A DNA stretch of 64,000 nt, taken from Deltaproteobacteria bacterium (GTDB lineage: Bacteria > Desulfobacterota > Desulfomonilia > Desulfomonilales > Desulfomonilaceae). The translations under genes were made by a program, and so were the position numbers. Shown one piece after another: positions 1-64,000 of the stretch. Every line of letters starts with the position of its first letter. Positions within the stretch are counted from its first letter, which is position 1. Location of the stretch: assembly GCA_023474025.1 (NCBI GenBank), contig JAMCYH010000130.1:62001-126000 (forward strand), read 5' to 3'. The notes under the pieces were generated by a model, which saw only the letters and a list, made by a program, of their open reading frames with translations, ran no database searches and was not told the origin of the DNA.

Positions 1-374
1 TTCCTAAGTCAGGTCCCGACCTACTTTTCGACCAATTCATAAAGCTTAAAGAAAGTGAAAAGCTTTACGGAATTTTTCCGGGCAGCGTAAAGGCTAAGGA
101 AACAGTAAATGAAAGAGATATGATTAAAGGAATCGTCGATCTTCCTGCTAATATTGCTCCTGGAACATATCAGGTAGTACTTTCAGTAATCAAGGACAAC
201 AAACTGCTGGGACAGGAAACAACCAGTTTCAATGTGAAAATGAAGGGATTACCCGAACTGTTATATTCGATGGCGTTTGAACACGCTTTACTTTATGGTT
301 GTCTGGCGGTTGTAATTGCAATCATATGTGGATTCCTCATGGGATTCATTTTTGGAGGTAAAGGCGCGCATTAA
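1..374 (+). CDS. TIGR02186-like membrane protein, C-terminal part (5' end outside window)
   Basis: The frame is already open at base 3 and runs to the stop at 372-374, so this is the last ~123 residues of a longer gene. The visible part has a beta-rich segment with the pattern LPANIAPGTY...VxLxxxxDNKLLGQ, followed by a single C-terminal transmembrane helix (about the last 30 residues, LLYGCLAVVIAIICGFLMGFIF). That arrangement is what I know from the TIGR02186/Alph_Pro_TM family of membrane-anchored proteins of unknown function. It is followed 61 bases later by the PEP-synthase-like gene on the same strand and may be co-transcribed with it. Family assignment is from pattern memory; function is unknown. 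Confidence 0.65.
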   Translation, partial: PKSGPDLLFDQFIKLKESEKLYGIFPGSVKAKETVNERDMIKGIVDLPANIAPGTYQVVLSVIKDNKLLGQETTSFNVKMKGLPELLYSMAFEHALLYGCLAVVIAIICGFLMGFIFGGKGAH

Positions 375-435
375 ACATGTCATGACCCCGGCTATTATAT
401 GCTCTGGCGCGTAATAGTTCGAAGGAGCTGCTCAG

Positions 436-3033
436 GTGTGGTCTCGGATCAAGAAATCAATAAAGAGACTGTTCGCGAAAAAATATGAAAAGATATCTTT
501 TCAACAGATTTTCGAGCAGTTTCAACTCTTGCTCCAATATCACCAGGATGCAATGGAGCTAATAGCCGATCTCGGTGAGAAATCGGGGGGCGATTATATC
601 TTTGATCGAAAGTATTTAATTGATTCAACCTCAAGATTGCAGGACCTTTTACTCAGGATGGTCAAAGGTCTCAACCAGATTTCTTCAGATCGTTATTACG
701 AGCTGTATTCAACCCTAGATCGCATTTTCTTTCCCATTGAAATGGAACTCAGGGGGCGACTTGCACTGTCAAACGCTCCCTATGTAGTATCCATTACCGA
801 AATGCCTCTGGATACTCCTGAACTGACAGGTGGAAAGGCAAACGCCCTGGGCGAGATCATTCACAAGCTTGGAATTCCCGCCCCGTCCGGATTTGTTATT
901 ACCAATCGGGCTTATAGTCGTTTCGTTGACTACAACGAGCTTGAAGAACGGATTCATTCCTGGATCGAACTCTGGATTAACGGCAAAGAGACGCTGGAGA
1001 AATCTTCGGGTCAAATCAGATATAGCATTCTGGCGGGTATAGTCCCTCAGGACATAACCAGGCAGATCAGGGACAACGCTAAAGGTGAGAATGTTTTCTG
1101 GGCAGTTCGCAGTAGCGCATATGGAGAGGATGGCGATTTATCGTTTGCTGGTCTACATGAGAGTATTCTTAACACTTCCGCCTCACAAATTCCGGACGCT
1201 TACAAGCAGGTTCTGGCGAGTCTTTATTCTCCCGAGGCCCTCACCTATCGGCGACAAATGGGTATGATAGGTGAAGAAGCCGCAATGGCGGTGCTTTGTC
1301 AGGAGATGGTCGACAGCCGGGCAAGTGGAGTCATTCAAACCCTTTCCCTGGAATCATCGGCACCCAACTGTCTTGAGATTTATGCCGCTTTTGGTTTGGG
1401 GCGTACCGTCGTTGAAGGTAGGGACGCTTCGGATAGTTACGTTGTGGAAAGGGCATACCCTCACAAAATCGTCTCGAAGCGGATCGTGAAAAAGGAATCT
1501 CTTGTGAGAGCAGCATCTTGGGGTGGCGAGGAAGAAGTTGTCTTGCCCGAAGACCAGCAGGAGAAATCTTCTATTTCGGATACCACCGTAAATTCTCTAG
1601 CTAAGTGGGCTATGGCTCTTGAAAGGTATTTCAAACGCCCGCAGGAAATAGAATGGGCATTAGATGCTGAGGACCAGGTATGGATCCTTCAGTCCAGACG
1701 ATTGGCGATCAATCTGGAAGTTGCTGAAAAGGTGACTAAAAGGGGAGAACGCTTTTCCTCTTATCCGATTCTGATTGAAAATCAGGGAGTAGTAGCCCAC
1801 ACTGGAGTTGGTTCAGGCCCTGTATTTTTAGTGAATTCTCAAAATGACATGTTAGCTTTTCCTGAAGGGGCGGCGCTGGTCACAAAATATACAGCTCCAT
1901 GGTTGGCTCAGATCGTCCCGAAAGCCACTGCAATTATTGCTGAAAAAGGATCGGTCGCGGGTCACCTGGCTACGATTGCAAGAGAATTTCGAGTCCCAGC
2001 CCTTCTCGGAATAGACAACGTCACGGAGATCCTTAGCGATGGCATGGAGATTACCCTGGATACTTACCATAGAACTGTTTATGCGGGGAAAGTCGCTGAA
2101 CTGATAAATTTCGAACGGGTTCAGTCTATGGTTTTTGAAGAATCTCCGGAGTTTCGTCTGTTAAGGAGAATCCTCAAGAGAATAGCGGCACTTCATATGA
2201 TCGATCCATACGCTTCAAATTTTACCCCAAGCAACTGCGTTTCGGTTCATGACATGATCCGCTTCATTCACGAAAAGTCAGTCCAGGAACTAATGGAAAT
2301 TCCCGCGGCGCTTTCTCGGTTCAAGGGAGCTAAGGTTTGGAAATTAGAGAGTTCTGTTCCCCTGGATTTGAGGATTTTGGATTTAGGCGGAGGGATCGAG
2401 CCGGAGCTTTCGGGTGACAAAGTACATATTGAACAAGTTCGATCTTTACCCCTGAGGGCCCTTTGGGAGGGAGTGTCTTATCCGGATTCGTGGAGTACAC
2501 GCCCAGTTGATATAGATTTTAAAGGTTTAATGTCGAGCCTCACAAGAAACTGGGACGCAGCCGGTGGTGGGGTTATGAGCGCAGGGTTCAACCTGGCGGT
2601 TGTCAGTGATCTTTACATGAATCTGCACCTGAGACTCGGTTACCATTTTAACCTGATCGATGCAACAATGTATGAACAGGCGCAGCGTAACCACATTTAT
2701 TTCCGGTTTGTCGGTGGTGTCACTGACTTGACACGAAGGTCGCGTAGGGCACAGGTGCTTTCACAGATATTGTCCAACTATCATTTTAATGTTTTGATCA
2801 AAGGTGACCTTGTCATAGCTCGACTTGTGGACGTTCCTAAAGAAGAAATCCAGGGCCGTCTAACAGTCATAGGCGCACTGATCGGTTTTACCAGGCAATT
2901 GGACATACAACTAAGAAGCGATCAGGACATAGATCAGTTTGTTGAGCAGTTTTTTCACCAGTATGAGAATCTCGGGAAATCCCTGCTGGCAGGAGGAGAA
3001 AATGGGCAAGTTGAAAATCATGGTTTTAGATGA
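436..3033 (+). CDS. PEP/pyruvate-binding domain protein (PEP-synthase-like, lacks TIM barrel)
   Basis: 865 residues, GTG start with AAGGAG eight bases upstream. Order of parts: ~125 residues of charged helical N-terminus; an ATP-grasp PPDK_N/PEP-synthase domain from about residue 127 (LTGGKANALGEI, then VRSSAYGEDG, typical of the nucleotide-binding lobe) to ~450; then the swivelling phosphohistidine domain with the catalytic histidine at residue 510 in the context KGSVAGHLATIARE. The C-terminal TIM-barrel that binds PEP/pyruvate in true PpsA and PPDK is not seen. Instead residues ~580-865 form a different domain. It is therefore unlikely to be an ordinary PEP synthase; a phosphotransfer or regulatory role is possible (inference). 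Its 3' end overlaps the response-regulator gene by 32 bases, which implies a joint operon. Confidence 0.85.
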   Translation: MWSRIKKSIKRLFAKKYEKISFQQIFEQFQLLLQYHQDAMELIADLGEKSGGDYIFDRKYLIDSTSRLQDLLLRMVKGLNQISSDRYYELYSTLDRIFFPIEMELRGRLALSNAPYVVSITEMPLDTPELTGGKANALGEIIHKLGIPAPSGFVITNRAYSRFVDYNELEERIHSWIELWINGKETLEKSSGQIRYSILAGIVPQDITRQIRDNAKGENVFWAVRSSAYGEDGDLSFAGLHESILNTSASQIPDAYKQVLASLYSPEALTYRRQMGMIGEEAAMAVLCQEMVDSRASGVIQTLSLESSAPNCLEIYAAFGLGRTVVEGRDASDSYVVERAYPHKIVSKRIVKKESLVRAASWGGEEEVVLPEDQQEKSSISDTTVNSLAKWAMALERYFKRPQEIEWALDAEDQVWILQSRRLAINLEVAEKVTKRGERFSSYPILIENQGVVAHTGVGSGPVFLVNSQNDMLAFPEGAALVTKYTAPWLAQIVPKATAIIAEKGSVAGHLATIAREFRVPALLGIDNVTEILSDGMEITLDTYHRTVYAGKVAELINFERVQSMVFEESPEFRLLRRILKRIAALHMIDPYASNFTPSNCVSVHDMIRFIHEKSVQELMEIPAALSRFKGAKVWKLESSVPLDLRILDLGGGIEPELSGDKVHIEQVRSLPLRALWEGVSYPDSWSTRPVDIDFKGLMSSLTRNWDAAGGGVMSAGFNLAVVSDLYMNLHLRLGYHFNLIDATMYEQAQRNHIYFRFVGGVTDLTRRSRRAQVLSQILSNYHFNVLIKGDLVIARLVDVPKEEIQGRLTVIGALIGFTRQLDIQLRSDQDIDQFVEQFFHQYENLGKSLLAGGENGQVENHGFR

Positions 3034-3379
3034 TGAGCCGATAGTCTGCAAACGACTGAAGCCAGCCCTTGAGAAACAGGGTTATGAAGTTGATTCCTTC
3101 ACTCAAAGCGCGGATGCGATGGAACAAATCAAGAAGGTAGATTATGACATCATTATTACTGACCTGAAAATGAAAGGTATAGACGGTATGCAACTTCTTA
3201 CGGAAGCCAAGCAACGTTCACCCAAGACGGAGGTCATAGTAATAACAGGTTTTGCTACCATGGAAACGGCGAAAGAATCGTTCCATAAAGGAGTGTTTGA
3301 TTTTATCGCAAAGCCGTTCAAATTGAGTGAGATTCAAGAGGTAGTCAGCCGAGCTGAAGCCAAAATCAGGGGGGAATAG
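3002..3379 (+). CDS. Receiver-only response regulator
   Basis: 125 residues consisting of a single CheY-type receiver domain. The acidic pocket (VLDDEP near residue 10), the phospho-acceptor Asp in IIITDLKMKGIDG (about residue 54), the Thr in VIVITGFA and the Lys in FIAKPF are all present. The ATG at 3002 was chosen because it has GGAGGAG just upstream and gives a normal receiver N-terminus; the open frame continues 63 bases upstream inside the preceding gene. It overlaps that PEP-synthase-like gene by 32 bases. There is no output domain, so it must act through a protein partner; the neighbouring phosphotransfer-like protein and Usp proteins are the obvious candidates (inference). No histidine kinase is visible in the window. 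Confidence 0.92.
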   Translation: MGKLKIMVLDDEPIVCKRLKPALEKQGYEVDSFTQSADAMEQIKKVDYDIIITDLKMKGIDGMQLLTEAKQRSPKTEVIVITGFATMETAKESFHKGVFDFIAKPFKLSEIQEVVSRAEAKIRGE

Positions 3380-3447
3380 AGTGGGAGTTAATCCGATTGT
3401 CGCATGTTGATAAAATGACCTTTATCCCAGCACGGGAGGATTGAGAA

Positions 3448-4248
3448 ATGATAAAGACTCTGGTGTCAATTGAGGTGGATCTGGCTTCGAGCCTGGCCAT
3501 CCGTTTTGTTTGTCAAATAGGGGGATCCATAAATATGGAAATCCATCCGATTTATGTAAAAGAAGTTCTTTCTCCTGATTATTCTCTGGAGGCAGGCTGG
3601 GCCAGCCGAACATGGGAAAAAGAGATAATCGAACACGGAAAAGAAGAGATTTCGAAGATCGTTGCCGCTGAAGTGGATTTTTGTCCAAAACTTTACGATC
3701 CCCAGGTAATATATGGGAACCGACAATCCGAAGTCAGTAGAGTCCTTCAGGAAGGCGAGTTTGATCTTTATGTGAAGGGGGCCGATTTCCCATGGAATCA
3801 CACCGAGCTCTACAAGATGGCTCATAACAAGTTTTATCAGCATTTGCAGTGTCCATTGATTCTTGTACAATCTTTGAGGAAAATGAAGAAAGTTCTGTTA
3901 TTGTGTTCTCATGCCGAAAGTGTTGAAGCCTTAACCAGGACCTTCACGAAAATTTGGCAGGGATCGTCTATCCCCCTGGTTTTGGTCTACCCCGAAAATC
4001 AGGAAACCACTTCGGGGAGAATTGACCTGAAAAATAAGGTGCTCGATGCTGTGAACGCCTTGGAACAGGCAGGTTGCAAAACAGAATCGATCCAACTGAA
4101 ACCGGAAATTTTTTCGAACCCTACTGAAGATAACCTTGCAAACTATGGTTTAGTAGCGGTAGGTCTAGACAGAGCAGTCCGAAAGGACAGTGTTGACCTG
4201 ACATGGCTCAGTCTGGTCAATACAGCCTCTCTGATAGCATTTTATTAA
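3448..4248 (+). CDS. Divergent universal-stress-protein-like protein
   Basis: 266 residues. The layout is that of a tandem Usp protein: an N-terminal alpha/beta half starting MIKTLVSIEVD with later LILVQS, and a second half starting KKVLLLCSHAESVEAL near residue 145. The ATP-binding Gly motif of UspA (GxxG-9x-GS/T) is not recognisable in either half, and similarity is weak, so this is a distant family member, perhaps non-nucleotide-binding. It is the first of three consecutive Usp-type genes after the response regulator, all on the plus strand with short gaps, which is the main support for the call. Confidence 0.55.
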   Translation: MIKTLVSIEVDLASSLAIRFVCQIGGSINMEIHPIYVKEVLSPDYSLEAGWASRTWEKEIIEHGKEEISKIVAAEVDFCPKLYDPQVIYGNRQSEVSRVLQEGEFDLYVKGADFPWNHTELYKMAHNKFYQHLQCPLILVQSLRKMKKVLLLCSHAESVEALTRTFTKIWQGSSIPLVLVYPENQETTSGRIDLKNKVLDAVNALEQAGCKTESIQLKPEIFSNPTEDNLANYGLVAVGLDRAVRKDSVDLTWLSLVNTASLIAFY

Positions 4249-4271
4249 GAGCTCAAGGAGAGAAAATCGCC

Positions 4272-5129
4272 ATGAGAATCCTGTTTGCCGGAGATGAGCA
4301 CCCTTATAGCGAGTATGCCCTAGGAGAAACAATCAAATTAGCCATGAACACATGGGCTGATGTGACCCTGCTAGGGGTGACCCAGACATCGAATCGGGCT
4401 GCGGACACCCCTGCGGGTAGGGCCCTCAGGCAATATCGGGAAACATTTCTCAATAGCTGGAGTCGGGAAGATTCTCCGTATGTGCTGGGAGAAGGTAAAT
4501 ACGAATGGGTTTCTGTTAAAGATGGCGTGTTGGAAGAGATGAAGGTACTAACAGGCCGAAAAAAGGACTTTAAAGTTAGATTGAGGACAGGAGCGCCCGC
4601 TCGCGAGATATTAGCGGAATCCCAGGATGACGGTAGTGATCTTATAGTGCTAGGTTGTCCCAAGGGTGAGAAATGTGAATGGGTTAACGCTGGTCCGACG
4701 CCACAACAGGTGGTGGATGACGCCGACTGCTCGGTGCTCCTCGTGAAGGAACAACAACCTGTAACCAGAATAGTGGCATGCCTCGATCAAGGATACATAA
4801 GTCAGGAATCTCTCGAGATGATCAACCAGATGATCACGATTCACAATTCGTCTCTAGAACTAATTGGATTAAGCCAAAATGGCGATATGGAGAAGTCGGT
4901 ATACACCCGGCTGATTGAAATCGGTGATTATTACAATGACAGACAAGTCGAAATCAATACTCGTCTGATGGATGTAACAGACTTTGAACAGATCATAGCG
5001 AAAGAAATCAAACAGGATCTTCTCGCTCTGTGGCTTGGGAAAAAGTCACTTCTGAGCCGTTTTTATTCCCGAGGTTGGGTAGGCCGATTTGTGAGCAAAT
5101 GTCCTACAACTGTATTGATAATGAGATAA
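4272..5129 (+). CDS. Tandem universal stress protein (UspA family)
   Basis: 285 residues from the ATG at 4272, which has AAGGAG at 4256-4261; the open frame extends upstream into the previous gene but has no matching site there. Two Usp halves: the first begins MRILFAGDEHPYSEYAL, continues with a long insertion, and ends DLIVLGCPKG...CSVLLVKE; the second begins TRIVACLDQGYISQESLEMI and ends CPTTVLIMR. Tandem Usp proteins bind ATP or other small ligands and are linked to stress and growth arrest. The Gly-rich ATP loop of the first half is only partly conserved. Same strand and cluster as its Usp neighbours on both sides. Confidence 0.8.
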   Translation: MRILFAGDEHPYSEYALGETIKLAMNTWADVTLLGVTQTSNRAADTPAGRALRQYRETFLNSWSREDSPYVLGEGKYEWVSVKDGVLEEMKVLTGRKKDFKVRLRTGAPAREILAESQDDGSDLIVLGCPKGEKCEWVNAGPTPQQVVDDADCSVLLVKEQQPVTRIVACLDQGYISQESLEMINQMITIHNSSLELIGLSQNGDMEKSVYTRLIEIGDYYNDRQVEINTRLMDVTDFEQIIAKEIKQDLLALWLGKKSLLSRFYSRGWVGRFVSKCPTTVLIMR

Positions 5130-5203
5130 TTTTATCAAGTTGAACACCTTTATGAAAGGGCCAGTCTGGTATTCGAACGGGTTTACCAATGGAGGATTAA
5201 CGA

Positions 5204-6049
5204 ATGAAAGTCCTGGTGGCTGTAGATAAGAACCCCGAAACTTTCACAGGCTTGGAATTCACGTGCCATTTACTTGAAAACAAAAATGCCGTGGTTGACG
5301 CAATACATGTAAAGCCAGACCTTGCTGACATAGTGGCTGAAGGTTATGCTCCGTTTCTTTCTAAAGGCGGTCTTGAAGGAGAAATTGAAGGCGATGTTAA
5401 AGAAGTCAAAAGACAGTTCGAAGACGCTTGTAAATCATGTCTTTCAGCCAGGATTCCGTGTAAGCTTCTGATCGAGGAAGGTGACCCTGCTGAAGAAATT
5501 CTTAACACCTCCGAATCAGAACAATATGACATGATTGTCCTGGGATCTCATGAAGAATCTTATTTACGAGGTTTTCTACTGGGGGCGGTCCACGCCAAGA
5601 TCCTGCATAACGCCGAGCAACCGGTACTAATTGTTAGACAGTTTCGCGAAATTCAAAGGGTCTTGATAGTTTACAGAGGTTCTGAAACCGACAAGGCTGC
5701 GCTGGACTTTGTCGCTCCTTTATTAAGTGGTAAAAGCATCGAAATTACACTGTTACATGTTCAGGAAACAGGGCAATACGAAAGTGAGGAGTTCGCAAGC
5801 CAGTCTCTTCAACAGGGCGCTCAGGCATTAAGGAAATTCGATTTTGAGCCGATCACGAAAATGTCTAAGGGTGACTTCGTTGAACAGATTCTTAGAGACG
5901 TGGCTGTTCATAGGTATGACCTGGTTGTCTTGGGAGCATATGGCCATAAGCGGCCCAAGTACATGAAATTGCTTAGTGACGAAGCTCTTAACCTGGCCAG
6001 GCTGACCACACGCCCAATACTGGTATTTAGAGAAAAGTCAACATCTTGA
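5204..6049 (+). CDS. Tandem universal stress protein (UspA family)
   Basis: 281 residues, ATG start preceded by GGAGG-like sequence (ATGGAGGATTAACG). Two clear Usp domains: residues 1-~148 (MKVLVAVDKNPETFTGLEF ... DMIVLGSHEES ... PVLIVRQF) and ~150-281 (RVLIVYRGSETDKAALDF ... DLVVLGAYGHKRP ... RPILVFRE). The second domain keeps a recognisable nucleotide-loop Gly pattern (GAYGHK...). Such proteins are cytoplasmic stress or energy sensors. It closes the three-gene Usp cluster; the next gene, a DNA methyltransferase, starts only 18 bases downstream and may be read through. Confidence 0.88.
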   Translation: MKVLVAVDKNPETFTGLEFTCHLLENKNAVVDAIHVKPDLADIVAEGYAPFLSKGGLEGEIEGDVKEVKRQFEDACKSCLSARIPCKLLIEEGDPAEEILNTSESEQYDMIVLGSHEESYLRGFLLGAVHAKILHNAEQPVLIVRQFREIQRVLIVYRGSETDKAALDFVAPLLSGKSIEITLLHVQETGQYESEEFASQSLQQGAQALRKFDFEPITKMSKGDFVEQILRDVAVHRYDLVVLGAYGHKRPKYMKLLSDEALNLARLTTRPILVFREKSTS

Positions 6050-6067
6050 GGCAGGAATAACGTCTAC

Positions 6068-7786
6068 TTGGATAAATCAATTCGGCCAGGGCCTTTCAAT
6101 TCTGGCGTTGAGTTCTTGAACAACAGTATCCACCCGTGTCTTGAAACCAAGCCCGAGATCGAGCTTGTCTGGCGTGGAAAAAGTCGTGAAGAAAATCAGG
6201 AAGTCGCCAAATTTCACTTTGTAGAGCGCCTCAACGCGGCCTATGATTCAGGCGTGGTAACAGAACCACACGATCCCGCAATCCACCCGAAAGCATGGTT
6301 CAATAGACTTATCCACGGTGATAATAAAGCCGTTATGAATTCTCTTCTCAACGGTCAGATGCGCCGCGAAATTGAGGAGGTGGGAGGGATAAAGCTCGTT
6401 TATATAGACCCTCCGTTTCTGGTAGGAATCGACTACAAAATCAGCATTCCGATCGGTGAGGATGGAGTTGATGAACTTAAGGTTATTCAGGAATTCGCCT
6501 ACAGCGACTCATGGAAAGCCGGTCCTAGCGAATATCTGAACATGATGTATGAGCGCCTTTGGCTTATAAAGAAACTTCTCGCTGACGATGGCAGTGTGTG
6601 GGTTCATTGCGACTGGAAAGCGAACTTTATGTTGAGGGCTATTCTTGATGAAGTTTTCGGCTCCGCCGGTTTTCGAAATGAAATCATTTGGTATTATACC
6701 AACAAGATCCCTGATACACGAAAACGTCAATATACGAACTCTACGGACACCATTTTCTATTACTGCAAGTCGGCTAAAGGTATTTTCAACTGGCAGTTCG
6801 AGAAACGGGAAAAACCAATCAAGGTTTCCCGGATGAAAAAAGTAGGTGGGAAAAAAGTTTATCCGAAGGGCCCAGATGGAAAATGCATCTATGACACTCG
6901 CTACGAACGCACCGCGGATAATGTATGGAAATTCCCTTTGCTGCATTCTCACCCTGAAATGTGGGGATATCCTACTCAAAAACCTGTTGCCCTTTTGAAG
7001 AGGATCATACTTACAGGCACGAACGAAGGCGATCTGGTCGCTGACCTGTTCTGTGGTTCAGGCGCCACTTTGGAAGCGGCTCAAAGGCTAGGCAGAAAAT
7101 GGATAGGATGCGACTTGGGCAGGATGGCGATTCACACTTGCCGCAAACGCCTGATAAAAATGTTAAATGAAGATAGAAAGTCTTGTAGAACTTCAACTGG
7201 CTTTGATGTACTCGAGACTCAATCATCAAATATCCCGGTTTCTGACAAAGAGCGTGAACCCATTCTTACAAATTCTATCGTTGGCGCCCAATCATGTTTT
7301 ACTGGTCACGTTTCAAATTTCAAAGTGGATATCAGGCTGAGTGGATTTACGGCTACCGTTAAATTGACTGATTTCTGTTTTATTTCTTGTATGATGACGG
7401 AAAACCATCTAAATTCAGGAAAAGGGATCAAGTCTTCAAAAGTTGTAGTGGAAAATGGCCAACTGTATAAGGTGGTAAAAAGACCACAAGGTCGTAAGGA
7501 ATTGCGTTTACTCACCCAGAGCTGGAGTGACTGGATTGACTTATGGGCTGTCGATTTCGAATATGGCGCCAATAGTTTCAAATTGAACGAAAACCTGGAA
7601 AATATCTCCGAAGGACCCTTTTTCTGCAGCGACTGGCAGTCGTTCAGGACTCCTCGGAAACGATCTATTGAACTCACAAGCTCAGAATGGACCTACAGTA
7701 GTTCTGGAAACTACAGAATCGGGATCAAGGTGGTCGACATATTTTGTAACGAGACGTTCCGGTTGTTCGAGATTAATATTCCATAA
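6068..7786 (+). CDS. Orphan N6-adenine/N4-cytosine DNA methyltransferase
   Basis: 572 residues, TTG start with a weak GGCAGGA site. Motifs fit a class-beta N6_N4_Mtase (as in type III Mod subunits): HGDNKAVMNSLL near residue 83, catalytic DPPF at residues 114-117, and the SAM-binding motif ADLFCGSGATLEAA around residues 325-335, after which comes GRKWIGCDLGRMAI. Methylation of adenine (N6) is most likely from the DPPF form, but cytosine-N4 cannot be excluded. The last ~190 residues are an unrecognised extension that may act in target recognition. No restriction subunit lies next to it; it sits 18 bases after a Usp gene and 46 bases before the ABC-transporter operon. Confidence 0.88.
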   Translation: MDKSIRPGPFNSGVEFLNNSIHPCLETKPEIELVWRGKSREENQEVAKFHFVERLNAAYDSGVVTEPHDPAIHPKAWFNRLIHGDNKAVMNSLLNGQMRREIEEVGGIKLVYIDPPFLVGIDYKISIPIGEDGVDELKVIQEFAYSDSWKAGPSEYLNMMYERLWLIKKLLADDGSVWVHCDWKANFMLRAILDEVFGSAGFRNEIIWYYTNKIPDTRKRQYTNSTDTIFYYCKSAKGIFNWQFEKREKPIKVSRMKKVGGKKVYPKGPDGKCIYDTRYERTADNVWKFPLLHSHPEMWGYPTQKPVALLKRIILTGTNEGDLVADLFCGSGATLEAAQRLGRKWIGCDLGRMAIHTCRKRLIKMLNEDRKSCRTSTGFDVLETQSSNIPVSDKEREPILTNSIVGAQSCFTGHVSNFKVDIRLSGFTATVKLTDFCFISCMMTENHLNSGKGIKSSKVVVENGQLYKVVKRPQGRKELRLLTQSWSDWIDLWAVDFEYGANSFKLNENLENISEGPFFCSDWQSFRTPRKRSIELTSSEWTYSSSGNYRIGIKVVDIFCNETFRLFEINIP

Positions 7787-7832
7787 ATCATCATCTATTT
7801 CGACACGTTAACCAAGGAAAGGAGATGTTGGC

Positions 7833-9110
7833 ATGAAGCGGCTCTTTCTAGCGGCTAACCTTATTATCGGTGTGTTGACGGTTATTTTGGCAGGCGTCTC
7901 GTACGCTGCTGACCCTATTTTAATCGGTTTGCCGACTGCTGCGACTTCTCTCGAGGGCAGAGAATCCATCAAGGCCGTTCAGATGGCTGTTGATGAGATC
8001 AATGCCAAAGGCGGGGTCAAAGTTGGGTCTGAAAAACGACTTTTACAGGTCTCTGTAACGGACCTCAGGGATTCATCGGCCGGTGTACCGGTATCAGAGG
8101 CGCTGCTCGGACTGGAAAAAATTATAACCGAGAAGAAAGTCAACGCCATTCTGGTTGGGCCATTCAGGTCGGAATCGCTCTTGGCAGGGATGGATATCAT
8201 TGCCAAATATAAAGTCCCTTTGCTTGAAACGATAGCAATGTCACCCAAATTCGAAGATAAGGTAAAAGAAGATCCTCAAAAATACAAATATTGTTTCCGC
8301 ATCTGTCTCAACGCTCAGTCCCTGGTAGGTTACCTTGCTCAGAGTCTCGGCTTTCTGAACGAGGAATTCGGTTTCAACAAAATGTATGTAATGGCTCAGG
8401 ATGTGCTCTGGGCCAAAGCGACCGCAGGCGGGGCGGCTAAGGTTGCTACCGCCAAGATGGGCTATGAGTTGGTTGGTTCAGAGACCTACCCGACAGGCGC
8501 TTCCGATTTTTCCGCTGGTCTGATGAAAGCCAAGATGAAAAATGCTCAGGTCATCTTGCCGGTGTTTGACATGCCTCAGAGCGGGATCCTGCTTAAACAG
8601 TGGAAGTCGCAAAGAATCCCATCGCTTTTATGTGGATTTATCTCTCCGATGGCGGGTCCAGGGGCTTGGAAAATCTTTGAAGGTAAAATCGGCGGGCTTC
8701 TTAATTCAAATTTCGAACTGGGCAGTGCAATACCTGTAGAAAAATATCCTCCAGCAAAAAAGTTTTACGAAGATTACCAGCAAAAATTCGGTGTGCCAAT
8801 GGAAGCTGGACACGGACCAGCGCCTTCTTACGACTCAGTCTATATCCTTGCTGAGGCAATTGAGCGAGCCGGAACTCTGGACCCAGACAAGGTAGCTGAT
8901 GAAATCAAGAAGACTGATCGGGTGGGAGTCATCGGCAAAATAAAGTTCAATGATGGGAATCAGGTAATATATGGGGCTGATCCTAAAAAAACAGCCGCAG
9001 GCTGCGTCTATCAGTGGACTGAAGATGGAAGAAGGATTATCGTGTTTCCCAAGTCAATAGCGGAGGGTAAGATCGTACTTCCCGAGTGGATCAGTCCGAG
9101 TAAGAAATAA
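7833..9110 (+). CDS. ABC transporter substrate-binding protein, branched-chain amino acid (LIV) type
   Basis: 425 residues. GGAAAGGAGATG lies upstream of the ATG. The N-terminus is a Sec signal peptide (hydrophobic residues ~5-20, probable cleavage after VSYA near residue 25). The mature part starts ADPILIGLPTAATSLEGRESIKAVQ, the usual opening of Peripla_BP_6 receptors, with IDEINAKGGV-type sequence and later YDSVYILAEAIERAG. It captures a solute in the periplasm for the permease/ATPase genes that follow directly. The ligand cannot be read from sequence; because the operon ends in an acyl-CoA ligase, an aromatic or aliphatic carboxylate is as likely as an amino acid (inference). Confidence 0.92.
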   Translation: MKRLFLAANLIIGVLTVILAGVSYAADPILIGLPTAATSLEGRESIKAVQMAVDEINAKGGVKVGSEKRLLQVSVTDLRDSSAGVPVSEALLGLEKIITEKKVNAILVGPFRSESLLAGMDIIAKYKVPLLETIAMSPKFEDKVKEDPQKYKYCFRICLNAQSLVGYLAQSLGFLNEEFGFNKMYVMAQDVLWAKATAGGAAKVATAKMGYELVGSETYPTGASDFSAGLMKAKMKNAQVILPVFDMPQSGILLKQWKSQRIPSLLCGFISPMAGPGAWKIFEGKIGGLLNSNFELGSAIPVEKYPPAKKFYEDYQQKFGVPMEAGHGPAPSYDSVYILAEAIERAGTLDPDKVADEIKKTDRVGVIGKIKFNDGNQVIYGADPKKTAAGCVYQWTEDGRRIIVFPKSIAEGKIVLPEWISPSKK

Positions 9111-9148
9111 GCTCAAATCGACCTTTTTTAGATTACTTACGCTCATGT

Positions 9149-9172
9149 GCCCCGGGAAAAATCGCTCGGGGC
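9149..9172 (+). promoter_or_regulatory. Intercistronic hairpin between binding-protein and permease genes
   Basis: GCCCCG at 9149-9154 pairs exactly with CGGGGC at 9167-9172 across a 12-base A-rich loop. It lies in the gap between the substrate-binding protein and the first permease gene. Hairpins in this position often stabilise the upstream mRNA and reduce transcription into the permease genes. It also argues against the GTG at 9147 as the permease start, because that start would put the stem inside the coding sequence. Confidence 0.5.
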
Positions 9173-9212
9173 CACGACCCGACAAATCCGGTCTTTAATC
9201 AGGAATGCCCAC

Positions 9213-10085
9213 ATGTGGGAAGTTGCGTTAATTTACGGCTTTATCAACAGTGTAATACTCGCCCTGACCGCTCTTGGATTCAGTCTCACCTTTGGTATCA
9301 GCGGCGTCTCTAATTTCGCTTACGGCGCCATGTACATCTTTGCAGGATTTGTAGCCTGGTTATTATTAAACAAACTTTCGCTCCCTTTTTTTGTTTCTGC
9401 TTTGGTAGCCGTCTTCTTGACAGCTCTTCTTGGAGCGGCAATGTACCGCTTCGTCTTGCTGCGGGTGCGTGGCCTGGTCATTTCAGAAGTTATCGCCACT
9501 TTCGGTGTTGGTCTGATAATTCTGGAACTGTTTAGATATCTTGGTTTCACTGGTTTCGAATACACTCTTCCTGTTTTCAGTGATGGGAGTCTATTGATCG
9601 GCCATACTTACGTAGATTACCAGCGATTATGGATAGTAGCCGTAGGAATAGTTTTAGCTGTCACTCTGTATGTGTTTACTCATCACACCAAACTAGGACT
9701 TGCCTTTAGGGGGATAGCCCAGGACGAACATACGGCTCTTTCCCTCGGAATCAATTCTGATCGTGTCGCAGGATTGAGTGTCGCATTCGGGTCCGGCCTG
9801 GTAGCTGTGGCTGCTATTTTGATTCTGCCTCGTGGAACGATATCTGTAAATGATGGCTATGACGTCCTGATAAACGCCATGGCGGTTTGTATAATTGGCG
9901 GTTTGGGCAGCTCTGTCGGGGTAGTGTTGGCTTCATTTCTTATAGGATACGCCCAGATTATGACTGAAATACTATCAGGCCCTCATTGGAAAATGATCAT
10001 ATCGCTAATTGCTATCCTCATTATCCTCATGGTCAAGCCTTCAGGACTCCTCGGCAAACAGAAAGAACTCGAAGAAAGAATGTGA
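9213..10085 (+). CDS. Branched-chain-type ABC transporter permease (LivH family)
   Basis: About 290 residues from the ATG at 9213 (AGGA at 9201-9204), which gives the usual LivH start MWEVALIYGFINSVILAL. An in-frame GTG at 9147 would add 22 residues but lacks a good site and falls on a hairpin. The protein is almost entirely hydrophobic, with about eight transmembrane segments, and has the family pattern GFSLTFGISGVSNFAYG near the N-terminus and GLGSSVGVVLASFLIG near the end. Inner-membrane half of the translocation pore, paired with the LivM-type permease encoded next. Confidence 0.92.
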   Translation: MWEVALIYGFINSVILALTALGFSLTFGISGVSNFAYGAMYIFAGFVAWLLLNKLSLPFFVSALVAVFLTALLGAAMYRFVLLRVRGLVISEVIATFGVGLIILELFRYLGFTGFEYTLPVFSDGSLLIGHTYVDYQRLWIVAVGIVLAVTLYVFTHHTKLGLAFRGIAQDEHTALSLGINSDRVAGLSVAFGSGLVAVAAILILPRGTISVNDGYDVLINAMAVCIIGGLGSSVGVVLASFLIGYAQIMTEILSGPHWKMIISLIAILIILMVKPSGLLGKQKELEERM

Positions 10086-10134
10086 CTAAGCGCAATGCTG
10101 ATTAAACCCCGTTCGTTTGGCATGTGACATCTAT

Positions 10135-11142
10135 ATGAAACAGAGACGAAAGGAAAGAATAGATAGAGGAATAAAGGCGAGATCCGATGATGTCTTCTCT
10201 CTAAACTCATATCGGGAAATGCTTTACGTCGCCCTTCCGCCTCTAACACCTGTTCTTCTTTTAATAATTCTACCTTTAGCGCTACCTTCGTATTGGCAGA
10301 AGGTACTTATCTCAACGTGTGCCTTTGCCCTTCTTGCTATGAGTTGGGACTTTCTCGTCGGTGTGGGTATGGTATCGTTAGGCCAAGCCCTGTTTTTTGG
10401 AGTTGGGGCGTACATCGCCGGTATTTCTAACAAAATCCTGGGATTACCCATATGGATTGACATTCCTGTCGCAACTATACTTGGTGGCGCCGTCAGCGCA
10501 TTACTTTTGGCGCCAGTCCTGCGATTACGTGGTGTTTATTTTTCGATGGTGACCCTTGTGTTCCCCTTAATGTTGGAACGAATTGTGGAAGCTAGTGGTG
10601 TGTTTGGAGGAACGGAAGGAATATCCGGAATAACGCCATTCCCAAACTCATTCATTGAGTCATATGTCATTGTTTTTGTGACTTTATTTGCTCTTTTTGG
10701 TTTTAGACGTCTGGTGACGACTGATTACGGTCTCGTTCTCAAAGCTATTAAAGACAATGATATGGCGGTCATGGGCGTGGGAATAAATGTTTACTGGATG
10801 AAAGCCCAGGCCCTTTTTATCTCGGGATGCGTTGGGGCGTTCGCTGGAGCTTTTATAACCCATGTTTACGGGTTTGTAGGCATGCCATCATTTGCGTTGG
10901 ATTACTCGATATTGCCTCTCTCGTCGGCAGTTGTAGGTGGTATGGGGACTTTTGCCGGTTCATTTCTGGGAGCTTTCATTCTCGTTCCTCTGTCTGAAGC
11001 GCTTCGAGGCATAGGTGGTTTGCGCATAGTATTGTACTCGTTTTTCCTGGTATTTTTTATAGTGGCCCTACCGGAAGGTATTTTTCACTATGTCCAGAGA
11101 AAATATCAGCAATTTGAAAGATGGGTTGAAGTAGACAAGTGA
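10135..11142 (+). CDS. Branched-chain-type ABC transporter permease (LivM family)
   Basis: About 335 residues from the ATG at 10135; the open frame can also start at a TTG at 10117 and no ribosome-binding site clearly decides. A charged ~30-residue N-terminus precedes about ten transmembrane segments. Diagnostic LivM sequence: MVSLGQALFFGVGAYIAG, LRLRGVYFSMVTL and the cytoplasmic EAA-like loop KAIKDNDMAVMGVGIN. Second half of the translocation pore, working with the LivH-type protein. Its stop overlaps the GTG start of the following ATPase gene (GTGA), so translation is probably coupled. Confidence 0.9.
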   Translation: MKQRRKERIDRGIKARSDDVFSLNSYREMLYVALPPLTPVLLLIILPLALPSYWQKVLISTCAFALLAMSWDFLVGVGMVSLGQALFFGVGAYIAGISNKILGLPIWIDIPVATILGGAVSALLLAPVLRLRGVYFSMVTLVFPLMLERIVEASGVFGGTEGISGITPFPNSFIESYVIVFVTLFALFGFRRLVTTDYGLVLKAIKDNDMAVMGVGINVYWMKAQALFISGCVGAFAGAFITHVYGFVGMPSFALDYSILPLSSAVVGGMGTFAGSFLGAFILVPLSEALRGIGGLRIVLYSFFLVFFIVALPEGIFHYVQRKYQQFERWVEVDK

Positions 11143-11903
11143 TAGATCAAAAACAAAAAACAAATTTAATCTTACGGGCACGTGATTTGAATAAGAATTT
11201 TGGTGGTGTCAAGGCGGTCGTAAGCGTAAGTTTTGATCTTCATGAAGGAGAACTTCTCGGGGTAATTGGCCCAAATGGATCAGGGAAAACTACCCTTGTT
11301 AACCTAATAACAGGTTTTATAAAGCCGGATAGCGGCAAAATTGAATATAGGGGCCGAGACATTACCGGCTGGCCACCATACCGTATAGCCAGGATCGGTA
11401 TCGCAAGAACATTTCAGATGATTCGACCATTCGCCGAATTACCCTCGTTCAAAAACCTTATAATCCCTCTCTATTCTCCGAGAGTCAGGGCACTTTCAGG
11501 AGGGAAATACGGTGACCTGGACGCAGTGGCCAAAGATTATCTCGAGGATGTAGGGTTCGAACGAGAATCCTCAGTAACTTACAAACCTGCCGGTAGCCTG
11601 CCGCATGGGTACTTGAAACGATTGGAACTCGCAAAATGCCTGGCCCTGCGTGCTGATCTCATAATTCTGGATGAGTTGTTTTCCGGTCTTAGCATTGCTG
11701 AATTGGCAAGTATTATCCCGATAATCGAAAAACTCGTTTCAGAGGGGAAATCAGTGATCATGATCGAGCACCGCTTGCGAGAACTATTCAGGATTGCAGA
11801 CCGGATAGTTGTCCTTAATTATGGTAGTGTAATAGCTGATGGTGTACCTTCTGAAGTTATGGAAAAGCCTGAAGTCAGAATGGCATATCTGGGATCAGAA
11901 TAG
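11139..11903 (+). CDS. LIV-type ABC transporter ATP-binding protein (LivG family)
   Basis: 254 residues, GTG start overlapping the stop of the permease gene by four bases. Walker A is GPNGSGKTT at residues 44-52; Walker B is LIILDELFSGLS. The ABC signature is unusual: where LivG proteins normally have LSGGQ..., this one reads SLPHGYLKRLELAK. The LivG-type insertion GWPPYRIARIGIARTFQ is present. Peripheral inner-membrane ATPase that pairs with the LivF-type protein encoded immediately downstream. The altered signature does not look disabling but is worth noting. Confidence 0.92.
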   Translation: MIDQKQKTNLILRARDLNKNFGGVKAVVSVSFDLHEGELLGVIGPNGSGKTTLVNLITGFIKPDSGKIEYRGRDITGWPPYRIARIGIARTFQMIRPFAELPSFKNLIIPLYSPRVRALSGGKYGDLDAVAKDYLEDVGFERESSVTYKPAGSLPHGYLKRLELAKCLALRADLIILDELFSGLSIAELASIIPIIEKLVSEGKSVIMIEHRLRELFRIADRIVVLNYGSVIADGVPSEVMEKPEVRMAYLGSE

Positions 11904-12650
11904 ATGCTCGAAATTTCCAATCTCATGGTTTTTTATGAAAACGCCCTTGCTCTGAATGACTTCAGCATGTCACTGGAGGCTGGTGGCATTACTGCAGTTA
12001 TAGGCTCTAACAGTGCGGGTAAGACGACACTGATGAATACTCTTTCGGGATTAATCATTGACACAAAAATAAAGGAGCAACGTAAAGGTGGCGAAAGGAT
12101 AACCATTTACGGGAAGATTGTCTTCAATGGTGAAGACATAACCGACCTGTATCCGAGTGAACGGGTAAAAAGGGGTATGGTCTTATGCCGGGAACGTCAC
12201 CCTATATTTCCTGAATCCGACCTGCTCGAAAATCTTCGGATAGCCGGTTACTTGCGAAAGAAATCAGAAGTCATCGAAATGATTGATTATGTGTTTCATC
12301 TTTTCCCGACCCTAGTCAGACTCAGGAGCCGTAAAGCCGGTTTCTTAAGTGGCGGTGAACAGCAGATGCTAACAATAGGGATGGCTCTTGTAGTGAAGCC
12401 TATCCTTTTGCTTCTGGATGAACCGCTTCTCGGTTTGAGTCCTATGATGCAGACGACTTTGGTGGACGCGATAAAAAAAATCAGGGAACAAACCGGCCTG
12501 ACCATAGTTATCACCGAACAATTCGCTAGGCCTATACTGCCCATAATCGATTACGGATACATAATTGAAAACGGAATGTTGACACTCAATGGTACGGGCA
12601 TCGAACTGATGGAGAATCCAGAGGTTAGGGCAGCCTACTTTGGAGTCTAG
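11904..12650 (+). CDS. LIV-type ABC transporter ATP-binding protein (LivF family)
   Basis: 248 residues; the ATG follows the stop of the preceding ATPase without a single spacer base, implying translational coupling. Walker A GSNSAGKTT at residues 34-42, signature LSGGEQQMLTIGMAL, Walker B LLLLDEPLLGLSP, and the LivF-like stretch RHPIFPESDLLENLRI. There is a small insertion after the Walker A region (a charged stretch around residues 55-68) compared with the usual ~235 residues. Forms the nucleotide-binding heterodimer with the LivG-type protein. Confidence 0.92.
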   Translation: MLEISNLMVFYENALALNDFSMSLEAGGITAVIGSNSAGKTTLMNTLSGLIIDTKIKEQRKGGERITIYGKIVFNGEDITDLYPSERVKRGMVLCRERHPIFPESDLLENLRIAGYLRKKSEVIEMIDYVFHLFPTLVRLRSRKAGFLSGGEQQMLTIGMALVVKPILLLLDEPLLGLSPMMQTTLVDAIKKIREQTGLTIVITEQFARPILPIIDYGYIIENGMLTLNGTGIELMENPEVRAAYFGV

Positions 12651-12683
12651 TATGGGATTACTTATTCCGAAAGTTTTTGAAAA

Positions 12684-14321
12684 ATGTCTCCTTTAAAGTA
12701 TCAGACCATTTTTGAGGGTTTTTCCAGTATGGCGGAACTGTATCCGAAGAAAGTGGCGGTACATTTTCTTGGCTCCTCTTATACTTACAGAGAAGTCCTG
12801 ACACTTTCGGAAAAATTCGCTTCTGGCCTTAATGAAATGGGAATGCGGAAAGGAGACCGCATTCTGATGTATTTACCTAATTCAATTCAGTTCATCGTTG
12901 GTTGGTTGGGGATTGAAAGACTCGGAGCCGTGCCTGTCCCGATCAGTCCCATATACACGGCGTTTGACCTAAAATACATGGCCAATGACACTGGGGCCAA
13001 ACTGGTAATATGTTCTGATCGCAACTACGGGTACGTAAAGCAGGCCCTTCCTGACACTCAACTTGAGCAAGTGATATGTACCAGTCTTATAGAGTTGTTG
13101 CCTTGGTGGAAGAAAGTCTTTGATTTTTTTGCTGACAAAGCTCCCAAAGGCAAGGTTGAAAAAGGCCCTCGGGTAAAGTCCATGAAAGATGTGATTAACC
13201 TGGGAGTAAATCCAGCGCCTAAACCTGATTTATCTCATCATGATGTTGCGCAAATCATGTATACGGGAGGAACCACAAAACATCCTAAAGGTGTTCCAAT
13301 GACCCATGGTTTGTTTCTTGTCTCTTCAGAAGAACAACTCGATGTCCGGAACGCGCTCTTTCCCAAGCACGAGGATGTTATCCTTGCCGGTTCCCCATTG
13401 TTTCACATAGCGGGCCAAACATGCTCCCTGGCTACGATAATTGTTGGAGGGGGCTCGATGATCGTGTTTCCAAAGGTGAATCTGGATGCTTTTTTTGATT
13501 CCATTGAAAAATTGAAAGCCAAAAGTCTTGTCGGGGTTCCGGCGTTTTATCGAATGATTCTGGAACATGATCGTGTAGACCAGTATGATATTTCATCGTT
13601 AAGTTATTGTTTTTCTGCGGCAGATGTGTTGCCCCAGGATGTTGCGAGACGATGGACAGACAGATTCAATCTGCCAATTTATCAGGGTTATGGAGCCACT
13701 GAAACGTGTGGTGGAGTAATAATGTGTCCTACAGATCGGGAAAGTCCTCCGATGTCTATGGGGCTGAAAGTTCCCAGTAAAGAGATCCGTGTGACTGATC
13801 CGGATGGAACGGATACGGTCCAAACCGGGCAACCCGGAGAATTGCTGGTTCACTCTGAATTAATGGTTTCAGCCTATCTTAACAAACCCGAAGAGACAGC
13901 GAAATCATTCGTGCAGATAGACGAAAAACTCTGGTACCGCACTGGAGATATAGTCAGACAGGATCAGAACGGTTTTGTATATTTCGTCGATCGAACAGTG
14001 GACGCCATAAAGCACAAAGGCTACCGTGTGTCCGCGTCTGAAGTTGAGGCGGTCCTTCAGGAACATCCTGCTGTAATCGAATCATGTGTTGTAGGCATCC
14101 CGGACAAAAAAGTCGGTGAACGAATCAAGGCTTTTGTTGTGCTCAAAAAGGATGTTAAAGGTGTCACTGGTTATGAATTGACCAAATTCTGCCGCGACCG
14201 ACTCGCGGCCTACAAGATCCCTCAATATATAGAATTTCGGGACATGCTTCCAAAATCAAAAGTTGGCAAGTTACTACGGAAAGAAATCAGGAGCGAAGAG
14301 CGAAAGCGTCTGGAAACCTAG
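12684..14321 (+). CDS. AMP-forming acyl-CoA synthetase / ligase
   Basis: 545 residues, 33 bases after the last transporter gene. ANL-superfamily motifs: P-loop IMYTGGTTKHPKGV at about residue 194, YGATETCGG (A5) near 340, YRTGD (A7) and the C-terminal lysine context KSKVGKLLRKE (A10). It activates a carboxylic acid to its CoA thioester through an acyl-adenylate. Placement at the end of a LIV-type transporter operon suggests that the imported solute is the substrate, as in aromatic-acid clusters where transporter and CoA ligase are joined (known pattern; application here is inference). Chain length or aromatic specificity cannot be read. No clear ribosome-binding site precedes the ATG. Confidence 0.88.
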   Translation: MSPLKYQTIFEGFSSMAELYPKKVAVHFLGSSYTYREVLTLSEKFASGLNEMGMRKGDRILMYLPNSIQFIVGWLGIERLGAVPVPISPIYTAFDLKYMANDTGAKLVICSDRNYGYVKQALPDTQLEQVICTSLIELLPWWKKVFDFFADKAPKGKVEKGPRVKSMKDVINLGVNPAPKPDLSHHDVAQIMYTGGTTKHPKGVPMTHGLFLVSSEEQLDVRNALFPKHEDVILAGSPLFHIAGQTCSLATIIVGGGSMIVFPKVNLDAFFDSIEKLKAKSLVGVPAFYRMILEHDRVDQYDISSLSYCFSAADVLPQDVARRWTDRFNLPIYQGYGATETCGGVIMCPTDRESPPMSMGLKVPSKEIRVTDPDGTDTVQTGQPGELLVHSELMVSAYLNKPEETAKSFVQIDEKLWYRTGDIVRQDQNGFVYFVDRTVDAIKHKGYRVSASEVEAVLQEHPAVIESCVVGIPDKKVGERIKAFVVLKKDVKGVTGYELTKFCRDRLAAYKIPQYIEFRDMLPKSKVGKLLRKEIRSEERKRLET

Positions 14322-14666
14322 CCCCAGCCGTGTTTAAGAGTTCAGCCGCAATACGTGCCTGTAAAATGAGCCATGATGCCTGTCTTACAATGTAAACGGT
14401 GATCCCGCCTCAAAGTCTCCACAAGCCCACCTTGAACTTTTCCCTGAATTGAAATCCCGGACACGAGACACGACCTCCCATGGACAATGGAACTACAACC
14501 ATGAGTTCAAAGAGCGCTAAACGTTTCATAAGTAATTTGTGACAGACCCTAATCAACTGCAATATAGCGAAAAAGTATTGATCGAATCACCCGTGTGAAC
14601 GAGGTTTGTCAGGCCTCGAAATATGACATTCTTTTTGGCAATTGCTATAGGTCATGCCATAAGTCT
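14322..14666. other. Intergenic region between convergent genes, nothing recognised
   Basis: 345 bases between the end of the acyl-CoA ligase gene (plus strand) and the end of the aminotransferase gene (minus strand). No convincing open frame and no GC-rich stem with a T-tract was found; termination from either side is not explained by what I can see. Confidence 0.5.
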
Positions 14667-15872
14667 TCAGTCCTTCGGAATTGTGGCAGAAAGATAAGAC
14701 ACGGCTTCCTGCGCACCGCCTTTCTGATACGGAACGCCTGCAAGCTCAAAACCCATTTCAACGCCTGCCAGTGTCCCTACCAGAGTAAGGTCGTTTAAGT
14801 CTCCGAGATGGCCTATACGGAACACCCAGCCAGATAGTTTGTTAAGGCCTGTGCCCAGTGACATGTTGAAATTACGGAGGATGATCCTGCGTAATTTATC
14901 AGCGTCATAGTATTGGCCGGTGTTGTCCTTTGGCATTACAACTGCAGTTAAAGAGTGGCTGTACTCGGCGGGGTTCTGACACATGAGTTGCATTCCCCAT
15001 GCCCACACCGCCCGGCGCGTCGCTTCCGCATGACGCTGATGGCGGTTGAACACATTTTCAAGGCCTTCCTCGAGCAGCATGTCGCAGGATTCCGCTAAGC
15101 CGTAAAGCAGATTAGTAGGCGGCGTATAGGGCCAGAACCCATTCTTGTTGGCTTCAAGAATTTCGTCCCAGGACCAGAAAGATCTTTGTAAATTTGCATA
15201 TTTGGACGTGGCAATGGCCTTTTCGGAAATCGCGTTCAACGCGATTCCAGGAGGAAGCATCAAACCCTTCTGGGAACAGCCGACGCTGACATCAACCCCC
15301 CATTCATCATGGCGGTAATCGATGGATGCTAATGATGAGATTGTGTCCACAAACAATAACGCCGGATGCCTAGATTTGTCGATTGCACGACGTACCTCAA
15401 GTATATTGGACGTCACGCCAGTAGAGGTTTCATTATGAACAACACATACGGCCTTGATGCTATGGGCCTTATCTTCAGTTAGCCGAGCCTCGATCTTGGC
15501 CGAGTCGATTCCCCGATGCCAATCATCTCCGATAAACTCCACATTCAGAGACAACTTTTCGGCCATCTTTTTCCATAAGGTAGCAAAATGTCCGGTTTCA
15601 TACATTAGAACACGGTCCCCACGTGAAAGCGTGTTCACTAAAGCGGCTTCCCACGCGCCTGTGCCGGAAGCGGGGTAGATAATGACTGGACACTGCGTTT
15701 GAAATATTTGCTTTATGTTCGACAGCACCTTTTTGCTTAACTTCTGGAATTCGGGGCTGCGATGATCTATCGTGGGATGATCCATGGCCCTAAGAACACG
15801 ATCAGGTACGTTGGTAGGGCCAGGAATTTGCAAAAAGTGCCTTCCCGATGGGTGTGAATTGTGAATAGGCAT
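14667..15872 (-). CDS. Serine-glyoxylate-type aminotransferase (class V, PLP)
   Basis: 401 residues with GGGAGG just before the ATG. Fold-type I class-V aminotransferase: opening FLQIPGPTNVPDRVLRAM, the substrate-loop segment YPASGTGAWEAAL, VVHNETSTGV, the cofactor-aspartate in LLFVDTISSLAS, and the PLP lysine at residue 202 in CSQKGLMLPPG. These are features of alanine/serine-glyoxylate aminotransferases (SgaA/AGXT-like), which transfer an amino group from serine or alanine to glyoxylate. The length is typical. It stands alone on the minus strand with ~575 bases of non-coding DNA upstream. Exact donor preference is uncertain. Confidence 0.85.
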   Translation of the reverse strand: MPIHNSHPSGRHFLQIPGPTNVPDRVLRAMDHPTIDHRSPEFQKLSKKVLSNIKQIFQTQCPVIIYPASGTGAWEAALVNTLSRGDRVLMYETGHFATLWKKMAEKLSLNVEFIGDDWHRGIDSAKIEARLTEDKAHSIKAVCVVHNETSTGVTSNILEVRRAIDKSRHPALLFVDTISSLASIDYRHDEWGVDVSVGCSQKGLMLPPGIALNAISEKAIATSKYANLQRSFWSWDEILEANKNGFWPYTPPTNLLYGLAESCDMLLEEGLENVFNRHQRHAEATRRAVWAWGMQLMCQNPAEYSHSLTAVVMPKDNTGQYYDADKLRRIILRNFNMSLGTGLNKLSGWVFRIGHLGDLNDLTLVGTLAGVEMGFELAGVPYQKGGAQEAVSYLSATIPKD

Positions 15873-16447
15873 GGGGCCTCCCGGTTAAAAGTGAAAACGA
15901 GCGGTTTGTTCGTTCAAGACATGGGAATCGTTACTAAATTACGCCGCTGGACAGACAGGCCGCTTGACAAGACATGTTTATTTCAGGATAAACCTTTGTA
16001 AATCAAGGACCACTTTACCAACTCTTTCAGGACACTACGGCATTACATCCTGGAGCTTTGGCTTAAGGACTCAGCCCTAGTCTCCATTCAAACAGTAATT
16101 GCGCCATGGCGTCAACGCAAATTTCGGCTATATAAGGCACAGGCGTATGAAGTGTCAAGAGGAATGGAGGTTGGGTTCCAGGGCCATGTCGATTGTGTCG
16201 ATGGAGGGATTTCCTGGCGCACTCTTTTGGGGAAAACAAGAAGCGATAGAGGCGCTGACATGAAGGGCTTATCTACAATATCTTTTGGGTCTCCCGCAAG
16301 ATCTCTTTATAACATCTCCAGACTGAGGCGGAGCGTCTTCGATTTCGGAGAAATAGCCATGGCAACGTATGGAAAACACAGGCTTACAAGACCATCAGAT
16401 CCGCAATTTTGAAACCTGTTGTCATAAACATTACGAAAGGAAAATGT
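15873..16447. other. Intergenic region between divergent genes, presumed promoters
   Basis: 575 bases between the aminotransferase (minus) and the ADP-forming synthetase (plus). It must hold promoters for both. A short palindrome CGCCATGGCG lies near 16103. An 86-codon open frame at 16152-16412 has no ribosome-binding site and unconvincing composition, so I do not call it a gene. Confidence 0.45.
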
Positions 16448-18589
16448 ATGAGTGAACTCGACGCCATATTTTCTCCCCAATCCGTAGCGGTTGTGGGCGC
16501 TTCCACTACCCCCGGCAAAGTGGGCCACGACATTTTCGTGAACATTCTTCAAGGAGATTATCAAGGGACCCTGTATCCAGTAAATCCTAGAGCCAGGTAC
16601 ATAAGATCTGTAAAGGCATATCCTTCTATTTCCGAATTACCTGAACCTGTCGATTTGGCCATCATTGTCCTACCGCCTAAAGCGGCCCTTGGCGCGGTGG
16701 GAGAAGCCGCGGAAAAGGGAATAAAAGGAATCGTGATAGTGTCCGCAGGGTTCCGGGAAGTTGGTGGGGATGGGCGTAGGATTGAAGATGAAATTGTAGC
16801 CAAGTGTCAGGAAGCCGGGATCCGTATGGTGGGGCCCAATTGTCTGGGAGTGATCAACCCGAATCCATCTGTTCGGCTCAATGCCAGCTTTTCTACCCAT
16901 ATGCCGGCGTTCGGTCATATCTCATTCATATCTCAGAGTGGAGCCCTCTGTACTGCGGTGCTTGATTTTGCGGCAGAACGCGATTTTGGCTTTTCGAAAT
17001 TCGTCTCAATCGGCAACAAGGCCGATGTCGATGAACAGGAACTCCTGCTTTTTCTCCATCAAGACACGGAAACCGACGTTATTATGGTCTATCTGGAAGA
17101 GATTAGTCATGGCCCGGAGTTCATAAAGACAGCAAAGCATATTACATCAGGGCATCGCCCCACCCCTATACTCGTTATAAAGTCGGGAAGAACCGCCGCT
17201 GGGCGGCGCGCCGCCGCTTCCCATACGGGGTCCCTAGCCGGGTCAGACGCTATCTACGACGCCATTTTCGAGCAAACTGGCATCATCAGAGCGGATTCAA
17301 TTGAGGATCTGTTTAACTATGCGGCCGCATTTTCATGTAAAAAGGTTCCCGCAGGAAATCGGGTGGGTATTGTCACCAATGCGGGTGGTCCGGGCATAGT
17401 TGCCACGGACATGACGGTATCATCCGGTCTGGAACTGGCTAAATTTGGCCCGAACACTATCGAAACTTTGGAGAGTCATCTACCTCCTACGGCTAATGTA
17501 CACAATCCAGTAGATGTTATCGGCGACGCGCCCGAAGACAGATATGAAAATGCGCTTTTGGCAGTTATCAAGGACGACGGAGTTGATGGAGCTATCGTAA
17601 TTCTCACCCCTCAGTCCATGACCAACGTCTTGGGCACGGCACAAGTTATAGCCCGGATCTCGATGAACACTTCAAAACCCATTCTCTGCTGCTTCATGGG
17701 AGTTATTGATGTCTCAGCAGGAGTAAATCACCTACAGGAACAGGGACTTCCTGTGTTTCGTTTTCCGGAGCATGCGGCGCAGGCGTTTGGAGCCCTCTAT
17801 CAGTATTCTCGCTGGGTGAATCGTCGTTTTCTCGATGAATTCAAGCTGATTCATGATAAGGACCGGGCTTCGGAAATTATAAAAAGTGTTCTGGATCAGG
17901 GTCGGCCCAGTATGGGCGCATCAGAAGGAGAACAGCTTCTTGAATGCTATGGGTTTAAAACACTTCCCTCCAAACTCGCCAAGACTAAAGAGGAGGCTGG
18001 CGAGTTTGCTGAATCCATCAAAGCGCCGGTAGCGCTAAAGATTGCCTCACCGCAAATACTCCACAAGTCTGATGTTGGTGGTGTTGCCCTGAATGTAAAT
18101 GACGGCAGGACAGCGATAGAAGAATTCGAGGCTATCACTCGACGAGCGCTCGAACATGTTCCCAATGCGATTATTGACGGAGTCCTGGTCCAGCAAATGG
18201 CGGCTCAAGAAGGGCAGGAAATTATTCTGGGTATGAACAGATACCCATTGTACGGGCCATTGCTCATGTTCGGACTTGGGGGTATTTTTGTGGAAGTTTT
18301 CCGGGACGTTGTTTTTCGCGTGGCGCCTATAGGGCGCAATGAAGCCCATGGAATGGTCAATGGCATCAAAGGCGCAAAAATACTTCAAGGGTATCGAGGC
18401 AAACCTGTCTTGGATGTTGAGACCCTTGAGCGTTCCCTTGTTAGTTTGTCAGCTATGGTAATGGATCATCCAGAGATTCATGAACTCGATATTAATCCAT
18501 TAATGGTTTATGAGAAGGGGAAGGGCGCCGTGGTTGCAGATTGCCGAATCATTTTGAAATCGCCTGAAGAGCAGCAAACTACTCTCTAG
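16448..18589 (+). CDS. ADP-forming acetyl-CoA/acyl-CoA synthetase, fused alpha-beta
   Basis: 713 residues from the ATG at 16448 (AAAGGA eight bases upstream), giving the family start MSELDAIFSPQSVAVVGAS. Domains: CoA-binding Rossmann domain (1-~130), succinyl-CoA-ligase-like flavodoxin domains (~150-450) with the phosphorylated histidine at residue 259 in AASHTGSLAGSD, and a C-terminal ATP-grasp domain (~490-710) starting GASEGEQLLECYGFKTLPSK. It interconverts acyl-CoA + ADP + Pi and acid + ATP, giving substrate-level ATP in anaerobes or activating acids at low cost. Single-gene operon as far as visible. Substrate (acetate or other acyl group) not determinable. Confidence 0.92.
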   Translation: MSELDAIFSPQSVAVVGASTTPGKVGHDIFVNILQGDYQGTLYPVNPRARYIRSVKAYPSISELPEPVDLAIIVLPPKAALGAVGEAAEKGIKGIVIVSAGFREVGGDGRRIEDEIVAKCQEAGIRMVGPNCLGVINPNPSVRLNASFSTHMPAFGHISFISQSGALCTAVLDFAAERDFGFSKFVSIGNKADVDEQELLLFLHQDTETDVIMVYLEEISHGPEFIKTAKHITSGHRPTPILVIKSGRTAAGRRAAASHTGSLAGSDAIYDAIFEQTGIIRADSIEDLFNYAAAFSCKKVPAGNRVGIVTNAGGPGIVATDMTVSSGLELAKFGPNTIETLESHLPPTANVHNPVDVIGDAPEDRYENALLAVIKDDGVDGAIVILTPQSMTNVLGTAQVIARISMNTSKPILCCFMGVIDVSAGVNHLQEQGLPVFRFPEHAAQAFGALYQYSRWVNRRFLDEFKLIHDKDRASEIIKSVLDQGRPSMGASEGEQLLECYGFKTLPSKLAKTKEEAGEFAESIKAPVALKIASPQILHKSDVGGVALNVNDGRTAIEEFEAITRRALEHVPNAIIDGVLVQQMAAQEGQEIILGMNRYPLYGPLLMFGLGGIFVEVFRDVVFRVAPIGRNEAHGMVNGIKGAKILQGYRGKPVLDVETLERSLVSLSAMVMDHPEIHELDINPLMVYEKGKGAVVADCRIILKSPEEQQTTL

Positions 18590-18730
18590 AATGGAGAGCG
18601 CATTTGCAGGACGACGGTGATATGTGGCTCCCGCATTGGCGGAAAGCCCGTTTACAGAGGCAGATTACCGCTACTTCCTGTACTCTACGCAATTCTGGGG
18701 TGTATTAGATGTAACGCACGGAGTAGAGTT

Positions 18731-18750
18731 CCTCTGGCGGTCTCCAGAGG
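18731..18750. other. Perfect inverted repeat in the gap 18590-18911
   Basis: CCTCTGG (18731-18737) and CCAGAGG (18744-18750) form a 7-bp stem with a six-base loop. It lies in 322 bases between the ADP-forming synthetase and the small membrane protein. No T-tract follows, so it is not a typical terminator. An 86-codon open frame across it (18624-18884) looks non-coding. The rest of the gap shows nothing I can name. Confidence 0.4.
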
Positions 18751-18911
18751 TCCCTGACTTGTTGACCAGGAGATGCCAGTTCTCATTATTCTCCGCGAAT
18801 GCCGCGCCTTGCGAAAAGATCAATTCCTGTTTCCCTCTGAACAGTTACGAATCTGAAACTACCTACCTGCATCTAAATTTATAAGAAAACAGATGAACCA
18901 GGAGGCAGACG

Positions 18912-19178
18912 ATGGATTGGCAATTACTCATAAGTTTCGGAGTTCTGGCGTTTGCTGTAGGAGGTTTCTTTTTTCTGGCGCAGACGCTATGGTCGATATG
19001 GCAGATCAACGGTTGGATGAACGGATTGAGCAAAACCCTCGATGAAAGCCCTCCGTCAAGCGGCGGTCAGCGTAGAGATTGGGAAGATGACGCCTGCTAT
19101 CGCGAGTGTATGGAACGCCGATTTTCGGGTGCCGGAAATCAATATGCCCACTGTGCGGCCGAATGCGGACTTCGATAA
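18912..19178 (+). CDS. Small membrane-anchored protein with twin CX3C motif
   Basis: 88 residues with a strong GGAGG six bases before the ATG. One transmembrane helix at residues ~5-30 (aromatic- and Gly-rich), then a polar linker with SPPSSGG, and a C-terminal segment with four cysteines arranged C62-x3-C66-x14-C81-x3-C85. Twin CX3C pairs of this kind form disulfide-linked helical hairpins in small Tim and CHCH proteins; here the likeness is probably convergent. If the cysteine tail is periplasmic it could form two disulfides; if cytoplasmic it could bind metal. I know no named family for it. Confidence 0.75.
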   Translation: MDWQLLISFGVLAFAVGGFFFLAQTLWSIWQINGWMNGLSKTLDESPPSSGGQRRDWEDDACYRECMERRFSGAGNQYAHCAAECGLR

Positions 19179-19609
19179 AAAGTTGGTTCGCTCCGGATCG
19201 TTGCAAGACATTCTTGGACGGTACGCTCTTAATAGGTATCATCAAACCAGCCGTTATGAACCATGTAACCAAGATATAGGCTTTTGTTTCTAATATAGGT
19301 TTTTTTGCGGGGGGGGAAGAATAATTCCTCCATTCTTGGATCAAATTGGTTCATAATAGGTCTAATTTTATAGAAAGGCTTGTGATTCAGTGATTACAAA
19401 GATTTTAAAGACTTCAGATGGATCGGTTCTGTTTTGTTAATTCAAAGTCTTATAAATCCTGCTGGACATTTCCTTCGCATCCCGAGAGGCTGCAAAAATC
19501 ATATTAGCCTAATCAGTCACTTGGTCCCGAATTTCCGGCGCTCAATTTGAAACGTCGAGTAGGGTGAAATTTTAGAGCTAATTCCTATAAAGGTTCAAAG
19601 AGAAAGAAG
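19179..19609. other. Non-coding gap, nothing recognised
   Basis: 430 bases, fairly A+T-rich, with a run TTTTTTGCGGGGGGGG around 19300-19317 and no convincing open frame or stem-loop terminator. Presumably contains the promoter of the gene at 19610. Confidence 0.4.
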
Positions 19610-19951
19610 ATGGTAATGATTGAAACTGAAGATAACGAGGGACGATTAAGAAAACGCTCTGTTAAAGACATTCATGCTGATCTGCACGCTGCGCTCGAGG
19701 CTGCCGGTTTATGGGGTCACCTCGATTATTTCGAGATCGCCATTGCAAAGAAGAAGACGGAAAACTTCTTGTTTCCTAATTTTGATTGGCTTTCATGTTC
19801 TCCTGTTACTAGTGGAGGAGGGGGTCATTGCATCCATATCGGGACTGTTACCAAGGGTCGATACTCTTTGATCTTTGTGGGTAAGACTTCTGAAGGATTC
19901 GCAGCCGCATGTGAAGTCTCCAACATGTGCGCCAAAGAGTTGAGAGCTTAA
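19610..19951 (+). CDS. Hypothetical protein, 113 residues
   Basis: The frame begins MVMIETEDNEGRLRKRSV with AGAGAAAGAAG just upstream. The protein is soluble, with a helical N-terminal half and a C-terminal half containing a glycine run before CIHIGTV. No signal peptide or membrane segment. I do not recognise a family. It stands alone between non-coding stretches. Called a gene because of its balanced composition and plausible ribosome-binding site; moderate certainty only. Confidence 0.5.
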   Translation: MVMIETEDNEGRLRKRSVKDIHADLHAALEAAGLWGHLDYFEIAIAKKKTENFLFPNFDWLSCSPVTSGGGGHCIHIGTVTKGRYSLIFVGKTSEGFAAACEVSNMCAKELRA

Positions 19952-20117
19952 CTCGAGAAACCCGCTTCTACTATAATTAAAGGCGATAGCCTAAAATTGA
20001 AACAAACGACACACAAGGGGTAGGGCCAAGCGTGAAGCACTTGTTGTGAATCGACACGGTGGGCTTATAAGAGACACTCAATTATAAATTAACTGCCAAG
20101 ACAAGAAAAAACGATTT

Positions 20118-21002
20118 TTACATTTTGATGGATAAAAACTCAGACGCGTTACGCTCGAGGATGCCTACGAGAAAATCATCGGTTAGTTGAAGCGCTTCCA
20201 ACTGACGGATCTCTGTGTCCCAGGCGTAAGGTATATTCGGAAAATCTGTTCCAAACATGACCCGATTCGATCGGAGGTCCAATAATTTCGGATACCTGAA
20301 ATTTGGGACATATTTCACGAGAACCATTGCCGTATCGACCCACAGGTTATCGTAACATTCCAACAACCGCCTGTACTGATCGAATTCGTCTGCGCCGATG
20401 TGAGGCACGCAAATTTTCAGGCTGGGATAATTTATCAGAATGCGCTCCAGCTTTTCTGCCTTGCATGTCTCGTAAGGATCTCGTTTGTAAAGATAATCTG
20501 GATTCTTTGGCTCCCGTCCCACGTGCATGATCAATGGCCTGTTGTGATCAGCGCAACATTCATATATTTCATACATTACTGAGTCATCCATGGCGAAATA
20601 TTGGACATGGGCATGGAGCTTTACTCCTGTGAGCCCCATTTGAAAGGCCTCCTTTAAAATGTCTACTGCATTTTTTTCACCGGGGAAGACAGTAGCTGTA
20701 CCGATCAGCTGAGGATGATCCCGACATAGTCCAGCCATATATCGGTTTAATTGGCGAGCCATGCCCGGTTTATGAGCGTAATGCAATCCCAGGACGCGGG
20801 CTACACCTCTGGAGGTAAGGAATTCGATTATTTGGGAAGATGTCAGTTTGTAACGGATAGGCCACGCGAACTGGTCAAACCACCGCCAGATTGCCTGAAA
20901 AATCGGATCGGGAAACAGATGCACATGCGCGTCTACAACCGTTTCAAAACGGCCCGGTAATCGCTTCTGTTCCAGATCATCCAATGCTCTACAGCTACTC
21001 AT
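20118..21002 (-). CDS. Amidohydrolase 2-family metal-dependent hydrolase
   Basis: About 294 residues from the ATG at 21002 (a TTG at 21014 would add four). TIM-barrel amidohydrolase motifs in order: VVDAHVHLFPD (metal-binding HxH), GVKLHAHVQ, IMHVGREP, ICVPHIGADE and MFGTDFPNIP (the catalytic/metal aspartate). This family includes decarboxylases (ACMSD, resorcylate) and hydrolases acting on C-C or C-N bonds; substrate not determinable. It lies 42 bases downstream of the DUF1638 gene on the same strand, so the two are probably one operon. Confidence 0.85.
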   Translation of the reverse strand: MSSCRALDDLEQKRLPGRFETVVDAHVHLFPDPIFQAIWRWFDQFAWPIRYKLTSSQIIEFLTSRGVARVLGLHYAHKPGMARQLNRYMAGLCRDHPQLIGTATVFPGEKNAVDILKEAFQMGLTGVKLHAHVQYFAMDDSVMYEIYECCADHNRPLIMHVGREPKNPDYLYKRDPYETCKAEKLERILINYPSLKICVPHIGADEFDQYRRLLECYDNLWVDTAMVLVKYVPNFRYPKLLDLRSNRVMFGTDFPNIPYAWDTEIRQLEALQLTDDFLVGILERNASEFLSIKM

Positions 21003-21044
21003 ATATACCCACAATTGCCAGCTTACGGTCTTCCACTATGAAAA

Positions 21045-21839
21045 TCAATGCTTTCCGATTTGATTGGATTGGTCCAGCCCGTCTTTAACAAAGCCCTTAA
21101 CCTGCTCCCAGTTCTTTTCGAGAATCTCCAGCGACCCATGTCTTACTTCACTTCGAAGGCCATAGATGTCATTGAATTCCCGGACATTCGCCATCATTTC
21201 GTCTTCACCCATGACGGGGGTAGGCAAGAGAAGACTTCTCTGATAATTGGCCATGAGACGTTTGGACATAGCCAAGTCTTTGTCGCCACAAATATTTTTG
21301 TGGATCAAGTCCTTCCAGTGGCGAGTAAAGCCGGAATTCATAAAGAACGTGCCTGCCTGTTTGCATTGTTCCTCGTAATAATTCTCGCGTCCACCTATTA
21401 TAAGACCAACGCAGTCATCAACATGATTAAAGGTTTCCTTAGGCAGGAAAACCGGTAGGCCGGCGTTGGCGAAGAGTTCATCGGGTTGGTCAAGAGCGTT
21501 ACCGCACAAACCGTAGCCAAGGAAAATGATGTCAACATAGTGAGCCATCTCAAAAACCGCTTTGACCACCGTATCTCGAAGTTTCTTTATTACAGAGTGG
21601 AGGCCTAATTCCATGACACGCACAAGAACTTCGAGTCGATCGGACAACTCTGGAGAATACTCGCCTAAATAAAGAATTGTTTCAGGCTCAGATCCGCTAT
21701 TTTGCCCCAGGGCTTCTATAATGCCTTCAGAGTAATGGTCACGAAGTACTGTTATACTCGTTACGTCCGGGTCCTTCACAAGAAGATGAGAAAACTCCAA
21801 TTCCAAGATTTGACATGTTATTATACCGATGGTAGGCAT
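21045..21839 (-). CDS. DUF1638 domain protein
   Basis: 264 residues; GGAG lies eight bases before the ATG. Pattern features of DUF1638 are visible: IGIITCQILELEF at the start, the glycine-rich FLGYGLCGNAL motif near residue 107, and DDCVGLIIGGRENYYEE with a later GTFFMNSGFTRHW. DUF1638 proteins are of unresolved function and often occur with corrinoid methyltransferase genes; none is seen here, where the partner is an amidohydrolase. Start of a probable two-gene operon; its promoter region overlaps the divergent upstream region of the nuclease gene at 21960. Confidence 0.85.
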   Translation of the reverse strand: MPTIGIITCQILELEFSHLLVKDPDVTSITVLRDHYSEGIIEALGQNSGSEPETILYLGEYSPELSDRLEVLVRVMELGLHSVIKKLRDTVVKAVFEMAHYVDIIFLGYGLCGNALDQPDELFANAGLPVFLPKETFNHVDDCVGLIIGGRENYYEEQCKQAGTFFMNSGFTRHWKDLIHKNICGDKDLAMSKRLMANYQRSLLLPTPVMGEDEMMANVREFNDIYGLRSEVRHGSLEILEKNWEQVKGFVKDGLDQSNQIGKH

Positions 21840-21959
21840 TCCGTAGTTCTCCGGATGGACGCGATTGGTCGAGACTCAATTAAAGTATACCAGCGACCGG
21901 GTTTTGCAAGGAACACTATTATCTCAACGATTGATCGTAAAATTGACTGGAGGAGTATC

Positions 21960-22511
21960 ATGAAATCTCGGGTTACACGTGCGATCACAATTATTACCTC
22001 GCTGCTGATATTGACGCCTTGTTGGAACTGTTGTGGAAAGGAGTTAATTCTAAACAATACACCTGTCCAAGTCTATTTTAGTCCGGAAGGCGGATGTACC
22101 AAAGCTATTGTTAATGAAATAGACTCGGCCAAATCGGAGGTGCTGGTTCAGGCCTATTCTTTCACTTCCAGAGCCATTGCTAAAGCGCTGTTGGCTGCCC
22201 ACAAGAGAGGGATTGATGTCGAGGTCATTCTTGATGGAACGCAGGTGGCTGAGAAATATAACCCGGCTAAATTTTTGACTCATTCTGGAATTCCTGCCTT
22301 TGTTGATGGTCAACACACAATCGCTCATAATAAGATTATGATCATAGACAGGAATACAGTGATCACAGGTTCTTTCAACTTTACCAATGCTGCTGAACAT
22401 AAGAATGCGGAGAATTTAATTATTATCAAATCCAGAGAGCTTGCCGAATTGTATCTGGAAAACTGGAAAAATCACCGAAAACATTCAGAGCAGTATAGAA
22501 CGCTAAACTAG
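21960..22511 (+). CDS. Secreted phospholipase-D-family nuclease (Nuc-like)
   Basis: 183 residues from the ATG at 21960 with GGAGGAG upstream; a longer frame from 21702 runs antisense through the DUF1638 gene and is rejected. Residues ~8-20 form a signal peptide and a cysteine-rich stretch follows (C21, C24, C25), possibly a lipoprotein site. One HKD motif is present: H123-x-K125-x4-D130, followed by the GSFNFTNAAEHKNAEN pattern of the Nuc subfamily. Single-HKD proteins of this size act as homodimers and cleave DNA (as Salmonella Nuc), probably in the periplasm or outside. Confidence 0.88.
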   Translation: MKSRVTRAITIITSLLILTPCWNCCGKELILNNTPVQVYFSPEGGCTKAIVNEIDSAKSEVLVQAYSFTSRAIAKALLAAHKRGIDVEVILDGTQVAEKYNPAKFLTHSGIPAFVDGQHTIAHNKIMIIDRNTVITGSFNFTNAAEHKNAENLIIIKSRELAELYLENWKNHRKHSEQYRTLN

Positions 22512-22636
22512 ATTGCGCACTGAGATAATAAATTATTTATATACGGTACGTGCCATGTTCCGGGAAGGGTCGAACTCGACAAAATGCGGTATGTCAGGTC
22601 GACGGATGGTGGTAAATCGGCAATAAAAAAATTTAA

Positions 22637-22763
22637 CCCGTTTCAGCATCGATTAGTTGCAATTCCTTGTCGATCTGAAACGGGTATTCGAAGTTTATAT
22701 AAATTTGCCCATCTCAAAACCAGCCTTCGTTTGCAAATTATTTAGTTAATTCCGGAGATGGGC
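22637..22763. other. Structured intergenic region with two long stem-loops
   Basis: First element: CCCGTTTCAG-(c)-ATCGA at 22637-22652 pairs with TCGATCTGAAACGGG at 22670-22684, 15 pairs with one bulge and a 17-base loop. Second: GCCCATCTC (22707-22715) pairs with GAGATGGGC (22755-22763), 9 pairs; inside it AAATTTGC/GCAAATT can also pair. Neither has a following T-run. It lies in the 292-base gap between the convergent nuclease gene and the small minus-strand gene at 22804. Could be a small RNA, a processed 3' end or a palindromic repeat. Confidence 0.5.
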
Positions 22764-22803
22764 TGGCGCGTCAATTTTGCCTGTACTATCAATGACCTTC
22801 TTA

Positions 22804-23013
22804 CTAATGCGCTCCCCTACCACAGAAAGGTGAATCAGCGAATTCAGGGGTATTGCATATTACAGATCTAACCCTATCTCTATGAGACGCTACCCATCTT
22901 GCAAAGTCATCTTCTTCCGGCCATACCTCTATGTTGGGCCTGTAATTTAGATCATCCATTCTCTGCCCAATGCCCTCGTTTATATTTGCTACGAATTCAC
23001 GTGTTGCGCTCAT
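22804..23013 (-). CDS. Small hypothetical protein, 69 residues
   Basis: GGAGG eight bases before the ATG supports translation. Soluble and acidic, with MSATREFVANINEGIGQRMDD at the N-terminus and two cysteines near the end (VICNTPEF...SPFCGRG). No family recognised. It ends close to the stem-loop region at 22707-22763. Confidence 0.6.
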   Translation of the reverse strand: MSATREFVANINEGIGQRMDDLNYRPNIEVWPEEDDFARWVASHRDRVRSVICNTPEFADSPFCGRGAH

Positions 23014-23159
23014 TGTATATTTCCTCCGTGTCCCGAGATATTTTCTCTTTCATAACCACTTAGATGCCGAAGTGTAAAAGAAGGTTCTCATTTCGTTAAA
23101 ATTTTGTTTGTCCGTACTTAAATCTCTAATTATACGGAAATCGGCCATAATCTTCCTTT

Positions 23160-23699
23160 GAAATCCATGAACCTGAACCGAACTTTCAAGCAGTTTAAGC
23201 CCTGTTAATCGCAAATTCCGGCGTTTTTGAGCCGACTTCCCCGGTGAGACAGGTCTAGTTTCTGGCTTTAAACCAGGGAGTTCAATTTATGATTGGAACT
23301 GAAGTAATTGACCTCACTTTGGAAGGGGGCTCTCCAGTTGTTAAGATCCGATATCGCGACAGAAATGTTGAGTGGGCAAAGCCTCAAAGACTGGTTAATT
23401 CTGCTGGTGTAGACGCTTTTAATTTAGCCGGAATGGTTGATGCTGGTTTCCCTCTCAAAACCGCTTTTATTCGAGACGATTCCATGAAATTTCGCAGAGG
23501 GGCGTGTCAGGAATTACATTGCAACGGTACAAATATTCATGCCAGGCCTGAAAGCTTGCGATTTGACGCCAAATTTTGGTGGTCTTCAGGCAGGGCGGGG
23601 CGCCTATGCGACAAAAGGATTCACCTGGTAGGAATTGATAGTCCCGGCTTCACGTCTGGGCCTGCTATCGCCAGGTATGTCTGCGAAGATTTCTTTTAG
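23160..23699 (+). pseudogene. Decayed FAD-dependent oxidoreductase (LhgO/DAO-like) fragment
   Basis: In one reading frame from about 23160 the translation resembles the middle and end of L-2-hydroxyglutarate-oxidase/glycine-oxidase-type flavoproteins: a stretch with EPNFQAV then stop (TAA 23196), ALLIANSGVFEPTSPV then stop (TAG 23256), ALNQGVQFMIGTEV, LVNSAGVDAFNLAGMV, and at the end HLVGIDSPGFTSGPAIARYV. The last two are the conserved FAD-domain motifs of that family. The N-terminal FAD-binding part is missing, the segment between the two motifs is far too short, and two in-frame stops interrupt it. The 136-codon open frame from 23289 is therefore most likely residue of a dead gene. Confidence 0.7.
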
Positions 23700-23836
23700 C
23701 CTATATTAAGATGTTTATGATGAGAACCAAAATTTAATTAGCTTGTCGTTAACGTAATGAAGGCAAGATTCACCAGAAGTGAGTCTTTCGTGACAACACA
23801 AGTCTACGCAAATTATTAAAGAAAGGGGATTAGTTT

Positions 23837-24748
23837 ATGATGATTAAGAGGCTTTCAGTCTGTATTCTGATGTTTTGCGCGGGCATTCTTTGCCTGAATG
23901 TTGTTACTGAACGGGCAGCTTTGGCGGAGGACAACATCACTTCCACCATAAAGGTCACTCCAAAGAAAAAGCTTACCGACGCAGAGTACAGGGCGCTTTC
24001 CGAAGCGGCTGGTCGGATTCTGACCCATGTGCATATGGCTCGTCAGGACATACGAAACAATGACCTTGAGGCTGCAAAACAGGATGTGAACAAGGGATTG
24101 ACTCTAGTCAAGATCATTGAGAATGCGGCTCCTACGTACGATGTTGACGCTACCATAAAATCTGGAGATACAACTTACACAGATAAGCGGACCATTGAAA
24201 AATTGATTGTGCCTGTTTATTCGGAAATGGATGAATCAGAGTCGGTGCTTTTTCCAATAAAACAGGCCAAGAAAGAAGCGGCCGCTCAGGCTGCGGCAAA
24301 GAATTCCTCTTCCCCAATGGACATAGATTTTATATTTACCAAGGCTTCTCTTGACGTAAGAGGCGCTAAAACCGATCTGCAAAAAGCGCTTGAATCTCTG
24401 GACAACAAGGATGGCGCCGCTGCTAATCAAAGTCTGGCTGATATTCAGAACAGACTGGTTGTTTTTGAATATGACGAATGGGACGCTCCCATCGTTAGAG
24501 CCAGGTCAGACTTGTGGGAGGCATTCAGAAGTGTGGAAAACAAGGAATGGGGAGGAGCGAAAGCCTACATTAAAGATGCCGGTGAAAGCCTTAGGGTCCT
24601 CAAAGAGAGGGGTGGCAAAGAAGTTTCCGACAAAGTGAAGGCGATGACAGACCAGTTTTCAGCTCTAAACAAGAAACTTGATGAAAAAAAAGACAGTGCG
24701 AAAACTGATATTCTTTCACTTTGGGATAAGCTCACCAAAGGTCTGTAA
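23837..24748 (+). CDS. YfdX-family periplasmic protein
   Basis: 303 residues; AAAGGGG lies upstream of the double ATG. Signal peptide at residues 1-~30 (cleavage near RAALAED). The mature part is helical and charged with two similar segments: LSEAAGRILTHVHMARQDIR...DLEAAKQDVNKGLTLVKII, and later FIFTKASLDVRGAKTDLQKALESL...SLADIQNRLVV, matching the YfdX domain. YfdX proteins are periplasmic, linked in enterobacteria to acid and drug stress, exact role unknown. The length is longer than E. coli YfdX (~210), with an alanine-rich linker (KKEAAAQAAAKNSSSP) between halves. Stands alone. Confidence 0.85.
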   Translation: MMIKRLSVCILMFCAGILCLNVVTERAALAEDNITSTIKVTPKKKLTDAEYRALSEAAGRILTHVHMARQDIRNNDLEAAKQDVNKGLTLVKIIENAAPTYDVDATIKSGDTTYTDKRTIEKLIVPVYSEMDESESVLFPIKQAKKEAAAQAAAKNSSSPMDIDFIFTKASLDVRGAKTDLQKALESLDNKDGAAANQSLADIQNRLVVFEYDEWDAPIVRARSDLWEAFRSVENKEWGGAKAYIKDAGESLRVLKERGGKEVSDKVKAMTDQFSALNKKLDEKKDSAKTDILSLWDKLTKGL

Positions 24749-24820
24749 ATTGAACTTATTGAGATTTTTAATTAAATTTAATCTTATTTCTATCAACAAT
24801 TAGTTTAGTCCGCACATCGA

Positions 24821-24855
24821 GGTTCCCATGGTTATTAAGGTTAATCATGGGGACC
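24821..24855 (+). other. 14-bp hairpin after yfdX-like gene
   Basis: GGTTCCCATG (24821-24830) pairs with CATGGGGACC (24846-24855), continued by GTTA/TAAT, leaving a 7-base loop; two pairs are G-U in RNA. No T-run follows on either strand, so it is not a standard terminator. It is in the 311-base gap between the YfdX gene and the DUF362 gene, which holds no other feature I can support. Confidence 0.45.
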
Positions 24856-25059
24856 AATCCAAAATTCAAATCCATATTTTTTAGTAGACAAATGCGGGGA
24901 TGTTTCGTAAACCTTATGAATAATTGCTGAAAGGGCGCTTCAAATCCGTAAAGTTCTTTAGCATACAAGATGTAAAAATCTTTGCCGCCATATTTCATTC
25001 GTTTAATCCGTCCCTTGTCAGAAAAATGGCTCGTGGTGCCTGAAGATTAGAGGAAAAAC

Positions 25060-26376
25060 ATGGAAAAACATGTAGTTGGAATCTCTCAATACATAGCTCC
25101 CGTAGATTCAGTCCGGGAGGTTGTTAAATTGGCCGGTGGACTAAGCAAAGTTCCTAAGACAGCCAAAGTTTTCATTAAACCCAATATTGTGTTTTGGAGT
25201 AAGTCCGTTTCTTTTCCTAAGTGGGGTGTAATAACAACATCAAGAGTTATGGCTGACGTGGTGAAACTACTCGTTGAGCATGGAATAAACGATATAACTA
25301 TTGGCGAAGGGACTGTAGTGCTAGATCCCAAGGACAAAGAAACTCAGGAAGACGCGTATCAAAAACTTGGTTACAGGTCATTGGAAAAACAATACGGAGT
25401 GAAGTGCGTCAATGTCTTCGATCGCCCATTTGAAAAGGTAGATCTGGGTGACAATGTGTCCCTTAACTTTAACAAGGATATTCTGGACAGTGATCTCGTA
25501 GTTGATCTTCCGGTGCTCAAAACTCATGCACAGACAGTAGTGAGTTTGGGGATCAAAAATCTCAAAGGAACCATTGACATAAAGTCTCGAAAGAAGTGCC
25601 ACAATGTGGATGGGGATCGGGACCTAAATTTCTATGTCTCGAAGCTATGCAACAATTTTCCCAACATTCTAACCATCATTGATGGGATCTATTCAAATGA
25701 ACGAGGCCCTGCTTTTGAGCACCGGAAGATCAACTACGATCTATTGGTCGCTTCCTGGGATGTTTTATCAGCCGATTTTGTCGGCTCGACTATATTAGGG
25801 CATTCTCCGGACCAGGTCCCTCATCTTGCGCATGCCGCGCGATTCCGTTCACGGCCCATGGACATGACTGATATAAACATTCAAGGGCTCGAACTTGAAT
25901 CAGTTGCATCGTTTCACAATCATACATTTCCTTATACAGAAGACAATTCACTTCCTTTATCCATGGCTAAGATGGGAATTAGCGGGATAACTTATCCAAA
26001 ATATGACTCCAGTCTTTGTACTTACTGTTCACTTCTTACCGGAGCAGTGCTGGCTTCAATAGCCATGTCATGGAAAGGATCACCCTGGCCGAATGTCGAA
26101 GTACTGACAGGGAAATTGATGAAACCTACTCCAGGGAAAAAATCCATACTTGTCGGAAAATGTCTTTTTGAAGCTCACAAAAAGAATCCTGACCTCAAAG
26201 ATGCCATTTTTGTCAAGACATGTCCCCCAGATCCCGGGAAAATAATTGAAGCGCTGAATCAGAGTGGGGTGGCGTTGGAACCATCGATACTGCTGAATTT
26301 GGACCAATTCCCCGCGTTGTTCATGAAGAAATACGCTAACAAACCCGAATTCGACGAATCGTTTTACAAAATTTAG
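25060..26376 (+). CDS. DUF362 domain protein
   Basis: 438 residues; GAGG lies six bases before the ATG. DUF362 features: KVFIKPNIVFW in the N-terminal part, GINDITIGEGTV, a long conserved core with VVDLPVLKTHAQTVVSLGIKNLKGT near residue 150, and LTIIDGIYSNERGPAFEH. The C-terminal ferredoxin domain of many DUF362 proteins is absent; instead there is a domain with CTYCSLLTGAVLASIA and PTPGKKSILVGKCLFEAHKKNP. Function of the family is unresolved; members are frequent in anaerobes. Single gene, promoter presumably in the gap before it. Confidence 0.85.
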   Translation: MEKHVVGISQYIAPVDSVREVVKLAGGLSKVPKTAKVFIKPNIVFWSKSVSFPKWGVITTSRVMADVVKLLVEHGINDITIGEGTVVLDPKDKETQEDAYQKLGYRSLEKQYGVKCVNVFDRPFEKVDLGDNVSLNFNKDILDSDLVVDLPVLKTHAQTVVSLGIKNLKGTIDIKSRKKCHNVDGDRDLNFYVSKLCNNFPNILTIIDGIYSNERGPAFEHRKINYDLLVASWDVLSADFVGSTILGHSPDQVPHLAHAARFRSRPMDMTDINIQGLELESVASFHNHTFPYTEDNSLPLSMAKMGISGITYPKYDSSLCTYCSLLTGAVLASIAMSWKGSPWPNVEVLTGKLMKPTPGKKSILVGKCLFEAHKKNPDLKDAIFVKTCPPDPGKIIEALNQSGVALEPSILLNLDQFPALFMKKYANKPEFDESFYKI

Positions 26377-26575
26377 ACTTGGATTTAATCCGCGAGTTGT
26401 TACGAAATTTATTGTGGTAATTAATTTTGAAATTTGTTGACTTTAGAGTCAATCTCGATAGGATTGATTGACTAATTCTATCTACTTTCGTTTCTGTTTC
26501 TATCAGTCACAATAAGACCAAATCTGCTCGGCAGAACTTGAGAAGAAGTATTATCACAATTCAAGGAGTTTCAAG

Positions 26576-28237
26576 ATGGATAAGAAACCCAGACTGATTC
26601 AGAGAACACCTAGCGCGTATAGCTATCCGCTTTTGATTAAAAACATTTTGATCACCCCCATTCTTTATGCTCCCGATCAGGAAATCGTTTACCGGGACAA
26701 ACTTAGAATGACGTACAGGGACCTGTATGAGCGGATAAACCGTCTCGCTTCGGCTCTAACAAGTCTGGGAGTAGGATTTGACGATACTATAGGGGTAATG
26801 GACTGGGATTCGCATCGTTATCTGGAATGCTTTTTTGCTGTTCCCATGATCGGTTCAGTCCTTCACACAGTTAATGTAAGACTTTCCGCCGACCAGATCG
26901 TTTACACAATCAATCATGCGGAAGATACAGTCTTGTTGGTCAATGAAGAGTTTGTTCCTCTTATTGAAAGCATAGCCGGGCAGTTGAAGACGGTGAAAAA
27001 GATCATCCTGTTAAAGGACAGCGACGAGGGTCCGAAGACAACGTTGTCCCTAGCTGGTGAATATGAGGATTTACTGGACAAAGCGGCGCCCAATTTTGAA
27101 TTCCCTGATTTTGATGAAAACACCATGGCGACCTTGTTCTACACGACCGGTACAACAGGAGACCCGAAGGGCGTTTACTATAGTCATCGTCAACTGGTGC
27201 TGCACACTTTTGATATGTCCATGGCTCTGTCTGCTTTTACGTCCATAGTAAGATTCCAGTCTAAAGACGTCTACATGCCCATAACACCAATGTTCCATGT
27301 GCATGCATGGGGTATCCCCTACCTGGCCACTCTCATCGGCTGCAAACAGGTTTATCCCGGAAGGTACGAACCGGCCATGTTGCTAAAGCTGTTACTTTCC
27401 GAGAAGGTTACATTCTCTCATTGTGTTCCCACAATCCTCCACATGCTTGTAACCAGCCCGATAGCGAAACAGGTAGATCTGAGCAACTGGAAGGTTGTAA
27501 TCGGTGGGTCCGCCCTGCCCAAAGGGCTTGCTAAAGCGGCAATGGATCTGGGGATCGAAATCATTGCGGCTTACGGAATGTCAGAAACGTGCCCGTTGCT
27601 TACAGCGGCCAACTTGAAACCTCAAATGGCGGATTGGGGACTTGAGGAGAAAATAGACGTATTGACGAAAACAGGACTGCCTACTCCACTTGTTAACCTC
27701 AAGATCATTGACTCACAAGGAAACGAAGTCCCTCATGATGGCGTAACCACCGGAGAAATAGTTGTACGAACACCATGGTTGACCCAGGGATATTTCAAAT
27801 CTCCCGAAAAATCGGAAGAATTGTGGAAAGGTGGCTGGTTACACACAGGTGATGTGGCAAATATGGATCCGGAAGGCTATGTCAAGATAACTGACAGGTT
27901 TAAGGACGTCATCAAAACCGGCGGAGAATGGATTTCATCCCTTGAACTGGAAAGCATTATCAGCCAGCACCCTTCAGTTTCGGAGGTTGCCGTAATAGGG
28001 GTTCCAGACGAAAAATGGGGCGAACGTCCTGTAGCCCTTGTTGTGCTTGCTCCTGATCACACGTTTTCTGAGGATATTTTAAAGACGCATATGCAGAAAT
28101 TTGCTGACAAGGGTGTAATATCCAAATGGGCAATTCCTGATAGGTTCTATCTTGTTCAGGAAATCCCCAAAACAAGTGTTGGAAAACTAAACAAGAAGGT
28201 AATTCGTCAACAAGTCAGCGAAGGGGCATACAAGTAA
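26576..28237 (+). CDS. AMP-forming fatty acyl-CoA synthetase
   Basis: 553 residues; AAGGAG lies eight bases before the ATG. ANL motifs: ATLFYTTGTTGDPKGVYYSH P-loop at about residue 190, AYGMSETCPL (A5), WLHTGDVA (A7), ITDRFKDVIKTGGEWISS (hinge, A8) and catalytic lysine in PKTSVGKLNKK. The whole resembles the medium/long-chain fatty acid CoA ligases of anaerobes (FadD13/AlkK-like). It activates fatty acids for beta-oxidation or lipid use. It is preceded by ~200 bases of A+T-rich DNA with no recognised signal and is separate from the transporter-linked ligase at 12.7 kb. Confidence 0.9.
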   Translation: MDKKPRLIQRTPSAYSYPLLIKNILITPILYAPDQEIVYRDKLRMTYRDLYERINRLASALTSLGVGFDDTIGVMDWDSHRYLECFFAVPMIGSVLHTVNVRLSADQIVYTINHAEDTVLLVNEEFVPLIESIAGQLKTVKKIILLKDSDEGPKTTLSLAGEYEDLLDKAAPNFEFPDFDENTMATLFYTTGTTGDPKGVYYSHRQLVLHTFDMSMALSAFTSIVRFQSKDVYMPITPMFHVHAWGIPYLATLIGCKQVYPGRYEPAMLLKLLLSEKVTFSHCVPTILHMLVTSPIAKQVDLSNWKVVIGGSALPKGLAKAAMDLGIEIIAAYGMSETCPLLTAANLKPQMADWGLEEKIDVLTKTGLPTPLVNLKIIDSQGNEVPHDGVTTGEIVVRTPWLTQGYFKSPEKSEELWKGGWLHTGDVANMDPEGYVKITDRFKDVIKTGGEWISSLELESIISQHPSVSEVAVIGVPDEKWGERPVALVVLAPDHTFSEDILKTHMQKFADKGVISKWAIPDRFYLVQEIPKTSVGKLNKKVIRQQVSEGAYK

Positions 28238-28313
28238 AGGCTGACGATCGGGGAAGTTGGAGGAACCTTGTTTCCTCTTCATCCCCTAGGCCATGATCTT
28301 GCGGGGGGAAACC

Positions 28314-28472
28314 ATGCCATGCTGGAAATGCCAATTTCAGACCCACGAAGGCATGAATTTCTGTGGGCGCTGTGGCGCGAGCTTGAATAGCACGGAGGCC
28401 GTTCTTGAAAGGCTCACTGAACCAGCCCAGGCCCACAGATCAATTCTTTCGAAGAAGTGGACACTGGTTTAA
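28314..28472 (+). CDS. Short zinc-ribbon protein (52 residues), possibly truncated
   Basis: Translation from the ATG at 28314 gives MPCWKCQ...NFCGRCGASL followed by ~28 further residues and TAA. A GGGGGG run lies about seven bases before the ATG. The two CxxC pairs (C3/C6 and C17/C20) with the spacer and the FCGxCG ending match the N-terminal zinc ribbon seen on many multi-domain proteins such as adenylate-cyclase/TPR signalling proteins. Here nothing follows the ribbon, so it is either a stand-alone micro-protein or the stub of a lost gene. It begins 76 bases after the acyl-CoA synthetase stop. Confidence 0.55.
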   Translation: MPCWKCQFQTHEGMNFCGRCGASLNSTEAVLERLTEPAQAHRSILSKKWTLV

Positions 28473-28575
28473 GTGCAAAAGCTGCTCTCTATCCTTACAG
28501 CACAACCCTTCATTAATAGGAGTCAGATTTGACCGTGCTGAGGACAACTATCTGATAATATTCAATTCAATAATC

Positions 28576-28821
28576 TCAATCGTTGTCAAAATCATAAATC
28601 GTCCCAGTCGGCCTGTTATTCCTGTCAAATGTCGTATTTGTGTCCCGGTCATACCAACCCCTGGGGTTGTTGGATTTATCATAAAATCTCACTGTGTCCC
28701 CGTCGTCCGTTGCACGTCCTCTCACCTTACCTCTTTTGTCCAGGTCCAGATAGTCAGCCCCCATGGCCGCCACTGGAAGTATCACGCTCAACATTGTCAA
28801 TATTACCATCAATTTTTTCAT
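28576..28821 (-). CDS. Small secreted protein with FYD/YD repeats
   Basis: 81 residues from the ATG at 28821 with GGAGGACG upstream (an earlier in-frame start exists at 28842 but lacks a site). Signal peptide MKKLMVILTMLSVILPVAAMGA, then a short acidic domain made of three similar turns: FYDKSNNPRGWYD, DTNTTFDRNNRPTG and a terminal IYDFDND. The pattern (F/Y)D-x6-G suggests a small beta-meander. A related sequence recurs in degraded form near 46.8 kb. Family unknown to me. It lies directly downstream of the frameshifted 70-residue gene on the same strand. Confidence 0.75.
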   Translation of the reverse strand: MKKLMVILTMLSVILPVAAMGADYLDLDKRGKVRGRATDDGDTVRFYDKSNNPRGWYDRDTNTTFDRNNRPTGTIYDFDND

Positions 28822-28835
28822 TTTCGCGTCCTCCT

Positions 28836-29047
28836 TCAGCATTCCGGCAGGTCTTCATACAGGACGTTCGCAGTTTCTTCGAACATAGAATCGGTCATGT
28901 CCAGCTTGGCCATCAACAAGACCATGGCTAAATTCAAGATCAGCTTTGGTCATAAGGGGAAAGTCTCAGGAAGCGTTGCTCAAGGGCAAATGGGTCTACT
29001 TCGCGGACCACCTCTTTAAATGCCCTGAACAGGTTATCGATCTTCAT
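28836..29047 (-). pseudogene. Frameshifted paralogue of the 70-residue protein at 29264
   Basis: From the ATG at 29047 (GGGAGG upstream) the translation MKIDNLFRAFKEVVREVDPF...RLSPYDQS stops early at a TGA. In the next frame the sequence continues LILNLAMVLLMAKLDMTDSMFEETANVLYEDLPEC and ends at 28838. The joined product aligns residue for residue with the intact gene at 29264-29476 (KLILSVAAVLMMARPDMADL...EDIPEC). The region is 212 bases against 213 in the intact copy, and one missing A in the CAAAG stretch explains it. Either a real recent inactivation or a sequencing error in a short A-run. Confidence 0.75.
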
Positions 29048-29091
29048 TTTCAACCTCCCTTTGCTTGTGATATTCGCATTATCATCCCGAT

Positions 29092-29117
29092 ATGTGTCAA
29101 ATGGGGACGCACGTTAT
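29092..29117 (+). repeat. Dispersed repeat copy A (ATGTGTCAAATGGGGACGCA...)
   Basis: The first 20 bases recur exactly, in reverse orientation, at 46152-46171; the part GGGAC(G/A)CACGTTAT recurs near 41916. It is followed here by an A/T-rich stretch and GGGGTGCGCC near 29145, resembling a degenerate second arm. Located in the 216-base gap between the two 70-residue paralogues. Confidence 0.6.
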
Positions 29118-29263
29118 AAAAATTTTTAAAAAATTATTGAAAAAGGGGTGCGCCATTCATGATGTTTTTGCAGAGACCCTAGATTTTTAGAACTGTCGTG
29201 CTCTACAAAAATGCTATGCAGCCTTTGTTCGGACCACTTCGCATTGACTTTATTAATCATTCC

Positions 29264-29476
29264 TCAGCATTCCGGAATATCTTCGTTATCGAAGTCCACC
29301 GATCGATCTAATGCCAAATCGGCCATGTCTGGTCTTGCCATCATCAGAACCGCTGCGACACTGAGAATCAACTTCTGGTCATCTTCTGGAAGATTGAGGA
29401 ATCTTTGCTGGAGTATGAATGGATGAATTTCCTGGACTACGTCCAGAGATGCCTTGAATAGATTTTTGATCTTCAT
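29264..29476 (-). CDS. Small hypothetical protein, 70 residues (paralogue pair)
   Basis: ATG at 29476 with AAGGAGG six bases upstream. Helical, acidic at the C-terminus: MKIKNLFKASLDVVQEIHPF then QQRFLNLPEDDQKLILSVAAVLMMARPDMADLALDR and the terminal EDIPEC. The hydrophobic middle (LILSVAAVLMM) is amphipathic rather than a clear membrane helix. A frameshifted sister copy lies just downstream (28836-29047) with the same ribosome-binding context, so the pair arose by duplication. No family recognised; position next to the defence-like operon may be chance. Confidence 0.7.
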   Translation of the reverse strand: MKIKNLFKASLDVVQEIHPFILQQRFLNLPEDDQKLILSVAAVLMMARPDMADLALDRSVDFDNEDIPEC

Positions 29477-29728
29477 TATCAACCTCCTTTTGCTTCAGCT
29501 TGATCTCTCGGTTTGAAGGCAAACTGGTTAGGTCAATTTGCAGAGTCGGGCTCAGGGATACACTGTGTCCACGGTATATGGACCATTCTTGTTCCCCTGC
29601 TGGCATGTGAAAAGTTGGCGATTGTTCAGAAGCTAGGTGTTAACTCACTTGTGAGATTACAGACGCTCTCTGTCTAATTTTTGCCGACATTGCGGTTATG
29701 ATGAAAATTGATCAATCATCGTAATCAT

Positions 29729-29758
29729 ATTATAGCACAATTGGCGCAAACATGTAAC
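29729..29758 (-). promoter_or_regulatory. Candidate sigma-70 promoter for the 29476 gene
   Basis: On the minus strand GTTACA (29758-29753) is followed after 18 bases by a perfect TATAAT (29734-29729) preceded by TGTGC. It would give a leader of roughly 250 bases before the ATG at 29476. The rest of the 352-base gap 29477-29828 shows no supported gene. Confidence 0.4.
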
Positions 29759-29828
29759 ATACTGGAAATATTGCTAATTCATGTAATTTCGTTTGAAAGT
29801 TATTGAAATCATGTGAGCATATTAGATA

Positions 29829-30695
29829 ATCAATTTATATTATTGTTGTTTTCGACAATTTTCAGGCCAATATGAAAACTATTTGCATGGAAATAGCGCG
29901 GCTATCACCTGAGCTTCCGGTGCCCGAAACCCTAAATCCAGAGTGTCTAGCTGGGACATAATAACCGAGCGCGCTTGGTCGATAGACTTCCTGTAGCAAT
30001 TCAGGTCCTCTGATGGTTGGGAAGGTTGCCGCATAAAATCTTTTCTCACAGGAAGCCCGTTCAAGAAAGTTAGTATCTCCCAATCCATCATAAGCTTTGA
30101 TTCTTCTACTGGCTCTCCTATCTTAACGCCGGCCACTACGGCAGGCTTTACGAAATCGCTGGTTACACGGTCTCTGATTCGAAGCACCACCAAAGGAAAC
30201 AAAAGAAATTCGTTAGCCAAAATAGCTACAGTAGCCAAACTTTCTCTGGAAATTTCAACTGCCTTGTCAAAAACCCTGTGGCCTATTCCAAGAAGTCGCT
30301 CTGGTGATTCTTTTCTGGCCACTTCCCTGTCGAACGTCATGTTCTCATATCTAGATCTTATCGCTGGCTCACCTTTCCCCCAATTATCAGGTGTCTTGAA
30401 ACTGATGCCCGATTCTGACGAAATCAATTTCCTTCCATTCAATGACAAGGTTGTTTCAAAGAACTGCGCGAGATCTTTCAGCTCAACTTTAGGAAGACGT
30501 TTTGAAAAATCCCTAAAGTCAAATTTGCTAACATTTCCAACCAAAAGTCTTACTGCGTCCAAAGCGTCTTGCCCCCCGAGTTTTCCCGTTTGATGGTCAA
30601 ACCAGTCCTGAATCTTGTCTTTGGGCACTGTTGGGCCTTGTGAGAATAGATCATTAAAAAAATTGGGAGATGTCATTCCCAGTACAAGCTGAAGC
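29829..30695. repeat. Tandem direct repeat, copy 1 (867 bases)
   Basis: This block and 30696-31562 read identically wherever compared, and they abut without spacer. The two bases AT are shared at the junction. The unit covers the 3'-terminal ~272 codons of the helicase gene plus ~50 bases after its stop. Copy 1 is the extra, downstream one relative to the direction of the gene. Confidence 0.9.
29879..30695 (-). pseudogene. Duplicated 3' end of the SNF2 helicase gene
   Basis: Encodes the same ~272 C-terminal residues (MLQLVLGMTSPNFFNDLF ... VIAALFPCK) as the intact helicase gene, then its own copy of the stop codon. It lies after the stop of the real gene, so it can only be translated by re-initiation; the open frame from 30700 does start with ATG-like codons but has no ribosome-binding site. 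Probably untranslated remnant of a tandem duplication. It contains no ATPase motifs. Confidence 0.85.
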
Positions 30696-31562
30696 ATCAA
30701 TTTATATTATTGTTGTTTTCGACAATTTTCAGGCCAATATGAAAACTATTTGCATGGAAATAGCGCGGCTATCACCTGAGCTTCCGGTGCCCGAAACCCT
30801 AAATCCAGAGTGTCTAGCTGGGACATAATAACCGAGCGCGCTTGGTCGATAGACTTCCTGTAGCAATTCAGGTCCTCTGATGGTTGGGAAGGTTGCCGCA
30901 TAAAATCTTTTCTCACAGGAAGCCCGTTCAAGAAAGTTAGTATCTCCCAATCCATCATAAGCTTTGATTCTTCTACTGGCTCTCCTATCTTAACGCCGGC
31001 CACTACGGCAGGCTTTACGAAATCGCTGGTTACACGGTCTCTGATTCGAAGCACCACCAAAGGAAACAAAAGAAATTCGTTAGCCAAAATAGCTACAGTA
31101 GCCAAACTTTCTCTGGAAATTTCAACTGCCTTGTCAAAAACCCTGTGGCCTATTCCAAGAAGTCGCTCTGGTGATTCTTTTCTGGCCACTTCCCTGTCGA
31201 ACGTCATGTTCTCATATCTAGATCTTATCGCTGGCTCACCTTTCCCCCAATTATCAGGTGTCTTGAAACTGATGCCCGATTCTGACGAAATCAATTTCCT
31301 TCCATTCAATGACAAGGTTGTTTCAAAGAACTGCGCGAGATCTTTCAGCTCAACTTTAGGAAGACGTTTTGAAAAATCCCTAAAGTCAAATTTGCTAACA
31401 TTTCCAACCAAAAGTCTTACTGCGTCCAAAGCGTCTTGCCCCCCGAGTTTTCCCGTTTGATGGTCAAACCAGTCCTGAATCTTGTCTTTGGGCACTGTTG
31501 GGCCTTGTGAGAATAGATCATTAAAAAAATTGGGAGATGTCATTCCCAGTACAAGCTGAAGC
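30696..31562. repeat. Tandem direct repeat, copy 2 (867 bases), inside the helicase gene
   Basis: Second unit of the 867-base tandem duplication, forming the actual 3' part of the helicase coding sequence and its stop at 30746. 867 is a multiple of three, but because each unit contains a stop codon the duplication does not lengthen the protein. Confidence 0.9.
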
Positions 31563-33466
31563 ATGTCTTCAGGCTCTTCCATGACAGCAGCGAGCGCCTT
31601 ATTAATCAGGGCAAGCTTTTCATTCAGTTTATCCCAAATCATTGATTCTACCGTATCATCGTTGCGGAGTGTCACAACTTCTACCAATCTTTTTTGTCCG
31701 TAACGGTTCAGGCGTCCTACCCTTTGGTGGAGTCGCATGGGATTCCAGGGCAGATCAACATGGATTAACGTATAGCAATTTTCCTGAAGGTCTATCCCCT
31801 CTCCACCGGCCTCGGTAGAAACAAGAAAACGAGCCCCTCCTCGGTTAAATGATCTAGCTGCGTCATGGCGGTCCGCAAAGAAAGACTTAATTTTCCCGTC
31901 AGGCATTGTAACGCCGTCTGCCCTTGCATCGCCATTGATGAATGTTACGCTGTTTTCTCCATATTTCTCCATTAGGGCTGACATGAGCAGGGATTGAGTG
32001 GCCTTATATTCTGTAAAAAATAATATTGATCTGCCGGAAAAATCACTTTCTACCAACTCAACAATTTTGCTGATCTTGGTTTCTTTCACTATATTGTTGG
32101 CCACATCAAGTAATTGGGTAAGGGCCGTTTCCTCATGGGCCATAAGGCTAATCGCTGATGAAAGATCGAATATAGTTTCTTCAAGACTGGCAATCTCATC
32201 ACCCACACCATCGGCCTGCATCTCTCTGTAACGTTCGACTTGCCTGTTTAACTCCTGAATCTGAAAGCGTCGACTCTGTATGCCGGCAAGTCGGTTGTTG
32301 ATTGCACGTCGTATAGCCGCAACAGAACTCGAGGCTAGCTTTTGCATGGCAATGAGCACTAGGGTAGCTGTTCGCTGATCAGATACGGACAGATTGGCTG
32401 CATAGGCCCGGCCTCGAATAATGAAATCACTCAGCATGTCATAAAATTGTCTTTCGGCCTCGGAGTAAGTATAGGTGCTGGATTTGACGACATGTTCCTG
32501 AAAAATGCGTCGTCCGGCCATATCGGTGACATTACACTTGTTATTTCGTATCATTACACTTGGTAATTTGGCGAGTTGCTCCTCGAACGAATTGTCCGCA
32601 TCAAAAAGGTCTGGTCGAAGGAGTTGCAGGAGAGCCAGGAAACCATAGTTTTTGCCCCTATGTGGGGTCCCGGTAAAAAAGATCAGCGAAGATCCATGGC
32701 TTCTTTCCCGGATATCTCTCACTAACTGATAGCCCAGTGTCACCCCTTCTTTCTCGTGCGCATTAAGATGGTGCGCTTCGTCCACCAGGATCATATCCCA
32801 CGGCTCACTTTCAATGAGTCTCTGTCTTCTTTCTTGCAGTTTCTTGGGACTTTTTTCTTTGGTCCCCATTCGCAAGGTCTGGATTGAGGCCACGACCTGA
32901 TTGTGGGTCTGCCAAAAGTCGGTCCTAGCCGTGTCTAGTTCGGGAAGATAGGGTGTGAGTCGAATATCAAACATGGTTCTCAAGCGATATTGCCACTGGT
33001 CTACTAGTGAAGCAGGACACAATACGAGTAGCCTTTTGACCTTACGAGAGACCAGCAAAGGGGTTAGTATGAGACCCGCTTCAATTGTTTTTCCGAGGCC
33101 GACATCGTCTGCCACCATCCAGTTCGTGGGCCATTGTCGGTTTACTTGACGGCATACCCACAACTGATGCGGAAGCAACTCTATCTTTGACCTTGCGAAA
33201 ACCCCCCAAGCGTCGTTTATTGAAACTATGGCTTCGGCCTGAAGTTTGTTGATTACTTCTAACGGGGTATCCCATTCAGGCCTCAGCAGATCTTCATCAA
33301 TTGAAGCAATAGCTTCCAATTCATCGGCTAAGCATTCGTGAATACCGGAGTCGAACCTCACCACTACAGTCTGATCTGTTGCGACAATTACAGACCCCAT
33401 GCCGTGCTGATGGTGCCTTACCTTTTTGCCTGCTGATAACAGACCTGCTTCCAAATTCAAAGCCAT
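30746..33466 (-). CDS. SNF2-family helicase/translocase (RapA-like), partner of the giant ATPase
   Basis: 906 residues from the ATG at 33466 (AGGGAGA upstream; an earlier TTG/ATG-type start at 33505 is possible). N-terminal small beta domain (residues ~8-50, HHQHGMGSVIVATDQTVVVRF), then a SNF2 ATPase: motif Q-like PHQLWVCRQV, Walker A DDVGLGKT at 120-127, DEAH in ILVDEAHHLN near 240, TGTPHRG, and a C-terminal helicase lobe with STEAGGEGIDLQ and HQRVGRLNRYGQ. The last ~270 residues are an unassigned domain. Such enzymes move along double-stranded DNA. The gene overlaps the stop of the giant sacsin-like gene by ten bases, so both proteins are probably made together. Its 3' end is tandemly duplicated downstream. 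Confidence 0.92.
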   Translation of the reverse strand: MALNLEAGLLSAGKKVRHHQHGMGSVIVATDQTVVVRFDSGIHECLADELEAIASIDEDLLRPEWDTPLEVINKLQAEAIVSINDAWGVFARSKIELLPHQLWVCRQVNRQWPTNWMVADDVGLGKTIEAGLILTPLLVSRKVKRLLVLCPASLVDQWQYRLRTMFDIRLTPYLPELDTARTDFWQTHNQVVASIQTLRMGTKEKSPKKLQERRQRLIESEPWDMILVDEAHHLNAHEKEGVTLGYQLVRDIRERSHGSSLIFFTGTPHRGKNYGFLALLQLLRPDLFDADNSFEEQLAKLPSVMIRNNKCNVTDMAGRRIFQEHVVKSSTYTYSEAERQFYDMLSDFIIRGRAYAANLSVSDQRTATLVLIAMQKLASSSVAAIRRAINNRLAGIQSRRFQIQELNRQVERYREMQADGVGDEIASLEETIFDLSSAISLMAHEETALTQLLDVANNIVKETKISKIVELVESDFSGRSILFFTEYKATQSLLMSALMEKYGENSVTFINGDARADGVTMPDGKIKSFFADRHDAARSFNRGGARFLVSTEAGGEGIDLQENCYTLIHVDLPWNPMRLHQRVGRLNRYGQKRLVEVVTLRNDDTVESMIWDKLNEKLALINKALAAVMEEPEDMLQLVLGMTSPNFFNDLFSQGPTVPKDKIQDWFDHQTGKLGGQDALDAVRLLVGNVSKFDFRDFSKRLPKVELKDLAQFFETTLSLNGRKLISSESGISFKTPDNWGKGEPAIRSRYENMTFDREVARKESPERLLGIGHRVFDKAVEISRESLATVAILANEFLLFPLVVLRIRDRVTSDFVKPAVVAGVKIGEPVEESKLMMDWEILTFLNGLPVRKDFMRQPSQPSEDLNCYRKSIDQARSVIMSQLDTLDLGFRAPEAQVIAALFPCK

Positions 33467-36400
33467 TTCTCCCTTGAAAAAAGTTCTAGATCTGCAATCG
33501 TGCAACCTAGAAATCTTTTCTGGAGAGATGCTTCCTCTGCAACCAACTGCAACGGAATGTCAAAGCTGTTGCAAAACAAAGCTTTTTCTGCCCCGACATT
33601 TCGACACAGGAATCTAAAAACTTCCTTCGAGAATTCAGAATGATTAAGCTTTTCCTCGGTATCTATCCAACGAAGAATTTTAAAGAGTTTTCTTAGTCCG
33701 GATGTGGGCATGTAACAATAAGAATAGCCACCTTTATGGGTTAGGATTTTGTTACGGTAGAGTTCGCGGAGAATGAAATGTACTCCAATCCCAAGCATAG
33801 GCCTGAGCGGAGGAGCATCAAGGCCACTACCTCTGAAAAAATCACTAGCATTTGGCGCAATGATCTGATCTAGCGAAAAACTATCATGATTAATCTTGTT
33901 TATAGCCATCAAGCAGTCGATGTATTTTTCAAGACGGCTACCGATAAAGAAGGCGCTAAGAAGTTGACGCATCGAATGGTAGTGTTCGATGTCATATGTC
34001 TGCTTATCGATGTGCCGATCAACCTCTTCAAGCCAACCAGTACGATTTTGATCTGATTCTGCAAGCAAGCTGAGCCAGGTTTTTCGTTCACATATTCTAA
34101 CGAACTCCTTGTTGCTCTCGTGACCTCCAACAAAACCCATAGTGTGAAGACAGCCTAAAAGGAAAATTTTTAGCCACTCCTTTTTATTGTATGAGCCATT
34201 TTCAGGATCTGCATTTAAATCGGGGAACTTTCCATCCGGATAAACAGAATTCTCAAACTCTTGTACATGACGATTTATATCATTGGCCCACCAATGGTAG
34301 ATCTTGTTCAATGCTGTAGATGGTGTTTGGGGATAGACTGCATCATAATCGGTTGAATTATGATTTTTCGGAGTTTCACTATCCTCACAAATGTAATAAT
34401 GATTACCTAAAATATTGTTCCAATCGCTTACAGATCGGTAGATTTTCTGCTGATACCTCGTTTCCAGTGCATTGTAGGCTGGATCTTTTTCAATATTGTC
34501 AAGCCATGTCCCTGCCTTGTTGTCAAGGATGAGATCCCTAATTTTAGGACCGCTTGCACCGTCCACGAGGTATTTCAAGAAGGCTGTTTTTTGTTCATGG
34601 CTTGAGGCTTTAAGTCCCCACTCGGTCATTAAGTTGATATCTTCATTCATTCTTAATCGACATGCATTGAAGAACTCAATCGCATTGAGACCATATTCCG
34701 GATCTAACACACTGTCTTCCGGAGCGAATGCTGCCTTCATGCTTTCTTCCACATTTGACTCATGCAATATTAGTAGTTTTTTGCAGGACACTAAGTTTCC
34801 CGCCAATGAGCAAAATTTGAGATTTCCTAAATATTCTGCTAGGTACTCATGTTCTTGTTCGTTCGCTTTCAACTGCTTCAGAAAACGTCTGTTAATGGTT
34901 CGCCCCAGCCTCTCGGCTGACTCAGGCGATACATAACCAGATTCACCAAGTTCACATTTTATTGCAATGACAATGTCAACATGCTCCCAATCAAAATCTC
35001 TAGCGACTAGATTTTTTAGGGGTATTCTTATTCTAGATTCTGAAACCAGCTCTCCGGTGCCGAACGGGAAATGTTGCCTAAAAGATTTCCACTTTGATAT
35101 TTCCGTGAAAATTTGGGGATCTGTATCTAATACCCCTCGAACATACCATTTGATATCGCCCAATTTTGTTAACCTGGCATAATCACCGTGCAAGCCTGAT
35201 GGCAACGCCTTTGATGTCTCCAACAAATACAACATGCCTCGGCCCATTCCCCAAAAAATATCTTTACACAAATCCAAACTATTGCCGAAAACTTCTATGG
35301 CCATTTTCTTTCCTAGCAATATCCAGAAGGAGTTCCAAAATTGGTATGAAGTCGCGGCATCTGCCAGCCCTAGATCATGTCGAAAACATTCCCAATCTTC
35401 GGTGCTCGACGTATGGAGGCTTTTCAACGCTTGCCCAAAGGCTTGGCCAAGTTCCATAACGAGCTGCGAGTGTCTTTCTGATGGTTTTGCTAACTGCGCT
35501 CTCCCTACATCAAGTTCAAAGTTGCTATTGATGGCTATCCCAATGGGAGGTTCATCCATTGGCGCCAGGTTCCAAAAGGTTGGAATGAAATCTGGCAGCT
35601 CACAAACACCTATTGATCCGAGGTTTAATAGGAGGGCCCCAAAATCGTCCGACCTTAGCACGATCGCTTTTTTACATTCTTTCTCTTCATCAGAGGGGAA
35701 ATGGATGTTCCCAATAAAAGCGCCTTGACATTGGCCTATTCTCGTCTCATCCCACGACAACGTAGTTGGTTCGAACTGCTCAATTTGTTTTACGTGACAG
35801 CGCTTTATTTGACGTGAGAAAACGAGTAAAACTGGAAGCATTTGGTAAAATCTCTTGATGACATCTTTGGGACGTTGCTCAAGTTTTTCTTCAAAACCAA
35901 TTTCAAATATTGTCCCGTCTTCAACGTCCAGTTGATCTCTCAAAATCTTTTTCAGTCTAGATCGGTCTTGTAGGTCAAGTCGTTTCGGGTACAATCCACC
36001 AACTACTTCAAAACCAAGGGATCCACTCAAAACTTTGGGATTCTTGGAAACGAGAAAAACACTCTTAAAGCCAAGCCCGAATTTTCCGGTAACCGGAGTT
36101 TCGGAAATTCCTTTGTCGGAATATGCCAATACAAGCATTTTCTCCAAGTCACGATTGTATCCAAGCTCTTTGCCTCGTTGGGACGTGAACAGCCCCTTTC
36201 TGAATTGGTTTATTAGTCTTCCAAAATGAATGAACACTATTCTGGACTGATCCCAAATCAGATGAATACAATTTACATTAGAGTGTGCAGTGCCTCCGGT
36301 CATTTTTATTAGTTCCGTTGAAGTGTCATCTGAGTTCTGGAAAAGTTCAAAAGGAATTGATTTAAAATCGTATTGAAATTCTTTTCCTATTTTTTGTCTT

Positions 36401-39400
36401 ACGGCCTGAAGCAACTCCTCCTGAACCTCTGGACGGTTTTCAAGGTCGTTGCGTAAAGACGCCATGAGTTGTCCTTGTTGTTGAATTACATCCAACTGTC
36501 TCGGTTTTTGGTCTGCGGATGCTTCAATCTTAATCTCAGCTCCGCGATACTCCAATTCTTCCCATTTCCCCAAAAGTTGCTTCAATGTAGTAAGGCGCTT
36601 CCCCCCGAGTTGCCTGAAATAAAGCATCGAATGCTGTACTATCATTTCTTGGGCTACTACCAGATCTAGCTGTTCCGTGTCTCCCCATTCTTCCCATAAG
36701 TTGTCTAGGTTGTCAGGCACGGCGCTGGCGAAGGTGAGCATATACCGCGTAGATTCGAGCAAAATCTCGCTGAGCCGATTCTTGGTAAAATTCCCCGGAC
36801 TAATTGGTCTTACGGTCACAGTATAACGTTTTCTAATGCTATCGAACTTCTTGGACTCTCCCACAAAGATGCTATTGTAGGATTTACTCAAGTTGGCTTT
36901 AAACGTCCTTCCAAGAAGGTTTTGCACTGAACAGAGGTTGTTGCCTGAAATTTGGTAAATTGCGTAAAATTGGTTATAAATTATATGGCGTAATCTTCTC
37001 TTGATTTTTTCTTGGTCCAAGCCCTGTCCAGTAAACCCCCACTTAATTCTATCTCTTATTAAATCGAGATTTTCATGTCCTAAGAAGTTTTTAGCCATTG
37101 ATTCCAATGTGTCGTCATCCCCCAAGAAACAGAGTAAAGCACCAATGCGCCTTGACGAGACGTAGCCTTCGAATTGCGAAAAGTAGCTACGGAGGTCATC
37201 TGAACCCATTCTGGATTGTCCATGTTCATTTTCAATGGGGAAAAAGTTGGTCGGTTGATTGATCTCGACAAACTCTTTCACAATGTCAGCTTGGGTTTTG
37301 TTGAGCAAGTGGGAAGTATCTATTCCTTCCGCATTTATGCACAGCCGATCTGTTGATTCCCAGTTTCCTAATGCATTGAGGAGCCTAATGCCAGATAAGT
37401 CTTGAAGAGTGATATTTTCAGATTCTACCAGTAGTCTAAGATACCAGTTGAACACTTCAGCGACTTTATCCTTGTCATTCCTTCCAACTTCTTCATGACG
37501 AGTAGTTATAAAATCTAGAAGTTTTTTTATCTTTAATTTAGAAAGCGGCCGAGCCAATTTGCTTAACACACGCTCCGTTATAGTGACGGCCTTGGAGTTA
37601 GCATCCACGAGTGCCTTAAGAATAGAGCCTGTAGGGAGCAGCTCTTTTGGTGCCTTTCCAAAAACCAATAAAAAGTTGTTTAGAAAATCCGATCCCTTAA
37701 CCCGATCTCCTAAATTGCCTATCCAGTAATCTTGGGAATTTTGCAAACAGTCTCCCAGGATCATCATGGCTTGATCAGGCTCAGGTGCCAAATATCTTTT
37801 GACCCTCTGGAATGCCTGATGTTCAAGACATTTAGAATTTATTTCGTTTATGCCAAAAAAGCCTTCTTGCGAAGGGTTATCGGTTAAAATGATCCTTAAA
37901 TCCTCCTCAATACCATTTAGGAGGATCAACTGACTGGGCTTCTTAGGGCCGAGGCTAGTTGGAATCCAGGAAGTACGGCTACACGAGAAAATTAATTCAT
38001 CATCGGTAAGCCGAATGAGACGATTGCGGTCAAACGTCTGTAAACAATTCAATATGTCTTTCCAAAAAACCGAAGGACTATCTGATTCAAGTGCGGTCTT
38101 CAATGCTGTTTCAGAGTTCCAACCTTCGAGAAACTTTTGGTAATAGATAGCCGCGTTTCCATCGGTAGGCGCTTCAACTACAGTGACCAAATTTTCAAGT
38201 TCTTTGGATGCCTTGTAATTAGGACATCGCAGATATGCCCGATCGGATTTTATTGAAGTCCTTCGCCCTTGGGAATCCAAATGAATAGGAAGTCTCCTGA
38301 AAAGTTCTTGATTATCCAAGTCTTTGAGAATCCTATTATAATCATCTTCTGTCGGCGCTAGTTCATTAATCCATGACAGGTCAGTCATCTTCCCAAGGAG
38401 GTCTTCTTCAAGATTTGAGGTGAGAACCTTCACTTTCAGACGGCTTCCTTGATTTTGGTTGATCTCATTTCCTAGAGTCGGGTCAATTACAAACCATTTA
38501 TCCTGGCAGCGTTTCAGAGCTTCCTGTGTTAGCCTCGCGCAAAAATTGTCATCTTCAGCGTTCGCATGAAACAACAAATAAGTATTGGTATCGTCATGAT
38601 GCTGAGTGTTTCCATGAAGTAGATACCTAACAGCTCTCAGATAATCGAGGCCAAACGTTTCGCTGAATTCATTGATGAGTTTCTTTAGTAAGTCAATCCT
38701 GTCCCGTGATCTTGCCAACTTAGGACGACTGTTGAGAATCTCTATACAAAAATCCTTGTTAAAATGAGGGGCTGGACAGTCGAAAAGAAGCTTAAACGGT
38801 TCAATGTTTCCCTTTTTGTTTAAAGTATAGAACTTAAGGTCAGGAATTGCTTTTTGCAGGTGATCAGGGAAGTTTGCGCTGGCTGAATACCCCTTTTCAA
38901 TCAGTTGTTTTTTTTCAAACAAATCAGCAAGTTCTCGCCACGAAACTATCCGCTTTTTAGTGGTACCAAGCTCATCAAGACCGAACAGTTTATAATCTCC
39001 TGTCTTTCCTAACAGATCTTGCCTGCCAGCATCAGTTGCTTCAATTACGGCGAGAGCTGTGCGAGTCATGGCCAACGGATCGACACTTTGATCGTGACCT
39101 CTGCTCAATTTTCTTAAGATTGTATCTGCCACTGACAAGCTAAGCTTCCCGGCCTCGACTTCCTTCGGCAGCATGGCTTTGGGGAATAAAAACTGATTAA
39201 GTTCATTATCCGGTATGAATTTGATTAGCTTCTCAACGATTTCCCAGGTGCAGTCGAGCGTGACAATAGATACTCTTCCGAGCCTTTTCAAGAGGTTGAA
39301 AAAACGCTCATTCCGCTTTTTGACGGCATCTGGGTTATGGTCACGTATTAGAAGCATCAAGGAGTGTACGACAGTAGTTGAACACGCCTTTTGATCTTTT

Positions 39401-41076
39401 AATTCCAGCTTCCCAAAAGATCTCTCAACAAAATTAACAAGGTAATCCATACCATCCTGAGATGTTAGGCATTCAAGATTCAAATTGTTGACCAACTGTT
39501 TTATGAGAGCAACATTCCATTTGCAGGGGTGGTTCTTTGTCAGCTTGGGTTGCCCGTCGAAAACAAATATATTCTTAAGACTCGCTTCCGATAGGTTAGG
39601 AAATAATTGGAACGGAAGTTCAGGACAATCCACTGGCGGCGCAGGTAATACAAAATATTCGTGCGATGTCCCAAATAGCCCCCATTTCCCATAATCCTTA
39701 CTTTGATCGCAAACTCGCTTTAGCCACTGTGATTGGCCGCAGATGTAATTCCTATTATCTCTGAAAAATTCGGACTTCTGAATGGCATCGGTAAGTCTGT
39801 TTATGTCCGTTGCGGGTAACTGTGTTTCTTCGACAAATTTGTGAAGAGAAGGCAAAATCAGTGGATAAACTCCGAGTTGGTCTATTTGACTGTTCCACAC
39901 TAGATCGGGCCTGTCCTTCTCAGATTCACTGGGCTTTAGCGGCGAAACCCTGGCAGAATCAAGAAAGTAATAGCCGTGGAGTAACAGACTAAAATCTAAA
40001 TTGCCCCTGCAATTAATGGTCTCTTCAGGTTTAGTCAAAGGGAGAAACACAGCTTTTTGTATTGTCAGCTTTCCTAGGTCACCGAATGTGGATTCGTTGA
40101 GAGAAAATATAGTTGCGCAGTGTGGCTCACCTTTTTCAGGTTCATCTTCCGAGGTCGCTGCATTTGCTTTGGTGGGCCACGCTTTATTTTGTTTTATTTC
40201 TCTGAATATCGGGTCGTCTAAGAGTATCTCATAGCCGAAAAACTTTTTTTCAAAATTTCTTGAATTGACCAAATTGGACCCAATCGCAGTCGCTCTGACA
40301 GGCAATTGGGTGTTTACTACTCCGATGTTGGGGAACTTGGTGGGTACCAAATCTTTCGATGGTAATTTGATCGTACTTTTCATTTCAGGCAGAAGCTTCT
40401 TCGAGTTCCAGCCCCACGTAGTTACTTCTCTCAACGATTTCAGGAGCGGGGAGAATTGAAACATTTCCTGTTCTTGTATGCTTAGAAACAGTTCATCGAT
40501 AGTACTAAAATTAGGCTTAATCGGTTTTTTGCACTTTAAATGCTCTTCATTCCTCAACGGTATCAATACGCAAAACCATTTTTCATACTCATCTACCCAA
40601 AAAGAAAGGCGTTTTTTGATCATTTGTTCAGGAATTTTAATAGATTCCCAATCGTCGTGGGTACCTGAGTCTTTCCAGGGGTTGAGCAATTCGACGAAAA
40701 ACTTTCCATTGCGGGCCTCCTGATTGTCGGAAACGGCATAAAAAAAAGCCTCACAGAAATGAAAAATACTTTTCATTCCAAAGCCGAATCTCCCGATAGA
40801 ACCTTCCTCACTTCCTTTTGCGCTAAGCCCAAGATGGCGAATAGACTTTTCGTCTTTTTTGGAAAACGGACCATCATTTAATGCTATAAAAACAGGGCCT
40901 TGCAAGAGTGGATGTGGATTGTCTTCCCAATCTGATATCCACCCTAGATGCAGATGTGTTGCCCGAGCGTCGTCAGCGTTTTGAATAAATTCTTTAAAGA
41001 TAGATTGGGGAGGGTAATAATTGTCGCCTAAAAGGTGTCGAATTGTCGCTACGATGTCCGCTATGAAACCTGCCAT
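33457..41076 (-). CDS. Giant sacsin-like protein with two GHKL/Hsp90-type ATPase modules
   Basis: 2,539 residues. Module 1 at residues ~1-150: N-box KEFIQNADDARAT (E29, N33, D36), G1 motif LNDGPF (D68, G69), G2 motif IGRFGFGMKSIFHF (G95-G100). These match the N-terminal ATPase of eukaryotic sacsin and its bacterial relatives. Module 2 at ~1,550-1,750: N-box FELFQNSDD near 1,579 and G2 GKFGLGFKSVF near 1,662, while the G1 aspartate-glycine is altered (HFGRL). The remaining ~2,000 residues contain no domain I can name. Each GHKL module should bind ATP and dimerise like Hsp90/MutL. The coupled SNF2 helicase suggests a DNA-directed, probably anti-phage role (inference). No signal or membrane segments. 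No nuclease motif was found in it. Confidence 0.9.
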   Translation of the reverse strand: MAGFIADIVATIRHLLGDNYYPPQSIFKEFIQNADDARATHLHLGWISDWEDNPHPLLQGPVFIALNDGPFSKKDEKSIRHLGLSAKGSEEGSIGRFGFGMKSIFHFCEAFFYAVSDNQEARNGKFFVELLNPWKDSGTHDDWESIKIPEQMIKKRLSFWVDEYEKWFCVLIPLRNEEHLKCKKPIKPNFSTIDELFLSIQEQEMFQFSPLLKSLREVTTWGWNSKKLLPEMKSTIKLPSKDLVPTKFPNIGVVNTQLPVRATAIGSNLVNSRNFEKKFFGYEILLDDPIFREIKQNKAWPTKANAATSEDEPEKGEPHCATIFSLNESTFGDLGKLTIQKAVFLPLTKPEETINCRGNLDFSLLLHGYYFLDSARVSPLKPSESEKDRPDLVWNSQIDQLGVYPLILPSLHKFVEETQLPATDINRLTDAIQKSEFFRDNRNYICGQSQWLKRVCDQSKDYGKWGLFGTSHEYFVLPAPPVDCPELPFQLFPNLSEASLKNIFVFDGQPKLTKNHPCKWNVALIKQLVNNLNLECLTSQDGMDYLVNFVERSFGKLELKDQKACSTTVVHSLMLLIRDHNPDAVKKRNERFFNLLKRLGRVSIVTLDCTWEIVEKLIKFIPDNELNQFLFPKAMLPKEVEAGKLSLSVADTILRKLSRGHDQSVDPLAMTRTALAVIEATDAGRQDLLGKTGDYKLFGLDELGTTKKRIVSWRELADLFEKKQLIEKGYSASANFPDHLQKAIPDLKFYTLNKKGNIEPFKLLFDCPAPHFNKDFCIEILNSRPKLARSRDRIDLLKKLINEFSETFGLDYLRAVRYLLHGNTQHHDDTNTYLLFHANAEDDNFCARLTQEALKRCQDKWFVIDPTLGNEINQNQGSRLKVKVLTSNLEEDLLGKMTDLSWINELAPTEDDYNRILKDLDNQELFRRLPIHLDSQGRRTSIKSDRAYLRCPNYKASKELENLVTVVEAPTDGNAAIYYQKFLEGWNSETALKTALESDSPSVFWKDILNCLQTFDRNRLIRLTDDELIFSCSRTSWIPTSLGPKKPSQLILLNGIEEDLRIILTDNPSQEGFFGINEINSKCLEHQAFQRVKRYLAPEPDQAMMILGDCLQNSQDYWIGNLGDRVKGSDFLNNFLLVFGKAPKELLPTGSILKALVDANSKAVTITERVLSKLARPLSKLKIKKLLDFITTRHEEVGRNDKDKVAEVFNWYLRLLVESENITLQDLSGIRLLNALGNWESTDRLCINAEGIDTSHLLNKTQADIVKEFVEINQPTNFFPIENEHGQSRMGSDDLRSYFSQFEGYVSSRRIGALLCFLGDDDTLESMAKNFLGHENLDLIRDRIKWGFTGQGLDQEKIKRRLRHIIYNQFYAIYQISGNNLCSVQNLLGRTFKANLSKSYNSIFVGESKKFDSIRKRYTVTVRPISPGNFTKNRLSEILLESTRYMLTFASAVPDNLDNLWEEWGDTEQLDLVVAQEMIVQHSMLYFRQLGGKRLTTLKQLLGKWEELEYRGAEIKIEASADQKPRQLDVIQQQGQLMASLRNDLENRPEVQEELLQAVRQKIGKEFQYDFKSIPFELFQNSDDTSTELIKMTGGTAHSNVNCIHLIWDQSRIVFIHFGRLINQFRKGLFTSQRGKELGYNRDLEKMLVLAYSDKGISETPVTGKFGLGFKSVFLVSKNPKVLSGSLGFEVVGGLYPKRLDLQDRSRLKKILRDQLDVEDGTIFEIGFEEKLEQRPKDVIKRFYQMLPVLLVFSRQIKRCHVKQIEQFEPTTLSWDETRIGQCQGAFIGNIHFPSDEEKECKKAIVLRSDDFGALLLNLGSIGVCELPDFIPTFWNLAPMDEPPIGIAINSNFELDVGRAQLAKPSERHSQLVMELGQAFGQALKSLHTSSTEDWECFRHDLGLADAATSYQFWNSFWILLGKKMAIEVFGNSLDLCKDIFWGMGRGMLYLLETSKALPSGLHGDYARLTKLGDIKWYVRGVLDTDPQIFTEISKWKSFRQHFPFGTGELVSESRIRIPLKNLVARDFDWEHVDIVIAIKCELGESGYVSPESAERLGRTINRRFLKQLKANEQEHEYLAEYLGNLKFCSLAGNLVSCKKLLILHESNVEESMKAAFAPEDSVLDPEYGLNAIEFFNACRLRMNEDINLMTEWGLKASSHEQKTAFLKYLVDGASGPKIRDLILDNKAGTWLDNIEKDPAYNALETRYQQKIYRSVSDWNNILGNHYYICEDSETPKNHNSTDYDAVYPQTPSTALNKIYHWWANDINRHVQEFENSVYPDGKFPDLNADPENGSYNKKEWLKIFLLGCLHTMGFVGGHESNKEFVRICERKTWLSLLAESDQNRTGWLEEVDRHIDKQTYDIEHYHSMRQLLSAFFIGSRLEKYIDCLMAINKINHDSFSLDQIIAPNASDFFRGSGLDAPPLRPMLGIGVHFILRELYRNKILTHKGGYSYCYMPTSGLRKLFKILRWIDTEEKLNHSEFSKEVFRFLCRNVGAEKALFCNSFDIPLQLVAEEASLQKRFLGCTIADLELFSREKWL

Positions 41077-41441
41077 GTCATACGATCATCCTTTCTGGAC
41101 TTGAACCCGATTGAGATCAGTAATTAAGTCATGATCACGTAGTTAGATTGAACCCCTAGTCCCACTCATTTGATCTTCTATGGTTGCATAATTTATGTAT
41201 TTTCTGCAATTTTTCATGCTATAGTAATCTCTCTATTTAGCAATTGTCTAATAGTTCTTTTCATTGCTCTGAAAATAGTTGATGTAGCTCTCTCGTGCCC
41301 ATGCCTTCCTTCCCGTCAATCATAACATCCACGACTGCTATCGGTGCTTGGCCCTATCATGCTCGACACGAGCCGTATAATTATGGTGATTTAATAGCCA
41401 TCATCCCTCGATCAGATGCGTCATGATCTCCTCTGATTCGA
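41077..41441. other. A+T-rich upstream region of the giant ATPase gene
   Basis: 365 bases without a supported gene; must contain the promoter of the giant ATPase/helicase operon. No perfect -35/-10 pair stood out on the minus strand. No obvious operator palindrome was found. Confidence 0.4.
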
Positions 41442-41534
41442 TCAACACGGATCGTTGGGCCACTTCAAAGCGACACAGACTAACAGCATGATCAGGCCAC
41501 CTATAAACACCGCTATCATAATCCCCGCTATCAT
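41442..41534 (-). CDS. Very small membrane peptide (30 residues)
   Basis: Reading MIAGIMIAVFIGGLIMLLVC then VALKWPNDPC and TGA. GGGAGGGGG lies a few bases before the ATG, an unusually strong site. The whole peptide is one transmembrane helix with a short basic/polar C-terminus ending in cysteine. Could be a small regulator or a type I-toxin-like peptide; too short for homology. Lies upstream of and parallel to the giant ATPase operon. Confidence 0.5.
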   Translation of the reverse strand: MIAGIMIAVFIGGLIMLLVCVALKWPNDPC

Positions 41535-41625
41535 CTTCCCCCTCCCGTAAAGCTTGTCCAAGTATTCCGGCTGCTTGGTCGATTTCAGATCGCCTTAGCT
41601 ATCCCGTGTTTCATAATCAGGGCGC

Positions 41626-41859
41626 TTATTGTTTTCTCCTCAATTCTCTCCTGGCTGAAGCCCGTCGCATTTTGTTCGGGGAATTAGCGCAAGTACCATT
41701 TTCAGAGGAGAAAACGGTCAACTGGAGAATATGGTCCTCGAATTCCAGACCTGAGCCTGTCAATTTCTCTGATTCCAGCCGCAGGTCATTGCCAAGAGAT
41801 ACAAATTTCCGTACTGTCCTCTGGATATAGCTAAGAAAATCGGTCAATTGGCCAGTCAT
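41626..41859 (-). CDS. Small hypothetical protein, 77 residues
   Basis: The ATG at 41859 has AAAGGAG seven bases upstream; a longer frame from 41922 lacks a site. Starts MTGQLTDFLSYIQRTVRKFV, a helical and charged N-terminus, and ends in a very basic tail (KMRRASARRELRRKQ) that could bind nucleic acid or be a sign of a non-coding end. No family recognised. Lies ~90 bases upstream of the membrane micro-ORF on the same strand. Confidence 0.45.
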   Translation of the reverse strand: MTGQLTDFLSYIQRTVRKFVSLGNDLRLESEKLTGSGLEFEDHILQLTVFSSENGTCANSPNKMRRASARRELRRKQ

Positions 41860-41914
41860 CGGAGTCTCCTTTAGAATATGTTGACCCCGATTGTGCGGAC
41901 AACGTGTGCCATCC

Positions 41915-41930
41915 AGGGACACACGTTATC
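41915..41930 (+). repeat. Dispersed repeat copy B (AGGGACACACGTTATC)
   Basis: AGGGACACACGTTAT matches GGGGACGCACGTTAT of copy A (29104-29117) with one internal difference, and similar A/T-rich sequence follows both. Lies between the small gene ending its promoter region at 41859 and the HicAB operon. Confidence 0.45.
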
Positions 41931-42259
41931 GAAATATTCTGAAATTCTTTATTATGTATCGGATAAAGATGCGGGAAAAAGCCTGGGACAAGCCTGGCCA
42001 ATTTTTTAGATAACAATCTTCCAATGCCTCTGTGAGCTTTTCATTAAGAGTTCCATGAAGCAGGTTTGCGAATATTCGTGCCAGGAATAGGGTCAGGAAG
42101 CAGGGATTCAGCGAGATATGTATTCTTGATAGTCTATGAAATTGAAGCATATTTTTTGAGAACTTTGGATCGTATTCCCCTAACTTATTGAAAAGCCAGC
42201 CTCAACAAGGTAACATTAACAAATAGCAAACGTACTGATTTTCCAAATTAGGATTCAGC

Positions 42260-42457
42260 GTGCCGAGAAAAATATGTGACCTAGTAGAGGAACTAAAGAA
42301 GGCCGGATTTGTTGACAGAGGAGGGAAAGGAAGTCACAGGAATTTTACTCACCCTAATGTCAGAAAGCCAGTTACTATTTCAGGAAAAATGGGCGATGAT
42401 GCGCTGAACTATCAAGAACGAGCGGTCCGCCTCGCTATTCAGGAGTCCAGGAAATGA
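42260..42457 (+). CDS. hicA: HicA-type mRNA-interferase toxin
   Basis: 65 residues, GTG start with AGGA about six bases upstream. Double-stranded-RNA-binding-like HicA fold: KICDLVEELKKAGFVDRGGKGSH, with the catalytic histidine at residue 26 in the conserved GGKGSHRNFTHP context. HicA cleaves mRNA independently of the ribosome when not held by HicB. The gene overlaps the following hicB start by four bases (ATGA). Location beside the defence-like operon fits the common clustering of toxin-antitoxin pairs in such islands. Confidence 0.9.
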   Translation: MPRKICDLVEELKKAGFVDRGGKGSHRNFTHPNVRKPVTISGKMGDDALNYQERAVRLAIQESRK

Positions 42458-42693
42458 GCAAAGGAGACAGATATCTCAAAATTGTTGAGTGGTCTGATGA
42501 GGACGGATGTTTTGTAGGCAGTTGCCCTGAATTGTTTTATGGAGGTTGTCATGGCTCAGACGCCAAGGCGGTCTTTGCCGAGCTATGCGACATAATTGAA
42601 GAAACCATAATGATTTATGAACAGGATAGTAAACCGTTACCCACCGCTATGTCCGGCCGGGATTTTGTTAATTTGATGGCAAAAATCGCGTAA
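42454..42693 (+). CDS. hicB: HicB-type antitoxin
   Basis: 79 residues overlapping hicA by four bases. Begins MSKGDRYLKIVEWSDEDGCF and has the partial RNase-H-like HicB core (FVGSCPELFYGGCHGSDAKAVFAELCDIIEE). HicB proteins usually carry a C-terminal DNA-binding domain; here the short tail (LPTAMSGRDFVNLMAKIA) is only a possible remnant of a ribbon-helix-helix. It neutralises HicA and probably represses the pair. Confidence 0.9.
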   Translation: MSKGDRYLKIVEWSDEDGCFVGSCPELFYGGCHGSDAKAVFAELCDIIEETIMIYEQDSKPLPTAMSGRDFVNLMAKIA

Positions 42694-42761
42694 AACTGGC
42701 CAACTCAGCTCGGATATCTTTATAAAAAGCCTCTCGTGAATGTCTGCCGTGTGAATGATGT

Positions 42762-43721
42762 CTAGGTGTACTGATCCGCGGCTTTAAGAAGCTCTGTCCT
42801 GATCCGTTTCCTGAGGGAATCAGGTTCAATTACCTGCGCTGCGGAACCGAAGCCCATTATCCATGAGATGATTTCGTAATTGATCGGGACTTCCACAGAG
42901 ATTTCTACCCCGCCATCGGGAAGGTCACGAATCTCCTGAGTGGGATGCCATATACGTTCCCTGACAATATGAGCGGCTCCAGGGGTGAGCCGAAACCTGA
43001 CCTTTTCGGGTGAGCCTCTCATCACTCGAAAGGCTGACTGAAGATAATCTTCGAGGCTGAAATTTTCAGGCATGACGAAAGATTCATCAAGTACCGTGAA
43101 GCTCTTGATACGATCCATCGCAAAGGTGCGTATAGCGTCACGTACGTGACAGTGGGCGATCAGATAAAAAACTCCGTTCATCACCCATACCTGATAGGGA
43201 TCAACTTTCCGGGTGGTTTGGCGTCCGGTTGAAACCGCCTGATAAAGTATCTCAACACTCTTTCTTGAAGCGGTTGCTTCGCTCAGCTCCTTTACAATTT
43301 CTTTAACTCTGGAAAAATCCTTTGTAGGGCCCAGATCAATCTTGATGCCTCCTGAAATGTTCTGAAGGTAATCGAGAGTCTCTGGCGGTAATGCAGCCTT
43401 TACCTTCTGGAAAAGTGTTTCGATGCTGTCGCTGAAGATGGTTCCATCGAACACGCTCAGCAGCTCGCGGCTGGTGTGCAGGGCCATCAATTCAGTGGCC
43501 GTCAACGGAACGGGGAAACCTTTCCTGAAGTTGTCGAGCAGCTTCCAGTAGGAATTCTTCCCGTCCTTGTCAGTGTATATTGGGTAGCCAGCTTCTTGGA
43601 TGGCTTCCAGATCACGGTACACGGTCCTTAGTGCGGCTTTCAGTTCTTTGGCGAGATCAGCTCCGCTGATACCGGTTCGGCGAGTCTCCATGATCTGGAT
43701 GATTTTCCACTGACGGGCCAT
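42762..43721 (-). CDS. WYL-domain transcriptional regulator
   Basis: About 319 residues from the ATG at 43721 (GGAG five bases upstream); alternative starts lie at 43736 and 43763. N-terminal helix-turn-helix of the DeoR/HTH_11 type (GADLAKELKAALRTVYRDLEAIQEAGYPI), then a WYL domain (~130-230; VSILYQAVS-like start, QVWVMNGVFYLIAHC, RTFAMDRIKSF) and a WCX C-terminal domain ending VIEPDSLRKRIRTEL. WYL regulators sense nucleic-acid or nucleotide ligands and frequently control phage-defence operons. The nearest target is the NERD-helicase gene upstream on the same strand, 119 bases away. Confidence 0.9.
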   Translation of the reverse strand: MARQWKIIQIMETRRTGISGADLAKELKAALRTVYRDLEAIQEAGYPIYTDKDGKNSYWKLLDNFRKGFPVPLTATELMALHTSRELLSVFDGTIFSDSIETLFQKVKAALPPETLDYLQNISGGIKIDLGPTKDFSRVKEIVKELSEATASRKSVEILYQAVSTGRQTTRKVDPYQVWVMNGVFYLIAHCHVRDAIRTFAMDRIKSFTVLDESFVMPENFSLEDYLQSAFRVMRGSPEKVRFRLTPGAAHIVRERIWHPTQEIRDLPDGGVEISVEVPINYEIISWIMGFGSAAQVIEPDSLRKRIRTELLKAADQYT

Positions 43722-43839
43722 CTGGGCTCCACGCATATTGTGTTCTTTCCTTTCAGAAGCCAAAACTGAGTCTTGTGGCGAAAACCTCTAATATTTAAAG
43801 AAAACTGGAATAATCCCAACACTTGCCTAAATCGACATC

Positions 43840-45621
43840 TCAAGACTTCAAAATTCCTGTCACTCGCTTCTCAAGCGTCTTGGGAAGTATTAAGAATAGC
43901 CTGATAATTGCTCGTGACATAGCCACATAGAGAAGCTCTTTGGACCGATCCGAGTCGAGGTCATCTATGCCCACAATAATAACAATGGGGCTTTCAAGAC
44001 CTTTGAAAGAAGAAATGGTGGAGAATTTGACCGTATCCTTGTCTTTGCCGTTAGATTCCTTAGCCGTAATATCGCAAATCTTGAATCTAAATTTGTTTAG
44101 GGGTGTATCAGGAAAAGTGTTTTTAAAGGTGCGTCGAGACAATATTGAAATGCTCTCTCTTTGAATGCCCTCGCTTGCAAGTCCCCGAACTATTTGTCCC
44201 AATAGTGGGGGTATCTCCGGTTCATTGCCAAAATATTTGTAATCGACTGGAGGACCTGTAACTGATGACGTCAAGAATGGCGGCACATCAAATCCCACCA
44301 GTGTGCATGTGTCCTTACCAATATTTCTGGTATTTCGACAGTTGACCATAAGTGAAAACTGGGTGTGATAAGGGGATCTCTTTTCAATTTCAACTTGCAT
44401 TTCTTCTGGATTCATGTCTGAAAAGATTTTTTGGCCCTGAAGATCACCAAAGAAAGCCCAGCGTCCACTGCCCAATCCCCCTTTAAGAAATCCATCCATA
44501 ACGTCAAGATATCTGGGACGCATTAGATCCTGAGCCTCGTCAACCACTAAAACATCGAACAGGGACTCCTTACACTCAGACAATGCCAATTCGGCATAAT
44601 CAGGAAAAATCTCCTTAAAAAGTCGATCTTTCTGGTTTGAATCGTTTTCAGAAAAGACCTTCTTTTCTATTTCCTCGAATTCTTGCTTTAGTGGAGATTT
44701 TAAAACAACTTGCTCCATATAATGATGGAAGTGATCAACCGTGATTCTGTCAGAGAATTCGGATAGTTCGGAGTTAAGTTTGTTTGCCAATAGCCTGTTG
44801 AAGCACAACAAAAGAACTTTATCCCCTTTTCTGGCCTCTCTTTTTGCAAATTCAACCGCCAACACCGTTTTTCCTGTCCCGGCAGCTCCGGTAAAAAAGC
44901 TTCGCCGATTCCCTCGCAAACTTTCCAAACATCTGATCTGCTCAGTTGTAAATCTTAAGATTTCATCCTGAAGTTCTCGCGCGATGGATCCTTTTTTTAT
45001 GGAAAATTCAAAATCACCCCGAAGATATTGCACTAAAGATGTGATGGCCCTTTTTGAAGGACGTGATTTTGTCTCATTATACCAGGGGTGAATTTTCATT
45101 TTCTCATGGGTTTGTTTGGCGAGATTATTTAGAAAAACGCTTATAGGTCTTTCATTGTCCCTGATATTATAAATTTGCCATGGTTCAAAGTCGGGACCAG
45201 TCCTTTTGAATTCACATTGGGGGAAAATGACTCCCCATCCATACAGCAACTTGTTCAAAGAATGGGAATCCCCGAAGTGTTCCCTTAAAGAATTTCTCAA
45301 TGAGTGCATAGCATTACTGACCTGGCGTATAGGCCCTAGCGTATTTTGAACAACTGCGCCGTATTTGTTTCTGTATTCCCAGACTCCGTCTTTTCTGGAC
45401 ACCCGCCCAGACTTGACCTCAAGGCAGAATATTCCTGTCTTGGGGATCAACAGTAGGAAATCGATCTCACCATAGACCGTAGAAACGTGTCTGGATATTC
45501 CAAGGGAATGCAGACAAGTCCAGTCTTGAGTCTCCGGGTCATCCTTCAGCTTTTCAAAAACGTTCCGTTCTCCAGAACTCGAGACATCTTCAGAAAACAC
45601 AGGCGGAATCATATATGTCAT
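43840..45621 (-). CDS. NERD-nuclease / superfamily 1 helicase fusion
   Basis: 593 residues; GGGGG lies seven bases before the ATG. N-terminal NERD nuclease-like domain at ~15-130 with the restriction-like residues in YGEIDFLLLIPKTG and CLEVKSGRV. Then a UvrD/DUF2075-type helicase: P-loop FTGAAGTGKTVLA near 245, Walker B VLVVDEAQDLMRP near 370, and at the end SSFKGLESPIVIIVGI and YVAMSRAI, the UvrD_C_2 signature. Probably binds and degrades foreign nucleic acid; nuclease-helicase fusions of this general kind are known as single-gene phage-defence proteins. Likely co-regulated with the WYL gene downstream. Confidence 0.9.
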   Translation of the reverse strand: MTYMIPPVFSEDVSSSGERNVFEKLKDDPETQDWTCLHSLGISRHVSTVYGEIDFLLLIPKTGIFCLEVKSGRVSRKDGVWEYRNKYGAVVQNTLGPIRQVSNAMHSLRNSLREHFGDSHSLNKLLYGWGVIFPQCEFKRTGPDFEPWQIYNIRDNERPISVFLNNLAKQTHEKMKIHPWYNETKSRPSKRAITSLVQYLRGDFEFSIKKGSIARELQDEILRFTTEQIRCLESLRGNRRSFFTGAAGTGKTVLAVEFAKREARKGDKVLLLCFNRLLANKLNSELSEFSDRITVDHFHHYMEQVVLKSPLKQEFEEIEKKVFSENDSNQKDRLFKEIFPDYAELALSECKESLFDVLVVDEAQDLMRPRYLDVMDGFLKGGLGSGRWAFFGDLQGQKIFSDMNPEEMQVEIEKRSPYHTQFSLMVNCRNTRNIGKDTCTLVGFDVPPFLTSSVTGPPVDYKYFGNEPEIPPLLGQIVRGLASEGIQRESISILSRRTFKNTFPDTPLNKFRFKICDITAKESNGKDKDTVKFSTISSFKGLESPIVIIVGIDDLDSDRSKELLYVAMSRAIIRLFLILPKTLEKRVTGILKS

Positions 45622-46114
45622 CTGAAACCCCCAGCAACCAGTTACCTGAGCTTTGACATTGATTGAAGGTCTGGTGAATCTTTCATATTGTAATTTCCAG
45701 AGGTGCTTCCCCCTACAGAAAGCGCTGTTTGTCTATCTAGTCTCCACACTTTGGTCCAAAAACAATCCACGACAATCCATGCAGCGAGACGCCCCGTTAG
45801 TATGAGAAGACACATGTTCGTAATTCCGAGCAATACACATCGTGGACGGAATTTCTCATTATATACTCATGCCCTGTAGGTTATTGGCGCGCACATTGTT
45901 CAGTAATGTCAAGATAAATCAATGACACGGCATGTAATTTGGAAAACCTATATTTTTCTTGGCGCTGCCGTTGTCCCTAGATGAATTTTCGTATGGATAC
46001 ATAACTCTCTGTCACTAGGTTCTCTCTCTGCTACCCCCAGACTCTCATGACGGGGGCTGCTCTCTCTTTTGTTTCGGCGTTCGGAGTCCATTGTTTGTCG
46101 AATTGTGCGAATAA
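45622..46114. other. Non-coding region upstream of the NERD-helicase gene
   Basis: About 490 bases without a supported gene. Short open frames exist on both strands (for instance 45642-45833 and 45948-46169, minus) but lack ribosome-binding sites and sensible composition. Presumed promoter region. Confidence 0.4.
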
Positions 46115-46171
46115 GGGGACACAGATAAAAAATTTTTATGAATTGATTACATGCGTCCCCATTTGACACAT
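46115..46171 (+). repeat. Dispersed repeat copy C, palindromic (GGGGACACA...GCGTCCCC)
   Basis: GGGGACaCA (46115-46123) pairs with TGcGTCCCC (46152-46160) around an A/T-rich centre. The right flank 46152-46171, read on the minus strand, is identical to 20 bases of copy A at 29092. The element thus has terminal inverted repeats and an A/T-rich core like a small REP/MITE-type element. Confidence 0.6.
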
Positions 46172-46239
46172 ATTTTTACTATCATTGTGAAGCATGAGCG
46201 AAAAATCCGCCGCAAAGGCATGGAAAGAGAGGCAAGGCT

Positions 46240-46323
46240 ATGGAACTATTCTGGTTGTTGCTATTCTTTGGGCCAATGGGGTTGTTATATTGGTTGTTCT
46301 TTGGACATGGGGGCAATCGTTGA
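46240..46323 (+). CDS. Very small membrane peptide (27 residues)
   Basis: MELFWLLLFFGPMGLLYWLF then FGHGGNR and TGA. AGGCAAGG lies just before the ATG. Single hydrophobic helix rich in aromatic residues. An overlapping frame (46194-46520) also encodes a hydrophobic stretch but without a ribosome-binding site, so either or neither may be used. The next ~440 bases to 46765 carry only doubtful open frames, with no feature I can support. Confidence 0.35.
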   Translation: MELFWLLLFFGPMGLLYWLFFGHGGNR

Positions 46324-46765
46324 AAAGTTCAGTTCTGTTTGGGGCGGGTGGAGATCGATCCGCCCGCTCTCTTCTACTATGGAAATGGTCGAGTGCAGTG
46401 ACTTTCTGTAAGTTTGAGGTTGAAGAGGATGTAGGGTTCAGCTTCACGAACGAACTGGAAACTCTGGCATTGCTAACCCTAGATGCGGGACTTCTCGATC
46501 CAGGTTGCATAAATGCTTAAGGAGATGCAGCGAAGAAGGCCTGGAAGATCTACCAAGCAGAAGGCTGTGACCTATGTCCTCTCCTTTGCGAAAAATTTTT
46601 CTGGAATAGGAATTTATGGCTTGGCATTTTCTTTGGCTATCATTTATAAGACCCTGCTGCGTTTTGAGGTCGAGCCTCTCTTAAAGCGAAGGGAAAATAA
46701 TTATAAATGGTGTGATAGGTCCAACCCAAGGGATCAAGTCCCTAGATTAAAATTCTAATGTTTCA

Positions 46766-46912
46766 TTAAAGGTCGCCGCCTGTGGGGCCACCCATCCACT
46801 GCCCTTTTACATTGTCGTGGCTATCAAACATGGTACCGGTGCTCTCATCGTAGAAGCCGCGATAAGAGTTCTGTTTGTCAAAAAATTGGGCGCTGTCCGA
46901 ATTATCTCTTGT
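46766..46912 (-). pseudogene. Degraded copy of the FYD/YD-repeat secreted protein
   Basis: The last 48 codons of an open frame on the minus strand read SAQFFDKQNSYRGFYDES, TGTMFDSHDNVKGQW and end GGPTGGDL. This matches the intact small secreted protein at 28576-28821 (VRFYDKSNNPRGWYDRDTN, TTFDRNNRPTG) in motif order and spacing. The upstream part of the frame (to 47272) has no signal peptide and looks non-coding, so the copy is probably decayed at its 5' end. Confidence 0.55.
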
Positions 46913-47420
46913 CCATCCGTTATGAAGGGTAACATGGATCGAGACCAACATTGCCTTCTCCCTTCTCTGGAGGCTCATGGGTGCGGGGAGCAGGCGCCGG
47001 TGGACAAGGCCAGACGCGCAGTAAGTTCCTGGACCAGATAAAGAACTGGGATCAGCGCGATCTGTAGCCAGAGTAACCGGTACCCCCCATCGGGCCTCCG
47101 ATTGCGCAGTTGTAACGATGGGGCCTGCGTCGGTGTCGGCGAGCACAGCCATGCACCCTGGGTCGGTGATGAGAAAAATATGACTCAGCCGCGTCTGCCA
47201 AGCGCAGTCAGCAGCCGTGCAAGAGACCCCTTCTTTTTCGTTTCCGTCAGCCATCCTAACCTTCCAAAACATAGAAATTCAGCAATTCTGCCGTTTCCTG
47301 TCATTCTATCGACGGTTTCGGCCCGGAAGAAACGTGAGATATGCGAGGTGGTCGCTGTTCGTCCTATTTCTTGCCGGGAAAACCACGAACATGCTGATAT
47401 GATTCTCATGTCTCGTATCA

Positions 47421-47579
47421 GTGGATGAACCCAGGGAAGACTCTCGCACGTACGGACCGGATGGCCTTCTTCTTCGCGCCAAACTGGCCAAATCAGGCAT
47501 CGATACTTGTGCCAACGTGCTCACCGATGTTATAAGAGGAACCAGTTTTCTGATTTCCGGAAGGAGTATAATTGCATGA
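47421..47579 (+). other. Possible gene tail upstream of the TrmO-like gene
   Basis: A 52-codon frame with protein-like composition (DSRTYGPDGLLLRAKLAKSG and CANVLTDVIRG) ends in TGA overlapping the next ATG by four bases (ATGA), the usual sign of coupled genes. It is closed upstream by a stop at 47400-47402 and has only a GTG start without a ribosome-binding site. Could be the remnant of a truncated gene or chance. The stretch 46913-47420 before it has no gene I can support. Confidence 0.3.
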
Positions 47580-48085
47580 AAACATTATATTGCTTGATTC
47601 TGACGGTCTTTCTGGTAACGACGATAGCCTGGCAATCTAGTGGTGAGGTTTACTCGATCCAGCCTATTGGAAAGGTGGTCAAAGAATCGGGTAATGTCAA
47701 ACTCGAGATATTGCCAAAGTATCGAGACGCTTTAAAGGGGCTAGGAGATTTCTCACATATATACGTCATGTTTTGGTTCGACAAAAATGACACCCCGGAA
47801 AAAAGAGCAATACTTCAGGTCCACCCTCGTGGCAACAAGGAAAATCCTCTTACCGGTGTCTTCGCAACTCATGCCCCGGTTCGACCAAACCTTATTGGTT
47901 TGTCAATTTGCAAGATCAAATCCATAAACGGCTGCAACATCCTTGTGGATGACATAGACGCCTTTGATGGAACCCCTGTAATCGATATCAAACCCTACAG
48001 ACCGGGCTATGATTGTATCCCCAACGCCACTGTTCCCGACTGGGTTAAACAAATCCACAAAAAACAACCCCAGCCTAGGTCTTAA
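47576..48085 (+). CDS. TrmO/TsaA-fold protein with signal peptide
   Basis: 169 residues from the ATG at 47576 (GGAAGGAG upstream). The core matches TrmO (tRNA m6t6A37 methyltransferase, old TsaA/UPF0066): YSIQPIGKVV, LQVHPRGNKENPLTGVFATH, RPNLIGLSICKI and DAFDGTPVIDIKPYRPGYD. The N-terminus, however, is a clear Sec signal peptide (MKTLYCLILTVFLVTTIAWQ then SSGEV) directly joined to the fold. Cytoplasmic TrmO uses SAM and tRNA, neither expected in the periplasm, so the exported form probably does something else (inference). Followed by a strong terminator. Confidence 0.85.
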   Translation: MKTLYCLILTVFLVTTIAWQSSGEVYSIQPIGKVVKESGNVKLEILPKYRDALKGLGDFSHIYVMFWFDKNDTPEKRAILQVHPRGNKENPLTGVFATHAPVRPNLIGLSICKIKSINGCNILVDDIDAFDGTPVIDIKPYRPGYDCIPNATVPDWVKQIHKKQPQPRS

Positions 48086-48105
48086 AGAACCTGAAATTGC
48101 TAATT

Positions 48106-49512
48106 CTAACGGGAAAATTTCTGCCGGGGGCCTGTCTTCAGGCCCCTGTTTTTGCATTCAAAGAAGAGAAATACCAATATCCCCAAACCAATCGTCAAAA
48201 AGCCCCAGAGTGAAGCTAGCGGCCGGGTCACAATGGAGAAGTAGATAATCCACGAATTTCCCAAGATAAAAAGGATGGGGGTCACGGGATATCCGAAAGT
48301 CCTGTAACCTGGGCTCACTGATGGGAGCTTCAATCGGGTGCGGACCAGACCAATTACCGCTAACGAAGTGAAAATTGATAATGTGAAACCAATATAAATT
48401 AATAGCCTGTCAAATGACGCTGTTAATACCATAGCAACAGCAATACCGCCCTGAAGAAAAATGGAGTGCGCGGGGGTTCCATGTGCGGAGTCGACTTTCC
48501 CGAAGAGCCTGAAAAACAAGTTGTCACGAGCCATTGCATAGTATACTCGAGGCCCAGTCATGATCATTGCGCTTAAAACCGACAATAAAGCCAGCGAGAT
48601 GCAAGCGCTAAAATATATGCTGATACTTTCACCGAATAGTGCTATCGCAGATTTGGACCCCACTTCGATAACCTGGCTTAGAGCCTGTTGTGGCAGAGAA
48701 TAAATAAATACGATGTTTAATAGAAGATACAGAGTCACCACAATAATCGTGCCCAAAACAAGCGCGAACGGCAGGGTAATTTCAGGCTTTTTTATCTCAC
48801 CACCCAAATAGGCAGCGGCATTCCATCCGCTGTACGCAAAAGATACAAAGATTAGAGATACAGCGAACTTGCCGTTAAACAAATCCCAAAGGCGCCATTC
48901 TCCCGAAAAATTCGTCGTTGATCCGCGTCCAATAAGAAATGCTGACAGGATAAAAATTATGATCACGCATAGTTTGAAAATTGTTAGCGCATTCTGAACC
49001 TTACTCCCAAAAATCACGCCGAGATAGTGTATCCCCGAAACTAAAATGATAGCCGCAATTGAAACCGCAATAGGAAATGACAGAGTCATTAAATGAATCC
49101 CACAAGGGGCGAATATAATCAGGGGGCCTTCAGGCATCCCGAGAGTTTGAAATAAATAGGCCGAAAATGCTATGGAGGCTGCTGCAATTGGCGCAGAAAA
49201 TCCAACTAGAAGAGAAACCCATCCCGACAGGAAGCCCATTAATCTTCCGAATTGCTCCCTGAGATATACGTATTCACCTCCAGCTTTGGGGAAAATAGCT
49301 CCCAACTCTCCGTAAGAAAATGCTCCGCACAACGCGAACAATCCCCCCATGACCCAACAAATCAACACGGAATACGGATTCTGGAGTTCACTGGCGATCA
49401 GACCTGGCGTGGTAAATATCCCTGTGCCTATCATGTTTGCCACAACCACGATGGTTGAGGAAAACAGACCGAGTTCCCTTCTCAGCGGGGCTCCAATATT
49501 AATTTCAGACAT
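48106..49512 (-). CDS. APC-family amino acid permease
   Basis: 468 residues, almost entirely hydrophobic with about twelve transmembrane segments. The first helix carries the APC substrate-binding motif IVVVANMIGTGIFTTPGLI, followed by LFALCGAFSYGELGAIFPKAGGEYVYLRE, typical of L-type/serine-threonine exchanger-like permeases. Inner membrane; takes up or exchanges amino acids, specificity unknown. Its 3' end overlaps a terminator that serves the convergent TrmO-like gene. The UDP-glucose dehydrogenase gene ends 59 bases upstream on the same strand. Confidence 0.88.
   Translation of the reverse strand: MSEINIGAPLRRELGLFSSTIVVVANMIGTGIFTTPGLIASELQNPYSVLICWVMGGLFALCGAFSYGELGAIFPKAGGEYVYLREQFGRLMGFLSGWVSLLVGFSAPIAAASIAFSAYLFQTLGMPEGPLIIFAPCGIHLMTLSFPIAVSIAAIILVSGIHYLGVIFGSKVQNALTIFKLCVIIIFILSAFLIGRGSTTNFSGEWRLWDLFNGKFAVSLIFVSFAYSGWNAAAYLGGEIKKPEITLPFALVLGTIIVVTLYLLLNIVFIYSLPQQALSQVIEVGSKSAIALFGESISIYFSACISLALLSVLSAMIMTGPRVYYAMARDNLFFRLFGKVDSAHGTPAHSIFLQGGIAVAMVLTASFDRLLIYIGFTLSIFTSLAVIGLVRTRLKLPSVSPGYRTFGYPVTPILFILGNSWIIYFSIVTRPLASLWGFLTIGLGILVFLFFECKNRGLKTGPRQKFSR
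48127..48153 (+). terminator. Rho-independent terminator of the TrmO-like gene
   Basis: GGGGCCTG (48127-48134) pairs perfectly with CAGGCCCC (48139-48146), loop TCTT, followed by TGTTTTT. It lies inside the last codons of the convergent permease gene. Confidence 0.85.
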
Positions 49513-49571
49513 TTCCTCATGCCTGCTATGTGCGTGGCACAGCGGTGTAGACGAAAGGAGAATTCAAATCT

Positions 49572-50945
49572 CTAAATTCGGGATAAAGAAGGTCTCCCAA
49601 TTCTATGCACTGAAAAGCCAATCTCATACAATTTCTGATGATCCAGCAAGTTCCTGCCATCGAAAATAAACGCGGGTTTTTCCATGCTGTCATATATTCG
49701 CTTGTAGTCCAACGTCGAGAATTCATTCCAGTCAGTAGCTATGACAACCGCGTGCGCACCCGATGCCGCTTCATAGGGATCGGTTTCCAGCGAAAACTGA
49801 CCAGCATAATCGCCCAACTCTTGTGCTGCGCCTTCAAGCGCCTTTGGGTCATGTATGGCGAGGACAGCCTTTTCGTCCAGTAGAGCTTGACAAACATTTA
49901 TAGCCGGTGATTCTCTTACATCCCCTGTGTCTGCTTTGAATGAAAAACCGAATATAGCGATTCTTTTTCCAACTATAGTGTTAAACATATTAGTAATTAT
50001 GAGATTGACAAACCTTCTTTGCTGATATGAATTGATTTCAACCACCTGTTCCCAATACCGGGCTACTTCGAACAAACCATAATTTTCGGCTATATATGTA
50101 AGGTTTAAAATGTCCTTTTTAAAGCATGATCCTCCGAATCCGACACCTGCCTTGAGAAATTTGGGCCCGATTCTCGAATCCATTCCAACGGCTTTGGCCA
50201 CCTCTTCAATGTCCGCGTTTGTTTTTTCACAAAGCGCAGAAATAGTATTGATCGAGGATACCCTCTGCGCTAGAAAGGCATTGGCCACGAGTTTGGAAAG
50301 TTCACTTGACCATACGTTAGATGTAATGATTCTTTCTTCCGGAATCCAGTGTCTATAGATATCAACTACTTGAAGCATAGCAGCTTGGCCTGATTCGGTC
50401 GGTCTAGCGCCGATAAGCACTCGATCGGGATGTTCCAGGTCATGTATAGCACTGCCCTCCGCAAGGAATTCCGGGTTGGAAACGACCTCGAAATGAATCC
50501 CCTTGTCGTTTGAATCGAGAATTCTTCCTATGGCGGCGGCTGTTTTTACTGGAAGCGTACTTTTCTCAACCACTATCTTACCGGTTGAGCTTGCTTTAAG
50601 AATCTGTCGAGCAGTCTGTTCCCAATATTGCAGATCGGCCGCTTTCCCCGCCCCTAATCCAAAGGTTTTTGTTGGAGTATTTACACTAACGAAGATGATA
50701 TCGGCTTGATCAATATGACCATCCACATCTGTACTAAAAAATAGGTTCTTTCCTAAAGCTTCCGCAACTATTTCAGACAAACCCGGTTCATAGATAGGAA
50801 GGTTCCCAGAGTTCCATTGCTGTATTCGGTCGTGGTTTATATCCACAACCACCACTCTGTAATCAGGACAGTGGTGAGCTATGACAGCCATGGTAGGGCC
50901 ACCGACATAGCCGGCCCCAATACACAAAATATTTTTCTTAAACAT
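49572..50945 (-). CDS. UDP-glucose 6-dehydrogenase, animal-type
   Basis: 457 residues from the ATG at 50945 (GGAG eight bases upstream; the frame continues to 50966). NAD-binding ILCIGAGYVGGPT at the N-terminus, VSVNTPTKTFG, the catalytic cysteine at residue 274 in GFGGSCFKKDILNL, and FGFSFKADTGDVRES. It oxidises UDP-glucose to UDP-glucuronate for surface polysaccharides. Many stretches (SSELSKLVANAFLAQRVSSI; KFLKAGVGFGGSC) resemble the animal enzyme, in which the catalytic cysteine is residue 276, more than E. coli Ugd (~388 residues). UDP-GDP-mannose specificity not excluded but less likely. Confidence 0.9.
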   Translation of the reverse strand: MFKKNILCIGAGYVGGPTMAVIAHHCPDYRVVVVDINHDRIQQWNSGNLPIYEPGLSEIVAEALGKNLFFSTDVDGHIDQADIIFVSVNTPTKTFGLGAGKAADLQYWEQTARQILKASSTGKIVVEKSTLPVKTAAAIGRILDSNDKGIHFEVVSNPEFLAEGSAIHDLEHPDRVLIGARPTESGQAAMLQVVDIYRHWIPEERIITSNVWSSELSKLVANAFLAQRVSSINTISALCEKTNADIEEVAKAVGMDSRIGPKFLKAGVGFGGSCFKKDILNLTYIAENYGLFEVARYWEQVVEINSYQQRRFVNLIITNMFNTIVGKRIAIFGFSFKADTGDVRESPAINVCQALLDEKAVLAIHDPKALEGAAQELGDYAGQFSLETDPYEAASGAHAVVIATDWNEFSTLDYKRIYDSMEKPAFIFDGRNLLDHQKLYEIGFSVHRIGRPSLSRI

Positions 50946-51060
50946 TAGTCGTCTCCAATCGAACATATCGGATCGGGACAGTCCCCCAGAAAAGAAAATG
51001 GGCCTTTAATCCCTAAAATTTAAATATAAAAACAATGAGACTCTAAAAAGTCAGGAGGAA

Positions 51061-51714
51061 CTATTTGTTCTTGATGCCATCCAACAGGCTTTTGGCCTCA
51101 TCATCTAACCCCAACTTCGAGTATTGATCCAAAACCCGTTGAGCAGCCAATCGTGCCGCTTTATAATTTCCAAGACCTATGTAGGATCGAGCTTTATAAA
51201 GCTCTTTCTCCCCAAGTTTTTTTTCACATTCCCGAGTTTTTTCTTCGGCCTTTTTACCCCATTCTCCGGGGTCCGCCGATTCCGAGACCACCTTAAAGGC
51301 TTTTATGGCCTGTTTTACGACGGTATTGTCAAGATCAGTGCCTTTTATTTGTTTAAAATAAGCCATCCCTATTTGATATTTCGCTCTGGAAGCCTCTTTA
51401 TCGCCTGGGTAGAGTTCCAGGAATTGCAAATAACGGGCTATGGCTTTGTCATAGGAATTCTGATCGTAAAATGCATCCGCTATCGCCATATAAACCTGAG
51501 GCATTTTCTTGAACTCTGGAAATCCCGATTTTAAACGTTCGAGAATATTTACCCCATCTTGATAGCTCTTTTCCTTTATTTTCTGTTGCCCCTCGCTGAA
51601 TAATTGTTCCGGAGTGGGATTTTTCTCTTTTACCTCTGATGCCCACCAGGAAGGGCAACCGGAGATGAAAGCTAAGATAAAAAACACTGAAAGGAATCGT
51701 ACCAGGGAATTCAC
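51061..51714 (-). CDS. bamD: BamD/YfiO-like outer-membrane lipoprotein
   Basis: 217 residues, GTG start with GAGGAC upstream. Lipoprotein signal peptide with lipobox FISGC (C20). The mature part is tetratricopeptide repeats: PEQLFSEGQQKIKEKSYQDG, YMAIADAFYDQNSYDKAIARYLQFLELYPGD-type repeat and KARSYIGLGNYKAARLAAQ. This fits BamD, the essential lipoprotein of the beta-barrel assembly machine, though other TPR lipoproteins share the pattern. It lies between the UDP-glucose dehydrogenase and polyprenyl synthase genes on the same strand. Confidence 0.75.
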   Translation of the reverse strand: MNSLVRFLSVFFILAFISGCPSWWASEVKEKNPTPEQLFSEGQQKIKEKSYQDGVNILERLKSGFPEFKKMPQVYMAIADAFYDQNSYDKAIARYLQFLELYPGDKEASRAKYQIGMAYFKQIKGTDLDNTVVKQAIKAFKVVSESADPGEWGKKAEEKTRECEKKLGEKELYKARSYIGLGNYKAARLAAQRVLDQYSKLGLDDEAKSLLDGIKNK

Positions 51715-51786
51715 TCTAAGATGTCCTCACGAAAAACTAACGTATTGCGATGTTTATCAATTCCGCATACTTATGTCAAGAAGAGG

Positions 51787-52752
51787 TCAATATGTTCTAT
51801 TTAATATTCTGTCTGAAAGCTTGATTAGGGCTCTTTTTTCTTCTGAATCTGGAAATATCGAAAGACTTTGAGTCGCCTTCTCGAGATATTCACGACTCTT
51901 AACAAGGGTATCAGTAATTCCGTCTCTTCGCTCAAGAAATTCTCTGACCCATTCCAGGTCTTGTTTTGTAATGGACTTTTCAGAAATCAACTGTTTGACC
52001 TTGGCTTTTTCTTTTGAATTGGCTCTTTTTAGGGCCGCAATCAAAGGCAAAGTCAATTTTCCCTCTTCCAGGTCTTTGCCTGGATTTTTACCCATAGTTT
52101 CCCTATCTGAACGGTAGTCTATGATATCATCAGTCATCTGAAAAGCGACACCGAGATTAAAACCAAAGAGGGCCAGAGCGTTTTCCCTCTCGGAATCCAA
52201 ACTCCCCAGGATTGATCCGCCTCTACACGCTGCTTCCATAAGCACAGCAGTTTTGTCCGCGATCACCTGGAGATAGTCCTGTTCTGTGAACTCCATGTTG
52301 CCAATATTCATCATCTGAAAAAGTTCCCCCTCGCTCAACCTTTCAGTAGCTCGTGAAACTATTTCCAGAATTTTGATGTTCCCGAGTGACGTAAGAGCTG
52401 AAAAAGCTTTAGCCAGTATAAAATCTCCTGCAAGAACACACATTTCATTCGACCATAACGTGTTTGCCGCAGGTCTTCCACGTCTGGTATCTGCGGAATC
52501 TACAACATCATCATGAAGTAAAGTAGCTGTGTGTATACATTCTATAGCTCCAGACAGGGTTATACTGTCCGTGCCATTATAACCCCCCATCCGCGCGGAA
52601 ATCACGGTCAACTGGGGACGTACTCGCTTCCCACCACTGTTCATTATATGGGCGCCAATCTTAAAAGCTACAGGGACCCGGCTCTTGAGTTGCTCAATGA
52701 GTTCCTGTTCCAATTTTTCCATGATGGTTTGGGTTGAATCTAACAGGTCCAA
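51787..52752 (-). CDS. Polyprenyl diphosphate synthase
   Basis: 321 residues, TTG start with GGAG nine bases upstream. Trans-isoprenyl synthase with both aspartate-rich motifs: LLHDDVVDSADTRRG near residue 79 and FQMTDDIIDY near 206, which bind Mg-diphosphate. Length and lack of bulky residues before the first motif fit long-chain (octa/hepta-prenyl) synthases that make the side chain of menaquinone. Cytoplasmic or membrane-associated. It starts 28 bases after the end of the large cNMP/AAA+/ferredoxin gene, so may be co-transcribed with it. Confidence 0.9.
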   Translation of the reverse strand: MDLLDSTQTIMEKLEQELIEQLKSRVPVAFKIGAHIMNSGGKRVRPQLTVISARMGGYNGTDSITLSGAIECIHTATLLHDDVVDSADTRRGRPAANTLWSNEMCVLAGDFILAKAFSALTSLGNIKILEIVSRATERLSEGELFQMMNIGNMEFTEQDYLQVIADKTAVLMEAACRGGSILGSLDSERENALALFGFNLGVAFQMTDDIIDYRSDRETMGKNPGKDLEEGKLTLPLIAALKRANSKEKAKVKQLISEKSITKQDLEWVREFLERRDGITDTLVKSREYLEKATQSLSIFPDSEEKRALIKLSDRILNRTY

Positions 52753-52780
52753 AATTATTCTCCGCAGGTGGAAGGCTGGA

Positions 52781-55417
52781 TCAAGAAATATTGTAGAAGA
52801 ACGCGTTGATGGCTTTGACCATCAACACAGAAATTGTTAAACCTACTATGGCGTGAGGAGCCAAACCAATCCATTTCCTGGACCAAGGTTTTTCGCTCCA
52901 TTGTCCCAGATTGAAATCAGTTACCAAAGTCCAAATCAAGCCCAGCAATATCAAAAAATACTGTATAAATCTGGTCGTCTCGGGTGGAACCGTGATGATA
53001 AGACTTCGCAAAATTTCAATGTCAAAGTATCTGCTTATCAGAATAGGTATTTGTACACCGAGATTGATCAGATAGTAAACATGAAAAGCTGTGAAACATG
53101 TCAAAGTTAAAGGCAAAAGGGCGAGACCAAACCTAGCGTAATTCTGACGGAGGCTGTCCCCAAGGATTTGTCGCGATATTTGAGCGGAGACTAGGGTCAT
53201 CAGGTTAAGTCCGATTATGATGGACAGAAAAACCATTGTAAAAAAAACAACAGGAGATAAAGGGAAGTTCGATGCCAATGACTCATACGCCGGCATCTTG
53301 CTGACCATTTCGCTGAATAGTCCCCCAATCATACCGAGAACGAGGAAAGCCGTCCCAGCATGACGTTGACTGAGTTGCCAAATCTCTTCTCCCGGCAGGC
53401 GCAGATTTAGTGTAATCGCAGAGTGGGGACAGTTTTTAACACATTGTCCGCAAAGTCGGCAAACGCGGTTACTGCGAAGTCTGGGTCCGGCATGACCGAA
53501 TTGGCAGCCGACATTTTCAGACGTTCCGAGGAAACATTCATTAGAGGAACACTGATCTATGCATATGTTGCTGTTAGCGCGTAATTCCAAAAAAGAGGTC
53601 TTGGATAACACCCCAACCATACCACCCAGACCACAAAGGTAAAGGCACCAGGATTGACGCTCATACACAATAGAAACAAGTATTGCGGACAGTAACATAG
53701 CGAGTAACAGGAACCCGAGTCTGGCGGGGGAACTCCTTATGTTTGTGGCTGTTTCAAACCAAATGACAAACAGGACTGCTCCGGCTATGAGAAAATCGGA
53801 ATGGCGTTTAAGAAACGTGGGGAACGGCTTTTCAAAAGAGACTATTTTCTTCGCCAGATTAGCGATCACACCTATGGGACAAAGGGAACACCAGAATCTG
53901 GCCCAAAAAAGTGACCCAACTATCAATATAGGCCAGCCAAGTGACCAACTTATAAGGGCTGCCGGATTATTCATTGGATCGGATGGACCGAGAAACAGAA
54001 ATAGTAATATAAGGAAAAAAAATGGAGTGACGGCGCTTTGCAGGGAGGCTGGATACAAAGGGCTAAGAAAAGCCTTTTTTATGAATGAAAATTTAAAAAG
54101 ATTTAACTTTCGTTTTCCCTGAGTCCTTTGAAGATCGAAATATATGTCCTGAGGTCGCAAAACCCCGGCTTCACAAACAAGGATGGCTCTTTTTAATGTA
54201 TTTGCCAGTTCCAAGTCGTTTCCTGGCCATGAATAATTGAGAAGAGTATCGAGAGTTTCTTTTGATAGGTCATCCAAATTCCTGTTAAACTCGTCCTGAT
54301 ACTTTTTCATATAATGGCGAATCAGACCTGGAATCTCGCGGCGCCTCTCCCTGAGCGGTGGGATTGTTATGGACCTCTGTAGAAGACCAAACACAAGAGG
54401 ATGGTTTTCCAATTTAATACTTACTGGCGCTAGCCTGGTTGTGGCTATCAGTCTAACCTTTGCCTGAATTTGAGCCAACCCTCCGCGACGTCGAAAAGTA
54501 TCAGTGACAATTGCCTCCATAAGCTTCAACTGACATACTGGCGTTAGCTTCTCAATTCCCCGGATCAACAGCGTTCCCCCCTCGCTAAGTTCAAAGTAAC
54601 CCGGTGTGTCCTTTACTAAACCGTCACGGCCGGTTTCTTCATAGCCAAAAAGTAACCTCAATTGCTTTTCTGTAAGGCTTTCTTCATCTTCCTTAACGGG
54701 GCTGTCCATGTAACTGGAAACCCACTTGTCAGACGCTCTATGCAGATCGAGGACCAGGAACACTTCCTTACCATGACGACTCATCTTGTACATCTGGTAA
54801 GCTATAACCTCTTTACCCACTCCGCTTTCACCGATTACAAGAGCCGGACCATCTGATTCGGCAAGTTCCGTAATTTTGGAGGCTAAAGTATTCTGAACAA
54901 ATTCCCCAATAACATAGTCTGGAAATATTTGATATTCTTGGCTAATCAACGAGTGGAGAGTTCGTCTCTTGAGTTTGCTCCTCAGCATAAGTCGATCAAG
55001 GGACATTATCTTTCGAACGAGGTTTTTTGTAAGGCCAACGACGAAATCCGGATTTTCCCGAATCAGCTTTTCAAACTCTTCAGATGGGATGATTAAAGCT
55101 GTTACCGGTTCGTCTGCGACCAACTCAGTGTCGGATTTCCAGGGCACGCCGGTAAAAAACTCAATACCCCCAAAAATGTCACCTGGCCCTCGGCTATCAA
55201 CTGACATCCTCTCGTTTTCTTCATTGCGTAAAACCAGGCCAGCAGAACCCGAGATCACATACACAACATGATCGGCCGATGTTTCCTTATCGAGTATAAG
55301 ATCTCCCTGTTCAAATTTGCGTACGACATCGTTTTCATAAGCTAATCGTCTTAGAGGAGCGGGCAGATGATCCCTAATGTCCTTGTCAGGAGAGACGCTT
55401 GGCGCATAATTGGGCAT
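52781..55417 (-). CDS. cNMP-binding / AAA+ / membrane polyferredoxin fusion
   Basis: 878 residues. (1) ~10-150: CRP-like cyclic-nucleotide-binding domain (GDLILDKETSADHVVYVISG, PGDIFGGIEFFTG). (2) ~170-430: sigma-54-activator-type AAA+ domain with Walker A IGESGVGKE near 195, the ELSEGGTLLIRGIE equivalent of Walker B, and IPPLRERRREIPGLI; but the GAFTGA loop that contacts sigma-54 is replaced (LFGYEETGRDGLV) and no helix-turn-helix follows. (3) ~455-878: about eight transmembrane helices with polyferredoxin clusters, FWCSLCPIGVI as in NapH/NosR, and CRLCGQCVKNCPHSAI. Looks like a membrane redox protein controlled by a nucleotide-binding sensor; role unknown. No clear ribosome-binding site at the ATG. 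Confidence 0.85.
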   Translation of the reverse strand: MPNYAPSVSPDKDIRDHLPAPLRRLAYENDVVRKFEQGDLILDKETSADHVVYVISGSAGLVLRNEENERMSVDSRGPGDIFGGIEFFTGVPWKSDTELVADEPVTALIIPSEEFEKLIRENPDFVVGLTKNLVRKIMSLDRLMLRSKLKRRTLHSLISQEYQIFPDYVIGEFVQNTLASKITELAESDGPALVIGESGVGKEVIAYQMYKMSRHGKEVFLVLDLHRASDKWVSSYMDSPVKEDEESLTEKQLRLLFGYEETGRDGLVKDTPGYFELSEGGTLLIRGIEKLTPVCQLKLMEAIVTDTFRRRGGLAQIQAKVRLIATTRLAPVSIKLENHPLVFGLLQRSITIPPLRERRREIPGLIRHYMKKYQDEFNRNLDDLSKETLDTLLNYSWPGNDLELANTLKRAILVCEAGVLRPQDIYFDLQRTQGKRKLNLFKFSFIKKAFLSPLYPASLQSAVTPFFFLILLFLFLGPSDPMNNPAALISWSLGWPILIVGSLFWARFWCSLCPIGVIANLAKKIVSFEKPFPTFLKRHSDFLIAGAVLFVIWFETATNIRSSPARLGFLLLAMLLSAILVSIVYERQSWCLYLCGLGGMVGVLSKTSFLELRANSNICIDQCSSNECFLGTSENVGCQFGHAGPRLRSNRVCRLCGQCVKNCPHSAITLNLRLPGEEIWQLSQRHAGTAFLVLGMIGGLFSEMVSKMPAYESLASNFPLSPVVFFTMVFLSIIIGLNLMTLVSAQISRQILGDSLRQNYARFGLALLPLTLTCFTAFHVYYLINLGVQIPILISRYFDIEILRSLIITVPPETTRFIQYFLILLGLIWTLVTDFNLGQWSEKPWSRKWIGLAPHAIVGLTISVLMVKAINAFFYNIS

Positions 55418-55632
55418 AAGGTTTAAGTTGGTTGGCCTTGGTTGACCACGTCTCTGAACGCGGCCAACTGAACCAAAAATGACATCCAGTATTGTTTTGG
55501 CCGGAAATCACGCCGGCGTCTCATTATGTATCAAAGTGAACGGGAAAACAATTCTAATCATGACGCCGAATCGGATCAGGCCCTCCATGGTCTTGATTAC
55601 AAAAATCAGATTCAATTAATTCAAGAAGTTAC

Positions 55633-55824
55633 ATGGCCAGCCGTCGAAGCGCCTTTTGTATGGTGAAGGCGAAGAAGGGAAGTCCGGGAATAGATCATCA
55701 GACAATCGAAACATTCGCCTCTCGTATGAAAGAAAATCTTGAGCGAGTGGCCCAAGCGCTCCAAGACAGTATATACCATCCTCAGGCAATCAAAAAGGAT
55801 ATGGATTCCCAAGCTGGGAAGTGA
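55633..55824 (+). pseudogene. Group II intron reverse-transcriptase remnant
   Basis: 63 codons including KAKKGSPGIDHQTIETFASR and then NLERVAQALQDSIYHPQAI, which is the conserved start of group II intron RT/maturase proteins (usual form: ANKGAPGIDG-T-E-F...L...L...G-Y-P-P). The usual RRV-IPK-GK segment is degenerate (KKDMDSQAGK) and the frame stops there; all RT catalytic motifs are missing. The flanking 200 bases on either side show no intron domain V that I could recognise. Confidence 0.65.
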
Positions 55825-55918
55825 GGAAAAACTGCCATAGGGTGTCTCCAAGTGCTGAAACTAACTCTTGGTTTCAAAACCGCAAGGTCCAGAAAATTTT
55901 AAAACCAAGAGCAATCTG

Positions 55919-57922
55919 TTAAATTTCGCAAGCTAAAGCAAATCCAGCATCCAGAGCATCACCAATTTTACCACATGTGTTAGCGTCACCAATAGTTTTC
56001 ACCTTGAAACCATAATTCTCCAGGCTCTTTGTAAGCGAATTTTCAGGTCTTGATCCCATTGCGAGAACTACCGAATCACACTTGATAGTAACATCGGTTC
56101 CTTCGACGTCAGTGTAGACCACCGCATTCTCATGAATATCTTTCATCCTGGCCTGAGTGATAAGCTTAATGCCTCTCATCTCAAGCTCTTTCATTAACAC
56201 CCACCTAGTCGATGGTCCCACATCCTGACCCATCCTCCGAGCCATTTCAATGACCGTAACGTTCTTAATTCCTTTCAACATCAATTCCCGGAGGACGTCA
56301 GAGGATTCGGCGTTATGTAATGTGAGGAAATAAAGTTGTTCGGGTGAGATAGTTCCCTTTGTCCCAAGCCAGATAGCTGTTTCAAGTCCTACTGAGCCAC
56401 CACCGACGACAACAACATCTTTGCCGGTCTGGACATTTCCTTGTAATACATCCCAGGCCTGATAAACGTTAGGCGCTTCAACAGCCTCAATGGGCGGTTT
56501 GAATGGGACTGCCCCCGTGGCAACCACCACAAGGTCCGGTCTCTCCCTGGAAACTACTTCAGGCGTAACTTCGAGCCCGAGCCGTAGGTCCACGCTGTAT
56601 TTGCGCAGAACTGCCCGATAATAATCGAGAAGGTAATGAAAATCATGTTTGCCCGTAGGTCCGGCAGCCCATCTGACCTGACCTCCGATTTCTTTTTCCT
56701 TATCGCACAAAATTACATTATGCCCTCTCTCTGCAGCTATTGTGGAAAACTCGCAACCTGCGGGACCCGCGCCAATGACCAGGACCTTTTTCTTTTCAAC
56801 TGCGGGGCCGTATACAGTAGAAGCTTCTTTTCCCGCTCGAGGGTTGACCATGCAACCAACTGGTTTGAGTTGGAAAACATGATCGAAACATCTCTGATTG
56901 CAGGCTATACAGCGTCTTATTTCAGAGGCCTTGCCCTGTTTAGCCTTGTTCACGAATTCGGGGTCAGCGATCAAACCTCTTGCGACACCAACCATGTCCG
57001 CCACGCCTTCCTTTAAAACTTCTTCTGCCACAAAAGGATCGTTAATGCGGTTACAACCAATTACTGGCACTCCTACCGATTCCCTGATCCCCCTCGCCAG
57101 ATACACGAATCCCGCCTGAGGTAAGTCCATGGTGATCTGTGGAACACGACTCTCGTGCCATCCGCCGGTGACATTAATACAGTCAGCTCCCGCCTTTTCC
57201 GCTTCAGCCGCGAATAATCTGGCCTCCCTGTTCGTATGGCTACCCGGGACAAAATCGTTACCGGCGACTCGCACAATTAGCGCCATATTTTTACTAACGG
57301 CTTGACGGACCTTGGCAATTGTCTCCAGACCGAAGCGCATCCTGTTTTCTAATGGCCCACCATATTGATCTTCGCGTTTGTTTGTTTTGGGAGAAAGAAA
57401 CTGGCATATCAGATATCCTGCCGACGCCAGGACTTCCACCGCGTCAAAACCTGCCTTTTCAGCTCTTTTCGCTGCCTTCACGAAGTCATCCTGAACTCTT
57501 AATATGTCATCCAGGGTCATAGCCGTGGTCTTCTGACGTGTAAAATAACTGACGTATTCAGACGGCGCCAAAGTTGGTAAGCCTTTAAGACTGCAGAAAG
57601 AATAGGCGCCTGCCATATAAAGCTGAACAGCAGATTTTGCTCCAGCCTCACGGATTGCTTCGGTGAAGCGACTCAAACCTGGCACATATGTATCATCTTT
57701 AATAGCGAGCATTAGAGCGACACCTGACGCTTGATCATCTATTTCCGCTCCTCCTACTACAATAAGACCCGCGCCACCGCGTGCTCTGGCTGTATAGAAA
57801 TCTATCAATTGATCATTGACGAATCCATCTGGCGAATAGTTTAAGTGCATGGCAGTCATCACGACACGGTTTGTCAATTCAACAGGACCAATTTTTATCG
57901 GTTCAAAAAGCTTCGTTATCAA
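55919..57922 (-). CDS. NADH:flavin oxidoreductase / 2,4-dienoyl-CoA reductase family
   Basis: 667 residues, TTG start with a perfect AGGAGG five bases upstream. Domains: old-yellow-enzyme TIM barrel (1-~330; ELTNRVVMTAMHLNYS, GGAGLIVVGGAEI), a 4Fe-4S cysteine cluster CIACNQRC...GCMVNP at ~337-355, and a FAD/NAD-binding part with VLVIGAGPAGCE near 378 and VVVVGGGSVGLETAIWLG near 498. Same architecture as bacterial 2,4-dienoyl-CoA reductase (FadH). It follows a dienoyl-CoA-isomerase-like gene in the same operon, which supports a role in breakdown of unsaturated acyl-CoA. Confidence 0.88.
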   Translation of the reverse strand: MITKLFEPIKIGPVELTNRVVMTAMHLNYSPDGFVNDQLIDFYTARARGGAGLIVVGGAEIDDQASGVALMLAIKDDTYVPGLSRFTEAIREAGAKSAVQLYMAGAYSFCSLKGLPTLAPSEYVSYFTRQKTTAMTLDDILRVQDDFVKAAKRAEKAGFDAVEVLASAGYLICQFLSPKTNKREDQYGGPLENRMRFGLETIAKVRQAVSKNMALIVRVAGNDFVPGSHTNREARLFAAEAEKAGADCINVTGGWHESRVPQITMDLPQAGFVYLARGIRESVGVPVIGCNRINDPFVAEEVLKEGVADMVGVARGLIADPEFVNKAKQGKASEIRRCIACNQRCFDHVFQLKPVGCMVNPRAGKEASTVYGPAVEKKKVLVIGAGPAGCEFSTIAAERGHNVILCDKEKEIGGQVRWAAGPTGKHDFHYLLDYYRAVLRKYSVDLRLGLEVTPEVVSRERPDLVVVATGAVPFKPPIEAVEAPNVYQAWDVLQGNVQTGKDVVVVGGGSVGLETAIWLGTKGTISPEQLYFLTLHNAESSDVLRELMLKGIKNVTVIEMARRMGQDVGPSTRWVLMKELEMRGIKLITQARMKDIHENAVVYTDVEGTDVTIKCDSVVLAMGSRPENSLTKSLENYGFKVKTIGDANTCGKIGDALDAGFALACEI

Positions 57923-57985
57923 TCTAACCTCCTGACTGATTATTCCAAAAACCCAAAGATTGAAATTACAAGCTGTTGTTCTGCG

Positions 57986-58819
57986 TTACGCCCCCTTAAA
58001 GTTGCCCTTTCTCTTTTGCATATACGCGGAGAAAGCTTCAAAGATGTCCTCAGACGGCATTATCATAGACGATCTAGCGGCATTAAAATCGAGCGCTTGG
58101 TCAATAGGAACGTGCTGGTTATAAAGGAATACGTCCTTAGCCCCCTGAACGGCCAATGGAGGGTTATCAGCTATTTCTTGCGCCATTTTCATCGCTTCAG
58201 CTTCCATTGTGGTTTTGTCGGGAAATACGTGATTCACAAGATTGATTTCACGGGCCCGCTGAGAGTCAAATTTGTGACCTCGAAAAGCAATTTCTCTTGC
58301 GTGACCTTGACCAACAACTTTGGGCAGCCGCTGAAGTCCGCCTACATCCGTGATGATTGCGAGAGTAGCTTCAGGTAAACCAAAGACCGTTTCAATGGAA
58401 CATAAACGAAAATCACAGCAGAGCGCCAACTCCAAACCTGCGCCAAGGCAATGTCCATGCAGACACGCGATAGTAGGCTGCGACAATCTTTCCAACCTCG
58501 TATGGTATCCTTGGATTCTCTTGACTATCTTGTAGAACTCAACTTTTTGGGTCGCTGACGGACTTCCCGTAATCATCGGAATCAAATCATTTTCTGGACT
58601 CAAGTCAAGGCCTGCGCAAAATGATTTTCCTTCACCTTTGAGGATAATCACCCTGGCTTCCGAGTCGTTTTCAGCATCTTGTATTGCGCTGTTGAGGCAA
58701 TCCCACAATCCAACGTTCATGGCATTACGTTTTTCAGGCCTGTTTAATGTTATAAATCCTACGTTGTCATGTCGATGGTAGATGACCCATTTTTTAAGGT
58801 TGTCATTTGACCCGGTCAT
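57986..58819 (-). CDS. Enoyl-CoA hydratase/isomerase, dienoyl-CoA-isomerase-like
   Basis: 277 residues from the ATG at 58819 (GGAG eight bases upstream; frame extends to 58840). Crotonase fold with oxyanion-hole segments CAGLDLS and HGHCLGAGLELALCCDFRL. After the second glutamate (LPEATLAIITDVGGLQRLPKVVG) the sequence follows the delta3,5-delta2,4-dienoyl-CoA isomerase ECH1 (ADVGTLQRLPKVIG), including the aspartate used as a base in that enzyme; the other ECH1 aspartate is glutamate here, as in hydratases. It ends 63 bases before the dienoyl-CoA-reductase-like gene and starts 24 bases after the radical SAM gene, so all three probably form one operon. Confidence 0.82.
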   Translation of the reverse strand: MTGSNDNLKKWVIYHRHDNVGFITLNRPEKRNAMNVGLWDCLNSAIQDAENDSEARVIILKGEGKSFCAGLDLSPENDLIPMITGSPSATQKVEFYKIVKRIQGYHTRLERLSQPTIACLHGHCLGAGLELALCCDFRLCSIETVFGLPEATLAIITDVGGLQRLPKVVGQGHAREIAFRGHKFDSQRAREINLVNHVFPDKTTMEAEAMKMAQEIADNPPLAVQGAKDVFLYNQHVPIDQALDFNAARSSMIMPSEDIFEAFSAYMQKRKGNFKGA

Positions 58820-58843
58820 AATTTTATCTCCACATCTCATTGA

Positions 58844-61231
58844 TTATTGATTAAAGCGGGAAAATCCATGAACTATAGGCTTTGGATAGCGCTTACCCGG
58901 CTTCGGCAAGGATTCACGGTCCAGTGCCGCCAAAACCCTAAGGTTCACCACGTGATTCGCAAGAACCGACAGTTCCGGGTTCTCCGGGGACTGGTGTTTC
59001 AAACATTCAAGAAGCGCTTCCTGGTAATCCAAGTCTTGGGACTGCGACGCGTGCTTTAGCAGTTCACAGGCTTCGGATGCGCGGTCCATTTTGAGAAGAA
59101 TCCGGACTCTTTTCAAAAGGCTTGATGGAGCAGAAGATCCTATAGCCTCGAAATACTTGAGAGCAAGATCGAGTTTTCCAGAGGCCGCCAATGTATCAGC
59201 TACAGCGTTCAAAGCGTGAGGTTTTCCCAGCAACATATTGGCCAGACCAGTCACTTCCCTGAGCTTGCCAAGTTTTGCAAACATGTGTGAAAGGGCGAGA
59301 AAATGACCAGGGGTACGCAATAATCGTTGCGGGTCTGTATCTCGCAGGCAAAGGTAGTACAGAATCTCATTCTCCGTCCTTAGAAAATCCAGATCAGGGA
59401 AATCATAATGATTTCTAGCAGCACGACTGAAAACATCATCAATGGTTTGAGGCTGGAAGGTTTTGAAGATTTTGTGGACTTTTGCGTGAATTTCAACGGT
59501 TTTATCCTGCAATTCCGTCTGATGATAATCTTTCGGAAAACTAAATTCGAAGCTGGTTTCCTCACCCGTCATCAATCCAGTCAGACCATTTTCAAATGAC
59601 GGCAAGAGCAATCCTCTGCCTAAAAGCACGTCCCAGTATTTTCCTGAAATTCCAGTAAATGGAACATTTCCCATGTAACTCCGGGAATCAAAAATGATCC
59701 GATCCGAAGGCCCGGAAGGTCCATTCGTCTCATGGAACAAAATCAATCCGGAGATAAGCTCCTGAACCGATTCTTCATCTTTTATCAAATCCCTGAATCC
59801 AGCCAGGAATTCTTTTAAGAGGTCGAATTCTTCAATAGCGTTTGAAGCAAGGGTCCCGTAGACGTAATATTCAGGTTCCTCAAGCAGGTCTTGACGTGAA
59901 CTTAAAAGGAAATCCAGAATCTCGAAAATTCGTTGCTTATAGTAGACGTCACGGCTCAGTTGTTCGTTCGCCAAGGCCCAGAGGTTTCTAACTTTACGGA
60001 TTTGCGCTGAGTCCATTGAATCGGTTTGGTATTGGTCTCCAACTGAAAGATAGGCGGGTTTCCACTTGCGCAGGGGAGTGAATCCGTGGTCTGCGCAGTT
60101 ATTTTCGTAGGCGGAGCCAAAGTAAAGTTGCATTTGTTGGGACCCTGAGTTCGATTCTATAGGAATGTTTAAAGATTTCACAAAGCTTATTGTGGACCTG
60201 GCGTCTTCGACTTTTTCTCCAGGTAATCCGAAAATAGTAAAGAGCTCTGTTTCGAGGCCGATCGACTGGGCATAGGCGATGTTCTGCTGGACCCTTTCCA
60301 GGGTAATACCCTTCTTTGTTTTTTTGAGCACTTCAGGACTGCCCGACTCCAGGCCAAAAGCTATGGTATCCGCGCCGGCCTCCTTCAAAGCCTTCAACAG
60401 TTCTTCATCAACAAGATCGGAGCGAGTTTGCAACCAGAACGGCGTCTCAATCCCCTGTTGCTTTTTCCTTTTAAGAATTTCGAAAGTGCGATCTCTGTTT
60501 TCAGTAAAGTTAGGATCAGCAAACCAAAATCTTTTGATTCCCTGCCGGTTAAGGAATTCCATTTCCTGTAAAACTCGCTCGACAGAATGATAGCGAAGAC
60601 GCCCCTTGCAAACACTCGGAGTTATGCAGAAAAGACAATTGTGTCTACATCCCCTTGAAGAAAACAGTATAGCGGTGTCTTTGCCCTGGAGGTTCAGTAT
60701 CCCATCAAGATAAGGAGACGGATATGTATCCAGATCATCGGGTAACACCGGCAAATTTTCATTGCGAAAAATGGATCCCTGTTCTCTACAGCTTAAACCA
60801 GCGACACTGGTCAGTGATTCGCGATTTTCAACCGACTTTATAAGATCCAGAAACACAATTTCACCTTCACCGTGGACCAGAGCGTCGATGTCCGGTAGGC
60901 TTTCAAGCGCGCTTAAGGGCATGCCAACAATTTGAGGTCCACCTAAAACTACGACGATTTCCCGATATTTCGACTTAATAAAGCGCGAGTAAAACCTGAT
61001 ACGCTCCATTGTGCTTTGATAAGCAGTGAAACCGATTAATGTCGGTTTAATTTTGTTTATCCATGATTCCAGTTCCGTCAAACTTAGTGGACGGTCCTGA
61101 AGATCATCAAGGATTATCCCTTTGAACCCGTTCTTCTCCGCAAAAGCCAGTATATATCCAAGGGAAATTGGAATGCTTTCAGAAGATTCATATCCGACGT
61201 CATGATTAATATTGATAAAAATGAGACTCAC
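58844..61231 (-). CDS. B12-binding-domain radical SAM protein
   Basis: 795 residues, GTG start with GGAG upstream. N-terminal cobalamin-binding-like Rossmann domain (1-~150: SLGYILAFAEKNGFKGIILDD, PTLIGFTAYQSTMERI, VVVLGGPQIV) but without the DxHxxG cobalamin motif, so B12 may not be bound base-off. Radical SAM core with the cluster cysteines C195-x3-C199-x2-C202 (SSRGCRHNCLFC), GLESGSPEVLKKTKKG and ELFTIFGLPGE. The last ~200 residues are helical, TPR-like (LARLGKLREVTGLANMLLG-type, KYFEAIGSS). Typical of anaerobe radical SAM proteins modifying lipids, hopanoids or cofactors; substrate unknown. First gene of the operon with the two acyl-CoA enzymes. Confidence 0.88.
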   Translation of the reverse strand: MSLIFININHDVGYESSESIPISLGYILAFAEKNGFKGIILDDLQDRPLSLTELESWINKIKPTLIGFTAYQSTMERIRFYSRFIKSKYREIVVVLGGPQIVGMPLSALESLPDIDALVHGEGEIVFLDLIKSVENRESLTSVAGLSCREQGSIFRNENLPVLPDDLDTYPSPYLDGILNLQGKDTAILFSSRGCRHNCLFCITPSVCKGRLRYHSVERVLQEMEFLNRQGIKRFWFADPNFTENRDRTFEILKRKKQQGIETPFWLQTRSDLVDEELLKALKEAGADTIAFGLESGSPEVLKKTKKGITLERVQQNIAYAQSIGLETELFTIFGLPGEKVEDARSTISFVKSLNIPIESNSGSQQMQLYFGSAYENNCADHGFTPLRKWKPAYLSVGDQYQTDSMDSAQIRKVRNLWALANEQLSRDVYYKQRIFEILDFLLSSRQDLLEEPEYYVYGTLASNAIEEFDLLKEFLAGFRDLIKDEESVQELISGLILFHETNGPSGPSDRIIFDSRSYMGNVPFTGISGKYWDVLLGRGLLLPSFENGLTGLMTGEETSFEFSFPKDYHQTELQDKTVEIHAKVHKIFKTFQPQTIDDVFSRAARNHYDFPDLDFLRTENEILYYLCLRDTDPQRLLRTPGHFLALSHMFAKLGKLREVTGLANMLLGKPHALNAVADTLAASGKLDLALKYFEAIGSSAPSSLLKRVRILLKMDRASEACELLKHASQSQDLDYQEALLECLKHQSPENPELSVLANHVVNLRVLAALDRESLPKPGKRYPKPIVHGFSRFNQ

Positions 61232-61426
61232 TTTAACTCCATACCTGTATGTGGCTTTAGCCGATCGTTATAAATCCGCACGTTTTGGCGTACGCTGGAT
61301 TGACCTTTAGATTAACCACCATCTATAGTAATAAACTGTGATAAATAAATACCACAAGACAGAGAACTTAAATTCGGGAAAAGTTATAATCTTAAAAATA
61401 AACGTTGCCCACTGAGGAATTTCTGA

Positions 61427-61624
61427 ATGAAAAAAATAAAGAGTCCATATTATGGACTGTTATGGATTCTTATCTGGACAGCCGGGATCATATGGTTTCT
61501 TTGGACCGGCATATTCAACCAGAGGGAACTTGCCGGCCTCATCCTGGTTTGGCTCATCCTGGTCGGTATTACCACATATTACATCTGGATCAACTTTAAA
61601 ATGAAACGGACGCGCTTCAGATAA
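61427..61624 (+). CDS. Small two-helix membrane protein, 65 residues
   Basis: ATG preceded by GAGGAATTTCT. Two hydrophobic helices (residues ~9-27, LLWILIWTAGIIWFLWTG; ~36-55, LAGLILVWLILVGITTYYI) separated by a short NQRE turn, with positively charged ends (MKKIK..., FKMKRTRFR), so both termini should be cytoplasmic. No family recognised. Lies between the divergent radical SAM gene and a convergent secreted-protein gene. Confidence 0.6.
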   Translation: MKKIKSPYYGLLWILIWTAGIIWFLWTGIFNQRELAGLILVWLILVGITTYYIWINFKMKRTRFR

Positions 61625-61643
61625 CTGAGGATTGTTATAAGAA

Positions 61644-62207
61644 TTAGCGAGCGCCTCTTGTAACGGATTCAATTGTTTGGATTACTTGAGCCTTGGCATT
61701 TTCCATTAGCCAACCCTGCTGCAATAGACAAGTAAGGTAGTATCTAGCCGTTATCTGCATCTCCGCCTGGGAGCGGGCATTGGCTATCAGCATTGGATAC
61801 TGCGAACAGTCGACTGTTCGGGGTTGCTTGACCGGAGCGTCTCGGCGCGCAGTAGACATGTCTTGAGGTTCCTGCCTCATAGGTGGCTTTGGCGAACCGT
61901 TTGCGGGGGCTGTGGGGCGATGGTTGGAGCGAGTTGGGGGATTCGCTGCGGCCCGTTCTTCAGACGCTTGGTTCGAAGCTCCGAAACCGAAATTTTTAAG
62001 TGTTTCAGGTTCAAAGGGAGCTATTTTAGGACCAATCCCGGTCTGTGTCCCAGACTTGCTTGGCCCTTTTAGTGGAGAACCAGCGTTGTCCAATTCCGGG
62101 GCTGCTGGGGCTAAGTAGGGGAAATCCTGCGGCTCTACTGAGTTAAAAGGGCTAAACCCTACAAAAACTAAAAAAAGCAGAATTAATATTCGGGAATGGG
62201 ATCTCAT
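61644..62207 (-). CDS. Secreted proline-rich hypothetical protein
   Basis: About 187 residues from the ATG at 62207, chosen because it opens with a clear signal peptide (MRSHSRILILLFLVFVGFSP); the open frame reaches back to 62339 and no start has a good ribosome-binding site. After a long Pro/Ala/Ser-rich low-complexity linker comes a compact C-terminal helical segment with one cysteine pair (DCSQYPMLIANARSQAEM, ARYYLTCLLQQGWLMENAK). Probably periplasmic or cell-envelope. No family recognised. Confidence 0.6.
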   Translation of the reverse strand: MRSHSRILILLFLVFVGFSPFNSVEPQDFPYLAPAAPELDNAGSPLKGPSKSGTQTGIGPKIAPFEPETLKNFGFGASNQASEERAAANPPTRSNHRPTAPANGSPKPPMRQEPQDMSTARRDAPVKQPRTVDCSQYPMLIANARSQAEMQITARYYLTCLLQQGWLMENAKAQVIQTIESVTRGAR

Positions 62208-62463
62208 ATTGAGGGATCTCGCAAATTTTTGGCTGAGCATTTTATAGCACAGGTTTTTCCCAAAATCTATCCGGCAAGGTCTGTTTTTTGTACAAGTACC
62301 TGACATCATAGTAAAAGCTGATCCGGCTTCAGGACTCAATCCCGCTTTGACTACGGCGGGTCTGCTTTGACGTTGACATGCTTATTATGATTGATTAATT
62401 TCTGCCGAGTGGGATGTTCCCTTTTGAGTTTTGTGATATTTCCGTTGTCTTTCCGAGGAGTTC

Positions 62464-63219
62464 ATGCTGGACGTTCCAAACCGTTATAGCAGACACGTCC
62501 TTTTAGAGGTTATCGGCCAGGAAGGACAGGATAAAATCCGTAATGCCAGTGTGCTTGTAGCAGGACTGGGAGCGTTGGGTTCCACAATTTCGATACTGTT
62601 GGCCAGGGCGGGAGTTGGTTTCCTGAGAATAGTTGATAAGGACTCCCCAGAGCTACACAATCTCCATCGACAAATACTTTACAATGAAGAGGATGTTTAT
62701 TCGGGATTATCTAAAGCTGTAGCGGCGCGTTCCCACCTCCTTTCAATGGCGTCTAACATTGAAGTTGAGGCAGTAAATCAAGAAATAGAAAAGAACAACG
62801 TGTTTAACCTGTTAGATGGAATTGATCTTGTCGTGGATGCGCTGGACAATTCTGAAACCAGGTTCATCGTAAACGACGCAATTATGGCACGAAGTATACC
62901 CTATATATTCGGAGGCGCTGTCGAAACTGTGGGTAACGTAATGACCATCATTCCTGGGCGGACCCCATGTCTGAGATGTATATGGCCGGAGCCATCAAGT
63001 ATAGTTGGACATGCTCGCGCGGCAACTGTTGGCGTTCTTTCATCGGTAGCGTCTTTAGTGGCTTCAATTCAGGTGACTGAAATTTTCAAGATTTTGGTAG
63101 GAGATATTGGGAACACAATCCCAGGTATACTTGTCATGGACGTCTGGAAAAATCAGTTTCACGTCGTTCCTGTCGAACCAAATCCCGATTGTTCCTGTGG
63201 GAAAATCGAACCAAGGTAA
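62464..63219 (+). CDS. ThiF/MoeB/HesA-family adenylyltransferase
   Basis: 251 residues; GAGGAG lies three bases before the ATG. Features of E1-like enzymes: RYSRHVLLEVIGQEGQDKI, nucleotide-binding VLVAGLGALGSTISILLARAGVG, the arginine finger region LHNLHRQILYNEEDV, DALDNSETRFIVNDA, and a zinc site formed by CLRC near residue 174 and CSCG at the C-terminus. The catalytic cysteine region of MoeB/ThiF lacks a cysteine here (ARAATVGVLSSV). It activates a small-protein C-terminus as adenylate for sulfur transfer, in thiamin, molybdopterin or cysteine pathways; partner not seen. Confidence 0.88.
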   Translation: MLDVPNRYSRHVLLEVIGQEGQDKIRNASVLVAGLGALGSTISILLARAGVGFLRIVDKDSPELHNLHRQILYNEEDVYSGLSKAVAARSHLLSMASNIEVEAVNQEIEKNNVFNLLDGIDLVVDALDNSETRFIVNDAIMARSIPYIFGGAVETVGNVMTIIPGRTPCLRCIWPEPSSIVGHARAATVGVLSSVASLVASIQVTEIFKILVGDIGNTIPGILVMDVWKNQFHVVPVEPNPDCSCGKIEPR

Positions 63220-63243
63220 GGATTTTTTGATACAGTGTTCTTC

Positions 63244-64000
63244 ATGTCAAAAGTTAGGTTCGAATTCGTAGCGTTTATTCTGGCTGGAGGGCTGGGCAAA
63301 AGGCTTCGCTCCGTAGTTTCCGATAGACCGAAACCCATGGCGGATGTTCAGGGGCAGCCGTTCCTTGAAATATTGGTCCGTCTTCTTGCTTCTAAAGGTG
63401 TTGGAAAATTTGTCATGCTCGTAGGATACAAAGCTGATTCAATAGAGCAATATTTCAACAATCGCAGGTTCGAAAATCTGGAGATTCAGTTCTCGCACGA
63501 AGCCAAGCGGTTAGGAACGGGCGGCGCAGTAAAAAACGCGGAAAGGTTCGCGACAGACCCGACTTTGATTGTAAATGGCGACACCTACCTGGATGTTAAA
63601 ATAGATGAGCTCTATAAATTCCACACAAGCAAAAACGCCCAGGTCACAATTTCGACGTTTAGAACTTTTGATGTGAGCAGGTACGGCTCGGTCAATGTGG
63701 ATCAGGACGGGGTTGTGACGAAATTTCATGAAAAGAATTCCATTCCAGGTAAACCAGGTTTGATTAACGCTGGTGTCTCACTGGTGTCACGATTGTTTAT
63801 AAATGGATTGCCCGCCAAATGTAAGTTTTCGATGGAAACTGACATTTTCCCGAAAATTGCGAGCGGCCGTAAAATGTTTGGCCTAGAACAGGAAGGTCCA
63901 TTTTTTGATATAGGAACCCCGGAGAGTTACCGAGAATTTCAGGATTTTGCGTATGACGCTCAAGCCCTGCGAACCAACAGTTTGCAAACTCCAGGGACAT
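63244..64000 (+). CDS. Sugar-1-phosphate nucleotidyltransferase (HddC/RmlA-like), cut by window end
   Basis: The frame from the ATG at 63244 is open to the end of the window (252 codons visible). Nucleotidyltransferase motifs: FILAGGLGKRLRSVVSDRPK (GxG-x-RL and the catalytic lysine of PKPM), SHEAKRLGTGGAVKNA, LIVNGDTYLDV (metal-binding aspartate) and FFDIGTPESYREF at the end. It most resembles D-glycero-D-manno-heptose-1-phosphate guanylyltransferase (HddC), making an activated heptose for surface glycans; mannose- or glucose-specific relatives are possible. It starts 24 bases after the ThiF-like gene. Confidence 0.85.
   Translation, partial: MSKVRFEFVAFILAGGLGKRLRSVVSDRPKPMADVQGQPFLEILVRLLASKGVGKFVMLVGYKADSIEQYFNNRRFENLEIQFSHEAKRLGTGGAVKNAERFATDPTLIVNGDTYLDVKIDELYKFHTSKNAQVTISTFRTFDVSRYGSVNVDQDGVVTKFHEKNSIPGKPGLINAGVSLVSRLFINGLPAKCKFSMETDIFPKIASGRKMFGLEQEGPFFDIGTPESYREFQDFAYDAQALRTNSLQTPGT

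Follow-up and report, generated by a model that had tools for sequence, protein, structure and literature searches.

A giant sacsin-like double-GHKL ATPase and a SNF2 helicase form a near-obligate bacterial gene pair that is probably a virus-defence machine

A giant ATPase with two sacsin-like GHKL modules and a RapA/DrmD-like SNF2 helicase, encoded side by side in a 64,000-nucleotide stretch of deltaproteobacterial DNA (the whole of which we call the window), constitute one functional unit; they are a near-obligate pair that is present in at least 11 bacterial phyla and probably forms a virus-defence machine, as yet without a name. The pair lies partly within known ground, since the coupling of GHKL ATPases with SF2 helicases was published in 2008 and the helicase family is labelled DrmD in PADLOC. 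Profile searches of PADLOC, NCBIfam and Pfam gave no named system with both components, in agreement with a preliminary description of this DNA that could not match the pair to a named defence system, and we found no description of the pair in the open-access literature.

The two genes and their pairing

The window is part of contig C123, from an assembly of 4.2 Mb that is 86% complete. The giant gene (33457..41076, reverse strand; 7.6 kb, 2,539 aa) is an intact open reading frame encoding two GHKL+middle modules, and is recognised by SACS and P_loop_sacsin matches and by alignment with 31 full-length relatives. The helicase gene (30746..33466, reverse strand; 906 aa) is identified by Pfam SNF2-rel_dom and Helicase_C, by the PADLOC model PDLC02634, and by its RapA match and motifs; it too is intact, and the preliminary calls of a 2,539-codon giant and a SNF2 gene stand as made. 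The helicase start is most likely the ATG at 33466 rather than the upstream TTG at 33505, and with this start the helicase gene has the 10-nt overlap with the giant stop (TGA, 33457-33459) that had been described. A gene scan of the window also recovered the three neighbours named earlier: HicAB (42260-42690, forward strand), a WYL regulator gene (42762-43763) and a NERD-helicase gene (43840-45621). An apparent tandem duplication at 29829-31564 may be genuine or may have arisen in the assembly.

Searching genome contigs with the helicase alone yielded 45 loci with best-segment identities of 42-53%, the next matches being at 34% or less. One of these (L055) was left out of the count because only about 30 nt precede the helicase frame; among the 44 loci with upstream DNA, the giant is directly upstream in 42, either complete, cut by a contig end, or broken, and the other two keep a remnant of it, the C-terminus in L060 and the start of module 1 in L046. 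Conservation of the adjacency, which the preliminary description had put forward as a check on the pair, is thus evident. The two genes share a 4-nt stop/start overlap in many loci. The giant is absent from 33 of 35 outgroup SNF2 loci, the exceptions being two from Verrucomicrobia (L086 and L095) in which shorter, diverged GHKL proteins precede the helicase, with module 1 of L086 forming a separate 485-aa frame.

The tree distances of the giants and helicases are closely correlated (Mantel r 0.895), with none of 2000 permutations as high and a maximum among them of 0.30. The reverse search found the giant in three of 297 genomes of the phylum, and in all three the helicase adjoins it. Seven plasmid records contain the giant and five of these contain the helicase; the C-terminal part of the giant was likewise not found in the two records that lack the helicase. 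There is no conserved third gene, none of the neighbouring families being shared by more than five loci.

Conserved sites in the ATPase and the helicase

Both Pfam SACS (4.1e-26, 92.7 bits against a cutoff of 32.8) and NCBIfam P_loop_sacsin (1.2e-29, 102.6 bits against a cutoff of 50, in two stretches) match the giant, and a profile-profile alignment of modules 1 and 2 extends over 323 columns with E=1e-18, bearing out the two GHKL modules proposed earlier. Conserved positions were taken from an alignment of 31 full-length relatives that are 18-29% identical to the window protein. The N-terminal part of module 1 (approximately residues 1-143; 40647..41076, reverse strand), delimited by conservation in these relatives and by sequence and fold matches to sacsin SR1, contains an N-box, E29-xx-QN33-xx-D36, a sacsin-type G1, N67-D-G-x-F71 (NDGxF), and a G2, G95-xx-G98-x-G100-x-K102, all of them invariant or nearly so; invariant positions of module 1 include E29, Q32, N33, D36, K87, G95, G98, G100, K102 and R376. 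The last of these (39949..39951, reverse strand), in the motif HGYYFLDSAR, is a candidate distal catalytic arginine, and motif and spacing suggest that it is the equivalent of sacsin Arg474 and Hsp90 Arg380 (PMC9880540). The published equivalences between sacsin and Hsp90 comprise the catalytic glutamate, an asparagine for Hsp90 Asp79 and the distal catalytic arginine 474, sacsin itself having asparagine at this G1 place (PMC9880540), and it is on these equivalences that we assign a sacsin-type site to module 1. Sacsin SR1 matches module 1 at 4.9e-25 by sequence and at 7.6e-9 by the fold of its model, followed by Hsp90, MORC2 and GyrB.

Module 2 (approximately residues 1540-1859; 35500..36459, reverse strand) has the motifs E1577, N1581, D1584, H-F-G1619-R1620, TG1664-KFG1667-x-G1669-FK1671 and R1859, and its model matches Hsp90/TRAP1 and GyrB/ParE by fold. 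Invariant residues in the 31 relatives include E1577, Q1580, N1581, D1584, G1619, R1620, N1623, K1655, T1663, G1664, G1667, G1669, K1671 and R1859, the last being, from motif and spacing, the best candidate for the distal arginine of this module. The catalytic positions are therefore invariant in both modules (E29/N33/D36/R376 and E1577/N1581/D1584/R1859), and since conservation of module 2 equals that of module 1, a degenerate relic is ruled out. The modules differ mainly at G1, which in module 2 reads H-[WF]-G-R-x-[IV]-N and is nearly fixed. The preliminary description had G1 intact only in the first module; module 1 does have the sacsin-type NDGxF, but neither module has DxGxG in its canonical form, and while G1 of module 2 departs from the canonical motif as stated, the invariance of G1619, R1620 and N1623 makes it look like a specialised rather than a broken site. 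Nucleotide binding by module 2, with a G1 unlike known GHKL sites, is assumed here.

Beyond module 2, about 640 residues of the giant match no characterised domain in Pfam or NCBIfam. They include a helical C-terminal part (approximately residues 2200-2539; 33457..34479, reverse strand) in which R2437-E2438 and D2506 are invariant, and which is kept also in the diverged Verrucomicrobia relatives. Outside the GHKL modules there is no conserved PD-(D/E)xK, HNH or HKD set, the conserved polar residues being mostly aromatic or arginine, and no nuclease is present among the fold matches listed; a hidden nuclease in the giant was set aside on both counts. The scaffold between the modules and the C-terminal part were also compared as profiles for a shared repeat, and the similarity is weak at best. 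The giant was modelled in two pieces (mean pLDDT 80 and 82) from an input alignment that left out two rows from plasmid records; the arrangement of domains in these models is unreliable because the pTM is 0.55-0.60. Sacsin-type GHKL matches (E up to 1e-8) occur in 33 genomes of the phylum, of which single frames longer than 2,500 aa are present only here and in G069, with the giant of G014 falling into three broken frames; the rarity of such long frames sets the giant apart as a subset of its own within the sacsin-like proteins of bacteria.

The helicase has the motifs GLGKT, DEAH and QRVGRLNRYGQ, and K126 is present, as are E29 and N33 of the giant, all as given in the preliminary description. 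Among solved structures, RapA is nearest to the helicase in sequence (1.2e-46), and PDLC02634, named DrmD, matches it end to end (9.6e-280). The NCBIfam models are more restrictive, with scores of 284.8 and 160.5 bits against DrmD cutoffs of 610 and 950, 160.6 against 576 bits for the RapA equivalog, and 180 against 500 for DpdE. The last 260 residues are without a characterised domain; D694, D706, D810 and D839 in this C-terminal region are kept in 46-48 of 51 sequences, and no conserved lysine or histidine was found there. As far as fold matches and conservation in both proteins can tell, the pair is indeed without a nuclease or methylase motif, as had been noted.

Distribution, surroundings and known relatives

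The pair is carried by Pseudomonadota, Thermodesulfobacteriota, Planctomycetota, Chloroflexota, Cyanobacteriota, Deinococcota, Gemmatimonadota, Verrucomicrobiota, Spirochaetota, Lentisphaerota and Acidobacteriota, with Deinococcus, Trichormus variabilis, Marinobacterium and Amphritea among the cultured carriers. A near-obligate two-gene unit that is present in many phyla and in cultured organisms offers a clean handle on the role of sacsin/MORC-type GHKL giants. The cyanobacterial giants are split near residues 802-817, cleanly so in two Trichormus records. The distribution is sporadic, as the three of 297 phylum genomes illustrate, and the pair is absent from the single congener searched; decayed and disrupted copies exist, some records place the pair on plasmids, and on a contig from a viral collection an integrase-type gene adjoins it.

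Defence-type and integrase genes are common around the pair. Neighbouring genes across the loci include those of DISARM, BREX-like and restriction-modification systems, McrBC, GmrSD, reverse transcriptases and integrases, and a sample of 109 flanking genes contained five integrases, three C5 methylases, two McrBC, two GmrSD and one BrxL. PADLOC counts of these genes should be read beside the control, the neighbours of outgroup SNF2 helicases, as the control loci also hold restriction-modification and BREX genes. In G069 the pair is surrounded by PglZ-, methylase- and HerA-like genes, a retron-type reverse transcriptase and a Zac/PDC-M27-like locus, and in Trichormus drmC, a DUF1998 gene and drmA are close by. 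The genes that follow the module 1 remnant in L046 were read by eye as restriction-modification genes.

The pair is best filed as a variant of the GHKL plus SF2-helicase conflict systems, and as neither DISARM nor Tiamat. Restriction-like loci that combine a GHKL ATPase with an SF2 helicase have been known since 2008 (Iyer et al. 2008, PMC2292703); in these MORC/paraMORC loci, which are widely transferred, a GHKL+S5 ATPase adjoins an SF2 helicase, of the SWI2/SNF2 type in one group, and a nuclease and often a methylase are usually included (PMC2292703). The 42 of 44 loci and the folds place a GHKL+S5 ATPase next to an SF2 helicase here as well. The best sequence match of the giant is sacsin and not MORC, and MORC2 is among its fold matches. 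The pair differs in the 2.5k-residue sacsin-type double module, in its RapA/DrmD-like helicase, and in lacking a nuclease or methylase of its own, as no such family is tied to it in more than five loci and neither protein has a nuclease signature.

Tiamat is a single-gene system. Its PADLOC TmtA models share with the giant an N-terminal sacsin-like GHKL domain, but these models of 1,300-1,780 positions match the giant only over approximately residues 17-110, with weak further matches to module 2; short GHKL stretches of this kind, with no full-length TmtA match, argue against Tiamat membership. Eukaryotic sacsin likewise has several Hsp90-like modules in one giant chain, asparagine at G1 and a distal arginine, whereas HEPN, DnaJ and Ubl domains were not found in the giant, and the adjoining gene supplies a SNF2 partner. 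Type III Druantia (DruH-DruE) is a two-component anti-phage system in which, as in the pair, a helicase is accompanied by a second protein (PMC13316683, PMC13192584), DruE being described as a helicase-nuclease (PMC13192584), but no Druantia model is among the PADLOC matches listed. VcSduA, an anti-phage Shedu protein with an N-terminal GHKL ATPase, shares a GHKL domain of the clamp type with the giant, and differs in having a nuclease on the same chain and no helicase partner (PMC12137116).

Possible function

It is likely that the pair is an anti-phage or anti-mobile-element system. The pairing, the co-evolution, three conserved ATP sites, the folds, and the mobile or defence surroundings in many loci are observed; from these we infer closure of a clamp, DNA as its substrate and an outcome that involves no nuclease, with the folds suggesting both the clamp and a sensing of phage DNA. 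For the mechanism as a whole we favour, tentatively, a double-GHKL clamp acting with a dsDNA translocase to block invading DNA without cutting it. In gyrase, MutL, Hsp90 and MORC, GHKL modules form dimers upon ATP binding and serve as clamps, and the presence of two on one chain suggests that the clamp would be intramolecular, the modules closing on each other when ATP is bound. The clamp would encircle DNA or a DNA-bound protein complex and would load or activate the helicase; the RapA-like motor could then move along dsDNA and displace bound complexes, so as to strip, compact or block the invading DNA. Replication or transcription would thereby be blocked without cutting, or the DNA would be handed over to host nucleases, and blockade or silencing is favoured over cutting because there is no recognisable nuclease or methylase in either protein. 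The combination of clamp and translocase is proposed from the anti-phage GHKL clamp of Shedu (PMC12137116) and the pairing of MORC/paraMORC ATPases with SF2 helicases (PMC2292703). A fuller parallel, in which the sacsin-like giant clamps invading DNA and the SNF2 translocase silences it without cutting, as a prokaryotic counterpart of silencing by MORC and remodellers, is doubtful; if the pair does protect without a nuclease, it would represent a form of immunity that silences DNA and draws on components akin to MORC and SNF2 remodellers.

The chief rival to blockade or silencing is a defence system that does cut DNA, through a nuclease or other effector hidden in the C-terminal part of the giant or in the last 260 residues of the helicase. 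Both regions could accommodate one because they match no characterised domain, related GHKL plus helicase loci usually hold a nuclease (PMC2292703), and the four helicase aspartates are well kept; but these are accompanied by no conserved lysine or histidine, and neither the missing catalytic set outside the giant's modules nor the fold matches listed point to a nuclease, making this explanation unlikely. Still less probable is a housekeeping or stress machine, in which a Hsp90/sacsin-like chaperone and a RapA-like motor would act where RNA polymerase has stalled or DNA is damaged. RapA, to which the helicase is closest among solved structures, is a motor that recycles RNA polymerase (PMC8501970), and sacsin, which module 1 resembles, has been studied as a chaperone (PMC9880540), but the sporadic distribution, plasmid carriage, decayed and disrupted copies, and defence or mobile neighbours are not what such a role would favour.

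We consider it very unlikely that the pair is an accessory or variant of DISARM, with the helicase as DrmD and the giant as an extra subunit. DISARM has a RapA-like SNF2 helicase, PDLC02634 spans the pair helicase from end to end, and the two systems sometimes share an island, as in Trichormus, where DISARM genes are close to the pair, and in L042 and, in part, L076 and L070, which have genes of the DrmD/DrmMI type. Membership was nonetheless rejected on the NCBIfam DrmD cutoffs and on the lack of drmA, drmB and drmC beside the pair among the genes scanned at the window: the genome's matches to the DrmA model comprise the pair helicase itself and SNF2-type proteins encoded elsewhere, its DUF1998-type match is on another contig (C342), the giant corresponds to no known DISARM part, and most loci of the pair are without visible DISARM. 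The PADLOC DrmD label thus spans a helicase family that here does not belong to DISARM, and automatic annotation may miscall such loci. In L042 a true DrmD is present besides the helicase of the pair, together with DrmMI downstream.

Repeats around the block and its HicAB genes

The genes for the giant double-GHKL ATPase and the SNF2 helicase, together with the HicAB, WYL and NERD-helicase genes, are enclosed by a 31-nt inverted repeat, the arms of which (29090-29120 and 46143-46173) are 90% complementary. A 22-nt core is perfect in both arms and occurs six times genome-wide when up to three mismatches are allowed. It is possible that the inverted repeat marks the borders of a mobile block, or that it belongs to a dispersed repeat family. 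Two 120-nt direct repeats (28947-29066 and 29376-29495; 70% identical) also lie downstream of the helicase gene. HicA, starting with GTG at 42260, precedes HicB on the plus strand (42260-42690), and the two are transcribed divergently from the giant gene.

Tandem repeat of the helicase 3′ end

The window contains an exact 869-nt repeat, with copies at 29829-30697 and 30696-31564 (spacing 867 nt), in which the helicase gene's 3′ end recurs in tandem immediately downstream of the gene. This second copy creates a spurious 273-aa ORF at 29879-30700. The repeat is either an assembly artefact or a duplication of very recent date.

Variant and decayed copies

Another contig of this genome (C256, 23566-24785) bears a second version of the pair, decayed but with its gene order kept; it comprises the N-terminus of the giant (54% identity) and the C-terminus of the helicase (65%), each interrupted by an in-frame TAG. 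In Chromatiaceae pairs, the giant and helicase genes are separated by gaps of about 700-900 nt containing small ORFs (L044, 9334-9957; L045, 9167-9990). At L046, in a Thiocystis bin, other genes stand in place of the body of the giant (795-7487); by eye, these look like genes of DNA methylase, DUF1016-like and restriction-helicase type.

PADLOC-DB labels

The PADLOC-DB labels of PDLC02634 and PDLC02572 appear unreliable. The fit of PDLC02634 ('DrmD') is to the pair helicase instead of DISARM DrmD, and PDLC02572 ('DrmA') fits an SNF2 protein with end-to-end matches to DrmD models as well.
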